The notes under the pieces were generated by a model that was given only the letters and a program-made list of their open reading frames with translations, was not told the origin of the DNA and searched no databases. Source: Pseudomonadota bacterium (GTDB lineage: Bacteria > SZUA-182 > DTGQ01). Taken from it: DNA of 46,474 bases. Below are positions 1 through 46,474 of the stretch, one piece after another (position 1 is the stretch's first letter; every line of letters starts with the position of its first letter). The translations under genes and the position numbers were made by a program. Location of the stretch: positions 1 through 46,474 of the forward strand of contig DAOURK010000017.1 of NCBI GenBank assembly GCA_030625085.1, written 5' to 3'.

Positions 1-180
1 TAGGTTGCCTGTGGGCCATCAGTATTAAAAAAATCCTATTACTAATTTATCCTTCTCTATGCACATTCCTCCCAAAATTATGTTGCGGGTTTATAATGAC
101 GAATATAGCCTGAATGTTCAAAAACCCTTTATTATTATGAACCTACCACCCCTTCTCCCCAAATCACGCAACATCTTCTA
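1..180. other. Non-coding DNA downstream of truncated amylase, possible insertion scar
   Basis: No open frame of note is present. The octamer ATGTTGCG occurs at 80-87 and its reverse complement CGCAACAT at 167-174 and again at 214-221, inside the odd tail of the neighbouring amylase frame. This inverted arrangement, next to a gene that loses family similarity at the same point, suggests the remains of an insertion or rearrangement junction. I cannot assign an IS family. Confidence 0.3.
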
Positions 181-1212
181 TTATGTTCGATATTTCAATT
201 GGTTACAAGATTTCGCAACATAACAGCGGGTCTGCATAGTATACCCGGGTCTGTTGCACATTATTCTTTCCAGGGTATCACGCAATCCAAAATCAAGCAG
301 CGCTGAACCCGATGTATTGGCATAATCTATTGATTTATGATCAATACTGTTTGATGGCGCCCAGGCGCTTGCACCAAACCACTCTCCAAAGAAATAGAAT
401 CCGTCTCTGCCGAGTGAATTAGCATAGGTTACTAAATCATTTGTAAATGTCTGAATAAAACTTATATCCATATGTTTTATGGCATCAATTCGTATTGCAT
501 CCACCCCGGCATCAACCCATCTTTTAGCCGCGTCAGATAAGTAATTGTAAACCGTGCCATAACTTTGATTAAAATCTGCTAAATTAAAGAGGTTATGGTT
601 TGTAACTTGAAACCAATTGTTCCAGTCGGTGACTCCGCCATACTGGTGATACCAGGCAGTGGAATTGCTATAGTAAGCAACTTGTAAGACACTATTCCTA
701 TATAAAACGCCAAATTCATTTTCATCATTAGGATTGGAATGATTCGGGGCGAAATCAAGGATCAACTTCATATTTCTGCCGGGTTTATTCATTTCATTTT
801 CGAGGTTTTGTATATCCTGCCAGGTTCCAAGATGTTCATCAACCCTGAAAAAATCTTTCCCCCAATATCCATGATAAGCTGCATCACCATTTCTATTAAG
901 TTTATCAACATTGTCATACAACGGAGTTATCCAAATGGCGGAAATACCCATGTCTTCCAGATAATCCAGATTATTTATTAAACCCTGAATGTCGCCTCCC
1001 CAGTATTTTTTCCAATCGCTTTTATCTGAAGAATAGGTTTCCGGAATATTACCAGTGTTATTACTTGGATTCCCATCGGAAAAACGGTCCAAAAACAGAA
1101 AATAAATGGTGTCTCCCCGCATTTCCAAGGCCTGCGTGTTTACAGCAAAAAGTACTGCCAAGACCAAAATACTTAGTACTGCCAAGACCAAAATACTTAA
1201 TATTCTTTTCAT
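181..1212 (-). CDS. Truncated secreted GH13 alpha-amylase/CGTase-like protein
   Basis: The protein (343 aa) starts with a signal peptide (residues 1-29, ending TQA-LEM) and continues as a GH13 TIM barrel of the type found in cyclodextrin glucanotransferases and maltogenic amylases (TIYFLFLDRFSDGNPSNN near the N-terminus). Region I (DFAPNHS), region II with the nucleophile aspartate (GVDAIRIDAIKH) and region III with the acid/base glutamate (FFGEW) are all visible. Region IV (usually FIDNHD) and everything after it are absent: after LLDFGLRDTLER the sequence turns into about 25 unrelated residues and stops. Family members are 450-700 aa long, so this is a 3'-truncated and probably inactive gene. 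The start ATG is preceded by a purine-rich AAAAGGGGGG. The signal peptide contains an exact duplication described separately. Substrate would be extracellular starch or related alpha-glucans if an intact form existed. Confidence 0.8.
   Translation of the reverse strand: MKRILSILVLAVLSILVLAVLFAVNTQALEMRGDTIYFLFLDRFSDGNPSNNTGNIPETYSSDKSDWKKYWGGDIQGLINNLDYLEDMGISAIWITPLYDNVDKLNRNGDAAYHGYWGKDFFRVDEHLGTWQDIQNLENEMNKPGRNMKLILDFAPNHSNPNDENEFGVLYRNSVLQVAYYSNSTAWYHQYGGVTDWNNWFQVTNHNLFNLADFNQSYGTVYNYLSDAAKRWVDAGVDAIRIDAIKHMDISFIQTFTNDLVTYANSLGRDGFYFFGEWFGASAWAPSNSIDHKSIDYANTSGSALLDFGLRDTLERIMCNRPGYTMQTRCYVAKSCNQLKYRT
1151..1198 (-). repeat. 24-bp tandem duplication inside a signal peptide
   Basis: Two identical 24-bp units (1151-1174 and 1175-1198) lie head to tail in the leader of the amylase gene. 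They encode the octapeptide SILVLAVL twice, so the hydrophobic core of the signal peptide has been lengthened by eight residues without a frameshift. Confidence 0.9.
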
Positions 1213-1294
1213 TTGAATCCCCCCTTTTAACCTACAACGTCCGGTTTCTCTTTTTTAAAATTACTCATTGAGTCGTTTCCCCTATTTATCCATT

Positions 1295-1441
1295 CTATAG
1301 ATTTTCAGATAAATAATTTCACAACAGATATTCATACAATAGTAGCGTAGGGCTTCAGCCCTGCCATAATGCTGGGCTGAAGCCCTACGCTACTATTATA
1401 AAGAAATTAGTGCATGAAATTTAATATATGAAAAGCTATAG
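1295..1441. repeat. Palindromic MITE-like element, copy 1 (147 bp)
   Basis: The element begins and ends with CTATAG and has imperfect terminal inverted repeats of about 27 bp (CTATAGATTTTCAG... against CTATAGCTTTTCAT...). Its centre is a long hairpin, GTAGCGTAGGGCTTCAGCCC / GGGCTGAAGCCCTACGCTAC, around a short loop. A second copy of the same length lies at 26261-26407 in opposite orientation, a longer variant at 26671-26833, and a half copy at 7481-7517. It encodes nothing, which fits a non-autonomous element mobilised in trans. Confidence 0.8.
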
Positions 1442-1477
1442 GTGATGATAGAGGGGATAAAATGGATAATAAATCAG

Positions 1478-1517
1478 CATTTGGCGGAAATGCTAATGTT
1501 AGCATTTCCGCCAAATG
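1478..1517. repeat. Perfect 19-bp inverted repeat
   Basis: Two perfect 19-nt arms (1478-1496 and 1499-1517, CATTTGGCGGAAATGCTAA and its complement) are separated by only two bases. There is no following T-tract on either strand, so it is not a standard terminator. It lies in a gene-free stretch (1442-1911) in which I see no other convincing feature. Confidence 0.7.
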
Positions 1518-1911
1518 ATAAGAGGTTGAAATTTTTATTGCCGGTTTTATCCTTACAATCATTACACTTATGCCGCGCCGCATAAAAAGCTTTATAAATC
1601 CGCCGGACTTCTTACTGTCAGCCTCGGCCTGTTCAACACATGGGTGTAAATCATTGTGGTTGAAACATCCGCCTCGGCCGAGCATACTCCCCAGTATCTC
1701 CAAGCTTTCTTTCATTATTGATATTTTTATGAGATTCTGATAATATTTTGCTAAAATATCAGTAAATGAATAATATGTCAATAAGGTAATAGGATAATTA
1801 GGACAATAGGCAGAATGTGCCTATTCTGTTATCACCACATTCTGTCTACTAATAAATTATAAAAAATTTAGACTTCCTCCTTTGCCGGCCCGCGTCATAA
1901 ATCCTGCAATT

Positions 1912-2100
1912 TCATAAAAAAAAGGACTCGATATTATCCAATTTAGGATACATACTGTTTTCTAAGTCGGCATAATTTTTTGAGATAATATGAAATTCTT
2001 CCAGGTTTAATTCTTCAGCTAACCTTTGTAACCTTTTTACAGAGTATTGTGGAGTGACTTTTACTTCATACGGTCTCAAATGAAGCCCTGATTCGTTCAT
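1912..2100 (-). CDS. Small hypothetical protein
   Basis: A 62-aa frame starting at ATG 2098-2100 (MNESGLHLRPYEVKV...), with a TTG five codons further upstream as an alternative start. The product is soluble, mixed alpha/beta in composition and has no motif I recognise. No clear Shine-Dalgarno sequence precedes either start. It lies downstream, on the same strand, of the palindromic operator at 2269-2308, but a promoter facing this way is not evident. It may be a gene fragment in a decayed region; confidence that it is expressed is low. Confidence 0.25.
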   Translation of the reverse strand: MNESGLHLRPYEVKVTPQYSVKRLQRLAEELNLEEFHIISKNYADLENSMYPKLDNIESFFL

Positions 2101-2242
2101 AATTACTGTCTTCAAAATATTTTCTATTTAATGGATTTTCCAAATCAAAAAAATTGCCCTTTATGCATCGTATTCAATTTATAGAAACTTGTCAATTAAG
2201 GCCTAAGCAGTAGTTGTGTTCAATAATTTTAATTTTTTCCTC

Positions 2243-2308
2243 TTGACAAATAAAAATTTGAGTATTATTTTAAATATCGTACGATATATTTATCGTACGA
2301 TATTTAAA
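2243..2308 (+). promoter_or_regulatory. Promoter with TetR-like palindromic operator, no gene downstream
   Basis: TTGACA at 2243-2248 is followed after 17 bases by a weak -10 (TATTTT, 2266-2271). Overlapping the start region is a perfect inverted repeat with 18-nt arms (2269-2286 and 2291-2308) around TATT, each arm containing the palindrome TATCGTACGATA. Such doubled palindromes are typical TetR-family operators. No regulator or open frame follows on the plus strand; the efflux operon ends convergently about 115 bp away. The regulated gene, perhaps the efflux regulator, seems to have been lost. Confidence 0.5.
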
Positions 2309-2422
2309 GTGAGAAATCAGACCTGGAAGTAAAAATTTTTTCATATCTAAGGTTGCACAATCCTCCTTGAATTTTTATGTATTGTAATAAAAACGAAATT
2401 TTGATCCTGGGGAAGTAAAAAT

Positions 2423-4102
2423 TTAGAGCGACTCGGAAAGGGGAGGTATTACATCCAGAGACCATTGCTCCAGCAAGGTTCCTTTCACCATGTGCAGATC
2501 AATGAAAGTTTTGATCTGGTTAATGATAGCGGTGACTTCATTGACCTCAGCCTCAATAAGATCTCTTTGGGCCTGAAATACCATGAGATTGGTGGACCTT
2601 CCAAGGCGAAATTTTTCCTGTTCAACCTTTAATTTCTCTGCCTGCTTTTTTCGATTGGCCTGAGAAGCGATAATTTTTTCCCGATACCGTTCAATTTCTA
2701 TAATTGCCTTGCGAACCTCCACCTGAATTTTTTGTTTGAGGTACTCCATACTTTCTTGATATTTCAGGCGTTGCAGATTGGCCCTGTGGATTTGACTTTT
2801 TGCTTCTCTGTTGCCTAGGGGGCGTGATAGAACAATCCCTGCCTTATAATCAGTATTATCGAATTCATTCAAAGATGAAGGGAATTCAGAACCATTGGCC
2901 ATGCTTTTCAGGGTTAAGAAGAAATCCAGCCTGGGTAAAATCCCGTTTTTAGTACGAACTACTTCAAGATCTCCTTTTTGAAGATTGAGATATGCCTGAT
3001 TTATGTCAGGTCTTAATTTAAGGGAGGTGGCTATATGCTGATGTATATTTCCAATTTCCATTTCTATTGGCTCAGGGGGAGTAGTGAGTTGGATATTCTG
3101 GTCCCAAAGAATGTCCGTTTCAGGATTAAGAAAGAGAATAAAATCCAGTTTTTTTTGAGCCATGTCACTGACAACGTCAATTAATTTTTCTTTTTCAGAG
3201 GCCACTTCAGCCTGTGCTGTCACAATTTCTGATTCTGCCTGTTTGCCGATACGAATTCGTTCTTCTGTTTCAATCAATTGTCGATTGGCCAGTTCCAGAG
3301 ATTTTTGGCGAATGTTCAGGGTTTCTTTAGCCAGTACCAGATCCCAGTAGGTTTTTTGTACCCCCTCTACCAATCCCATTACATATTGCCGCAGTTCATA
3401 AATAGAGATTTGCCGGTCAACTTCTGATTGTTTTACCAGAGAAAGGTTGACTTTTCTTCCCCTTCCTTTCAGAAGTGATTGAGTAAGAGTAAGACTTCCG
3501 GAGGTAGTATACGAGGTGAGGGTATTTTTAGAGGTGGAATTTGTGGGAGGGTAATTTCCATCAGAATATAATCGATTCGTTTCCTTATCGAGATATTGAC
3601 TTTTTAGTTCAAGCTTTAATTTAGTGCCTGTAGAAAAGAATTTTGAAAGATTAATTATGCCTTCATTGGTTTTGATTTTTCTTTCGGTCTCCTCTGGTAA
3701 ATTTTTATTGATAAATTCTGCAATTTGGGGATATTCGTCCACTCTATCTGCCTGGTTCAGCATATCTTGGAACAGCTCCAGCGTATCCGATTGATTTTTA
3801 AGCTCACTTTTCGTCATGTTGGTTTCGGCCTCTTTTCTATCCAAATGGATGGATAGATCAAAATCAAAGATAGCTTTGCCCTCTTCAATTGCGGTTTTTT
3901 TTATTTTAGGTTCCAGGATTTTTATCTTGAGGTCTCGGTTACGTTTTAAGGCCATTAGAACCGCATCTTCCAGGGTTAAAGAAAGGGACTGGGAATTCCT
4001 CTCTTTTTTCATTTCTTGTGCCCTGGCCGGGTAATTGCTGAAAACAAGAAATAATGAAATTGTTAACCATATAATGAGTATAATAAGCGACTTGGTTTTC
4101 AT
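2423..4102 (-). CDS. TolC-family outer membrane efflux protein
   Basis: The 559-aa product has a signal peptide (residues 1-28, cleavage after ARA) and the two long alpha-helical OEP repeats of TolC-type channels: LTLEDAVLMALKRNRDLKI opens the first, and the second half contains QHIATSLKLRPDINQAYLNLQKGDLEVVRTKNG with the conserved RPD and P-R-L-D-F (LPRLDFFLTL) features. The C-terminal coiled-coil segment (EQEKFRLGRSTNLMVFQAQRDLIEAEV) matches the family. It forms a trimeric channel across the outer membrane. It is the last gene of a four-gene order adaptor-ATPase-permease-TolC, separated from the permease by 146 bp that hold a palindromic repeat, so it may be expressed at a different level. 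Substrate cannot be inferred. Confidence 0.9.
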   Translation of the reverse strand: MKTKSLIILIIWLTISLFLVFSNYPARAQEMKKERNSQSLSLTLEDAVLMALKRNRDLKIKILEPKIKKTAIEEGKAIFDFDLSIHLDRKEAETNMTKSELKNQSDTLELFQDMLNQADRVDEYPQIAEFINKNLPEETERKIKTNEGIINLSKFFSTGTKLKLELKSQYLDKETNRLYSDGNYPPTNSTSKNTLTSYTTSGSLTLTQSLLKGRGRKVNLSLVKQSEVDRQISIYELRQYVMGLVEGVQKTYWDLVLAKETLNIRQKSLELANRQLIETEERIRIGKQAESEIVTAQAEVASEKEKLIDVVSDMAQKKLDFILFLNPETDILWDQNIQLTTPPEPIEMEIGNIHQHIATSLKLRPDINQAYLNLQKGDLEVVRTKNGILPRLDFFLTLKSMANGSEFPSSLNEFDNTDYKAGIVLSRPLGNREAKSQIHRANLQRLKYQESMEYLKQKIQVEVRKAIIEIERYREKIIASQANRKKQAEKLKVEQEKFRLGRSTNLMVFQAQRDLIEAEVNEVTAIINQIKTFIDLHMVKGTLLEQWSLDVIPPLSESL

Positions 4103-4150
4103 GGTAAAATATTACCCCCGTTTGTAATCATTCAGTCCCTCTTTATTTTT

Positions 4151-4214
4151 TGTCATTTCGAGAGCCGCGAGAAATTTAGAGATTTAAGATCTCTCACAGC
4201 CATTCGAGATGACA
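4151..4214. repeat. TGTCATTTCGA palindromic repeat, short copy
   Basis: A 64-bp inverted element with ends TGTCATTTCGA and TCGAGATGACA and internal GAGAAAT/AGATCTCTC. It is a shortened member of the family seen at 24283-24386 and 37992-38096. It lies between the permease and tolC genes of the efflux operon. Confidence 0.75.
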
Positions 4215-4248
4215 AAAGCATATTTGTTTTTCATTTCTCAGTCTTTGT

Positions 4249-5457
4249 TTATTCATATCTTAAAGCATCGATGGGATTTTGCCGGGCAGCACGAAAAGCC
4301 GGGTAAAACCCGAAAAAAATCCCTACTGCTGCTGAAAAAGAAAAAGCAACGAGAACATAAAGGGGCCGAACCAAGGTCGAAAGACTGGAAAAAACAGTAA
4401 TCAGATGACAGCTCATAAAGCCTGAAACAATTCCGACCCCTCCGCCGATGAGACTGAGGATGATGGATTCGAAGAGGAATTGTCGTAAAATATCACTGTT
4501 TTTAGCGCCCAGGGCTTTACGAATCCCGATTTCCCTTGTTCTTTCGGTTACCGTGACCAGCATAATATTCATAATACCAATTCCCCCAACCAGGAGAGAA
4601 ATACTGGCGATGCCCCCAAGGAGCATAGTTAATACCAGGGAAATTGAATTAAGGGTGCGCATTACTTCAGCCTGACTCTGGATAGTAAAATCCGGGGGCA
4701 TGTCAGGAGGTATTCGATGTTGACGTCTCATTACCTTGGTTATTTTTTCCTTGACCATTGAGGAGTTGACTCCCTCCTTAATTTGAAGATCAATTCCTCC
4801 CAAGTGCTTGAGACCAAAAAGTTGGTTCATGGCCGTAGTATAAGGGATGATGATTTGGTTATCCGGGTTATACCATCCCTGATCTCCTCTTATTTCCAAT
4901 TGCCCGATGATTTTGAAGTTAAGGCCATTGACCTTGACCATTTTTTCAAGGGGATTTTTCCCCTGAAACAGGTCATTTGCTGTCTGAGAGCCGATAACAG
5001 CTACTCGTGCGTTTTGCCTGGTTTCAATTTCAGTAAATTTTCTTCCGCTTTGTAAGGTAAAATTGCGGATGGGGAAATAAGTTATGGCCGCGCCAGTGAC
5101 CGGCGTAAGGTTATTTTGATTGAGAAATTTTATCTGGGCACTGGCGCGGACCACAGGGGATAATTGTAAAATTCCAGGTACTTCGTGCAAAATTGCCTCG
5201 GCATTTTCCAGGGTCAGATTTTCATATGACTCACTTCGAACGCCTTGGCTCCCCTTTTGTCCTGGTCTGAGAACCATTAAATTGCTTCCCAGGGAAGCAA
5301 CTTTTTGGGTTATTTGTTTTTTGGCCCCTTCCCCCAGAGCTAACATGGCAATTACCGCGCCGACTCCAATAATGATCCCTAAAGTAGCCAAAAAGGAGCG
5401 CATTTTGTTAGCCCACAGACTTTTGATGGAAACCTTAAGCAGGGTCCAGAAAAGCAT
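4249..5457 (-). CDS. MacB-type ABC transporter permease
   Basis: The 402-aa protein has the MacB/FtsX layout: an N-terminal membrane helix in a sequence typical of the family (SLWANKMRSFLATLGIIIGV, residues 13-32), a periplasmic MacB core domain to about residue 270, and three C-terminal membrane helices (ISLVLTMLLGGIASISLLVG..., ILSLIGGGVGIVSGFM, LYVLVAFSFSAAVGIFFGF) ending in PAFRAARQNPIDALRYE. MacB in E. coli fuses the ATPase to the permease; here they are separate genes two bases apart, the YknY/YknZ style. MacB proteins are mechanotransmitters that push substrate from the periplasm through the adaptor and TolC. Together with the neighbours it forms a tripartite pump; the substrate (macrolide, peptide, lipid or siderophore) cannot be told from sequence. 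Confidence 0.92.
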   Translation of the reverse strand: MLFWTLLKVSIKSLWANKMRSFLATLGIIIGVGAVIAMLALGEGAKKQITQKVASLGSNLMVLRPGQKGSQGVRSESYENLTLENAEAILHEVPGILQLSPVVRASAQIKFLNQNNLTPVTGAAITYFPIRNFTLQSGRKFTEIETRQNARVAVIGSQTANDLFQGKNPLEKMVKVNGLNFKIIGQLEIRGDQGWYNPDNQIIIPYTTAMNQLFGLKHLGGIDLQIKEGVNSSMVKEKITKVMRRQHRIPPDMPPDFTIQSQAEVMRTLNSISLVLTMLLGGIASISLLVGGIGIMNIMLVTVTERTREIGIRKALGAKNSDILRQFLFESIILSLIGGGVGIVSGFMSCHLITVFSSLSTLVRPLYVLVAFSFSAAVGIFFGFYPAFRAARQNPIDALRYE

Positions 5458-5459
5458 TT

Positions 5460-6122
5460 TTAAATCTCCTCAATGATCCGGCCGTCACGGATTTTAATTT
5501 GCCGCTGGCATTTGCCGGCAATTTCCGCGTCGTGGGTGACAATAATTACTGTTCGACCATCCTGGTTTAATTTTTGAAAGATTTTCAGAATTTCTTCATT
5601 CGATTTGGTATCAAGATTTCCCGTGGGTTCATCAGCAAGAATAATGCTTGGATTAGTCACCAGAGCCCTGGCAATGGTCACCCGTTGCTGCTGACCGCCC
5701 GAAAGTTGACTGGGTTCATGGTAGAGGCGCGAACCCAGATTAACCTTTTCCAGTGCGGCGGCAGCCTCGCCTTTAGCTGCCGGATGACCGGCATATAGGA
5801 GAGGAAGCTCTACATTTTCCAGGGCTGACATGCGAGGCAGAAGATTAAAGCTTTGGAACACAAAGCCAATTTTATTATTCCGGATTTTGGCCAGCGCATC
5901 TTTATTCATCTTAGAAATTTCTTTTCCTTCAAGAAAATATTGTCCTGAGTCCGGATGATCCAAACATCCTAAAATATGCATGAGGGTGGATTTCCCGCTT
6001 CCGGAAGCCCCGACAATAGCTACCATCTCCGATTTCCTGATCGAAAGAGATACTTGATTGAGGGCAATCACATACTCTTCTCCCATTTTGTATCTTTTAG
6101 AGATATTTTTTACTGTGAGCAT
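5460..6122 (-). CDS. MacB/LolD-type ABC transporter ATP-binding protein
   Basis: The 220-aa protein has all elements of an active ABC ATPase: Walker A GASGSGKST (about residues 37-45), Q-loop VFQSFNLLPRMSALENVELP, signature LSGGQQQR, Walker B IILADEPTGNLD, and the switch histidine in VTHD. The FNLLP..T/S..ENVELP pattern marks the MacB/LolD/FtsE group. It is encoded directly upstream of its permease (2-bp gap) and 27 bp downstream of the adaptor gene, so the three are surely co-transcribed. It drives the tripartite efflux pump from the cytoplasmic face. Confidence 0.95.
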   Translation of the reverse strand: MLTVKNISKRYKMGEEYVIALNQVSLSIRKSEMVAIVGASGSGKSTLMHILGCLDHPDSGQYFLEGKEISKMNKDALAKIRNNKIGFVFQSFNLLPRMSALENVELPLLYAGHPAAKGEAAAALEKVNLGSRLYHEPSQLSGGQQQRVTIARALVTNPSIILADEPTGNLDTKSNEEILKIFQKLNQDGRTVIIVTHDAEIAGKCQRQIKIRDGRIIEEI

Positions 6123-6149
6123 AGATTTCGATCTTCGAGGGCAGTTTTT

Positions 6150-7457
6150 TTATTTGTTTGCAATTTTTCTTACATTCGACCATTTACTTTGAACAACTCC
6201 CGGATCAAGAAGGACTGTTTCTCCCTCTTTAACTCCTTCAACTACTTCAGTTACTCCTTCGTTTTCAAGGCCCAAAACAATTGAGCGAGAGATAATTGTT
6301 TTATCCGGCAATACTATTTTAGCTTTTGGGCCTTCCGGCGAAAATTCAATGGCTTCATTCGGAATCAGAAGAATGTTAGATTTTTCCTTTGAAATGATTT
6401 TTATGTTGGCGCTCATCTCAGGTTTTAAAAGTGATTTATTTTTTTTCAGAATCTCAATTTTGACATCAAAGGTTACGACATTGCTTATATTAATTCCCCT
6501 GGCGCCGATCCGGACAACCTGCCCCTGAAACAGATCACCGGGATAAGAGTCAACTGTAATCTCAGCTTTTTGTCCTAATTGAATTTTTCCTATATCACTT
6601 TCATCTACCGATGCAATAATAAAAATCCGGGAAAGATCTGATAGGGTCAACATAGTGGTCCCTCCACTGATATTGTTGATGCCGGATGAAATTATTTGAC
6701 CTATTTGCACATTTTTAACTGTCAACGTTCCATCTATAGGAGCAAGAATGCAAGTATCCAGCAGACGCTGTTCAGCGATTTCCCGGTCTATTGTAGCTGC
6801 TCGGACATTGCTTTTTTCCAATCTAACAGCCTGCCGTTTAAGTTCTAGTTCCATTTCCTGGGTTTTCAGTTCCTCGTGTTTAACCAGGGCCTTTTCATAA
6901 GAAGATTTAGCCTTGATGGCTTCGGTTTTTTTTGTATCTAATTCTTCCTGGCTGGACAATTTTTTTTCATAGAGTTGCTTTTCTCGTTCTGCTTTATTTT
7001 TTGCATCTTCCCAATCGGCCTTGGTAGAAGAGATTTCTGCTTGAATATTCATCCGGGCGGTTTTGAGTTTATTTTCATCAATGATCAATCCCTGTTTGGC
7101 GCTGTTTAAATGGGCTTTTGTGGCTTCCAGAGTGGCCAGGGCCTTTTCAACATTTCGTTGTTCATCAGTGGGATCGAGTTTGACCAATAATTCCGATGCT
7201 CGAACTGTATCACTAATATCAAAAGGAAGGTTAATAACCTTTCCGCTGGCTTTTGATTTGATTTCTATATCCTGATTGGAGACAACTTTACCAGTGCAGG
7301 CCACCTGAGTTTGAATAGTTCCTTTTTTGACTTGGGCAGTGGTATACTTTTTGGCTTCATTTTTGTTTGAGCCGGAAAATAATTTGTATCCTGTTATGAC
7401 TATTCCTAATAATAGAAATAGACAAATTGCTGTACATAGGGCTTTCCAATGTTTCAT
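6150..7457 (-). CDS. MacA/HlyD-type membrane fusion protein (efflux adaptor)
   Basis: The 435-aa adaptor has an N-terminal membrane anchor (residues 7-25), a first lipoyl half (VACTGKVVSNQDIEIKSKASG), a long alpha-helical hairpin (about residues 95-235, rich in K/E/A heptads), the second lipoyl half (LDTCILAPIDGTLTVKNVQIGQ), a beta-barrel domain (IIASVDESDIGKIQLGQKAEI...) and a membrane-proximal domain. It bridges the inner-membrane MacB-type complex and TolC. It is the first gene of the operon; GGAGAGGAG ten bases before the ATG is a good ribosome site. The 223-bp leader region holds a half copy of the MITE family and a degenerate CACGAAG-type sequence but no clear promoter. Confidence 0.9.
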   Translation of the reverse strand: MKHWKALCTAICLFLLLGIVITGYKLFSGSNKNEAKKYTTAQVKKGTIQTQVACTGKVVSNQDIEIKSKASGKVINLPFDISDTVRASELLVKLDPTDEQRNVEKALATLEATKAHLNSAKQGLIIDENKLKTARMNIQAEISSTKADWEDAKNKAEREKQLYEKKLSSQEELDTKKTEAIKAKSSYEKALVKHEELKTQEMELELKRQAVRLEKSNVRAATIDREIAEQRLLDTCILAPIDGTLTVKNVQIGQIISSGINNISGGTTMLTLSDLSRIFIIASVDESDIGKIQLGQKAEITVDSYPGDLFQGQVVRIGARGINISNVVTFDVKIEILKKNKSLLKPEMSANIKIISKEKSNILLIPNEAIEFSPEGPKAKIVLPDKTIISRSIVLGLENEGVTEVVEGVKEGETVLLDPGVVQSKWSNVRKIANK

Positions 7458-7480
7458 GAAAAAATACTCCTCTCCATAAA

Positions 7481-7517
7481 AATTAGTGTGTGAAATTTAA
7501 TGGCTAAAAATCTATAG
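7481..7517. repeat. Half copy of the CTATAG MITE
   Basis: ATTAGTGTGTGAAATTTAAT followed by AAAAATCTATAG matches the right end of the element at 1295-1441. The central hairpin and other end are missing. It lies upstream of the efflux operon. Confidence 0.6.
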
Positions 7518-7680
7518 GTGTTATTTTTACCATGAAGGTGACTGAAGTCACGAATATCACAAAATAATGAAAATCATGAAGTAAAAAAGAAAAAAGTCGC
7601 TGAAAGTCAAAGATGCAATATTCTTTTCGGACAAAAGGAAAAATTTTCGCCAGTGGAAGGAGATTTTTTTATTACTATTT

Positions 7681-8625
7681 TTAATGATATTTTTCTTTGG
7701 CTTTTAGCCGAATGTCCGGGGGGAAAATGATGTTTAATTTATAAGAAGTAGATATATTGATAAAAATTTCCGGTTGAGGGAAAAAGATGGGGGGGGGCTC
7801 GGAAGACTTAATAATCTGAGAAATAATCTCAGCTACTTTTCTTCCCAGTAATTCTTGATTATATTCTAAAGCAACTAAAGCGCCCATTTGAGCGCCTGCC
7901 TTCCCACCGCCAATGAAGGGTATTTTGCGGTTAAGACAGCTTGCCGATATTACAGACAAGGAGGCCTCAATGTTTTTATCGTGGACAAGCCCTAAAATTG
8001 CATCTGCATTACCCATTAAAGAATTTAATTTTTTCTTCAGGTCACTTCCGTTTTCAGCAACAGGGAGCGCCTCTATGTGCAGAGTGGGGTAATCCTTAGC
8101 AGCCTCTTGTAAGGATTCAACTTGTTCTCTGGATTTAGGTAGGCTTAAGGTATAAAGTAAGCCGATGGTTTTGATTTCCGGTAAAATAGTACGATACAGT
8201 TTTAAGTTTTTCCTCCAATCGAAACCCGAAAAAATTCCGGAGTAATTGGCCGATGGTTTTTCCCGAATCCTGGCATATCCAATAATAGTGCGCTCAGGGA
8301 ATTTTTTTAAAGCTGATTCCACCTTATCCGCCCCAAAAATATACATAAGATCTTCATCTTTGATTTCATCAATAGAGGTATACTCAATGCAAGGGAAATT
8401 AATTCCTTTAAATAATAACCCATCTCGTAATCCTTTGATGTGTGTTTTATGCCTTGAGTAACCATTTACAATAGCGATTATGTTTTTGGGGTTTGGTTCC
8501 GATCCTTTTGGAATCTCAATAGGCCTATCCCTAAAGTACAGAATGGCAAAAATGATAATTACCAATAAGCTTAAATAGGTAATGCTTCGAATTAAAATAA
8601 TTCGTAAAACTTTACTGATATCCAT
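7681..8625 (-). CDS. Membrane-anchored ABC_sub_bind-type (TrpX/PF04392-like) binding protein
   Basis: The 314-aa product (from the ATG at 8623-8625, which has AAAAGGGG eight bases upstream; an earlier in-frame ATG at 8644-8646 has no such site) has one N-terminal membrane helix with no cleavage motif and a two-lobed periplasmic binding fold. The C-terminal INISTSYKLNIIFPPDIRLKA and the middle ADAILGLVHDKN...PFIGGG fit the ABC substrate-binding family represented by TrpX-like proteins. There is no matching permease or ATPase. It closes the antiporter/signalling cluster, 54 bp behind the 997-aa subunit gene. In some bacteria such orphan binding proteins serve as sensory partners of kinases, so it could feed the histidine kinase encoded upstream; that is inference only. 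Confidence 0.7.
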   Translation of the reverse strand: MDISKVLRIILIRSITYLSLLVIIIFAILYFRDRPIEIPKGSEPNPKNIIAIVNGYSRHKTHIKGLRDGLLFKGINFPCIEYTSIDEIKDEDLMYIFGADKVESALKKFPERTIIGYARIREKPSANYSGIFSGFDWRKNLKLYRTILPEIKTIGLLYTLSLPKSREQVESLQEAAKDYPTLHIEALPVAENGSDLKKKLNSLMGNADAILGLVHDKNIEASLSVISASCLNRKIPFIGGGKAGAQMGALVALEYNQELLGRKVAEIISQIIKSSEPPPIFFPQPEIFINISTSYKLNIIFPPDIRLKAKEKYH

Positions 8626-8678
8626 TTTTTCCCCTTTTAACAACATCGCTGTGTATTATTTATTCCATATTGATAATT

Positions 8679-11672
8679 TTATCGTTTTAGGAAAAAGGTC
8701 AAAATTGAAAAAAATACAATCATTATGGTTATTGTTACAATCATGGCATAAAATGTTTGGATATATAAAAAGCCTACTAAAATGGCAATAGTGATGGTAA
8801 GAGTTGCTGCGATCCAACTAATGTAGCTGCTGATGTCTCCTGTATGAATTTCACTGATTTTTTTACATGTCCTCAGGAACCAGGAATTGCTGAAATCTGC
8901 TTTTTCCAGTTTAAGTTTGGATAAATCCTCAGAGCCGATAATGCCGAAAATAATTCGGTCGACCATCTTATCGTACATCTCCTCTATGTGATAAAATTTC
9001 CTCCATATTCCGGACTTAAGATCACCAGCTTTGGTTAACACTCCCCAGAAAAAGCGGCTAAATATTACCTTATCAAAGGCTAAGTCAAGGTGGGTATCAG
9101 CTTTGGTGACTTTATCGAAAATGCTGTATTCTTTTATCCCAATTGTCGCTTTATCAACAGACCCGGATATTTTTCCCTCGGCCTGGGAGATTTTTCCGAA
9201 AATACCTTCTGAATTAATAACCCTGCTGACAATTTTTGTGTATTTCTGATCAGCTTTAGAGATTTTATCAAACATTCCTTTCTGATTGATGGCCCGATCT
9301 ACGACTGAGGCATATTTTTCATCGGCCTGAGTAACAGGTTTAAAAATTCCATGTTTTTTAGGTAATGGACCTCCTGTCAATTCATCTCCGCCAATAAAAA
9401 GCGGGAAAGGCCTTTCATGGGCAGGCGCTAATGGTGGTGAGGGAATAATCAATTCCAATTTAATTCCGGCAATCCATAAATAAACCATTAATAGGGAAAC
9501 TATTTTTTCAGCCGGTTTTACTATTATTTGATAGGCCAGCCTGCACAAAGAGACGAATGCTTCAAAGACTTTGCGGTAATATTTTTCCAGACTCCATCTT
9601 GGGGAAAGCCTTTTTTTGAAAAGCCCCAGCCCCAAACCAAGCAGTAAAATAATCCCTCCAACAAAGATGGCCGTACTTCCGCCTGAAAGATTGTGGATTA
9701 CTTCTGTGCTGGTTAAGACACTTTTTTGAACCGGATCATATAATAAGGGCAAGAGGGAGTGTTTTGCCGTGGCATGAATATTATAAATCAAATGATAGCC
9801 ATGAGAGTTCGGATTAAAACCAAAATAAGGGAGCATAGGACCGATGAAGGTTTCCAGGAGCCAATTTGGAAATAATCCTAAAACTAAAACACCTGCGCCA
9901 AAAAGAAACAGGGAAACCTTCATAAATATCGGCGAAGATGATATTTTGGCTGAGTCCCTTTTTTTAGGCCCGAGAAAGGTCAGCCCAAATAATTTCATAT
10001 TATAGGCGAATGTACAGCCGGCAGTGATAATAAAGATAATTTCAGCTATACGAAGCCAGAAATCCGGCCTGTGAATACCGGATAAATGTACTGAATGCTG
10101 ATAGGCTTCCAATATGGCATGGTGCAGCATGGTCTTGCTGGCAAAGCCGTTAAAACAGGGGAATCCGGAAATGGCCAGAGCACATATGAGAAAGGTCACG
10201 GCAGCGACTGGAAGCTCATGCCATAATCCGCCTAATTTTCGGATATCCAGTTCTTTGGTTTTAAAATATACAGCCCCGATACTCAAGAATAAGCCCGCTT
10301 TAAACAAGGCATGATTAATGATATGATACAGCGCTCCGGCCAGCCCCATGGCTCCTTCACCACCCATGTAGGCCGCACACCCAATGCCCATAATAATATA
10401 GCCCATTTGGCTGACACTGGAATAGGCTAGTAATTTAAGCGCATGGTTGGAGAAAAGGGCATTAACCGCCCCAAGGAACATGGTTATGATACCCACCCAG
10501 ATTAATAGATATCCCAAATGTGAAGTAGTTATCCAGGCAGCAGGATTTCCCACATGACCAAAGGATGGAGCAAATATCATATTAACAGTGCGAAAAATTC
10601 CATAAGCACCCACCTCGATCATGATACCTGATGACAGGGCCGCAGTAAGGCAGGGCGCTGAACCATAGGAGGAGGGCATCCAGATATGTTCTAAAAATAC
10701 GCCGGCTTTACCGCCGAAGCCAAGCAAAAAGAGGGCGGCTACGAAATATTTCAGGGCCGGGTGAATTTTTTCAAAGGCATAGGCAGCGCTTCGTATCTCT
10801 AATGAACCGGTAAAATGGTAAAAAAGAAAAATGCCGAATAACAGCAAAAGTCCTGTGAATACCCCAAAGTATAAATATACCTTGGCCGACCAGAGGGCCT
10901 GGGCATCTTCGCGGTGGATGACCATAAGGTAAAGAAAGAGCAAAATGCATTCATAGAATACATACAAAGTGAAAAGATCACCCGCTAAAAAGGCGCCTAA
11001 AGTGGCGCTCAGGCAGCACAAATTGGCCACATTGTACCGGAGGCGCTTTTCTTCCACAGCTAAATATTCGTGGGAAAAAATGGCCGTCAATAGCCATATT
11101 AACCCGGTGGCTATTACCAATATCAAGGCTGCCGGATCAACCTTAAAGGTTAAATTCAACTGGAAGGAAGGCAAAAAGGGAATAGAATAATAGATGCCTC
11201 GTCTGATGAGACCTTCGACCGCTCGACCATGGATTACTAAAGGATACATTAATAAAGAAACAACTAAGGTCAAAGCAGATGTAAAGATGACCATAAGCCC
11301 CTGTAAGTAATTGTTTCGCGACCAAAAAAGGGTAATAGCCCCCAATAAGGGTATTAAGATAATCCACCAGGGTAAAGGTGAATAAATCGCTGTTTCCGGG
11401 GTAATCTCAAGGTATTCTGCCGTCTCCTCATGAGTAGTATCCTTTTCATGACCTTGATGCTCCTCTTCAGGGTGTAGCGATGCGTGGCGGCTGTCGGTTT
11501 TAGAAACAGGTTTGCTATGTTGGGATAATGATGCGTAAGCCGGAGTTACTATCTTAAAAGATAGATTCCCCTGGCCAAGGGGAAAAAGAAAAATAAATAG
11601 ATTAAGATATACAAAAATTATAATTATTTTTTTAAGCATTTTTTTCATTATTGATTGTTCATTTCTCAACAT
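8679..11672 (-). CDS. Extended NuoL/MrpA-D-like proton-translocating subunit with C-terminal repeats
   Basis: This 997-aa membrane protein has a hydrophobic leader (14-33), a His-rich segment (about 51-85), then a Proton_antipo_M core of some 14 helices. Glu241 (FYECILLF), Lys322 (GGKAG), His329 and the TM12 lysine (GFASK) of the antiporter channel are kept, but the TM8 lysine is glutamate (Glu353 in MIEVGAYGIF; paralogues in this cluster have MIKAGAYG). After the core (ends near 700) follow a lateral helix (KYYRKVFEAF...), a soluble region with four to five repeats of about 24 residues (about 777-890, pattern F.KI.KAD.KY...VDR.I) and two final helices (about 950-995). Usual relatives are 480-620 aa. 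The start overlaps the stop of the preceding gene (TAATG), implying coupled translation. The role as an ion-pumping subunit is well supported by family; the extension is unexplained. Confidence 0.85.
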   Translation of the reverse strand: MLRNEQSIMKKMLKKIIIIFVYLNLFIFLFPLGQGNLSFKIVTPAYASLSQHSKPVSKTDSRHASLHPEEEHQGHEKDTTHEETAEYLEITPETAIYSPLPWWIILIPLLGAITLFWSRNNYLQGLMVIFTSALTLVVSLLMYPLVIHGRAVEGLIRRGIYYSIPFLPSFQLNLTFKVDPAALILVIATGLIWLLTAIFSHEYLAVEEKRLRYNVANLCCLSATLGAFLAGDLFTLYVFYECILLFLYLMVIHREDAQALWSAKVYLYFGVFTGLLLLFGIFLFYHFTGSLEIRSAAYAFEKIHPALKYFVAALFLLGFGGKAGVFLEHIWMPSSYGSAPCLTAALSSGIMIEVGAYGIFRTVNMIFAPSFGHVGNPAAWITTSHLGYLLIWVGIITMFLGAVNALFSNHALKLLAYSSVSQMGYIIMGIGCAAYMGGEGAMGLAGALYHIINHALFKAGLFLSIGAVYFKTKELDIRKLGGLWHELPVAAVTFLICALAISGFPCFNGFASKTMLHHAILEAYQHSVHLSGIHRPDFWLRIAEIIFIITAGCTFAYNMKLFGLTFLGPKKRDSAKISSSPIFMKVSLFLFGAGVLVLGLFPNWLLETFIGPMLPYFGFNPNSHGYHLIYNIHATAKHSLLPLLYDPVQKSVLTSTEVIHNLSGGSTAIFVGGIILLLGLGLGLFKKRLSPRWSLEKYYRKVFEAFVSLCRLAYQIIVKPAEKIVSLLMVYLWIAGIKLELIIPSPPLAPAHERPFPLFIGGDELTGGPLPKKHGIFKPVTQADEKYASVVDRAINQKGMFDKISKADQKYTKIVSRVINSEGIFGKISQAEGKISGSVDKATIGIKEYSIFDKVTKADTHLDLAFDKVIFSRFFWGVLTKAGDLKSGIWRKFYHIEEMYDKMVDRIIFGIIGSEDLSKLKLEKADFSNSWFLRTCKKISEIHTGDISSYISWIAATLTITIAILVGFLYIQTFYAMIVTITIMIVFFSILTFFLKR

Positions 11673-13210
11673 TATCGAAAATAAAACATACTAATTTTTT
11701 TGGCCAGACTTAATGGAAATCCTGGGAAAAGACCAAAAATCAGTGTCCCCGAGGCTAATAACAAAATCGGGATTAGCATAGCCGGTTTCAATGTTTTCCA
11801 TTCTTTCAGCGTATAAGAGTCATTGTCCTCATTTTTCACAGCTTGTTTTCCCATTTCATAAACGGGTTCTTTCTCCGGTGCAAACCAGGCATTATAAACA
11901 ATAGGACCATAGTAGATCAGGTTCATGAAACTGCTGAGGATGAGGGTGCCAACAGCCACGATACCTACAGCCAAACTATATGAACCTACCTTGACTGCGT
12001 CCAGCGCTCCAATGGCTAAAAACCATTTACTGATAAAGCCATTGAAGGGAGGCAAACCAATCATTGATAATGCGGCCATAGTAAAGCAGGCAGTTACTAT
12101 GGGCATTTTTTTGCCGATTCCTTTTAACTGTGCTAAATGTCTGCTGCCGGTCTGATGAATAAATCCGCCTGCGCATAAAAACAGACCTGCTTTGATGATG
12201 GCGTGGTTAAAAATATGTAAAATCCCGCCGGTTAAGCCAAGGGGTGAAAGCAAGGTAAGGCCCATAATAATATATCCCATTTGAGAGACGCTGGAATACC
12301 CCAACAATTTTTTTAGGTCAGTTTGATTAATGGCGGCGGCAGAGCCAATAAAAATCGAAAACAAAGCCATGCCTAAAAGAATGGCTACGAGGACACTCCC
12401 TTTCAAGACATCTAAGCCAATGATGTTGTAAATAGTTCGAATAATCCCATAGGCCCCGGCCTTGATCATAACACCTGAAGAAAGGGCTACAGCACAGCAG
12501 GGGGTCTCAGGATAAGCTGCCTGCATCCAGTAGTGGAGAGGGAAAATACCAGCTTTAACGCCAAAACCAACGATATACCCCCAAAAGATTAAGGGCAGCC
12601 ATTTATTTCCCTTTAAGCCTAAGCCAACAATGCCCAGATTAATCGTGCCGGTTATGGAAAAAGTCATTAATATTGAAAATAACAGAATCAATCCCCCTGA
12701 AATTCCCATAAAGATATAAACAACTCCTCCTCGCATGGCTTCGGGAGTTTGCTCATGAATCACAAGAACAAAGGAGGCTACACTTAAAAGTTCAAACAGA
12801 ATATATAAACTGAATAGATCGCCGGTAAATACAACTCCGAGCATACCAACTAAAGTAAGAAGCGAGAAAATATCATAGCGTATCTGAGCATGGTTTTTAC
12901 GCATGAACTCAATGGCGTAGAAGCTGGAAAGCATCCAAATTCCTGTAGCAATTAGTCCAACATAAAATCCAAGAGTATCGACCCGTAAAGAGAAGGTTAC
13001 CGGCAAGCCAGTCTCAATTGTATTGACCAGAATTGTGCCTGCCTTGATGGCAGGGTACATGGCGGCGACTACCAGAAAGTCGATTAAGGTTATGATGGCC
13101 GTACAAATGTTTACCTTTTCAGGAAACCTTTTATTCACCCAAAGGACAGGAAGGATTCCCAGGAGCGGGATAGATAAAGCTAATACGGGGGCTATACTCG
13201 TTTGATCCAT
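11672..13210 (-). CDS. MrpD/MbhH/NuoM-N-like proton-translocating subunit (third paralogue)
   Basis: A 512-aa integral membrane protein of the Proton_antipo_M family. The channel residues are all present: Glu140 in the TM5 motif LYILFELLSVASF, Lys219 and His226 in GFGVKAGIFPLHYWM, Lys250 in SGVMIKAGAYG, and Lys395 in the TM12 motif PPFNGFISKWFLA. Length and order fit MrpD or MbhH. It resembles the 503-aa paralogue (16782-18293) much more than a complex-I subunit, suggesting local duplication. It follows the histidine kinase gene after 36 bp and overlaps the 997-aa gene by one base. The ribosome site is weak (TTAGG). Expected function is H+ or Na+ translocation through the membrane as part of a multi-subunit complex. 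Confidence 0.88.
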   Translation of the reverse strand: MDQTSIAPVLALSIPLLGILPVLWVNKRFPEKVNICTAIITLIDFLVVAAMYPAIKAGTILVNTIETGLPVTFSLRVDTLGFYVGLIATGIWMLSSFYAIEFMRKNHAQIRYDIFSLLTLVGMLGVVFTGDLFSLYILFELLSVASFVLVIHEQTPEAMRGGVVYIFMGISGGLILLFSILMTFSITGTINLGIVGLGLKGNKWLPLIFWGYIVGFGVKAGIFPLHYWMQAAYPETPCCAVALSSGVMIKAGAYGIIRTIYNIIGLDVLKGSVLVAILLGMALFSIFIGSAAAINQTDLKKLLGYSSVSQMGYIIMGLTLLSPLGLTGGILHIFNHAIIKAGLFLCAGGFIHQTGSRHLAQLKGIGKKMPIVTACFTMAALSMIGLPPFNGFISKWFLAIGALDAVKVGSYSLAVGIVAVGTLILSSFMNLIYYGPIVYNAWFAPEKEPVYEMGKQAVKNEDNDSYTLKEWKTLKPAMLIPILLLASGTLIFGLFPGFPLSLAKKISMFYFR

Positions 13211-13246
13211 AAAATTTATAAGCCTAAATAATTTTTAAATTCATTT

Positions 13247-14959
13247 TCACCTGATGAGGGTACAAATTCTATTTACCACTTCATCCGGGACAAAGGGATG
13301 AGTAATATAATCATCCGCACCCATCCGAAATCCCTGATCGATTTCAGAACGTTGGGCGGAAGCCGAAAGAATAAGCACTGGGATATCTTTGGTCTTTTTA
13401 TTTGTTTTGACAATTTGACACAAATCAAAGCCATTTAATCGTGGAAGATTAATGTCGAGTATAATCAAATCTATAGAGCCCTGAAATATTTTTTCTAAAG
13501 CCTCAATGCCGTCTTTGGCGGTAAAAATATTCCAATTTTCAGAGCTGATGCAGGTGACAATCAAGTCGCATACCTCCGGATCATCCTCAACCACCAAAAT
13601 TTTTTGTTTTAAGGTTTTTTTCTGTTTATTTTCATCTTTTTCATTGTGCTTAATGTAAGGACCTTCTCGCACTTCCTGTAATTTGTTGGCTGAATGCATG
13701 GCCTCATGGCTTTTTGGAAGGGTAAAGGAAAATATACTTCCTCCCTTTTCAGGGCTTTTTACCCAGATTTGACCATGATGGAGTTCTACAATATTTTTGG
13801 CGATGCATAATCCTAAACCTGTTCCTCCATATTCCCTGGTAGCGGTATTATCCGCTTGATAAAATTTATCGAAGATTTTTTTTAGCTCATTTTCAGCCAG
13901 ACCTATACCCTTATCTATGACATTGATCTGAATAAAATCCTTAAGGGATATACCTTTACCGATTTTTTCCTCCTTTTCCAAAAGAGCTTCCAGAATAATT
14001 TCTCCGCCGGCAGGGGTAAATTTGATGGCATTACTCAATAGATTGATAAGGACCTGGGATATTTTTTGCTTATCTGCATAAACCTTTGGAAGTTCAGATG
14101 GGATTCGGCTTTTAAAATGGATTTTTTTCTTTTGAAATAAAGGCTTCATAGAATTGGTGGTTTCTTCAGCTAATTCAGTGAAATCCAGACTTTTTTGTCG
14201 AATTTCATATTTGTTTGATTCAATACGGGATAAATCCAATAAATCATTGATCAAGCTATTCAAGTGGTCGGCTCTATCATCGGCTGCAATCAAGCCCTTT
14301 TCTTGCCGGGCATTAATTTGTCCAAGGCGTTGGTTTTTTATAAGTGAGACGTATCCCTTAATTACTGTTAACGGCGTACGTAATTCATGGGAAACAGTGG
14401 ATAGGAAATCGGATTTAATGGCATTGAGTTGTTGCAATTTTTCGTTGGCTTCACGAAGTACTCGATCTCGTCTTTCCAATTCTTGATTAACCTTTTCGAT
14501 TTCTATCTGCCGGTCCTGTAATGATGAGGCCATCCGGTTAAATGTTCTGGCCAATTCTCCAATTTCATCCTTACTATCCTGACTGCTTATTTCTATTCTT
14601 TCATTCAGTTGACCCTGGCCGATCAATTCTGCCTTTTGGGATAACGAAATAATTGAATCGGTAAATCTACTGGTAAATTTGCCTAACAAGAGCAACGCTC
14701 CCCCCAAGGTTGCAATAAAACTGAACATAATGAATATAGAGAGAAATATATTATATCTGGTGGCCGTTTTAATTAATTGATTAGCCCCTGAAATAACATA
14801 ATTTTCTTTTGAAACGGCTGAATCCAGATCTTCAATAATCACTTGGAGTCCCTCAGTAACTCGGTGTAGAGAAATATATGAGAATGTTCCAACCATAGCT
14901 GAAAATAAAATAACAATCAAAAAACCTACTATTAGTTTTTGGGTAATGTTAAGGTTCAT
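13247..14959 (-). CDS. Hybrid sensor histidine kinase (HAMP-HisKA-HATPase-REC)
   Basis: The 570-aa kinase has two membrane helices (about 7-29 and 69-93) with only a short periplasmic loop, a HAMP domain (about 93-145), a coiled coil, HisKA with His191 in STVSHELRTPL, and HATPase_c with N box (Asn310 in NLLSNAIKF), D-x-G (VIDKGIG) and GGTGLGL. A C-terminal receiver domain (about 453-570) keeps the acidic pair EDD and the acceptor Asp502 (LIILDINLP), but the conserved lysine before P-F is histidine (His554 in ITHPF). The small external loop suggests sensing within the membrane or through a partner. It lies 12 bp after the REC-GGDEF gene and before the third antiporter subunit, so signalling and ion-transport genes share one transcript. 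Confidence 0.92.
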   Translation of the reverse strand: MNLNITQKLIVGFLIVILFSAMVGTFSYISLHRVTEGLQVIIEDLDSAVSKENYVISGANQLIKTATRYNIFLSIFIMFSFIATLGGALLLLGKFTSRFTDSIISLSQKAELIGQGQLNERIEISSQDSKDEIGELARTFNRMASSLQDRQIEIEKVNQELERRDRVLREANEKLQQLNAIKSDFLSTVSHELRTPLTVIKGYVSLIKNQRLGQINARQEKGLIAADDRADHLNSLINDLLDLSRIESNKYEIRQKSLDFTELAEETTNSMKPLFQKKKIHFKSRIPSELPKVYADKQKISQVLINLLSNAIKFTPAGGEIILEALLEKEEKIGKGISLKDFIQINVIDKGIGLAENELKKIFDKFYQADNTATREYGGTGLGLCIAKNIVELHHGQIWVKSPEKGGSIFSFTLPKSHEAMHSANKLQEVREGPYIKHNEKDENKQKKTLKQKILVVEDDPEVCDLIVTCISSENWNIFTAKDGIEALEKIFQGSIDLIILDINLPRLNGFDLCQIVKTNKKTKDIPVLILSASAQRSEIDQGFRMGADDYITHPFVPDEVVNRICTLIR

Positions 14960-14971
14960 ATACAGTTAAGA

Positions 14972-15952
14972 TCAATCATCCATCTCATTTTTTTTAACTG
15001 AATTAGTGTCCGAGAATTTTCTTCTATCTTTTTGATAGTTGCTCCCTTCCAATTTTTTAACGTGTTTTTTTATTTCAGCAGCCTTCTCAGCTACCTGCAA
15101 ATGATGAATAAATTGATTATTCTCGTTACTAATTACTGCTATAGAGATAGTCATTAACATGAATTTTTTAATCTCTCCCCTTCGGTCTTCACTAATAAGA
15201 TAGCCTCGGGCTATGTCTTCCTCGCTGTATTGTATTGGTATCAAACTATCAAATAGTTTAATTATTCCTTGGCAAAGCTGATCGGCCTTATCCGGAGTGG
15301 TGAGGATTACAAAATCATCTCCGCCAATATGGCCGATAAAATCATCGGGATTACCATATTGCTTCACACTATTTAAAATTGTATTAGCACAAAATTTAAT
15401 AACCCGGTTCCCGGCGGCATATCCATAATTGTCATTGTAAACCTTGAAATTATCAAGATCGACAAATAAGGCGGCAAACTTTTCTTTATTCTCAATGGCT
15501 CGCTGGATTTCTTTTTCAATGGGAACATTACCGGGCAAATGGGTGAGGGGATTGGCGTATAGGTCCCGTCTCATCTTTCTCAGTAAGGCATTAATGCGAG
15601 CCTCCAGTTCCAAAGGATTAAAAGGCTTGACCAGATAATCATCAGCGCCTATATTGAGTCCTTCAACTTTATCATCAGTAGTTTGTTTTGCTGTTAACAT
15701 GATCACCGGAACATGAGCAGTTACAATATTTTCTTTAAGTATTCGACAGACATCCATGCCGGATTTTTCCGGCAACATGACATCCAGAACTATGATGTCA
15801 GGTTCGTGGGTAATTACCTTCTCCAAGGCCTCTACACCTGTTTTGGCTTCAGTAATTCGATAGGACTCGGAATCTAAACTGAGTCGAATAATGTCTCGAG
15901 TATCCGGATCATCATCTACGATTAGAATTTTAGTTTGTTCAGAAGGATTCAT
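14972..15952 (-). CDS. REC-GGDEF response regulator (PleD/WspR-like, GGDDF variant)
   Basis: The 326-aa protein has an N-terminal receiver domain with phosphoacceptor Asp57 (DIIVLDVMLP) and Lys109 (YLVKPF), followed by a GGDEF domain beginning NPLTHLPGN. The active-site loop is GGDDF (210-214) instead of GGDEF, and the RxxD inhibitory site is absent (DFIGHIGGDDF). Asp and Asn for Mg and guanine binding (FVDLDNFKVYNDNYG) are kept. Changes of this type are common in the NPLTxLPGN subgroup; whether it makes c-di-GMP is uncertain and it could be a receptor or scaffold. The start has a strong TAGGAG site. It is the likely partner of the hybrid kinase encoded 12 bp downstream. Confidence 0.9.
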   Translation of the reverse strand: MNPSEQTKILIVDDDPDTRDIIRLSLDSESYRITEAKTGVEALEKVITHEPDIIVLDVMLPEKSGMDVCRILKENIVTAHVPVIMLTAKQTTDDKVEGLNIGADDYLVKPFNPLELEARINALLRKMRRDLYANPLTHLPGNVPIEKEIQRAIENKEKFAALFVDLDNFKVYNDNYGYAAGNRVIKFCANTILNSVKQYGNPDDFIGHIGGDDFVILTTPDKADQLCQGIIKLFDSLIPIQYSEEDIARGYLISEDRRGEIKKFMLMTISIAVISNENNQFIHHLQVAEKAAEIKKHVKKLEGSNYQKDRRKFSDTNSVKKNEMDD

Positions 15953-16006
15953 TTTTTCTCCTAATTCTTTAGATTCCCTATAACCAAGATAGCTAAAAGA
16001 TTTATA

Positions 16007-16657
16007 TTAAGATCGGTATTTTTTTTTATGAGCAAAAAAAATAATAAATCCATACATAGACAAAGCAACTCCCGCAATCAGCTTATAGAGAAATCGCAGA
16101 AATCCTATGGTATTTGGTTCATGAAATCCGGATACAAAACCCTTGACCGGGTCGAAATATCCGGTAAATATTCTCCCCTGTTCTAAAAGGTAAAGAGATA
16201 AGGCTAACAGTAACAAAGATATGGTCAAAGGCTTTAAGGAAGTAAATTTTTCTTTTTTATACATAATAAGAAAATAAACCAGAAGAAAGATTACCAGGAA
16301 AATTAAGCCAATCCAGTAAAGTTTGTAAGTAACTGGAATAGAAAGGATATCGGGATGTTCAGTATCAGCAGTATGGATTATCCCATGGTTTTTCCCCTCG
16401 GGGTTAATTTCATTTTCCTTTTTAACTGTTTCATGAAAATCTTTTCCATGGACGATCCCATTGTGTTTATTAATCATTTCATGATTGGCCTTTTTATTGA
16501 CAGTCCCGTGATGTTTTTCATCCGGCAAAGAGTGCATATTTTTAGGATGAGAAGCCAAACCTTGGCCCTTAGCTATGCAAAACAGAGAAATTACGGCTAA
16601 AATCCATAGCAGAATCCAAGCCCTTTTTCCCCCATTAAGATTTCTATTCATCGTCAT
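16007..16657 (-). CDS. Histidine-rich exported membrane protein of unknown function
   Basis: The 216-aa product has a signal peptide or first helix (about 13-32), an external segment of about 70 residues with at least twelve histidines in loosely repeated blocks (HHGTVNKKANHEM, NGIVHGKDFHETV, NHGIIHTADTEH), then three predicted helices (about 112-133, 143-160, 190-210) and a basic C-terminus. I do not recognise a family. The His-rich part may bind divalent metal or buffer protons at the outer face; the N-terminal segment of the 997-aa subunit in the same cluster is also His-rich. It sits 54 bp ahead of the REC-GGDEF gene and 124 bp behind the second MrpD paralogue. AGGA seven bases before the ATG supports the start. 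Confidence 0.6.
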   Translation of the reverse strand: MTMNRNLNGGKRAWILLWILAVISLFCIAKGQGLASHPKNMHSLPDEKHHGTVNKKANHEMINKHNGIVHGKDFHETVKKENEINPEGKNHGIIHTADTEHPDILSIPVTYKLYWIGLIFLVIFLLVYFLIMYKKEKFTSLKPLTISLLLLALSLYLLEQGRIFTGYFDPVKGFVSGFHEPNTIGFLRFLYKLIAGVALSMYGFIIFFAHKKKYRS

Positions 16658-16666
16658 CTAAATTCC

Positions 16667-16735
16667 TAACCCGGACAAGCCGGAACCAAAAAATATAATT
16701 TTACCACGAAGATCACAAAGGCCACGAAGTGAAAA
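16667..16735. repeat. CACGAAG/ACCCGGA dispersed repeat, partial copy
   Basis: The segment reads ACCCGGACAAGCCGGAACC, an AT-rich link, then ACCACGAAGATCACAAAGG and CCACGAAGTG. The same order of blocks is present in reverse at 26451-26550, so the unit is larger than the simple CACGAAG hairpin. It interrupts the antiporter operon between the second MrpD paralogue and the His-rich gene. Confidence 0.65.
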
Positions 16736-16781
16736 TAAAATCTTTCGGTAAAATTTTACAATTTACCACATGAAACTCCCT

Positions 16782-18293
16782 TTATGGGAAAAATAAGTGA
16801 CTTATTTGTTTGGCAATCCCGAGAGGCAAACTGGGGAAGATCCCAAAAAAGAGGACAGCCACAGTTAAAGTTAATATAGGCGCCAGCATGATCCAATTTG
16901 GGTCGTCATTATCAATTTCTTTTGAGCCTGGATTAGCTGTAGCAGCCAGGCTTTCTTCCTTACTCTCATGCATCCAAGCGCTAATGACCACCGGTCCGTA
17001 ATAGACCAGGTTGAGCAAACTGCTAAACAGCAAGGTTAATAAGGCAACAAGACCCATTCCCGCCCAATAGTTTCCCAACTTCATTGTTTCCAAGGTCCCT
17101 AAAGCTAAAAACCATTTACTGATAAATCCGATAAAAGGAGGCAATCCGATCATGGAAAAAGCGCAAACACTAAAGGCCATAGTAACTAAAGGCATCCTTC
17201 GGCCGATTCCTTTCAGGTCCTCCAATTCTCGTAACCCTGTCTTATAAATAAAGGCGCCTGCACACATAAACAAGGTGCCTTTCATGAGAGCGTGGGCAAA
17301 CATATGGAGCAGTCCGCCTACAATGCCAAGAGGCGCAAGTAAGCAGAAGCCCATAATAATATAGCCGATTTGTGAGATACTGGAATAGGCTAACATCTTT
17401 TTAATTTCTTTTTGCGTGATAGCACAGGCAGATCCCAGAAAGATCGTAATTAAAGAGATGATCAGTAAAGAGAATATCAGCCACATATGATTATTAGATA
17501 TATCTTGATAGCCAATAATGTTATATATAGTTTTAAAAATTCCGTAAGCTCCGGCTTTAATCATAACACCGGATAAAAGAGCGCTGGCTCCTGAAGGGGC
17601 CACCGGGTGTGCGGAAGGCAACCAGATATGTAAGGGGAATATACCTGCCTTGACTCCAAAGCCAATAATGAAACCCCAGAAAATCCACGGCAGCCACTTG
17701 CTCCCCTGTAAACCAATACCGATGAGTGTAAGGTCTCCCGTGCCGGTAATGGCGTAGGTCATGATAATGGAAAATAGCAGTACCAATCCGCCGGTGATGC
17801 CTAAAAATAGGTATTTAAATCCCGCCTTCATGGAATCGGGAGTTTCCTCATGAAAGACTAAAATTGAGGAGGCTACACTCACAAGTTCAAAAAAGATATA
17901 GAGGGTAAACAGATTTCCTGTAAAAAGTACCCCTAACATTCCGCTTAGGGATAACAAAGAAAAGATATTAAATCGGGCATGAGCATGAGAGTGTTTCATA
18001 TATTCAATGCTGTAAACAGAGGAAAGTGTCCAGAGAATGATGGAAATCATACCAACCAGAAAGCTAAGCAAATCTGCCCTGAAGACAAAATTAAAACCCA
18101 GTCCTGTGTCCAGAGAAAGGTTGAGAATTTTACCGGAAATAATCGGAGGATACATATAAAGCATAATAGCCAGCGTGACTCCGCTGACAATGGCCGTAAA
18201 GTGATAATACCGATGTTTTTGGACAAAGGGGCGGAAGATGGTGGCAATAAGGGGGAACATAACCACTATCAAAGGCAGATAGCTTCTAATCAT
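16782..18293 (-). CDS. MrpD/MbhH-like proton-translocating subunit (second paralogue)
   Basis: A 503-aa polytopic Proton_antipo_M protein. Key residues are Glu136 (LYIFFELVSVASS), Lys215 and His222 (GFGVKAGIFPLHIWLP), Lys246 (SGVMIKAGAYG) and the TM12 lysine in PPFIGFISKWFLA. SSISQIGYIIMG and AHALMKGTLFMCAG are further family blocks. It is close to the 512-aa paralogue in length, motifs and C-terminal organisation (a hydrophilic loop rich in E, D and N before the last helix). AAGGAG ten bases upstream of the ATG is a good ribosome site. It follows the first MrpD-like gene after 63 bp. It should form one half-channel of the ion-translocating membrane arm. Confidence 0.88.
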   Translation of the reverse strand: MIRSYLPLIVVMFPLIATIFRPFVQKHRYYHFTAIVSGVTLAIMLYMYPPIISGKILNLSLDTGLGFNFVFRADLLSFLVGMISIILWTLSSVYSIEYMKHSHAHARFNIFSLLSLSGMLGVLFTGNLFTLYIFFELVSVASSILVFHEETPDSMKAGFKYLFLGITGGLVLLFSIIMTYAITGTGDLTLIGIGLQGSKWLPWIFWGFIIGFGVKAGIFPLHIWLPSAHPVAPSGASALLSGVMIKAGAYGIFKTIYNIIGYQDISNNHMWLIFSLLIISLITIFLGSACAITQKEIKKMLAYSSISQIGYIIMGFCLLAPLGIVGGLLHMFAHALMKGTLFMCAGAFIYKTGLRELEDLKGIGRRMPLVTMAFSVCAFSMIGLPPFIGFISKWFLALGTLETMKLGNYWAGMGLVALLTLLFSSLLNLVYYGPVVISAWMHESKEESLAATANPGSKEIDNDDPNWIMLAPILTLTVAVLFFGIFPSLPLGIAKQISHLFFP

Positions 18294-18356
18294 AGTGTTG
18301 TCGTCTCCTTAGAAAACTACCAAAAAATATATTAAAAATAATCCAATTGATTCTCT

Positions 18357-19922
18357 TTATCTAAATAATAATCTTGCTGAAGGCAATGCGGCGCCGTGAT
18401 ACGGGTATTTAACCAATATTCCTAAAATAAATACTAATGAGGCCAGAATCAAAACAGGTACTAACATTGTTTTAGGGGCCTCATCTATTTTATCTACTTC
18501 GATCTTAGGGTCTCCAAAATAGGAAATAGCGATCACCCGAAAATAGTAAACCGCATTCAGCAAACTACTGAGCAGTAAAATAATTACCAAATAGGGCATT
18601 CCCGCTTGAAAGGAAGCCGTAGCTAAAACCCATTTGCTCATAAAACCGGCCAATGGGGGGACCCCAACCATAGAACAGGCCCCTATAGTGAAGCAGGCCA
18701 TGGTGACGGGCATTCGATATCCCAATTTCCCCATGTCGGTAATGTCCTTAATTCCTGTTTTGTAAATGATAATCCCGGAACATAAAAATAACAAGCTTTT
18801 TACTATAGCATGATTAATTATGTGCAAAATCGAACCGGCTAATCCATTATAGGTAACTAAAGCAATACCAAACAAGATGTAACCCATTTGAGCAATAGTT
18901 GAAAAGGCTAGCATTCTTTTTATTTGGGTTTGAACTATAGCAAAAAGAGAGCCGCTCAAAATGGTAATAGCGCTGATAATCAAAAAAAGGGGAGAAAGGA
19001 TTTTTCCATAATATCCTTTGTGAATGCCGAATATGGAGAAGAGAAAGCGAATCAATAAAAAAACACCGGTAGCCTTGACGATTAATCCGGATAAAAGGGC
19101 GCTTATAGAAGCAGGAGCAACCGGATGGGCATCAGCTAACCAGGCATGGCCGGGGAAAAAAGCAGCCTTCACACTGAATCCCATAATAAATAATCCTAAA
19201 GAGGCAAAAATTAAATAGCGATAGGGATAGTATGGAGAACCGGGAGTAGAATCAATGATTTTGGCAATCTGTTGAGAGGCATACTGCATGTTTAATGTTC
19301 CCGTGGCATTAAAGAGCAAGCCGATGGCAAAAACAATAAAAACCGAACTGAGGGCCCCGATGAGCAGATATTTAAATGTCGCCTCCAATGACTCTGCCTT
19401 TCCATTAATAGAAACCAGAGCGTAAGAGCTGATGGAAGCAACCTCAAAGAAAACGTAAGCATTAAAACAATCACCGGTAATAGCTATTCCGGACATACCG
19501 GCCAACATAAGGAGCAATAAGGTATAGTAGTAAGTGTGTTTTTCTTCCGGGACATCATGCTGAATGTATTGCAGAGAATAAACTACAGCTAGAAAACCGA
19601 TGGCATTTATCAACAGCAACAAAATCGCGCCGAGCAAATCAGTGCGTAAGGCAATGCCGATTGGCTGGCCGGAGTGAAGAAGTTTTTGACCGCCCCAGGC
19701 ATAGCCAACCAAATATTCAATATAATGGGTGGGAGACGATAAAACCTTCAAAAAAACAATCACGGCAAAAATGCCGCTCATTAAGGTGGTCAGCACAACC
19801 AGAGGATCTCGATACCTTTTATCGATTTTGTCGATGAGTGGAATCATCAAGGCGACGATCAGCAAAATGAGGGGAATAAAAACTTGAAGATGCGATGCGC
19901 CGATCCCAAATACTAGATCCAT
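18357..19922 (-). CDS. mrpD: MrpD/MbhH-like proton-translocating subunit (first paralogue)
   Basis: A 521-aa Proton_antipo_M protein that occupies the canonical MrpD/MbhH place directly after mrpC. Glu160 (AYVFFEVASISSYALV), Lys242 and His249 (GFSVKAAFFPGHAWL), Lys273 (SGLIVKATGVFLL) and the TM12 lysine in PPLAGFMSKWVLA are present. It differs from the other two MrpD-like proteins in the TM8 motif (IVKATGVFLLIRF) and in a longer loop after TM6 (QIAKIIDSTPGSPYYPYR), which agrees with it being the ancestral MrpD and the others being later additions. AAGGA seven bases before the ATG fits the start. The 129 bp between it and mrpC hold no recognisable feature. Confidence 0.9.
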   Translation of the reverse strand: MDLVFGIGASHLQVFIPLILLIVALMIPLIDKIDKRYRDPLVVLTTLMSGIFAVIVFLKVLSSPTHYIEYLVGYAWGGQKLLHSGQPIGIALRTDLLGAILLLLINAIGFLAVVYSLQYIQHDVPEEKHTYYYTLLLLMLAGMSGIAITGDCFNAYVFFEVASISSYALVSINGKAESLEATFKYLLIGALSSVFIVFAIGLLFNATGTLNMQYASQQIAKIIDSTPGSPYYPYRYLIFASLGLFIMGFSVKAAFFPGHAWLADAHPVAPASISALLSGLIVKATGVFLLIRFLFSIFGIHKGYYGKILSPLFLIISAITILSGSLFAIVQTQIKRMLAFSTIAQMGYILFGIALVTYNGLAGSILHIINHAIVKSLLFLCSGIIIYKTGIKDITDMGKLGYRMPVTMACFTIGACSMVGVPPLAGFMSKWVLATASFQAGMPYLVIILLLSSLLNAVYYFRVIAISYFGDPKIEVDKIDEAPKTMLVPVLILASLVFILGILVKYPYHGAALPSARLLFR

Positions 19923-20051
19923 AGAACTGTTCCTTTTTTAGCTTTCAAATCAAGAAATTGAGTGTTCAGCCAGTTTTTTTTAAGAAAATTATGTTCATTT
20001 TTTGAATATCCATTTTGCCGGGGAGGAGGAGTTTTTCATGTATATCAATAA

Positions 20052-20456
20052 TTATCCTTTCAGGCGCATAATTTTTCTTGTATCCAATGTTCCGTAATTT
20101 TCATATATTTTTATGGCTAAGGCCAAAGAGATGGCAGTCACACTAACGCTCACTACAATAGCTGTAAGAATAAGGGCTGAAGGGATAGGGTTTACTAAAG
20201 GCACATGTCCCGCAGCGGCATGAGCAACCTCTGCAGCGTTGGAAATTTCTGATGGTCCTGCCCACTGACATGTAGCTGGTCCTAGGCGTACATCGGCCGA
20301 AGCAATAAAAAAGAGATATACAGAGGTCTCTAGTATATTTATACCGATTATTTTTTTAATTAAATTTGGTTTTAAGATTAGTGCATACAACCCTATACAA
20401 AATAAGATGACGGTAACAATATAATCGATTCTATACAGAATCATCTTTATCCACAT
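20052..20456 (-). CDS. mrpC: MrpC/MbhG (NuoK-like) antiporter subunit
   Basis: I take the ATG at 20454-20456 (MWIKMILYRID), because AAGGAG lies eight bases upstream; the open frame extends further but would add a charged non-membrane leader. The resulting 134-aa protein has three membrane helices with NuoK/MrpC motifs: GLYALILKPNLIKKIIGINILETSVYLF and NPIPSALILTAIVVSVSVTAISLALA. Between helices 2 and 3 is a stretch of about 30 residues with GPATCQWAGPSEISN that is longer than usual. The gene overlaps the end of mrpB by 26 bp. MrpC is an essential small subunit beside MrpA and MrpD in the antiporter complex. Confidence 0.88.
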   Translation of the reverse strand: MWIKMILYRIDYIVTVILFCIGLYALILKPNLIKKIIGINILETSVYLFFIASADVRLGPATCQWAGPSEISNAAEVAHAAAGHVPLVNPIPSALILTAIVVSVSVTAISLALAIKIYENYGTLDTRKIMRLKG

Positions 20457-20970
20457 CCAACCATCTCCTTTGGTAAGGTAATTTTTTTTTATTTTCCAAG
20501 TAATACGGGGACCTTTCTTCTTCCAAAAAGACATAAAAAAGTTCGGTACAAATTACGGCCACTGTCAATCCTACACCAAGATTGATCCAAAACAGGGCTC
20601 CTCCGCTTAACAACTCCCCGAACATTCCCATAGGGGCAATTGCGGCGGCTTTATTGGTCAGGAAATGATACCCAAGAAAAATGCCGACTAATCCTATAGA
20701 GATATATAAATACACTCCAATACTGGCCAAACATTTTAAGGTGAAACTGGGTACTGCATCTCGACCATCTTGTCTATTAAAAGCCATGGCAAACAGAATG
20801 AATGAGGCCCCGATGATCACTCCGCCCTGAAATCCTCCCCCTGGGGTCAAATGCCCATGAACAATAAGAAAAACTCCGAACATTATAATAAAAGGACACA
20901 TCATCCGGGTAACCAATTGAACTATGATACTTGTTTTATATTTTTCCTTATTTTTTTTTGGCGTGATCAT
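20431..20970 (-). CDS. mrpB: MrpB/MbhF (MnhB-domain) antiporter subunit
   Basis: The 179-aa protein has an MnhB domain with four helices and the signature HGHLTPGGGFQGGVIIGASFIL. A hydrophilic C-terminal tail of about 30 residues (EEERSPYYLENKKK...) extends past the domain. It starts four bases after the stop of the MbhE-like gene and overlaps mrpC, consistent with a tight operon. MrpB/MbhF contributes to the sodium-translocating part of Mrp and Mbh complexes. Confidence 0.9.
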   Translation of the reverse strand: MITPKKNKEKYKTSIIVQLVTRMMCPFIIMFGVFLIVHGHLTPGGGFQGGVIIGASFILFAMAFNRQDGRDAVPSFTLKCLASIGVYLYISIGLVGIFLGYHFLTNKAAAIAPMGMFGELLSGGALFWINLGVGLTVAVICTELFYVFLEEERSPYYLENKKKLPYQRRWLDVDKDDSV

Positions 20971-20974
20971 GTCT

Positions 20975-21325
20975 TTAATTTTTCTTTGTCCCGATAATTG
21001 AAAGTACTCCGATCATGGCTGTAAATAAAACAGTTGCCTCAATAAGGGTATCATAGGCACGATAATCAAAAATGATGGCCGTAATAATATCCAGCGCTCC
21101 TGTATCTCCAGGACTGTGGCGGTTATAATGGAGGGCAACGGAATCTGCATATTGAACCACTTCTTCTTTGGTCATCTCCCATACTTCTTTTTCAGTATTC
21201 TCAGAATGATCAAAACCCGCATAACCAGGTAAATGCGGATCACCTATGGGGGCAAATCGTAAAATCACCACTATCATACTGAAGGCGAAAACAGTAAATA
21301 ATATGGCCGGAACAAATTTTTTCAT
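20975..21325 (-). CDS. MbhE-like subunit (corresponds to MrpA C-terminal part)
   Basis: Starting at ATG 21323-21325 the product is 116 aa (MKKFVPAILFTVFAF...); the frame runs 20 codons further upstream into the preceding gene but that adds only a charged leader. It has an N-terminal helix, a periplasmic loop with FAPIGDPHLPGYAG, and the family block TGALDIITAIIFDYRAYDTL followed by a second helix. The acidic DYRAYDT corresponds to the VDFRGFDT segment of MrpA and MbhE. In classical Mrp this part is fused to MrpA; here, as in archaeal Mbh, it is a separate gene. Confidence 0.85.
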   Translation of the reverse strand: MKKFVPAILFTVFAFSMIVVILRFAPIGDPHLPGYAGFDHSENTEKEVWEMTKEEVVQYADSVALHYNRHSPGDTGALDIITAIIFDYRAYDTLIEATVLFTAMIGVLSIIGTKKN

Positions 21326-21344
21326 GAAAATTTTATCCTTTTCA

Positions 21345-21593
21345 CTAATCTTCTCTTCTTTGGGTTTTACATAAAGTGGCCACAAATAAAATACTTGATA
21401 ACCCCGCTCCTACAGCCGCTTCAGTCATAGAAACATCCACTGCTCGAAGAATGCTGTAGGTTAAAGCCATGGTGAAACTATAGGCACTATAAATAATCAC
21501 TGCCTCCAATAGGTCCTTGCTCATAACAGCGGCTAAAGCAGTGGCTACTAAAAAAGCCAGAATCACCACATGAGCAAATATTAAAAGATCCAT
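21345..21593 (-). CDS. MbhD-like DUF4040 subunit (corresponds to part of MrpA)
   Basis: An 82-aa protein of three helices with the DUF4040/MbhD motif: KDLLEAVIIYSAYSFTMAL and APDVALTEAAVGAG-like AVDVSMTEAAVGAGLSSILF. It equals the segment between the NuoL-like part and MbhE part of MrpA. Here it is free-standing as in Mbh gene clusters. AAGGAG nine bases before the ATG supports the start. It lies 10 bp behind mrpG. Confidence 0.88.
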   Translation of the reverse strand: MDLLIFAHVVILAFLVATALAAVMSKDLLEAVIIYSAYSFTMALTYSILRAVDVSMTEAAVGAGLSSILFVATLCKTQRRED

Positions 21594-21603
21594 ACACTTC
21601 TCC

Positions 21604-21960
21604 TTATTTTTTTTCTTTCTGGTCCTTTAATAGATGAAAGGTAGTTTCCTCCACCCACGGAGTTTTCGTTTTATAACAGAATCGTAAGATGGAGTGCACT
21701 GCAATGGGATTGGCAAATAACATAAAAATTATAATTACCAAGATTTTTAAACTCTCAACCGGGTTGATGGTTAACCAGTAAAACCATACTCCAAGCATAG
21801 AAACCAGAAAACCGGGGCTGTCGCCTTTACTGGCAGTATGAGCTCGGTTATAGGGATCAGGCATCCGGATTACACCAACCGTGGCGGCTATGAAAAAAAA
21901 TATTCCCCCAGCTATGAAAATTCCCGCTAAAACTCGCAAGGTTTTAATTACATAAATCAT
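21604..21960 (-). CDS. mrpG: MrpG/MbhC antiporter subunit
   Basis: The 118-aa protein has three helices and the PhaG/MnhG signature, here GVIRMPDPYNRAHTASKGDS, followed by ILVIIIFMLFANPIAVHSI. It overlaps mrpF by one base (TAATG), the arrangement usual for these genes. MrpG is a small membrane subunit of the antiporter module. Confidence 0.93.
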   Translation of the reverse strand: MIYVIKTLRVLAGIFIAGGIFFFIAATVGVIRMPDPYNRAHTASKGDSPGFLVSMLGVWFYWLTINPVESLKILVIIIFMLFANPIAVHSILRFCYKTKTPWVEETTFHLLKDQKEKK

Positions 21961-22235
21961 TATTCACCCAGATTTCTTTGTTCTAAATATTTGATGAAGG
22001 CCAGAGTGGTTATATAGATCAGCATGGCGTAAAGCATGGCAATGTCTAAATAAGATCCCTTTTGAAAAATAGCTCCTAAAAACACAAAGACCGTTACTAC
22101 TTTCGTTCCAACCACATTGATACCAATTATCCGATCTGCTGTGGTGGGGCCTAAGACGGCCCGATAGAGGCAGAAAAAAATAGTGCAAGATAGTATAAGA
22201 ACGGCTAATTTTAATACCAAATCCAGTTCGATCAT
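21960..22235 (-). CDS. mrpF: MrpF/MbhB antiporter subunit
   Basis: The start is the ATG at 22233-22235 that overlaps the mrpE stop as ATGA; a longer in-frame reading exists but runs inside mrpE. The 91-aa product has three helices with the MnhF motif, YRAVLGPTTADRIIGINVVG, then AMLYAMLIYITTLAFIKYL. The conserved aspartate in TADRI has been linked to Na+ handling in Mrp systems. Translation is probably coupled to mrpE and mrpG on both sides. Confidence 0.93.
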   Translation of the reverse strand: MIELDLVLKLAVLILSCTIFFCLYRAVLGPTTADRIIGINVVGTKVVTVFVFLGAIFQKGSYLDIAMLYAMLIYITTLAFIKYLEQRNLGE

Positions 22236-22795
22236 TTTTTCTTTTTCCCGTAGACATGAGCAATTTTTTCTACAAATCCCCCTGTTTCCAAAATTTCTTT
22301 TACTGATTCCTGGCTTATACAGTGAACCCAAAATATGCTTCCCTTTTTTATTTTTTGAGCATCAATGGTAATAGTTCCTGGAGTAAGGGTAATAGAATTG
22401 GCATTAAGGGCAATTTCATCGTCTGCGCCAAGAGATGTTTTTACCTGTACAATACCAGGAGAAATCAATAATTTTTTTCGCATTACTCTTCTGGCTACAT
22501 CAATGCCGGCAAAGCACATATCGAAACCAAGGCGGATAAAATAAACTCCCAGACGAAACAAAGTCTTAACATTTATGTATTTTTTAATTTCATCTGAATT
22601 AAATATATTGAGGGGATAAATGTAAACGATAATAAACGCAAAAATGAGGCCTAAAACGGCATGTTCGATAAGATTAATAAAACCCAATTTCGAATAAACA
22701 TCAGCAGGAAAAGAAATGATCATCCAAAAGATGAAAAGCAGAAATACCGAAATTAGAAATTCACTCCAGTTTTTTTTTGAATTTCTCAAAGCCAT
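22232..22795 (-). CDS. mrpE: MrpE/MbhA antiporter subunit (first gene of cluster)
   Basis: The 187-aa protein has N-terminal helices (about 12-30 and 38-60), a third near 80-100, and the soluble MnhE domain with SPGIVQVKTSL...NANSITLTPGTITID, the hallmark SITLTPGT motif. It heads the order E-F-G-MbhD-MbhE-B-C-D, identical to mbhABCDEFGH of archaeal membrane-bound hydrogenases. The only ribosome-like sequence (AAGGA) is almost next to the ATG, so initiation may be weak. The 511-bp spacer upstream is shared with the divergent pgsA side; no strong minus-strand promoter stands out. Confidence 0.93.
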   Translation of the reverse strand: MALRNSKKNWSEFLISVFLLFIFWMIISFPADVYSKLGFINLIEHAVLGLIFAFIIVYIYPLNIFNSDEIKKYINVKTLFRLGVYFIRLGFDMCFAGIDVARRVMRKKLLISPGIVQVKTSLGADDEIALNANSITLTPGTITIDAQKIKKGSIFWVHCISQESVKEILETGGFVEKIAHVYGKKKK

Positions 22796-23180
22796 TCCTT
22801 TTTTATTGCCCTGATAAACAGTTATTCCTTATGGTAAAAAAATTAGCTCCTTTTTTTCAATTTTCTAACACTAAAAACTTACCATAACGGCGGTCTGCTT
22901 GTCAAAATATTTCAGACTTCATTATGCTCTAATTTATTAATAATACAAGATTATTACCCATATTTTGTTTTCCTATGAGTTATCTACTTCCAAGCTTTCA
23001 TATTTCTTTCATACTATTTTTGACAATTACTGATTCTCAGCTATGGCGCATGAATTTTAGTTGCTGTCATATCAAGGGTTGGCAGGCAATTTGTAAAAAA
23101 ATTTCCGCAAATTTTTTAATCATAAGTCATTGACGCTCAATATTTCAGAGATAAAGGTGTACGTCAGGGCTGGCTGATTC
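22796..23180. other. Divergent intergenic spacer upstream of mrpE
   Basis: AT-rich non-coding DNA between the divergently read mrpE and pgsA sides. A TTGACA on the minus strand (22900-22905) has no good -10 partner at the right distance. No repeat element or RNA gene was recognised. Confidence 0.4.
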
Positions 23181-23221
23181 TTGACATAATCAGGGGAATA
23201 ACTATAATAAGTAAGCGCTTA
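23181..23221 (+). promoter_or_regulatory. Sigma-70-type promoter with small palindrome
   Basis: TTGACA (23181-23186), a 16-base spacer and TATAAT (23203-23208) form a near-consensus promoter. Directly after the -10 lies TAAGCGCTTA (23212-23221), a perfect 10-bp palindrome at the expected transcription start, a possible operator half. It drives the sensor pseudogene and probably pgsA. Confidence 0.65.
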
Positions 23222-23306
23222 TTAGTAGAATTCCATCATTCTAATAGACTGTCATGGTTGATCAAGTTAGACAGGATTAATAATAGTATTTAGCTAATCT
23301 ATACTC

Positions 23307-23625
23307 ATGAATCAAATTTTGCCCAGTAAGCTAAGCCTGAAAATCATCGTTGCTATTCTTATTCCAATTATGCTTATGGGAGCGGCTTTTGTTATTTTTT
23401 TTGTTTATAATAACATCTCTTGGCATCAGCATACAGAATATAGATCATCAGATTCAGCTTATGGATCTTTTAATGACTGGTTTAGAAAATTCATTTATCC
23501 GACAAGATTATGAATATATCCAAGGACAACTGCTTGAATTTGCGAATCGAAAAGAAGTAACGCGAAACCCATATCTTTCAGATTTTGAAGGAAGAGTTAC
23601 TCAAGCGGGTTGGGCTTTAATTTGA
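23307..23625 (+). pseudogene. Frameshifted N-terminal remnant of a sensor kinase or chemoreceptor
   Basis: The first frame (from ATG 23307) encodes a typical sensor N-terminus with one membrane helix (KLSLKIIVAILIPIMLMGAA). Around 23420-23450 the coding signal passes to the next frame, which reads MDLLMTGLENSFIRQDYEYI followed by QGQLLEFANRKEVTR, the helical start of a periplasmic sensor domain seen in many HAMP-containing kinases. Soon after it ends at a stop (ALI) without any HAMP or kinase part. So it has both a frameshift and a 3' loss. The strong promoter upstream remains. Confidence 0.55.
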
Positions 23626-23686
23626 ATAAATACATATACATTCATAATACATTGATAATAACAATTTAGTATTTTTAGGAAATATT

Positions 23687-24217
23687 ATGACTTTACCAAA
23701 TAAACTTTCAATAGCCCGAATATTTCTGGTGCCCATTATCGTCACCCTTATCTTAACCAATTTCAGTATGCGCTTGGCACTTTTTGTTTTTCTATTGGCA
23801 GCCCTGACTGACTGGCTTGATGGGTATATTGCCAGAAAATCAAAACAGGTTACTACTCTGGGAAAGTTACTGGACCCTATGGCCGATAAATTGCTTATTT
23901 GTTCCGCCTTGATTTCATTGGTAGAAATTGTTCGAGCGCCGGCCTGGATTGTTGTTATCATTGTATGCCGAGAAATTGCCATTACCGGCCTGCGATCAGT
24001 AGCTGCGTCAAAAGGTGCGGTTATTGCAGCCAGTAAATTAGGCAAATATAAAACAATCGGTGAAATTTTGGCTGTCTCTTTTCTGATTTTGAATGAACCT
24101 CCCATGAATAAATTTTTTCTCGGGGAGATTCTCCTTTGGATAGCCATGGCTTTGGCAATAATTTCAGGGATTGAATATGTAATCAAATTTAATAGACAGG
24201 TTAAATTGACGATTTAA
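23687..24217 (+). CDS. pgsA: CDP-diacylglycerol--glycerol-3-phosphate 3-phosphatidyltransferase
   Basis: The 176-aa integral membrane enzyme carries the full CDP-alcohol phosphotransferase motif D-x2-D-G-x2-A-R-x8-G-x3-D-x3-D (DWLDGYIARKSKQVTTLGKL followed by LDPMADK, about residues 44-70). MTLPNKLSIARIFLVP at the N-terminus is typical of PgsA. It makes phosphatidylglycerol phosphate from CDP-diacylglycerol and glycerol-3-phosphate, the committed step to phosphatidylglycerol and cardiolipin. Length matches the family. It is read together with plsY, another phospholipid gene, about 240 bp downstream. No strong Shine-Dalgarno sequence is present (AGGAAATATT before ATG is the best match). Confidence 0.93.
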   Translation: MTLPNKLSIARIFLVPIIVTLILTNFSMRLALFVFLLAALTDWLDGYIARKSKQVTTLGKLLDPMADKLLICSALISLVEIVRAPAWIVVIIVCREIAITGLRSVAASKGAVIAASKLGKYKTIGEILAVSFLILNEPPMNKFFLGEILLWIAMALAIISGIEYVIKFNRQVKLTI

Positions 24218-24282
24218 TAATACAGAACATTTTATTTTTTATAAGCATAATAGCAATGCCATTAATTTAAGGAATTCTCCCT

Positions 24283-24386
24283 TGTCATTTCGAGGAGCAT
24301 TTGCGACGAGAAATCTTTAAACGTATAGCATAACAAGATTTCTCACGGAGTTTACACTGAACGTAGTGAATATGTTCGAAATGACA
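24283..24386. repeat. TGTCATTTCGA palindromic repeat, full copy
   Basis: A 104-bp element with terminal inverted repeats TGTCATTTCGA / TTCGAAATGACA and inner inverted GAGAAATCTT / AAGATTTCTC. It carries the block ACACTGAACGTAGTGAATATG, found in opposite orientation in the copy at 37992-38096. It sits between pgsA and plsY. Confidence 0.85.
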
Positions 24387-24457
24387 AAGGAACGCCGATC
24401 AAAGCTCAAGTTAATGACACTGAGCTTAATAGTTTTTTAAGGGAAGAGAATTGATTG

Positions 24458-25090
24458 ATGGAAATTATTAAACCGGCTTTTTTCTTGCTCATAGCCTATT
24501 TATTAGGGTCAATTCCTTTTGGAGTTCTGATTTCCAAAATATATCAGACTGATATTCGAAAAGTTGGCAGTAAAAGCTCAGGGGCCACGAATGTCCTGAG
24601 AACAGTAGGCAAAAAGCCGGCTCTTTTGACGCTTCTGGGGGATGTTGGTAAAGGCATAGCGACTGTTTTATTAGGGAAAATTTTCCTTTCTTCCCCAGCC
24701 TTGGTTGCCGGCATGGGTCTTATCGCTATCATCGGACATGATTGGCCTGTTTTTGCAAAATTTCGTGGAGGTAAAGGTGTTGCTACCAGTTTGGGAGTTT
24801 TTCTTATCCTGACCCCTCTTCCCCTTTTGTTAACCTTATTGATTTGGCTTGTAGTGTTAGGGATATGGCGATATGTGTCTTTGGCTTCAATCCTGGCCGG
24901 TGTATTCCTTCCTCTGTTCATTTGGTTTTTTTTGGGGGGCGGGGTGTTGTTTTATATTTCACTGGCGGCAGGGATCTTATTGATTTATAGGCACAAATCA
25001 AACATTAAACGATTGTTGGCTGATAATGAAAATAAATTAGGGAAACATGTCAAGAAGCAAAATCTAAGGACCGGGCAATTTAGCCCTTAG
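24458..25090 (+). CDS. plsY: Acyl-phosphate--glycerol-3-phosphate acyltransferase
   Basis: From ATG 24458 the product is 210 aa, the normal PlsY length; an in-frame TTG one codon earlier is less likely. All three PlsY motifs are recognisable: GSIPFGVLISK with GSKSSGATNVLR (usually GSGNIGATN, so two positions differ), GHDWPVFAKFRGGKGVATSLG, and the C-terminal YRHKSNIKRLLADNENKLG (usually AGTENK). The enzyme acylates glycerol-3-phosphate from acyl-phosphate in the inner membrane and begins phospholipid synthesis. GGGAAGAG upstream is a fair ribosome site. Confidence 0.95.
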   Translation: MEIIKPAFFLLIAYLLGSIPFGVLISKIYQTDIRKVGSKSSGATNVLRTVGKKPALLTLLGDVGKGIATVLLGKIFLSSPALVAGMGLIAIIGHDWPVFAKFRGGKGVATSLGVFLILTPLPLLLTLLIWLVVLGIWRYVSLASILAGVFLPLFIWFFLGGGVLFYISLAAGILLIYRHKSNIKRLLADNENKLGKHVKKQNLRTGQFSP

Positions 25091-25136
25091 TCCACATTGA
25101 TATTAATTGTTATTAGATGGAATAAGAGTTTGCTGG

Positions 25137-25175
25137 TGTAGCGCAGGGCTTTAGCCATGCCTGAAATAGCCCTGC
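25137..25175. repeat. Degenerate GTAGCGCAGGGCT repeat
   Basis: TGTAGCGCAGGGCTTTAGCC followed by ATGCCTGAAATAGCCCTGCC is a decayed version of the hairpin core found in the MITE copies at 1295-1441 and 26671-26833, without their CTATAG ends. Confidence 0.5.
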
Positions 25176-25223
25176 CTGAAAAAAAAATTGAGGGCAAACT
25201 AAAGCACGAAAAGGAATGAAACC

Positions 25224-25775
25224 ATGGACAGAGCAGAGGCCTTAAACCTAATTCATGAAAATGTAAAAAATAAAAATTTGATTAAACACATGCTGGCTAC
25301 TGAAGCTATCATGCAAAAGGTGGCTGGGTATTTTGAAGAAGATGTCGAGGTGTGGGGACTGGCCGGGTTGGTCCATGACCTTGATTATGACAAAACCCTT
25401 AAAACACCGGAGGAACATGGCCAATTGGGGGCTCAAATGCTTAAAGATGCCGGAGCCGATCCCAAAATCATACAAGCCGTTCTGGCACATGGCCCGAGCT
25501 TTATCCAGGAAAGAGAAATCCCCCTGGACATAGCCCTTTTTGCGGCAGATCCTTTATCCGGTTTAATCGTGGCTGCGGCCTTAATCCATCCCCAAAAAAA
25601 GTTGGCTGCCCTGGACACCTTTTTTATTTTGAAGCGATTTAAGGAAAAATGGTTTGCCAAGGGGGCCAACAGGGAACAAATTCGCGCTTGTGAAAAGTTG
25701 AATCTTAGCTTGGACAAGTTTGTTGAATTAGCCTTGAAGGCTATGCAGGATATTTCCGGAGAATTGGGGCTATAA
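25224..25775 (+). CDS. HD-superfamily phosphohydrolase-like protein (COG2316 type)
   Basis: The 183-aa soluble protein has HD-domain metal ligands: His22 (LIKHMLATE), the doublet His51-Asp52 (GLVHDLDYD), His65 (EEHGQLGA) and His89 (AVLAHG), followed by an aspartate in FAADPLSG. This set, with the short length and the LAGLVHDLDYD block, matches the predicted HDIG-type hydrolases of COG2316. Substrate is unknown; such proteins may act on nucleotides or phosphate esters. It follows plsY after 133 bp that contain a degenerate repeat. AAGGAATGAAACC before the ATG is a usable ribosome site. Confidence 0.85.
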   Translation: MDRAEALNLIHENVKNKNLIKHMLATEAIMQKVAGYFEEDVEVWGLAGLVHDLDYDKTLKTPEEHGQLGAQMLKDAGADPKIIQAVLAHGPSFIQEREIPLDIALFAADPLSGLIVAAALIHPQKKLAALDTFFILKRFKEKWFAKGANREQIRACEKLNLSLDKFVELALKAMQDISGELGL

Positions 25776-25800
25776 TAAAATTAATGGATTGTTTTTTATC

Positions 25801-26220
25801 CTAATCACCAATAATTTTAATCAATACTTTCTTACTTCTCCTTCCGTCAAATTCGCCATAGAAGATTTGTTCATAGGAATCACAGTCAAGCCGACCCTTT
25901 GTAACCGCTACTACGACTTCTCTTCCCATGATTTGCCGTTTAAGATGGGCGTCCCCATTATCTTCACATGGTTGATTATGCAGGTAGCGGTCAACCGGGT
26001 GGTGAGGTGCCAGTTGCTCAAGCCATCTTTCATAATCCTGTTGAAGTCCCGGCTCATCATCATTAATAAATACTGATGCTGTTATATGCATAGCGTTGAT
26101 CAGTAACAAGCCATCGTTAATACCGCTTTCATCGAGCACTTCCTTTACCTTTTGGGTAATGTTTATAAAAGCCATTCGTTTGGGTATATTAAACCATAGT
26201 TCCTTACGATAGGTTCGCAT
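25801..26220 (-). CDS. YjbQ family protein (UPF0047)
   Basis: The 139-aa protein matches the YjbQ/UPF0047 family over its length: [60 protein letters not shown] and the C-terminal [21 protein letters not shown] block with the conserved EFDGRR. The conserved histidines and the acidic pair form a presumed metal or phosphate site; some members have weak thiamine phosphate synthase activity. It is convergent with the HD gene (25-bp gap). Confidence 0.93.
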
Positions 26221-26260
26221 ATTTGGTTTCCTTTCTTATTGTGTTTGATCTTATTAGGTG

Positions 26261-26407
26261 CATATAGTATTTCAGACATTAAATTTTATGCACTAATTTT
26301 TTTATAATTTAGCGCACAGCTTCAGCCCTGCATTATGGCAGGGCTGAAGCTGTGCGCTACTATTCTATGAATAGCTATTGTGAAATTATTTATCTAAAAA
26401 TCTATAG
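26261..26407. repeat. Palindromic MITE-like element, copy 2 (147 bp)
   Basis: Read in reverse complement this copy aligns over its length with 1295-1441: CTATAGATTTTTAGATAAAT at one end, the central AGCGCACAGCTTCAGCCCTG / CAGGGCTGAAGCTGTGCGCT hairpin, and AATTAGTGCATAAAATTTAA toward the other. The changes in the hairpin stem are paired on both arms, so base pairing is kept. Confidence 0.8.
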
Positions 26408-26450
26408 TTCTGAATTCCGTGTTTTTTGTGGTAGAAAATTTTTATCTAAT

Positions 26451-26550
26451 CACGAAGGATACGAAGTGCACGAAGTTTTTTTCACTTCGTGGTCTTTGTG
26501 TCTTCGTGGTAAAAATTATATGTTATTTTTGGTTCCGGCTTATCCGGGTA
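26451..26550. repeat. CACGAAG hairpin repeat with ACCCGGA extension
   Basis: CACGAAGGATACGAAGTGCA and its near complement CACTTCGTGGTCTTTGTGTC flank a T-run, forming a long hairpin; past it lies GGTTCCGGCTTATCCGGGTA, the complement of the sequence at the start of 16667-16735. It sits between two MITE copies, so the spacer 26221-26974 is mostly mobile-repeat DNA. Confidence 0.75.
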
Positions 26551-26670
26551 AGGATTTATCATTTTTTATCTTACTCTTGGGAAAGATTGGATGAATCAAT
26601 CATAAAATTTAGAACAAAAGACGCAGAATCCATGTTGTATTTTTCGGCAATTCAACATTCTATAACTACC

Positions 26671-26833
26671 CTAGATTTTTTATTTTATAAATTTTTAGAT
26701 ACTAAATTTTATACTGTAGCGCAAGGGCTTTAGCCCTGCAAAAAACATTTGTCTGGAGGATTAAGCAGGGCTTAAGCCCTGCGCTACTTTTGTCTAAATA
26801 TCGATTATAATTTTTTTTTATGAAAATCTATAG
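26671..26833. repeat. Palindromic MITE-like element, copy 3 (about 163 bp)
   Basis: Begins CTAGATTTTTTATTTT, has the hairpin GTAGCGCAAGGGCTTTAGCC / GGGCTTAAGCCCTGCGCTAC around a longer loop, and ends AAAATCTATAG. It is a divergent, longer member of the family at 1295-1441. Confidence 0.7.
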
Positions 26834-26851
26834 AAAAGGAAGGAGGAGCAC

Positions 26852-26878
26852 ATGAAAATTTTTAATATCAAAGGCTGA
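26852..26878 (+). other. Eight-codon frame behind a strong ribosome site, gene remnant or leader peptide
   Basis: GGAAGGAGGAGCAC followed by ATG gives the peptide MKIFNIKG before a TGA. The Shine-Dalgarno sequence is one of the best in the window, yet no longer frame follows. It starts 19 bp after the end of MITE copy 3. I read it as the beginning of a gene that was lost; no function is assigned. Confidence 0.3.
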
Positions 26879-26974
26879 GGTAATCGTGAGAAGCTGAATT
26901 TAATCCCACGAAATTTGTATGAGAGTTGAAGGGTATGCAGGAAATTTTTACAGAGTTGGAGTTTTATAGTAGGA

Positions 26975-28600
26975 TCAATCGATCCCTTGGCCAACAAAAT
27001 CCAAATGTTCTATTCGCTGAACCAGTGGTTTTGGTTGGCCAATACTATGGCCGGCTATATTTTTTTCAAGGTCTTGTAAGGTTAACTCAGATACATTGAG
27101 TTGCGTCTCTAATTCTTGGCAAATCATAGGGATTACCGGCTTTAAGAGAATTTCAAGATCTCTTACCCAATGAACACAGGTAGAAATTATTCGGCCGGCT
27201 TCTTCCGGGGACTCTTTAATTACCTTCCAGGGTTCACGTCGCTGGAGGTATTTATTGGCAAAATCGCTTATATCCAAAATCCCCCTTATTGCCGCACGGA
27301 ATTCGCAATTTTCGTAAGCCTTCAAAATGAGGGGGATTTTTTGTTGAACTAGGGTGTAATATTCATCTTCAGGCACGCCAATTTTCCCGCCTAGTTTATT
27401 TTTCAGGAAATTCAGGGACCTGTTGGCCAGATTAGCAAAATTACCAAGCAGTTCGCTGTTAATCCGGTCTTTGAAATCGTTCAAATCAAAATCTATATCA
27501 GTAATATTTCTCGAAAGATTAAAAGCCAGATAAAAACGCAAATAACTTGGGTTTGTTTTTTGCCAATATTCACGGGCAGTAATAAACGTGCCCCTTGATT
27601 TGCTCATTTTTTGTTTGTTGACCGTTAAAAAACCATGCACCACAATGTTATCAGGTAATCGAAATCCGCTTCCCATCAACATAGCCGGCCAGAAAAGAAA
27701 ATGAAAGTAAATAATATCTTTACCGATAAAATGAATAATTTTACCTGTATCATTGAGCCAGTAACTGTCAAAGTCATCGCCATGTTTTTGGCAATAGTTT
27801 TGTGTACTGGCCATATATCCAATAGGGGCATCTAACCAGACATAATAATATTTGTTGGGGTCATCCAGAATCTGAAAACCAAAATAGGGAGCATCTCGGG
27901 TTATATCCCAATCTTTTAACCCTGCTTCAATCCACTTAAGAATATAATTTTTAATTTCTTCCTGTAACTGATTATTCCCGTTCAGCCATGCTTGCAGCCG
28001 ATCGGTGTAATTGCTTAACCGGAAAAAATAGTGATCCGATTTTTTGCGTATTGGTGATGCTTGACAAATCACACAGTAGGCATTAGCCAAGTCAGTAGTG
28101 GCATAGGTAGCGTTACAGACTTCACAATTATCACCATATTGATCAGAGGCCCCACATCGCGGGCAGACTCCCTTCACATAACGATCGGGTAAAAAACGTT
28201 GGCATTGGGGGCAATAGGTTAATTCAACCCTTTTTAAATAAATGTCGCCTTTGTCTTTAAGGCGGGAAAAAATCAGGTCGCTGAATTTTTTATTTTCGGG
28301 TGAATTGGTTGAGTAATACGAGTCAAAGCTTATGTAAAATTTTTCAAAATCCTCGGTATGTTCCTTGTAATAGTGAGCGATAAGTTCTTCCGGAGAGATC
28401 CCTTGTTTGGAAGCGTTAATCTGGATTGGAGCGCCATGGGTATCATCAGCACAACAATAAATTATCTTTTTCCCGGAAAGCCGCAAAAAGCGCACATAAA
28501 TATCCGTTTGGATATATTCCACCAGGTGTCCGATATGAATCGGCCCGTTAGCATAAGGAAGAGCACTGGTTACCAGGATTTTTTTTTCTTTTTTATTCAT
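26975..28600 (-). CDS. metG: Methionine--tRNA ligase
   Basis: The 541-aa class I synthetase has the HIGH motif as HIGH (residues 22-25, PIHIGHL), a zinc-knuckle insert with four CxxC pairs (CPQC, CPRC, CEVC, CVIC, about 129-181), the KMSKS loop (KQKMSKSRGT, near 330) and the anticodon-binding helical domain. It lacks the C-terminal EMAPII-like tRNA-binding domain of the 670-aa form. It charges tRNA-Met for initiation and elongation. The -10 hexamer ends only eight bases before the ATG, and no Shine-Dalgarno sequence is present, so its mRNA is probably leaderless. A later start is excluded because the HIGH region begins at residue 20. Confidence 0.96.
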   Translation of the reverse strand: MNKKEKKILVTSALPYANGPIHIGHLVEYIQTDIYVRFLRLSGKKIIYCCADDTHGAPIQINASKQGISPEELIAHYYKEHTEDFEKFYISFDSYYSTNSPENKKFSDLIFSRLKDKGDIYLKRVELTYCPQCQRFLPDRYVKGVCPRCGASDQYGDNCEVCNATYATTDLANAYCVICQASPIRKKSDHYFFRLSNYTDRLQAWLNGNNQLQEEIKNYILKWIEAGLKDWDITRDAPYFGFQILDDPNKYYYVWLDAPIGYMASTQNYCQKHGDDFDSYWLNDTGKIIHFIGKDIIYFHFLFWPAMLMGSGFRLPDNIVVHGFLTVNKQKMSKSRGTFITAREYWQKTNPSYLRFYLAFNLSRNITDIDFDLNDFKDRINSELLGNFANLANRSLNFLKNKLGGKIGVPEDEYYTLVQQKIPLILKAYENCEFRAAIRGILDISDFANKYLQRREPWKVIKESPEEAGRIISTCVHWVRDLEILLKPVIPMICQELETQLNVSELTLQDLEKNIAGHSIGQPKPLVQRIEHLDFVGQGID

Positions 28601-28608
28601 AGTGGGAT

Positions 28609-28637
28609 TTTATAGCATGTTTTCATGAATAAGTCAA
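28609..28637 (-). promoter_or_regulatory. metG promoter giving a leaderless transcript
   Basis: On the minus strand TTGACT (28632-28637), a 17-base spacer and TATAAA (28609-28614) precede the metG ATG (28598-28600) by only eight bases. The expected transcription start is within two or three bases of the start codon. Confidence 0.65.
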
Positions 28638-28763
28638 AAAACCTTCAGCAATTCTTGCTTTGGGGGAATAAAGGTTGGTCAGGAAAAGCCCTCTCTAACA
28701 TTCAGCAAACATATCGCAATTGTATCTTTAATGAGGCCAAAGTTGCAGATATTTACTTTTTGT

Positions 28764-28793
28764 TTGCATTTAGATATTTTTTTCTGCTATAAT
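28764..28793 (+). promoter_or_regulatory. Promoter of tyrosine-rich secreted protein gene
   Basis: TTGCAT (28764-28769), an 18-base spacer and a consensus TATAAT (28788-28793). The predicted transcript has a leader of about 170 nt before the ATG at 28973. Confidence 0.65.
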
Positions 28794-28972
28794 ATATATC
28801 ACATGCTGGTTTCTGTATTTTAGATGATTGCCGGCATAAAGAGCCCCATTAATTTTTACTCTAAATTAATTTATATTCATAAATATTCACACCCAGTGTT
28901 TCCTGACATTATTTGATTGTTTTTGTTTGATAAGGTTTTTTAAGGTTTTCACCAGAAAGGAGGGTTTTTGAA
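28794..28972 (+). other. Long 5' leader of the tyrosine-rich protein gene
   Basis: The leader is AT-rich, with ATTAATTTTTACTCTAAATT and its partial complement nearby (28849-28880) that could form a weak stem. It ends in a strong AGAAAGGAGGG ribosome site, nine bases from the ATG. I do not recognise a known riboswitch. Confidence 0.35.
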
Positions 28973-29530
28973 ATGCGTAAAGGTAATAAAGTATTATTAA
29001 TAGTAGCAGTTTTTTTATTTTCCTTGATAATTTCTTCTGCAGTTCAGGCGGATTTGTCGCCATATTATTCTATGTATGGTATGCCCATGTACACCGCAGG
29101 GAATATGTTTGGTAATGCTAATATGTACATGACTGCTCGGGCTATGGGTGCTTATGCTACTACAGATTATGCCAGTGCATGGGGGCTCAATAACTTGGCT
29201 CAGATGGGACAAAATCTTGGAATTACTGCAGGAGGTATGGGCTTGGGTGCTTTGAATTTAATGAATAATTGGATACAAAGCTATCCTATGACTCCCACGT
29301 TTGGTTATAACTCGGCTTTAAATCCCAATTATGGTTATAGCTCATCTGTGGGTTATTCCAGTTATCCTTTAGGGTACAGCTCTTCAAATTACTCTTTCCC
29401 CATGCAATCTTATTATCCTTCTAATCTTTACAATCAATATAATTATAATACTGTGATTGATTCCCCTTACTATAATAGTTCTAGTATGGATTTTTCTTAC
29501 TGGTGGACAAATGAGGATGAAGAAGAGTAA
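28973..29530 (+). CDS. Secreted Tyr/Ser/Asn-rich protein of unknown function
   Basis: The 185-aa product has a clear signal peptide (residues 1-26, cleavage SAVQA-DLS). The mature N-terminal half is rich in Met, Gly, Ala and Asn (MYGMPMYTAGNMFGNANMYM); the second half is rich in Tyr, Ser, Asn and Pro with repeated GYSS/YSS motifs and ends with a strongly acidic NEDEEE tail. There are no cysteines and no recognisable domain. The makeup resembles structural or adhesive surface proteins rather than enzymes. It is a single-gene unit with its own promoter, an excellent ribosome site (AAGGAGGG) and a strong terminator, which suggests high expression. Confidence 0.7.
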   Translation: MRKGNKVLLIVAVFLFSLIISSAVQADLSPYYSMYGMPMYTAGNMFGNANMYMTARAMGAYATTDYASAWGLNNLAQMGQNLGITAGGMGLGALNLMNNWIQSYPMTPTFGYNSALNPNYGYSSSVGYSSYPLGYSSSNYSFPMQSYYPSNLYNQYNYNTVIDSPYYNSSSMDFSYWWTNEDEEE

Positions 29531-29612
29531 AAATCAGACCTGATCGGAAATATTTTTTTAAGGCTTTTTTAAAATAATAGCAGCCTAAATAATAAATATG
29601 TATGTTTTTCAG

Positions 29613-29641
29613 GGCTAGCCTTTGTGGCTAGCCTTTTTTTT
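29613..29641 (+). terminator. Rho-independent terminator
   Basis: GGCTAGCC-TTTGT-GGCTAGCC forms a perfect 8-bp GC-rich stem (29613-29633) followed by eight T residues (29634-29641). It ends the transcript of the tyrosine-rich protein gene. Confidence 0.92.
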
Positions 29642-29736
29642 GTGGTTAGGGGATCAGGCTGTTTTTTAGGATAAATAGAGTAAGTCAATAGGAAAGCATC
29701 TTTTTCATTTTTGGTGATGTCAGTTTGTTATGAACG

Positions 29737-29765
29737 TTGTCCCTTATATAAGATCGTGGTAGAAT
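29737..29765 (+). promoter_or_regulatory. Promoter of methyltransferase gene
   Basis: TTGTCC (29737-29742), 17 bases, TAGAAT (29760-29765). The leader to the chosen start codon at 29909 is about 135 nt and shows nothing I recognise. Between the terminator at 29641 and this promoter the DNA is featureless. Confidence 0.5.
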
Positions 29766-29908
29766 ATTTTTTTTCATAGCAGAGAGAATTTTATTTGTTT
29801 TTTTTAACGCTTCGAATGAGATTGGGCAGAGAAACCCTGATCACCAAAGTGGTTTTTTATCGCTGAAAAGGGCCGAAATGAGAATAAGGTCTGAAGGAGG
29901 GAATGTTT

Positions 29909-30547
29909 ATGGGCACTCGGAAATATCGAAGAAAATATTATGATTTTTTTTCTCACTTTTACGATGCCTTTATTGCATTACACTCGCGAGATCAAAGTGG
30001 TGAATTGCGAAAATTTTTGGTGCAACAGGCGAAGTTGAAGCCTGGAGATATTGCCCTGGACATTTGTACCGGGACCGGTTCTGTGCTTCCCAATCTGCAT
30101 GAACATGTCGGTGCGGAAGGGTTAGTGGTGGGTCTTGATTTTTCCCATGGCATGTTGCGGGCTGCACGGGATCGGTGGGGGCATAAATCCCCTCAAATTT
30201 GTTATATTGAGGCGGACGTGGCTCATTTGCCCTTTGGTGATAATTTTTTGGAAGGCGTAACCTGTTCTCATGCTTTTTATGAATTAAAAGGAGATACACA
30301 GGAAAGGGCCTTGCGGGAAATTGGCCGCATCTTGAAAAAAGGAAAACCATTTTTAATGATGGAGCACGATGTTCCTGATAATCCTGTTATCAAATTTTTA
30401 TTTTACCTGCGTATATATTTTATGGGTTCGGGAAAGGCCATGGAAATCCTGGGCCGGGAGCAGGTTGTATTTCAAAAATATTTTGCCCAGGTTCAAAGAA
30501 TTTGCACACCCAGTGGCGGGTCCAAGATATTTATCTGCCGGAAATGA
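29909..30547 (+). CDS. Class I SAM-dependent methyltransferase (UbiE/Methyltransf_11-like)
   Basis: The 212-aa product (from the second ATG, eight bases after GGAGG; the first ATG at 29903 is too close to the ribosome site) starts YRRKYYDFFSHFYDAF, typical of UbiE-like enzymes. SAM-binding motif I is DICTGTGSVLPNL, the acidic motif II LVVGLDFSHGML, then YIEADVAHLPF and CSHAFYELKGDTQERALREI. The substrate is unknown; similar proteins methylate quinones, lipids or small molecules. A C-terminal hydrophobic stretch (IKFLFYLRIYFMGSG) suggests membrane contact. It ends one base from the convergent GH57-type gene. Confidence 0.88.
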   Translation: MGTRKYRRKYYDFFSHFYDAFIALHSRDQSGELRKFLVQQAKLKPGDIALDICTGTGSVLPNLHEHVGAEGLVVGLDFSHGMLRAARDRWGHKSPQICYIEADVAHLPFGDNFLEGVTCSHAFYELKGDTQERALREIGRILKKGKPFLMMEHDVPDNPVIKFLFYLRIYFMGSGKAMEILGREQVVFQKYFAQVQRICTPSGGSKIFICRK

Positions 30548-32005
30548 TCAGAATTTTTTCTCCAGCAATTGTGTGCCCCTGCGGCATATTTCTTTGGCAT
30601 AGTCTGTCCATCTTCCCCGCCCCCAATAGCGATAACAACTTGTTTGGGAAACCAGCAAATAAAAGAGCGTCTCTCGGTAAGCTGCGCTTTGTTTATTTAC
30701 GGCCGGATTTCGATCAATCTTTTGATGAAATAAAGCGCTCAGCTTTTCTATGGGGCCCAGTACATTTTCATACCCTTTGACCCAACTTCTATTATTGGTC
30801 CAGGAACCCATATCCAAATGAAAGCGGGAATCCTCTTTTTCAAGGTCAGTAATAGCCTTTTTTACCGCTCCTGGGCTGGGGTTGTCGACTCGATCCCAGA
30901 ATTTTTTTTGCCCTATGGGCTGAATTTGAGGGGCGGATTTTTCTAAATCTATTCCTTCTGCCTCCAGCAATTCCAAATATTCACTGCCGCACAAACTTAT
31001 TGTTCCCGAGGCTTTAATCTCGTGGAAAGCCTTTTTGAAACATCTGGGAAATTCATTCATCATTACATTGCCGTTTTCCCCGTCAGCGATTTGAAATACA
31101 AAGGGGGGGATTAATTTTTCTGCCAACTTTTGTCTTTGCAAACCTTTGGCTTCTGCATAGGGCTGCATATGGCCCACCAATTTACTGTCTGAGCCTTTGG
31201 TTTTGATCAGGGAGATCATGCTTATTTCTTCTCCCCGGGAATTTTTCGCTATCAGAAGATGAGGTATATGGGGGTTGCGGGTCCTTTGACCGTCAATATT
31301 TTCCACGGTATGCTCCTGCACCATAAGCCAGCGAAATCCGCATTCTTTGAGTGTTTTGATATATTCATAACAGACATCAGGATGTATAGGCAGATGCATT
31401 TCCGGAGGGGAAAATCCCTTTACTCGTGCGAGGGCTTCCCATCCAAAGATGGCGGCAAAATGCTGTTGCCATGCCTGGACATGTAATTTTATGTCGGGTG
31501 GCGGCGTAGATGGGGCCACGGCATGAGACCACATGGTCCCCAGCCATTCTATGCAACGGGAATAAGGTTTTTCAACAGTAACCTTTTTTAAATTTTCCAG
31601 GATGTCTCCTCTGCCCATCTGTCGAAGACCATAAAGAAGATTACCTGAATAATCAAGCATCACCCGGGGGTGGTGGCCTGTCTCAAGCAAGTCCTTCACA
31701 AAATCAGCTATACGGCTATAGCAGCGGGCAAAGGCGGGTGCATTATGATTATCCTTAATATGTTGATGTTCCATCATGTATTGCAAATTGCCGATAATAC
31801 CGGCAGTTGGCAGATTTGGTCCGCCGGCAGGGATCAAGGGTTGATGCATGTGCAGAGCAATTCCAAAAGAAGATTTAACCTGACTGAGCTTGACTGTGGT
31901 ACTGTCAAGGAAAGTCGGCTTATTGACCCCGGGAACCTTTTCAACCCTTGATTCGTGTCCGCAAAAGTTGGGTAATTGATTTATTATTTCCGGAAGTGGT
32001 TCCAT
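30548..32005 (-). CDS. Glycoside hydrolase family 57-like protein
   Basis: The 485-aa cytoplasmic protein has the GH57 N-terminal signature ALHMHQPLIPAGG (His52-x-His-Gln-Pro), a barrel segment DYSGNLLYGLRQMG, a block FSPPEMHLPIHPD whose Glu202 is a good candidate nucleophile, and FQIADGENGNVMMNEFPR (about 305-321) at the usual position of the second catalytic region. GH57 enzymes act on alpha-glucans (amylase, branching enzyme, amylopullulanase). The C-terminal 150 residues (WTNNRSWVKGYENVLG..., TSCYRYWGRGRWTDYA) resemble the helical part of bacterial GH57/DUF1957-like enzymes. With the dead GH13 gene elsewhere it hints at glycogen metabolism. Ribosome site GAAGGGAG. Confidence 0.8.
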   Translation of the reverse strand: MEPLPEIINQLPNFCGHESRVEKVPGVNKPTFLDSTTVKLSQVKSSFGIALHMHQPLIPAGGPNLPTAGIIGNLQYMMEHQHIKDNHNAPAFARCYSRIADFVKDLLETGHHPRVMLDYSGNLLYGLRQMGRGDILENLKKVTVEKPYSRCIEWLGTMWSHAVAPSTPPPDIKLHVQAWQQHFAAIFGWEALARVKGFSPPEMHLPIHPDVCYEYIKTLKECGFRWLMVQEHTVENIDGQRTRNPHIPHLLIAKNSRGEEISMISLIKTKGSDSKLVGHMQPYAEAKGLQRQKLAEKLIPPFVFQIADGENGNVMMNEFPRCFKKAFHEIKASGTISLCGSEYLELLEAEGIDLEKSAPQIQPIGQKKFWDRVDNPSPGAVKKAITDLEKEDSRFHLDMGSWTNNRSWVKGYENVLGPIEKLSALFHQKIDRNPAVNKQSAAYRETLFYLLVSQTSCYRYWGRGRWTDYAKEICRRGTQLLEKKF

Positions 32006-32105
32006 GATTTAAAAACTCCCTTCAAGTGTTGTTTATTCAGTAATGCTCATATTGCTTACTATCTGTGTTAAGGTGGCAAAATATTTTTTTGAGCAACTCA
32101 TTTTA

Positions 32106-32128
32106 GCGGGGCTAAAGCCCTGCGCTAC
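32106..32128. repeat. Half hairpin of the GCAGGGCT repeat family
   Basis: GCGGGGCTAAAGCCCTGCGC followed by TAC equals one arm of the MITE core hairpin (as in 26671-26833). It is the only recognisable element in the 271-bp spacer upstream of the GH57 gene. Confidence 0.5.
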
Positions 32129-32276
32129 AATTAAAAAAATGAGAACGTTGGCAAAATGTTTACCAACTAACTCACCTCATAATTTTCATAATGAGAATTG
32201 CTGGGTTTTTATAGTATTATCGGAATCATAAGGATTTTGGAATCAAAGGGTTTTATTTTGCAGCAAAAATTTGAAT

Positions 32277-34016
32277 TTATCTGCGGCTTAAAATTTGCCA
32301 TAGCAATGCCACCAAGCCGCTTAAAATGAAATTGCTGTCAATAATCAATTTGGAAGAGATCCCATTGGAGAGAATTTTGTTATGAAAGAGGAGCATAAAG
32401 ATCCAGGTAAAGAATATGCAAAGGGATAGATAATAACTCAGTGAAGTGGTCCATCCCAGATAGCCGGCCAAAAATAACAAAATTAAGGCTGGACAAGAAA
32501 TGGCAAAAAGAAGCAGTTTAATTCGTTTTTGACCAAAAATAATCGGCAAAGTTTCCCTACCTACAATACGGTCTTCCTGAATATCTTGAATATCCTGGAG
32601 TACTGAGCGAATAAAGACAATAGTGGCAATAAAAATAAAACAGATAACTGTATGAAGGCCTGGAGAATCTAGCCCACAGAGAAGGGGAATACCCACGGCT
32701 ATACTGGCCCATGCTCCGGCCAGAAAGATATCTTTGGAAGCAGGGATGTCTTTAAGTCGTCGAAACTGGGTATAAACTTGCCATTGATGAGGAATAAGGG
32801 GGATGCTGTAAACAATACCGGCGATACTTGCTATAAGGAGAAGGAGAAAGGTATAAACCCCCAGCCGAATAGATAGGGAGAGGGCTAAAAATAAGGAAAT
32901 CATAGTCAGAATAAGCCGAAGGGCAGTGTAGCGGGGAAGCCCAAAGAGTTTAATCCTATCCTGATCTCCAAGATCATGTTTATAGAGTAAATGGTTGGAA
33001 AGGTACATAGCAAATACATAAAGTGCGGGAATAAATAATAAGGAAAAGGAGGGGTGAATACCTTCCAAAAGGGCGGCTGCATAGCATATGCTAAAAGCAC
33101 CGAAGGCTATAAAAAGATCACTCCGGTCCAGAAAACGAAGGCTTTTAAACAAATAGCGCATGAGAAAATTGGCTTTACGCTGTTTGATGGAATTAAGCTT
33201 TTCCACCACACCATTGATGATCCAATTGGGAGTGGAAGCTCCGGCAGTAACGCCAAGGTGATCAAATTTTTCCAACTCTTCTATCTGCAACTCTTGCGGG
33301 GTTTCAATGTGAAAGACAGGTTTGGGCAAAGCAGCGATCATATTGGCCAACCGAATTGTATTGGCGCTATTTTTCCCGCCCACAACTATCATAGCATCCG
33401 AATCTTTAGCGATTTGCAGCGTCTCTTCTTGTCTCTGATGGGTAGATCTGCAAACAGTGTCGAAAATTTTTGCCTGTGGAAAACGTTCTTTAATTTTTTC
33501 TATAATCCGGTGAAGATAATTAAGATTCTGGGTAGTTTGGGCTACAACGCATATTTTCTCCATTTGGGGTAATGAATTAACTTCAGGTAAAGAATTAATC
33601 ACTGTTCCTTGGCCTTGGGCAAATCCAAGAATACCTTCCACTTCGGCGTGACCTTTATCTCCAATAATAATAATATAATACCCTTTATGGCTATGGGATT
33701 TAACTATGGAATGAACCTGCGCCACATGGGGGCAGGTGGCGTCACAGATCTTAAATCCCTTTTCTCTCAATTGTTTTCTCGTTTGCGGTGGGACGCCATG
33801 GGCACGAATGACTACAGTTCCGGCCGGAACGGTGTCGGGGCTGGAAAAAGCTTTAATTCCTCTATGTTCCAGCATTGTGATTACTTGGGGATTGTGGATC
33901 AATGGCCCATAGGTATAAATGGGAGGTTTTTTTAGACGGGCCGTATCAAGTAAGATATTCATGGCTCGCTGAACTCCGATGCAAAAGCCCGCAGTTTTCG
34001 CAATTTTAATTTCCAT
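32277..34016 (-). CDS. ispH: IspH (HMBPP reductase) fused to a UbiA-type prenyltransferase domain
   Basis: The 579-aa protein (from ATG 34014-34016; an upstream TTG at 34052 is less likely) is an in-frame fusion. Residues 1-280 are a complete IspH with the three [4Fe-4S] cysteines Cys12 (AGFCIGV), Cys95 (DATCPHV) and Cys189 (DTVCRST), His41, His73, His123 with Glu125 (KGHAEVEG) and the GASTP loop. It makes IPP and DMAPP in the last MEP step. Residues about 300-579 form eight or so helices of a UbiA prenyltransferase: the second aspartate motif DIQDIQEDRIVGRETLP is canonical, while the first is altered (NHLLYKHDLGDQD instead of NDxxDxxxD). The fusion couples isoprenoid synthesis to prenyl transfer, perhaps for a quinone or lipid. 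Confidence 0.9.
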   Translation of the reverse strand: MEIKIAKTAGFCIGVQRAMNILLDTARLKKPPIYTYGPLIHNPQVITMLEHRGIKAFSSPDTVPAGTVVIRAHGVPPQTRKQLREKGFKICDATCPHVAQVHSIVKSHSHKGYYIIIIGDKGHAEVEGILGFAQGQGTVINSLPEVNSLPQMEKICVVAQTTQNLNYLHRIIEKIKERFPQAKIFDTVCRSTHQRQEETLQIAKDSDAMIVVGGKNSANTIRLANMIAALPKPVFHIETPQELQIEELEKFDHLGVTAGASTPNWIINGVVEKLNSIKQRKANFLMRYLFKSLRFLDRSDLFIAFGAFSICYAAALLEGIHPSFSLLFIPALYVFAMYLSNHLLYKHDLGDQDRIKLFGLPRYTALRLILTMISLFLALSLSIRLGVYTFLLLLIASIAGIVYSIPLIPHQWQVYTQFRRLKDIPASKDIFLAGAWASIAVGIPLLCGLDSPGLHTVICFIFIATIVFIRSVLQDIQDIQEDRIVGRETLPIIFGQKRIKLLLFAISCPALILLFLAGYLGWTTSLSYYLSLCIFFTWIFMLLFHNKILSNGISSKLIIDSNFILSGLVALLWQILSRR

Positions 34017-34076
34017 AGCCTTTATCTTACCTTCTTTTTTGGCTGAATTCAAGAGGTAGACAAGGGGATTTACCGG

Positions 34077-34105
34077 TTGACGAGATCTTTTTATTTCAAT
34101 ACAAT
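34077..34105 (+). promoter_or_regulatory. Promoter of ABC-F gene
   Basis: TTGACG (34077-34082), 17 bases, TACAAT (34100-34105). The resulting leader of about 190 nt contains a small hairpin (CCTCCCC-CTAGAT-GGGGAGG, 34132-34151) and the large inverted repeat at 34168-34271. Confidence 0.6.
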
Positions 34106-34167
34106 AAGGGTAATTATTCAGTCCCCTCAGTTCCTCCCCCTAGATGGGGAGGCTTAAGGGTAGAAAT

Positions 34168-34271
34168 AGGGGTCAGCCCTTGACATTTGACATCCGGCCT
34201 TAGATGGATAGTTTCTAAGTCTTGTAGACCCCTAAGAAGACTTAGATGTCAAATGTCAAGGGCTGACCCCT
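34168..34271. repeat. 104-bp palindromic repeat with perfect 26-bp arms
   Basis: Arms AGGGGTCAGCCCTTGACATT + TGACAT (34168-34193) and their exact complement (34246-34271) enclose a second stem, CTAAGTCTT / AAGACTTAG. The GGGGTCAG...TTGACATTTGACAT type is a known style of REP-like repeat associated with Y1/RAYT transposases. It lies in the leader of the ABC-F gene, 28 bases before the ATG. Confidence 0.85.
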
Positions 34272-34299
34272 AACAAAAGGGAAAATTGAGAGAGGACCA

Positions 34300-36258
34300 A
34301 TGATTTCCTTAAGGAAACTATCAAAACAGTTTGCTGAAAAAATATTATTTCAGAATGCCAACTTCCAGGTGGGTATGAATGACAAGATTGGATTAATTGG
34401 GGCAAACGGCTCAGGAAAAACAACGATTTTTTCTCTGATTTTAGGAGAGCAGTCAGCGGATTCCGGCTGGATTGAAAAAAATAAAAATATGGTTATTGGT
34501 TGTTTGGAACAGGAAATTGTGGAAAATCTTACTCATTCCTTAATGGAAGAGATAGTGAGCAGTTGTCCTCATATTAATCGTATTAAAGAGCACATAGATT
34601 TTTTGCAAGAAGAAATAGCCCAAGAAAAGGATTCTGATAAAATTCACAGGTATGCCCAAAAACTAGGAGAGTATCAAGCAGAGTTTGAGTCCCGTGGGGG
34701 ATATAACTTGGAATATCAGGCCAAACGTATACTCTTTGGACTGGGGTTTCAGGAGACAGATGGTAATCGGCGACTTGAGGAGTTTAGCGGAGGATGGCGC
34801 AGACGTCTTTGTTTAGCCAAGTTGCTTCTTCGGGAACCGGATCTGTTATTGTTAGATGAACCGACTAATCATTTGGATCTGGAATCGTTAATTTGGTTGG
34901 AAGACTTTCTTCAAACCTATCAAGGGGCTGTAATAATAATTTCCCACGATCGAACATTTCTTAATAATGTTGTTACTCGCGTTGTGGAGATTGATCAAAA
35001 AACCCTAAATCTTTACACTGGCAATTATGATGATTTTGTGAAGCAAAAAAGGTCCAGGCAGGAGATTTTGGAAGCCTCATATAAAAATCAGCAAAAAAAA
35101 ATCGAAACAACTCAACGTTTTATAGAAAGATTTCGCTATAAATCCACCAAGGCCCGTCAAGTGCAAAGCAGGGTTAAATCTCTGGAAAAAATGGAAAAAA
35201 TTCATTTGGAACAATATTCTTCCCGATTCTCCATTACTATTCCCCCCCCGCCTCGCTCGGGGAAAATAGTTCTGCAAATAAAAAAGGTGAGTAAACGATA
35301 TGGCCAGAGGGTGGTTTATGATAACTTGGATTTTGTTTTGCACCGGGGAGATAGGATTGCTTTGGTGGGGCCCAATGGGGCAGGGAAATCCACCTTGCTT
35401 AAGATTATGGCCGGTGTATTACCCATAGATGGAGGCGAGATGGTTTTGGGGTATAATGTTTTTCGGGCTTATTTTGCTCAGCATCAATTGGAAATTCTTA
35501 ATCCCCAATATACGGTGTTAGAGGAAGTTGACCCTTACTTTGGGCCGGATTCGGAGATTTCTCCCCGAGCCTATCTGGGCGCATTTTTGTTTCGTGGAGA
35601 TGATGTATTCAAAAAGGTGGACATCTTAAGCGGTGGGGAGAAAAGCCGTTTAGTTTTGGCCAAAATGATCATGGAAAAGCCGAATTTGCTTTTGTTGGAT
35701 GAACCTACCAACCATCTTGATATAGCCTCGCGAGATTGCCTGCAGGAGGCTTTGACCCAATATTCCGGCGCTATTTGTATGATTTCTCATGACCGGGTTT
35801 TTATTAATCATCTGGCCAATAAAATTATCAGCATTAAAGATGGGCATATAGAAACTTTCTTGGGGAATTATGATGATTATTTTTATCAGATGGAAAAGCA
35901 ACAGCAAGCACTGATGATCTCTTCCCCAACAGAGCCTGCAGGTAAAGAGAGAAAGTCAAAAAATCGTCAACAAAAGCGCTTTGAAGCGGAGAAAAGAAAC
36001 TTAAAATATAGGCGATTGAATCCCTTGCTCCAAGAATCGGAAAAAGTGCAGGCGGAATTGAATGCGGTTATGAAAAAAATGGATCACTTAAAAAAATTAT
36101 TTATTGACCCTGTTTATTATCAGCAACCGGAATTCCCAAGGAAATTGGCCGAATATAAAGAGCTTGAAGAAAAAAACGAAGAACTTACCAATCGCTGGAC
36201 TGATTTGGAAGAGCAAATCGAAGCTGCTGAGCAAAAATTTAATGATGAAGATTTATAA
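34300..36258 (+). CDS. ABC-F family ATPase (ribosome-associated type, Uup/YheS-like)
   Basis: The 652-aa soluble protein has two ABC domains without membrane parts. Domain 1: Walker A GANGSGKTT, signature FSGGWRRRL, Walker B LLLLDEPTNHLD, His switch ISHD. Domain 2: GPNGAGKST, LSGGEKSRL, LLLLDEPTNHLD, ISHD. Between them is the charged P-site tRNA interaction motif linker (about 245-320, RFIERFRYKSTKARQVQSRV). The C-terminus is a coiled-coil CTD (about 545-650). Such proteins bind the ribosomal E site and rescue or tune translation; some give antibiotic resistance. GAGAGG four bases before the ATG. The palindrome in its leader may affect expression. Confidence 0.94.
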   Translation: MISLRKLSKQFAEKILFQNANFQVGMNDKIGLIGANGSGKTTIFSLILGEQSADSGWIEKNKNMVIGCLEQEIVENLTHSLMEEIVSSCPHINRIKEHIDFLQEEIAQEKDSDKIHRYAQKLGEYQAEFESRGGYNLEYQAKRILFGLGFQETDGNRRLEEFSGGWRRRLCLAKLLLREPDLLLLDEPTNHLDLESLIWLEDFLQTYQGAVIIISHDRTFLNNVVTRVVEIDQKTLNLYTGNYDDFVKQKRSRQEILEASYKNQQKKIETTQRFIERFRYKSTKARQVQSRVKSLEKMEKIHLEQYSSRFSITIPPPPRSGKIVLQIKKVSKRYGQRVVYDNLDFVLHRGDRIALVGPNGAGKSTLLKIMAGVLPIDGGEMVLGYNVFRAYFAQHQLEILNPQYTVLEEVDPYFGPDSEISPRAYLGAFLFRGDDVFKKVDILSGGEKSRLVLAKMIMEKPNLLLLDEPTNHLDIASRDCLQEALTQYSGAICMISHDRVFINHLANKIISIKDGHIETFLGNYDDYFYQMEKQQQALMISSPTEPAGKERKSKNRQQKRFEAEKRNLKYRRLNPLLQESEKVQAELNAVMKKMDHLKKLFIDPVYYQQPEFPRKLAEYKELEEKNEELTNRWTDLEEQIEAAEQKFNDEDL

Positions 36259-36501
36259 AAGCAGCTAAGATCCTTTATATTGACTACAAGACGTTATATT
36301 TATATAACAAAATTATTCAACATAATCTGCACTGCCAGATATAATTCAATACGTAATATTCTCATACCTCCTTAGTTAATGATTTTATTTTGTTACTCTT
36401 CTTGTAAAATCCATCATCTCTCTGAAAGACAATATCAATCCCGGTATTTTTATGTTGGAGGCATTACCTTATTTTTATAGGTAAGCTTTTTTCGTCCTTT
36501 T

Positions 36502-37923
36502 TTATCTCCTGCTCACTCTGCGGCTTCTGAATGCAGCGCTTCTGCTGAAGAAGCCTTTTTGTATAGTGACTGTGGTTTGTGATGTAGCGCTGTTACCCGA
36601 TGCATCAGTACACTTTACGGTAATGGTGAAAATTTTATCCGCAAAACAACGGTAGATGTTTTGGGTGTTGACATTCAAGGTCATGTCACCGGTTATTTCC
36701 CACTCCGGGTAGGACGATCTGGAAGTGAAAAATGAACAACACCGGGGGACCCGTGAGGGGGGCTCGCTGTAAGTTACCTCAACATCGGTAATCTTACATG
36801 TTGGGTCCAAATCGTATATATCATGTACATTGCTTGTTATGATAACTGCCGCCATATTTGACCAACAAGTGGACGGCAAAATGTCGGGCGTTGCTGTGAG
36901 GCTGAGCGGGTCCTCACGAGGGACGCACAATCCTCTGGGGTTCACCACGCCGGCGCTCGTTTGATATAGCAAGGTCAAATCGGAATTGTATATCCTTATT
37001 TCATCAGAGCCTTCATATCTTGTATTGTTCGGGTCAGAGGGATCATAATAGCCGGTGGTCGCATAAAGTAAGCTTGTTGCCTGATCTACAGCCAGTCCGG
37101 TTATGTAGTTGTTAGGGTCTAAGGTAATATAGTTTTGCTGGTTGTTGCTTAGATCATATTTAATTAAATATCCTAACCCGGACCCGGAAGTGGTATCGCT
37201 TGGATTGCCGGTATAGACGAACCCATTACGCTCATCAACGGCAATGCTGAAGTAGCAAATATTGGGATTAGTAATAGTATATGTACCGGCAAAACTCCAA
37301 TCGGCAGTATTGAAATAGTATACCGTTCCACCATAGGTTGCGACAAAGAGCAGATCTCTTACTTCATCAAGAGCAACATCTATACTATAAACATAACCAT
37401 CCTGAACTGAACTGATCGATAAAGGCGCTGTAGTTTCAAAATCAAGGGTCTTTGAGATGGCATCCCATCTAAAAATATAGAGCACATTTGTCCAGCATTC
37501 AAGCGCGTAAAGGAGCTGTTTATCCTGATCCATTGCAACAGCGCAGAAACCTGTCCACATGCTGCTGGGGGGAGCTAACCCTACGCCCAGACTTCCCATA
37601 GTGGCGGCGTCTATAATTTGGATGCCGTATGTGGCGCTGTAAGTAACGAATAAGCATTTTGAATCAGTATCAACGGCGATCTTTAAGGGAGCGCCGGTAA
37701 ACCATTCATTATTGGTCTTTTGCAGGTTCAAATATTGTGTTGCCGTGTTTATTTTATAAGAGCTGACGGTAGTGTCGCCAATGTTGGGTATGTCTGTGTC
37801 TGTGATTACATACAAATATTTTGGGTCGCCGGCCTCGGCGATTCCCGGAAGGCAAATACTTAGAGTGAACAAGGCTATGGTCAATATTCCGAAAATTAAG
37901 ATAAACTTTTTATTTCGCCACAT
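36502..37923 (-). CDS. Secreted beta-propeller protein with C-terminal Ig/HYR-like domain
   Basis: The 473-aa product has a signal peptide (residues 1-31, ending GIAEA-GDP), then about 300 residues of YVTN/NHL-like propeller repeats (KYLYVITDTDIPNIG, KIAVDTDSKCLFVTYSATYG, VALDEVRDLLFVATYGGTVY, IAVDERNGFVYTGNPSD, LAVDQATSLLYATTGYYDP). A C-terminal domain (about 345-455) ends in TVKCTDASGNSATSQTTVTI, the form of an HYR or Ig-like fold. The last residues are unusually basic (FRSRRVSRR). There is no PEP-CTERM or LPXTG signal. It is probably a surface or periplasmic binding protein. Ribosome site AAAAGGAG. The 243 bp downstream (36259-36501) show nothing recognisable. Confidence 0.75.
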   Translation of the reverse strand: MWRNKKFILIFGILTIALFTLSICLPGIAEAGDPKYLYVITDTDIPNIGDTTVSSYKINTATQYLNLQKTNNEWFTGAPLKIAVDTDSKCLFVTYSATYGIQIIDAATMGSLGVGLAPPSSMWTGFCAVAMDQDKQLLYALECWTNVLYIFRWDAISKTLDFETTAPLSISSVQDGYVYSIDVALDEVRDLLFVATYGGTVYYFNTADWSFAGTYTITNPNICYFSIAVDERNGFVYTGNPSDTTSGSGLGYLIKYDLSNNQQNYITLDPNNYITGLAVDQATSLLYATTGYYDPSDPNNTRYEGSDEIRIYNSDLTLLYQTSAGVVNPRGLCVPREDPLSLTATPDILPSTCWSNMAAVIITSNVHDIYDLDPTCKITDVEVTYSEPPSRVPRCCSFFTSRSSYPEWEITGDMTLNVNTQNIYRCFADKIFTITVKCTDASGNSATSQTTVTIQKGFFSRSAAFRSRRVSRR

Positions 37924-37991
37924 TTTACAAGGCTCCTTTTCTTAGTAAAAATTTTTTAATTTAATAGCGCCTGAACGGAAACTCCTCTTTT

Positions 37992-38096
37992 TGTCATTTC
38001 GACCATATTCACTACGTTCAGTGTAAACTACGGGAGAAATCTTATATTTTTTAACACGTTACCTGAAAAGATTTCTCACATTCGTTCGAAATGACA
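37992..38096. repeat. TGTCATTTCGA palindromic repeat, full copy in inverse orientation
   Basis: A 105-bp element with the same ends as 24283-24386 and the internal block CATATTCACTACGTTCAGTG, the complement of the block in that copy. It lies in the 356-bp spacer upstream of the propeller gene. The rest of the spacer holds short AT-rich direct repeats (GTTAATGATTAA around 38144-38175). Confidence 0.85.
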
Positions 38097-38279
38097 AGTT
38101 GATGAGACTTTTTACGATTGCATCAAAATTAATGATCAAAAGTTGTTAATGATTAAATGTTAATGATTAATTGTTACAGACTCGCCTGATTTTGGGTAAT
38201 TTTATTGCGTGTTCATATATCGAAATGATTGAGATAAAATCACTACAACAAAACTTATTAAATATTTTTTAATCTGTCT

Positions 38280-41057
38280 TCATCTGCGGCTCAAGTGAAG
38301 TGAAAAAGGAAGAAATTTTTTTTTGGCCAGGCTGCCAAGCATCCAGAATTCTATTTCACTCAGCCAATGTTGATATTCATTCGGAACTGCGTTGGTATAA
38401 CCCATAGACTTATCCAGGAAAAGATGAGAAGCGGTAAAAACAGCTATCATGCCTGCCCCGTATTTTTGCACTGACAAAACGGAATTACCCTCAGGATCAA
38501 CCAGCAGAGAATGCCCGCCTTCAATTTTACAGGCCCGGTCAATCTCCCCAACAGGCGTAGAGTGTGTGTCAAAGACCACTCCTTTAACTATATTTTGGTA
38601 ATCAATGCTCATGTCGAAGGCCGACAGAATCCCATTGGATTTTGATTGCCGGTTTTGGGGATTATCCATAAGGAGTACTGCGCCTCCATGGAAAAGATAG
38701 TTTTTTATGGCCGATATTTCATTGTGGGCAAATTTTTTAACCGGATCAATCAAAACAAATATTTTTCCGCGGGTTAAGGCCAATTCCAGGGAAGGCGCCA
38801 GACAGGGCACATAACCCAGCCTCTGCGACCAGACAAAAAAGGTGAGGAAACTTTTATCAGACGGTGCAGCCAAGCGGGTAACTGGAAGAAAAAATGAGGA
38901 ATGCTCGGATTCCATAACCATCCGGGGAAAATCTTTTTTGGCCTTCGGGGATTTATAATTTTTTTGATTCACTAAGTGTACCACTAAAATGCCCGCCACT
39001 ACCGCGGCCAGGCCGGCGGTGAGTAAGATTCCGAGCAAATGTTCTCTTTTTGGACGCCAGACAGCTAAAAGATAAAACAGACATCCTGCGCCCAACAGAA
39101 AAAAAATGAGGTTTAGCCGCCCAAACCGGTTTTGCCGGTTCAGCCATTCGATGGATCCCAGCAGCAGTTCGGGCTTTCCGGGAATAAACATAAAAAAGTT
39201 GGAAAAGCAGGTGCTGTCAGTAAAGGCTAAAATTCTTCCCTTTTGGTAGGTTACAGCCGCACTCTGAACAAAAAGGCCGAATTCATAATCAAAATCTTCT
39301 TCGGCCGCCGGGAAAAAGTTTTTTTGCGCATAATCCAAATAATGACTGCGAAGACCATAACCTGTTATTACAGAGGCTGCTCTTAAAGGCGCTGAAAGAG
39401 TGCACGATGAGCCGAACAAAAAGACCGGAACCTGCCCAACCGCCGGATGAGGAAAAATTTTCGGTTTTCGATAAAGGGAAAGGTTGTAGGTGGGCAGATC
39501 ATAGGTAACATCATACCGGAAACGAAGATTAAACCTTTCGGCTATTTTGTTTAGATAGGTGCTCATACCGAATACATTGGTATGGTCGCCGATGAGAAAA
39601 AGCCCTCCGCCTCGGGCCACAAAATCCAGTATAGCCGCTACTTCTTTATCCGCATATTCTTGGGTAGGCGTTTTTAAAATTAATATATCCGCGCCGGCCA
39701 GGGTGTGGTCATCGAGGGGTTGATAATTTTTTTTTACCGAATAAAAGTTGGTTAAATATTTACTCAGGCAATAAAAATTGTAATCTGTTTTTTTGCCGAA
39801 AAGCCGTGTATTAAACTCTTCATCAGTTCGTTCCCAGTTGCTGTGAAATTCATCAATTAAGATCCTTCCCTGCTTTTTAATTCCAGGGTCGTAAAAGCCG
39901 ATAGCCAGGACAAAGAAAAGGAAGCAGGCAAATACTATGCTGCCAAATTTTAATGATTGTCTATTCAGGGGAAAATTTGGTCGAATGAGTCTACTTAAAT
40001 TTTGTTCAAAAGGAGCGCTGTTCTTCTCAGTTCCTCCCCTTTTATTTTTTCCTCCCCTTGGCCCTTTCATCAGAGGGGGGGAGTTAATAAGACTAGACGA
40101 GGGCGAATTTATTGGTGAATTTCCCCCTCCCCCGACCCCTCCCACCAGGGAAGGGGAGGTTGTGAGGGGAGTGGAGTTAATAAGGTGAGGGGAGGCAGTA
40201 AGGGGAAGGGTGTTTGTAAGGGGAAGGGAGGTTGTAAGACTAGGGAAGTCAGTAAGGGCCGGGTGGCGAGGATTGGGTGGTGAGAAGATTGGCGCGGTAG
40301 AAATATCTTCAGATAAAAGGCAAGGGGCAATGGGTAGAAATTCAGCCAATAAAAAGGGGAAAGGGAGAAAACTCAGGGAGGTGATCATTGATGACCAAAA
40401 GATAACCGGGGTATTGAATTCAATGCTGATAAGAAAGAGAATAATAAACCGAAAGGCGCAGTATCCGGACAGGATAAGAAAAAATTTCCCGATTCGTCCT
40501 CGCCTTTGGCCGGTCATGAAAAGAAGCGTCAGGCCGCCGAAAAGATAGAGAAGAAAGGGGAAAAATCCCAATTTCTCCAAAGTGATCGAAACTTTCAAGA
40601 CATTATTTACGCTCTTAACAAATAATAACCCATCACTTAAAGTTATCTGCAGCCCGATTATCTTGAGTAAAGGCCGAAGCAAGGGCTGCAGGAAAGGGAT
40701 TTGGTGATATCGTGCGCCGAAAAAATACACCAGGGGGAAAGCCGCAGCATGGGCTGAGCAAATCAGGCCACAGAGCAACAGGGAACCGGAAAGAGAGGAA
40801 CCAATTGAATCCTTTATTAAACAAGGGATTTGTTGACATGAGCGCTTCCCCTTTTTTATGGTTTGCGCCCGCTGCACATGGCCCGGAAATCCCGCTATTT
40901 TATTAAAGCGCTTCCCCTTTTTTATGGCTTTTGCCCCCAGAACGACACCTGCGGTGATCATGCCGGCTCCCCACAGAATTGCTGGCGGTACAAACACTGA
41001 GGACAAAAAAAGGGCCCCGGATGAAAGGAGCCATAACACAAACCACAACAAATTCAT
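38280..41057 (-). CDS. Large membrane protein with two GATase-like domains (second of tandem pair)
   Basis: The 925-aa protein has about eight N-terminal helices (1-255), a low-complexity Pro/Ser/Thr/Leu linker (about 262-350), a membrane helix (near 372-390), an extracytoplasmic GATase/DUF4350-like domain (about 400-640, with ILILKTPTQEY and VARGGGLFLIGDHTN), a pair of helices (about 652-700), and a second such domain (about 720-905, with ISAIKNYLFHGGAVLLMDNP). GldG-type and DUF4350 domains share this GGG..hhhGD pattern. The membrane region has the spacing of exosortase-like proteins (LLKIIGLQITLSDG, VLKVSITLEKLGFFPFLLYL, AFRFIILFLI) but no catalytic cysteine where expected. It overlaps the 815-aa gene by ATGA. 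Function unknown; possible role in surface polysaccharide or protein export. Confidence 0.6.
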   Translation of the reverse strand: MNLLWFVLWLLSSGALFLSSVFVPPAILWGAGMITAGVVLGAKAIKKGKRFNKIAGFPGHVQRAQTIKKGKRSCQQIPCLIKDSIGSSLSGSLLLCGLICSAHAAAFPLVYFFGARYHQIPFLQPLLRPLLKIIGLQITLSDGLLFVKSVNNVLKVSITLEKLGFFPFLLYLFGGLTLLFMTGQRRGRIGKFFLILSGYCAFRFIILFLISIEFNTPVIFWSSMITSLSFLPFPFLLAEFLPIAPCLLSEDISTAPIFSPPNPRHPALTDFPSLTTSLPLTNTLPLTASPHLINSTPLTTSPSLVGGVGGGGNSPINSPSSSLINSPPLMKGPRGGKNKRGGTEKNSAPFEQNLSRLIRPNFPLNRQSLKFGSIVFACFLFFVLAIGFYDPGIKKQGRILIDEFHSNWERTDEEFNTRLFGKKTDYNFYCLSKYLTNFYSVKKNYQPLDDHTLAGADILILKTPTQEYADKEVAAILDFVARGGGLFLIGDHTNVFGMSTYLNKIAERFNLRFRYDVTYDLPTYNLSLYRKPKIFPHPAVGQVPVFLFGSSCTLSAPLRAASVITGYGLRSHYLDYAQKNFFPAAEEDFDYEFGLFVQSAAVTYQKGRILAFTDSTCFSNFFMFIPGKPELLLGSIEWLNRQNRFGRLNLIFFLLGAGCLFYLLAVWRPKREHLLGILLTAGLAAVVAGILVVHLVNQKNYKSPKAKKDFPRMVMESEHSSFFLPVTRLAAPSDKSFLTFFVWSQRLGYVPCLAPSLELALTRGKIFVLIDPVKKFAHNEISAIKNYLFHGGAVLLMDNPQNRQSKSNGILSAFDMSIDYQNIVKGVVFDTHSTPVGEIDRACKIEGGHSLLVDPEGNSVLSVQKYGAGMIAVFTASHLFLDKSMGYTNAVPNEYQHWLSEIEFWMLGSLAKKKFLPFSLHLSRR
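40156..40263 (-). repeat. In-frame 18-bp minisatellite (six units)
   Basis: Six head-to-tail units of 18 bp (40156, 40174, 40192, 40210, 40228, 40246) related to GAGGTTGTAAGGGGAAGG. On the coding (minus) strand each gives a hexapeptide such as SLPLTN, TLPLTA or STPLTT. Directly beside it (40020-40155) lies CTCAGTTCCTCCCC and CCCACCAGGGAAGGGGAGG, dispersed-repeat sequence also seen at 34126-34152. The whole linker of the 925-aa protein therefore derives from repeat DNA. Confidence 0.85.
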
Positions 41058-43501
41058 TTTCCCCTTGCCGTTTCTATTAAATCACGAAAAAATAAAATAT
41101 TGCCTTCATGAAAAAAATCTATATGCTCAATGTTTTCATTCAATAAAAAGCGGGCATCCGATATTAGGATAATCCCGCCCTTTGCGCATCTTTGGAAGAT
41201 TACCAGGGGATATTCCCCCTTTTGGAACAAAACAGTCGTCTTCTCTTTTACCCGGCCGGCGATATTAATGGGCCAGGCGTCTTTAAATTGAAGCTCATAG
41301 TCTTTAAATTTTCCTTTAACCGGCCCCAGAGGCAGGTTGGCGAATGTTAATCCAAAATCAGTCAAAAAAGAAAGGCTCGCCTCCCGGATCGACCGACCGG
41401 CAGCCCAGAGGATAAGCCCCCCATTTTGCATAAAGCAATGCAGGTTGTTTTTTTCCTCTGGCGAGAAGGTTTTGGTAGGGTTGATAAAAACCCACATTTT
41501 TGATCTATCCAACAGAGCGGTATCCATCCTTTTGGCAATGAACGGGGCATAATTATTTCGCATCAGATTGTGCAGCAGGCCGTCAATGGAATTTTTTCGC
41601 CACCCGGGCATATTAAAAAACTGGCCGTGCGAATTATCAATATAGGCCGCGCTTTGTCTCCCTTCATAACAGGGAGGATGTTCGAGCGGGAGGAGGAGCC
41701 TGCCCGGCAATTGAACAAGGCACAGGCTTAAAATTAACCATAATACGGCGAAAAAGTAAGAATTAAACCAAACCGGAATCAGGGAAAGAAGGAATAAAAA
41801 CCAGAGAAAGAATGGAAGATAATTATATTGCTTCTTAAGGCAGAGGGTCCCCCCTTGGGTCAGCCAGTGAAATATATTTTGGATAAATTGGCTGCTGAAG
41901 GGCAAGGCCCCGTTTTGCACACAGGAGGTATCACCGAGAACCAGGACCTTGCCCAGCCCGAGTTTCCCTTCTGCGGCCAGCACAATATCTCCCATCTGTT
42001 CCGATTGCTGATAGCATAGATCGCCCAGGAAACAGTTTTGGCTGTTGGTCTTGTTTCCGGCATCCGAGAAAGCCCTTTTCCCGATCAGAATAGGTGCGGC
42101 AGGATATTTTACAGCCAATGAGGCGCCGGTACAGATCTGAATGTCATTTTCCGCGCTTATCCGTTCTGTGACTGGATGGGCCCGAATTTCCATACAGTTT
42201 TGCCATGAAGGGGCAAAAGATCGCGCACTGTCAAAGCGGAAGGATATATTTACGGGTCCTAAAAGATCGTTAAAAGGCTCTCTGATAAAGCTGGAACCCG
42301 TATGATCCCCCATAATCAGAAGACTTCCGCCTGCATCCACATAGCGGTGAATGGCCCTTTTGGTTGGTTCATCAAAATTTTGAGCAAGATTGATCAGAAC
42401 CAGGCAGTCAACACTGCGAAGTTTTTCCTCGGTAATAATTGTATTAAGGCAAACCTTATAGCCCAAAGAGCTTAAAAAAGGCGGCAAATTACCAAACATC
42501 CCCCCGCTTTTTTCTCCATAATATCCGAACATAGGCGCTGTCCAATCCAGATTGTCATAAATAAGAATTGTTTTATCATGGGCGTCCGGAAGGAGGATAA
42601 CCTGCCGTCTGCCCCAGCAAGCGGCCGCCAACAGCAAGAGAAGGGGAATCGCCGGCAGCCATTTCAACCCCCTTTTTGATTTTTTTATTCCCGCAACCCT
42701 CAATTCGAAAGAATAAATCTTTTTATTAATAAAATAAAGAGAAGGCAGAAGTAAAAGGAAAGCCACCCAATGGGTCCCAAAGGGAGTGAGATAAAATAGT
42801 GTTTGATAGACATTAATCCGGAGCCGCGAGAAGAGGATTTGTTGCAGGAAAAGATAGCCTGCCTGACCGGCAAGGATGAGAAAGAAAAAGATTAAAGAAT
42901 AAGTAATAATGTTAATAATCTGCTTTTTTTTAGCCCTTGAACAGACAAGTGCGGCCAAAAAATAAAAGAGAAAAGATATCACAATGAAAAACCCGGAGGG
43001 ATGAGGTCCGAAAAGCATCGGTCGTCCAACCAGGACGCCGATAAATTTCATCAGAAAATGATTGGCCTTTTTTACACCATACCAAAGGCGGATATTGTGT
43101 TGGTATCCATAATCAAATAAGGCCGCCAGCCCGATTGTAGTCACAAAGACATAAATTTGCTCTCGATCCGCTTCTTTAACGCCAAGACCTGTTAAACACC
43201 ATAAGGCAATTACCAGCCCGATCAATCCGGTCTCTTTTGAAATAAGAAAAAGCAGCAAACAGGCAAAACTTACCAAAGCCGGGCCAAAATATAGGAAGCC
43301 GGTCTTTTTTTTCTCTTGCCGGTTTTCTTCATAAAACACAGCCGCCAGAATTATAGCCAGAAAACAGGAAATGATCCTGTTGGCCGGATCACCAAAGTAA
43401 AGCAGCCGGCCTGAATTGATATTAATTAAGGCAAGGAATAAAGCTGTTCTCCAAAATGATGAGGCAGGTGTCTTTAGATTATTCATTTTTTTATAAGGCA
43501 T
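41054..43501 (-). CDS. Large membrane protein with two GATase-like domains (first of tandem pair)
   Basis: The 815-aa protein shares the architecture of its neighbour: about eight helices (1-265) with a helix at about 279-295, an extracytoplasmic GATase-like domain (about 300-545, KTILIYDNLDWTAP, VDCLVLINLAQNF, VDAGGSLLIMGDHTG, GKVLVLGDTSC), helices at about 553-598, then a second domain (about 620-810, KMWVFINPTKTFSPEE, MQNGGLILWAAGR, GGIILISDARFLL). In the membrane part, NHFLMKFIGVLVGRP and FGPHPSGFFIVISFLFYF followed by a conserved-type HW (FGTHWVAF) have exosortase-like spacing but no catalytic triad. It lacks the proline-rich linker of the 925-aa protein. No clear ribosome site precedes the ATG. 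Function unknown; the pair is surely co-translated. Confidence 0.6.
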   Translation of the reverse strand: MPYKKMNNLKTPASSFWRTALFLALININSGRLLYFGDPANRIISCFLAIILAAVFYEENRQEKKKTGFLYFGPALVSFACLLLFLISKETGLIGLVIALWCLTGLGVKEADREQIYVFVTTIGLAALFDYGYQHNIRLWYGVKKANHFLMKFIGVLVGRPMLFGPHPSGFFIVISFLFYFLAALVCSRAKKKQIINIITYSLIFFFLILAGQAGYLFLQQILFSRLRINVYQTLFYLTPFGTHWVAFLLLLPSLYFINKKIYSFELRVAGIKKSKRGLKWLPAIPLLLLLAAACWGRRQVILLPDAHDKTILIYDNLDWTAPMFGYYGEKSGGMFGNLPPFLSSLGYKVCLNTIITEEKLRSVDCLVLINLAQNFDEPTKRAIHRYVDAGGSLLIMGDHTGSSFIREPFNDLLGPVNISFRFDSARSFAPSWQNCMEIRAHPVTERISAENDIQICTGASLAVKYPAAPILIGKRAFSDAGNKTNSQNCFLGDLCYQQSEQMGDIVLAAEGKLGLGKVLVLGDTSCVQNGALPFSSQFIQNIFHWLTQGGTLCLKKQYNYLPFFLWFLFLLSLIPVWFNSYFFAVLWLILSLCLVQLPGRLLLPLEHPPCYEGRQSAAYIDNSHGQFFNMPGWRKNSIDGLLHNLMRNNYAPFIAKRMDTALLDRSKMWVFINPTKTFSPEEKNNLHCFMQNGGLILWAAGRSIREASLSFLTDFGLTFANLPLGPVKGKFKDYELQFKDAWPINIAGRVKEKTTVLFQKGEYPLVIFQRCAKGGIILISDARFLLNENIEHIDFFHEGNILFFRDLIETARGK

Positions 43502-43639
43502 TCAAAACTATTTTCATTTTATTTATGTGGTTTGCCGGCTATAGCTGTTGGGCTAATAAGCTGATGGGCCGTTAAATAAATAATTCTATCAATTTATCTG
43601 TTTATGAGCTTAACTCAAATTTCCAAATTTAAAAAATGG

Positions 43640-44260
43640 TCAGAGTATAGGGCTTTTCGTTGTTTTTGGCCAATCGGTCCGGGCTGTCTGCGCCGACCAA
43701 AGGGGAACTATTCTTACACCACGGGGAAGTATGCTTACACCACCAGCCTGCACATGTAGCGCGTGCTCCACAGGTGACGCTGCAGGTACGTCCCATAATC
43801 GTGGGCTCTCGAGCGGGAAGAGGAGGGGGAGGGGGGTAATAAGGCGGCGGGCTGGGTGGAGGGTCACTGTTGGGTTTTTGATCAATTGGGGGGGGGATGT
43901 ACGTCTGTTGGTCCTTCGGCGAATTGGGGAGGGGATTGTGCGGCTGTTGGTCCTTCGGCGAATTGGGGAGGGGAATATACGCCTGAATGATCTTAGGGGC
44001 AAGTAACCATTATTTTGGGTTTTAATTTTGTATTGTTTTGGTATTAAATTCCAATATTGCTCTAGTATTGAATTCTGAACAATTTTTTTTGTTTCCGATT
44101 CAAACTCTTCCACTGTCTTTTTCAAAGACTCTTCAAACAGAGGTGAGGGTTCATTATCTTCTGCATAAATGTTTGTATAGATAACAAAACTGCTACAGAT
44201 AACGAAAAGAAATATTAAAACCATTATAGCTAATCTTTTATTCGACTCTTTTAATTTCAT
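43640..44260 (-). CDS. Exported Pro-rich protein gene, frameshifted and possibly phase-variable
   Basis: From ATG 44258-44260 (GGGGGTGA upstream) the open frame gives 206 aa: a signal or anchor helix (about 10-30, then YAEDNEPSP), a helical segment to GYLPL, and then an Arg/Ser/Pro-rich tail. The tail frame looks wrong. The next frame reads PKIIQAYIPLPNSPKDQQ with a 13-residue repeat, and past the G9 tract (43888-43896) the third frame gives PPPIDQKPNSDPPPSPPPYY, then a cysteine-rich end (GRTCSVTCGARATCAGWWCK, PWCKNSS) stopping at 43629. The parent was thus probably a secreted protein with a proline-rich stalk and a Cys-rich C-terminus. Two single-base shifts now separate these parts. Confidence 0.5.
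   Translation of the reverse strand: MKLKESNKRLAIMVLIFLFVICSSFVIYTNIYAEDNEPSPLFEESLKKTVEEFESETKKIVQNSILEQYWNLIPKQYKIKTQNNGYLPLRSFRRIFPSPIRRRTNSRTIPSPIRRRTNRRTSPPQLIKNPTVTLHPARRLITPLPLLFPLESPRLWDVPAASPVEHALHVQAGGVSILPRGVRIVPLWSAQTARTDWPKTTKSPIL
43884..43986 (-). repeat. 38/39-bp direct repeats with a G9 tract
   Basis: Three repeats start at 43884, 43922 and 43961, each beginning AATTGGGG and including CTGTTGGTCCTTCGGCG in the first two. Copies are 38, 39 and about 26 bp, so the first copy is one base short relative to the second, and its G run is uninterrupted (nine G). Confidence 0.85.
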
Positions 44261-44716
44261 TTGAAAATCACCCCCACCTAACCTCATTTTTTATTCCTGT
44301 ATATTTATCCGGAATTCTGAATTCGCACATAATTCACCTGATATTAATTAATCGTAAAATCGTAAAATTTCGGCGACAAATTTTTTAGAATAATTTCAGC
44401 AACTGCTGTCGGCATCTCAATAGAAGAGGTATTGATAAGGGCGAAAATTATCAACTGCTTTTTGTCAGTGATGAAAGATGCCTGAAGATTTTTGTTTGAT
44501 TATGCTTTGGTTATGCTTTGATTATGATTAGTTTCGCTAACAGCAAATTTGTTGTAGAGAGGTGTATATATTTTATCCGATATATACTTACCTGAAAAAA
44601 TCTTCATGAAAGGCGATCCGATAAACTAAAGAATTTTTCATCATCTAAAACGTCTAAAACATAGAGAATATTTATAAGCCGCACCTTTTTAAATTTGTAC
44701 ATTTCAGAATAAAAAC
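44261..44716. other. Divergent spacer between the Pro-rich gene and the glycosyltransferase
   Basis: AT-rich and without a clear gene or near-consensus promoter. An 11-bp unit is repeated three times at 44498-44530 (GATTATGCTTT, GGTTATGCTTT, GATTATGATTA), which could be a protein-binding array. Confidence 0.4.
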
Positions 44717-46105
44717 ATGCTTAAATCTAAATCGTACAAACAACGACAATTGTTTTTATTTCTCGGATATCTGACACTTATCGTCATAGCTACCCATCTG
44801 GCCTTTTTTATCCACTTCGGGTATTTTTTAAATGCCTTCCGGAATTACACGGGGGCAACTACCATAACCGTCAGTCTTTACCTCATTTTCTTATATATTT
44901 TTAACCTTGGAGACCCCAACTCAAATATGCAATGGGAGGATAGTGCCGTGCGATGTATGACGGCCGTAGCGCTTGCCTGTTACCCAGTAGCCCTCTTTTT
45001 TTATTACTTACCCGGAATGGGGCACGGACAAAGCCTCTTGTTTATACAGATGGTTCTTACCTGGATTTTTACCTTTATTTGGCAAAGACTTTATTTGGAT
45101 TACATCTTATCCTCGAATGTTCAAAAAAAACAAAAAGTATTAATAGTGGGGGCGGGAAGGAGCGGTCACTTTTTTTATGAATGGCTTGAAAAAAATCATA
45201 GTGCGCCTTATAAGGTAGTGGGTTTTCTGGATGATGATCCTGAAAAATTAGGTCGGTCAATGAGTGAGGCAACAGTACTTGGCCCCACCAACCAAATTTT
45301 GGAAATTGGTCGCCGGGAGGGAGTGAATACGGCAATTATAGGGATCAGCCAAAAAAAATCAGCCGAATTGATAATGAATATTCTTACCGCCAAACTTAAA
45401 GGCTGGAATATCCAGAATGTTGTCGATGAATATGAGGAAATTACAGGGAGGGTGCCGGTAGAATATATTCAAAATGAATGGCTCCTTTTTGCCGACGGTT
45501 TCTATTTACTTAGGAAACCTGTCATGCAAAAGGTTAAACGATTTATAGACATCTGTTTTTCTATAAGCTTTTTGGTCCTTTTTCCGCCTTTATTTCTCAT
45601 AACCGCCCTGGCCGTTTATCTTGATTCGCCGGGTCCTATAATTTTTCGTCAGGTAAGGGTTGGCAAGGGTGGCAAGCATTTCGAACTTTTAAAATTTCGT
45701 TCCATGTATTTGAATGCTGAGGAAAATGGGGCTGTATGGGCGCAAAAAAAAGATCTCAGAATAACCCGCGTTGGACGATTGATTCGGTTTTTACGCATTG
45801 ATGAGTTTCCGCAGATGGTCAACATATTACGCGGTGACATGAGTTTGATTGGTCCAAGACCCGAACGCCCCGAGTTTATTAACCGGCTCAATAATAAAAT
45901 ATCATATTATTCTCTTAGACACTGTATTAAGCCCGGAATCACAGGATGGGCCCAGGTCCAATATCCCTATGGCGCCTCTGTTGAGGACGCCCTCAACAAA
46001 CATGAATATGATCTTTACTACATCAAGAACCTCACCTTATTCATGGATCTAAAAATTTTATTAAAAACCTTTGGCGTGATGATTTTTGGGCAAGGCTCCA
46101 GATAG
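44717..46105 (+). CDS. Exopolysaccharide polyprenyl glycosylphosphotransferase (EpsB/WbaP-like)
   Basis: The 462-aa enzyme has four N-terminal helices (about 11-125), a Rossmann-like CoA-binding domain (VLIVGAGRSGHFFYEWL, about 140-255), a further helix (about 273-300), and the bacterial sugar transferase domain: KFRSMYLNAEENG, RITRVGRLIRFLRIDEFPQM, NILRGDMSLIGPRPERPEF and KPGITGWAQVQYPYG. It transfers a sugar-1-phosphate from a UDP-sugar to undecaprenyl phosphate at the inner membrane and starts assembly of an exopolysaccharide repeat. The sequence resembles the type linked with PEP-CTERM/exosortase loci. No good ribosome site precedes the ATG. The rest of the EPS locus is not in the window. 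Confidence 0.93.
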   Translation: MLKSKSYKQRQLFLFLGYLTLIVIATHLAFFIHFGYFLNAFRNYTGATTITVSLYLIFLYIFNLGDPNSNMQWEDSAVRCMTAVALACYPVALFFYYLPGMGHGQSLLFIQMVLTWIFTFIWQRLYLDYILSSNVQKKQKVLIVGAGRSGHFFYEWLEKNHSAPYKVVGFLDDDPEKLGRSMSEATVLGPTNQILEIGRREGVNTAIIGISQKKSAELIMNILTAKLKGWNIQNVVDEYEEITGRVPVEYIQNEWLLFADGFYLLRKPVMQKVKRFIDICFSISFLVLFPPLFLITALAVYLDSPGPIIFRQVRVGKGGKHFELLKFRSMYLNAEENGAVWAQKKDLRITRVGRLIRFLRIDEFPQMVNILRGDMSLIGPRPERPEFINRLNNKISYYSLRHCIKPGITGWAQVQYPYGASVEDALNKHEYDLYYIKNLTLFMDLKILLKTFGVMIFGQGSR

Positions 46106-46321
46106 GTAAAAGTGATGTCCGATAAAGAATCATTCAACCTGAAAACTTTACTCAGTTGTTAATTTTTTGGGGCATAAAGAACGACTAAAGTTTTATAAGT
46201 TTGTATCAACTATTGATTTTAAGGCGTTAAGAAAATTATACAAGTATAGTAAAAGTATAGTATAATAGTAAACAGTGCGAATAGGGTAAGGCTTTTTATA
46301 TGGTTTAATCTTCTAAAATAG

Positions 46322-46474
46322 AAGAGGGAAACAAAGGAAAAAGTAGTAATTGATACCAATGTCATAATAAGCGGGTTAATCAAGGAAGAAAGCACGCCGG
46401 GCAAAATTTTGAAGGCATGGAAAAACAATAAATTCATTCTTCTTCTTTCCCCGCCAATTTTTGAGGAAATTAGC
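46322..46474 (+). pseudogene. Partial PIN-domain toxin-like gene without a canonical start
   Basis: The frame after the stop at 46319-46321 reads KRETKEKVVIDTNVIISGLI and continues KEESTPGKILKAWKNNKFIL to SPPIFEEIS at the window edge. VVIDTNVIISGL with the first catalytic aspartate and ILSPPIFEEI are typical of PIN-family (VapC-like, COG1569) toxins. Between the in-frame stop and the conserved Asp there is no ATG, GTG or TTG codon; ACA at 46331 is where a start would be expected, behind GAAGAGG. The gene is either inactivated at its start or needs an unusual start. No antitoxin frame is visible upstream. Confidence 0.55.

Follow-up and report, generated by a model that had tools for sequence, protein, structure and literature searches.

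A 24-residue tandem repeat in a probable lateral-helix-type arm of an MrpD-type antiporter-like subunit

The window, i.e. the whole 46,474-nucleotide stretch of DNA analysed, carries an Mrp-type gene cluster on its reverse strand (Table 1) in which components E, F, G, B, C and D occur together, with E, F and G assigned from gene order and relatives. Four antiporter-like genes (at 18357, 16782, 11672 and 8679) encode D1, D2, D3 and subunit L, the last of them and the largest protein of the cluster, and no redox genes were seen in the cluster. A histidine kinase with a receiver domain and a receiver-GGDEF response regulator are encoded within the Mrp operon (13247-15952), and 16007-16657 encodes a His-rich small membrane protein with no Pfam or NCBIfam match. 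The gene order is repeated in the related clusters L107 and L108, and in L109 minus the kinase/regulator pair; this pair is also present in L113 but not in L096, and the His-rich protein is kept beside the antiporter genes in L107, L108, L109, L096, L100 and L113.

Table 1. Features of the antiporter cluster and of subunit L (residue numbers refer to L; AF2, AlphaFold2)
Feature	Coordinates	Strand	Basis
L, MrpD-type antiporter-like subunit, 997 aa, C-terminal arm	8679..11672	-	PF00361 core residues 230-525
TM16-like + extra TM17-like helices, residues ~945-997	8682..8840	-	paralogue comparison; AF2
Repeat copy 5, residues 888-911, GIWRKFYHIEEMYDKMVDRIIFGI	8940..9011	-	HMM; AF2 helix 888-912
Repeat copy 4, residues 850-873, SIFDKVTKADTHLDLAFDKVIFSR	9054..9125	-	HMM; AF2 helix 852-880; orthologous across the five relatives
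Repeat copy 3, residues 823-846, GIFGKISQAEGKISGSVDKATIGI	9135..9206	-	self-match, HMM; AF2 helix 824-843
Repeat copy 2, residues 799-822, GMFDKISKADQKYTKIVSRVINSE	9207..9278	-	self-match, HMM; AF2 helix 800-821
Repeat copy 1, residues 775-798, GIFKPVTQADEKYASVVDRAINQK	9279..9350	-	self-match, HMM; AF2 helix 777-797
Proximal arm, residues 691-774, possible copy 0 included	9351..9602	-	alignment A2; AF2 long helix 695-731
TM15-like helix ahead of arm, residues ~668-690	9603..9671	-	hydrophobic segment; helix in AF2 model
Codon of Glu353, central TM8 position (Lys254 of MrpA)	10614..10616	-	family alignment
D3, antiporter-like, MrpD type	11672..13210	-	one of four antiporter-like genes
D2, antiporter-like, MrpD type	16782..18293	-	one of four antiporter-like genes
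D1, antiporter-like, MrpD/MbhH type	18357..19922	-	one of four antiporter-like genes
Mrp small subunits, whole block	20052..22795	-	Pfam for C, B, MbhE-like; rest by context
Mrp C	20052-20534	-	Pfam
Mrp B	20431-20970	-	Pfam
MbhE-like	20975-21385	-	Pfam
DUF4040-like	21345-21593	-	position, sequence character, order in relatives
G, F and E-like	21604-22795	-	position, sequence character, order in relatives

The core of L matches PF00361 (E 4.7e-48) and, of the key charges checked (TM5 Glu, TM7 Lys, the central-triad His and Lys, and TM12 Lys), all are conserved, as E241, K322, H450, K458 and K513. There is one departure, the replacement of the TM8 Lys by Glu353; this position is Glu in 5/5 orthologues carrying the 24-residue repeat and Lys in the 21 other family members compared. 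The TM8 Glu and the repeat arm could both simply mark one clade, and a Lys-to-Glu change at a central proton-channel position throughout the clade is a hint that its members may handle ions differently. The switch histidine in TMH8 of MrpA (His248 in B. pseudofirmus; PMC9568556) corresponds to Ser347 in L and to Ser or Leu in 26/26 family members compared. No MbhD/E-type domain is fused in the same chain, which ends after the TM17-like helix, the DUF4040-like and MbhE-like proteins being encoded by separate ORFs. Given the absence of the switch histidine and the separately encoded MbhD/E part, the core is of the MrpD type rather than MrpA. The best PDB fold matches of the whole model in Foldseek were MrpA (7qru_A, 6z16_A) and NdhF/NuoL. 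The N-terminus of L is signal-like and His-rich.

The 24-residue tandem repeat proposed for L from a sequence-only reading is real. The best ungapped self-match aligns residues 775-817 with 799-841 at an offset of 24 (BLOSUM62 score 100), a score reached by 0/1000 shuffles (shuffle maximum 51), and an HMM of the repeat, trained on the 25 copies of five orthologues with L's own among them, recovers five copies in L at 29.7-34.7 bits each. Gaps of 3 and 14 residues separate copies 3/4 and 4/5, respectively. The reading had placed the array at 8949-9344, which translates to residues 777-908 (repeats at 777-890 with traces to 908); the array is present there but begins slightly earlier, at residue 775. 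A degenerate copy 0 may precede it at residues ~755-774, which align with copy 1 of L107 (alignment A2), and the two extra hydrophobic helices expected after the array are found at residues ~945-996. At the DNA level no tandem repeat was detected in the array by TRF, and the duplications are therefore considered old; a recent DNA duplication as the source of the repeats was rejected on the same result, and a mobile origin on the lack of any match in plasmids. Comparison of the unit with Pfam and the PDB returned no known repeat or coiled-coil family, and one marginal PDB match (E 0.012) was to a chain named sc-apCC-6-DPH-NR.

A search of homologues, as the sequence-only reading had recommended, found the repeat in all five orthologues, as an arm of five or six units in each of the five genomes that share family and order (G000-G004). 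Elsewhere among the 60 genomes searched there was only a weak profile match in L072 (G008; E 4.5e-4) and one marginal hit to an unrelated ORF. Total arm length in the orthologues is 259, 259 and 260 residues, with 237 in L108. The arms of L107 and L108, from the same genus and with the same gene order, correspond over every unit apart from an additional one in L107, giving six units and five in two clusters that both have four pumps. Unit four is orthologous in all five arms and unit five in the four that are complete at that end, and the terminal units are conserved with the motifs IFSRxFWG and GSEDLSK. The last two units appear to be fixed and the inner ones to turn over.

The segment bearing the repeats connects the TM15-like to the TM16-like helix, and IHTGDISSYISW occupies in L the site of 'RRxQTG' in short-arm paralogues, whose 'RRxQTG..hYa' we take to be the NuoL C-terminus. 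Lying between these two helices, the repeats occupy the position of the lateral helix HL. Each L copy is also amphipathic when considered alone (moment 0.38-0.66, shuffle p 0.001-0.05). The suggestion of an amphipathic helical arm placed like the NuoL lateral helix is supported by this position, by the moments of the single copies and by the repeat in all five orthologues, the helices themselves being predicted at low confidence. The HL of MrpA is located between TMH15 and TMH16 (PMC7419157, PMC9568556), and that of MbsH' is found in the same position, where HL and TMH16 keep the antiporter subunits together (PMC7684303). According to PMC3274701, truncation of NuoL results in a fragile complex, the E. 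coli HL withstands most insertions and substitutions, though often with some loss of stability, and inserting 6-7 residues between NuoL and NuoM comes at the expense of pumping.

The HL of NuoL/ND5 and MrpA shares with the L arm its position, a C-terminal anchor helix and, at the level of the single copies, amphipathicity. However, it is one long helix, whereas the L arm has ~250 residues with several tandem units; L additionally has an extra TM17-like helix and is without the MrpA/ND5 TM8 histidine in its core. Similarity of the repeat to the HL-type arms tested was undetectable: profile comparison, of limited power with such short profiles, found none to paralogue arms or solved structures, and homology to the NuoL-type paralogue arms received no support by hhalign (short profiles, weak power). 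The idea of an origin different from that of the NuoL helix thus agrees at the sequence level with everything it was tested against, namely the NuoL-like arms of two paralogues, the PDB and Pfam; the repeat may nonetheless derive from HL itself and have diverged since. A literature search that covered few subscription papers found no published report of tandem repeats in HL.

Among known systems, MbsH' of the archaeal MBS (6u8y_X) is, like L, an MrpD-derived duplicate bearing HL beside a plain MrpD-type subunit, and its core matches profile A1 (E 1e-76). Unlike the L cluster, MBS has two antiporter-like subunits, a redox arm and a single-helix HL (PMC7684303). In Complex_I_3 of Ca. Manganitrophaceae the HL of MrpD2 is lengthened by approximately one 24-26-residue unit, a 26-aa insert that accompanies extra pump subunits (PMC9040806), and an HL insert of like kind is described for NuoL of the Nitrospira 2M complex I, as relayed in PMC9040806. 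These are single inserts in a redox complex I, whereas the five units of L belong to an Mrp-type cluster in which no redox gene was seen. The interpretation offered in the sequence-only reading is partly supported; we take the L arm to be HL, a known element, in repeat-built form, and infer a bracing role for it.

The sequence-only reading knew of no Mrp, Nuo or Mbh subunit with such a repeat, which needs correcting, as several Mrp/MrpD2-type relatives carry other tandem repeats in the arm. Those of L064, L036 (an archaeon), L051 (Natronincola peptidivorans, culturable), L097, L098, L072 and L096 have them in the same place, mostly at 24-29 residues per unit: the period is 25 in L036, L064 and L051, 26 in L097, 29 in L098 and L072, and 37 in L096, and the repeats of relatives were reached by 0/500 shuffles. 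No tandem repeat was found in the arms of L104 and L054. In L141, a distinct antiporter relative, the C-terminal arm holds at this place a Lys-rich, NIKVKKPNISVK-like tandem repeat with a period of 12 residues. The repeats of L064 and L036 are alike (E 1e-8), but comparison of the L unit with those of L064, L036 and L051 by hhalign, with short profiles, found no similarity and gave no support for homology. In relatives the arm site holds two or more additional repeat families that show no detectable similarity to the L unit. As the repeat sequences are dissimilar, the repeat arms would count at least three origins, a figure in which such short profiles leave room for remote homology.

The repeats of L are probably best explained as an enlarged HL-type brace of an MrpD2/MbsH'-like subunit. 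By analogy with the known lateral helices, the arm would lie on the cytoplasmic membrane surface and run along the pump row, contacting the other antiporter subunits and keeping D1, D2, D3 and L together, and would have been lengthened as a single unit was duplicated in tandem and in frame. Points against such a brace are the low pLDDT of the arm, arm lengths that are not tied to pump number, a 24-residue unit that suits a continuous surface helix poorly, and the total of ~250 residues, more than one HL rod would be expected to require to span four subunits.

A possible but considerably less probable explanation is that the units, instead of bracing the pump row, offer a multivalent surface on which another protein docks or two copies of the complex dimerise; a docking surface was also the second option of the sequence-only reading. 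In MBS, part of the dimer interface is provided by the HL of MbsH' (PMC7684303), the cluster holds the conserved His-rich membrane protein and, in part of the group, the kinase and response regulator, and copy number varies at unchanged pump number between L107 and L108. However, TM helices fix the arm at either end in the place of HL, and no partner was found to co-occur with it, since the kinase/regulator pair is missing in L109, which keeps the repeat.

An unlikely reading of the arm is that of a largely disordered linker that evolves fast, puts up with tandem duplication and does no more than join TM15 and TM16, although several observations lean that way. In the AlphaFold2 model of the L chain from residue 87, pLDDT is mostly 80-95 in the core and 28-50 in the arm, and falls to 37 for the isolated arm, worse than in the full chain. 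Unit gain or loss has occurred inside one genus, different repeats occupy the site in other lineages, and the E. coli HL withstands most changes (PMC3274701). Against this, all 25 copies from five orthologues have hydrophobic residues at unit positions 2, 3, 6, 9, 13 and 17 and an acidic one at position 10; Phe, Trp or Tyr fills position 3 in 24/25, and position 18 is acidic in 23/25. Seven columns of invariant type in every copy are not expected of a neutral linker, and the amphipathicity of individual units, the conserved terminal motifs and the near-constant arm length of the orthologues argue in the same direction. The sequence-only reading had named disorder without conservation, or absence from all homologues, as refuting it; homologues carry the repeat under constraint, but the structure predicted for the arm has low confidence.

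The arm helices of the model, predicted with low confidence, number one per unit with breaks near the unit borders; in the isolated arm they are similar, with some further broken. A unit of 24 residues corresponds to 6.67 alpha-helical turns, which is awkward for a continuous surface helix, and breaks or a left-handed supercoil would therefore be needed. When units 1-3 are treated as one straight helix, hardly any common face remains (a moment of 0.06 at 100 degrees, with the optimum at 104.5 degrees), which speaks for breaks or supercoiling.

PMC7684303 describes the length of HL as fitting the pump-subunit count. With pump number taken as antiporter-like genes per cluster rather than measured stoichiometry, arm length correlated with pump number over 33 clusters (rho 0.78), weakening when relatives were collapsed (rho 0.46, p 0.13, n=12). 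Arms have 85-260 residues in clusters with four pumps, 35-214 in those with three (the 214-residue arm being that of L064), 122-151 with five and 231 with six. The L arm has 259 residues at four pumps and those of L103 and L104 have 122 at five, while the L proteins of G060 (four pumps) and G133 (three) are 81% identical with arms of 109-110 residues. Arm length thus does not strictly follow pump number, which contradicts the published rule if that is taken literally. L097 (G005:C50:5000-24000) is a complex I cluster at 4672-18561 with NuoJ-like, NuoK-like, two NuoM, NuoN, two MrpD and L-type genes, six of them antiporter-like. L104 (G006), L103 (G007) and L098 (G005:C24) each have two MrpD, L, NuoM and NuoN, i.e. 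five antiporter-like genes; one MrpD of L103 is split over two ORFs, and NuoJ/K-like, NuoF-like and formate-dehydrogenase-like ORFs, identified by eye, lie upstream in L104. A strict molecular ruler, in which one 24-residue unit is allotted per antiporter-like subunit and copy number counts pumps, would fit the estimated ~36-39 Angstrom of 24-26 helix residues, the reported length match, the 26-aa insert accompanying an extra pump (PMC9040806) and the uncollapsed correlation, but is very improbable and was rejected as a one-repeat-per-pump rule, being contradicted by five versus six units in the same four-pump order (L108, L107), by equal arms at four and three pumps (G060/G133) and by five-pump clusters with half the arm (L103/L104), unless unseen subunits complete these complexes.

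As unit number changes between close relatives and other lineages carry repeats of their own at the site, the proposed brace seems to evolve by gaining and losing modules. A more tentative generalisation is that the lateral arm is modular and has repeatedly evolved through tandem duplication of ~25-residue amphipathic units, independently in several lineages, such that gain and loss of units may let the complex change or tolerate different pump numbers and arrangements, with arm length evolvable instead of a fixed ruler. In the literature HL length goes with pump number, and L107/L108 and G060/G133 are close pairs that separate the two. As these pairs uncouple arm length from pump number and the repeat arms form a natural series, the function of the brace is testable by removal of units, and its possible roles in coupling, clamping and dimerisation would thereby become testable.
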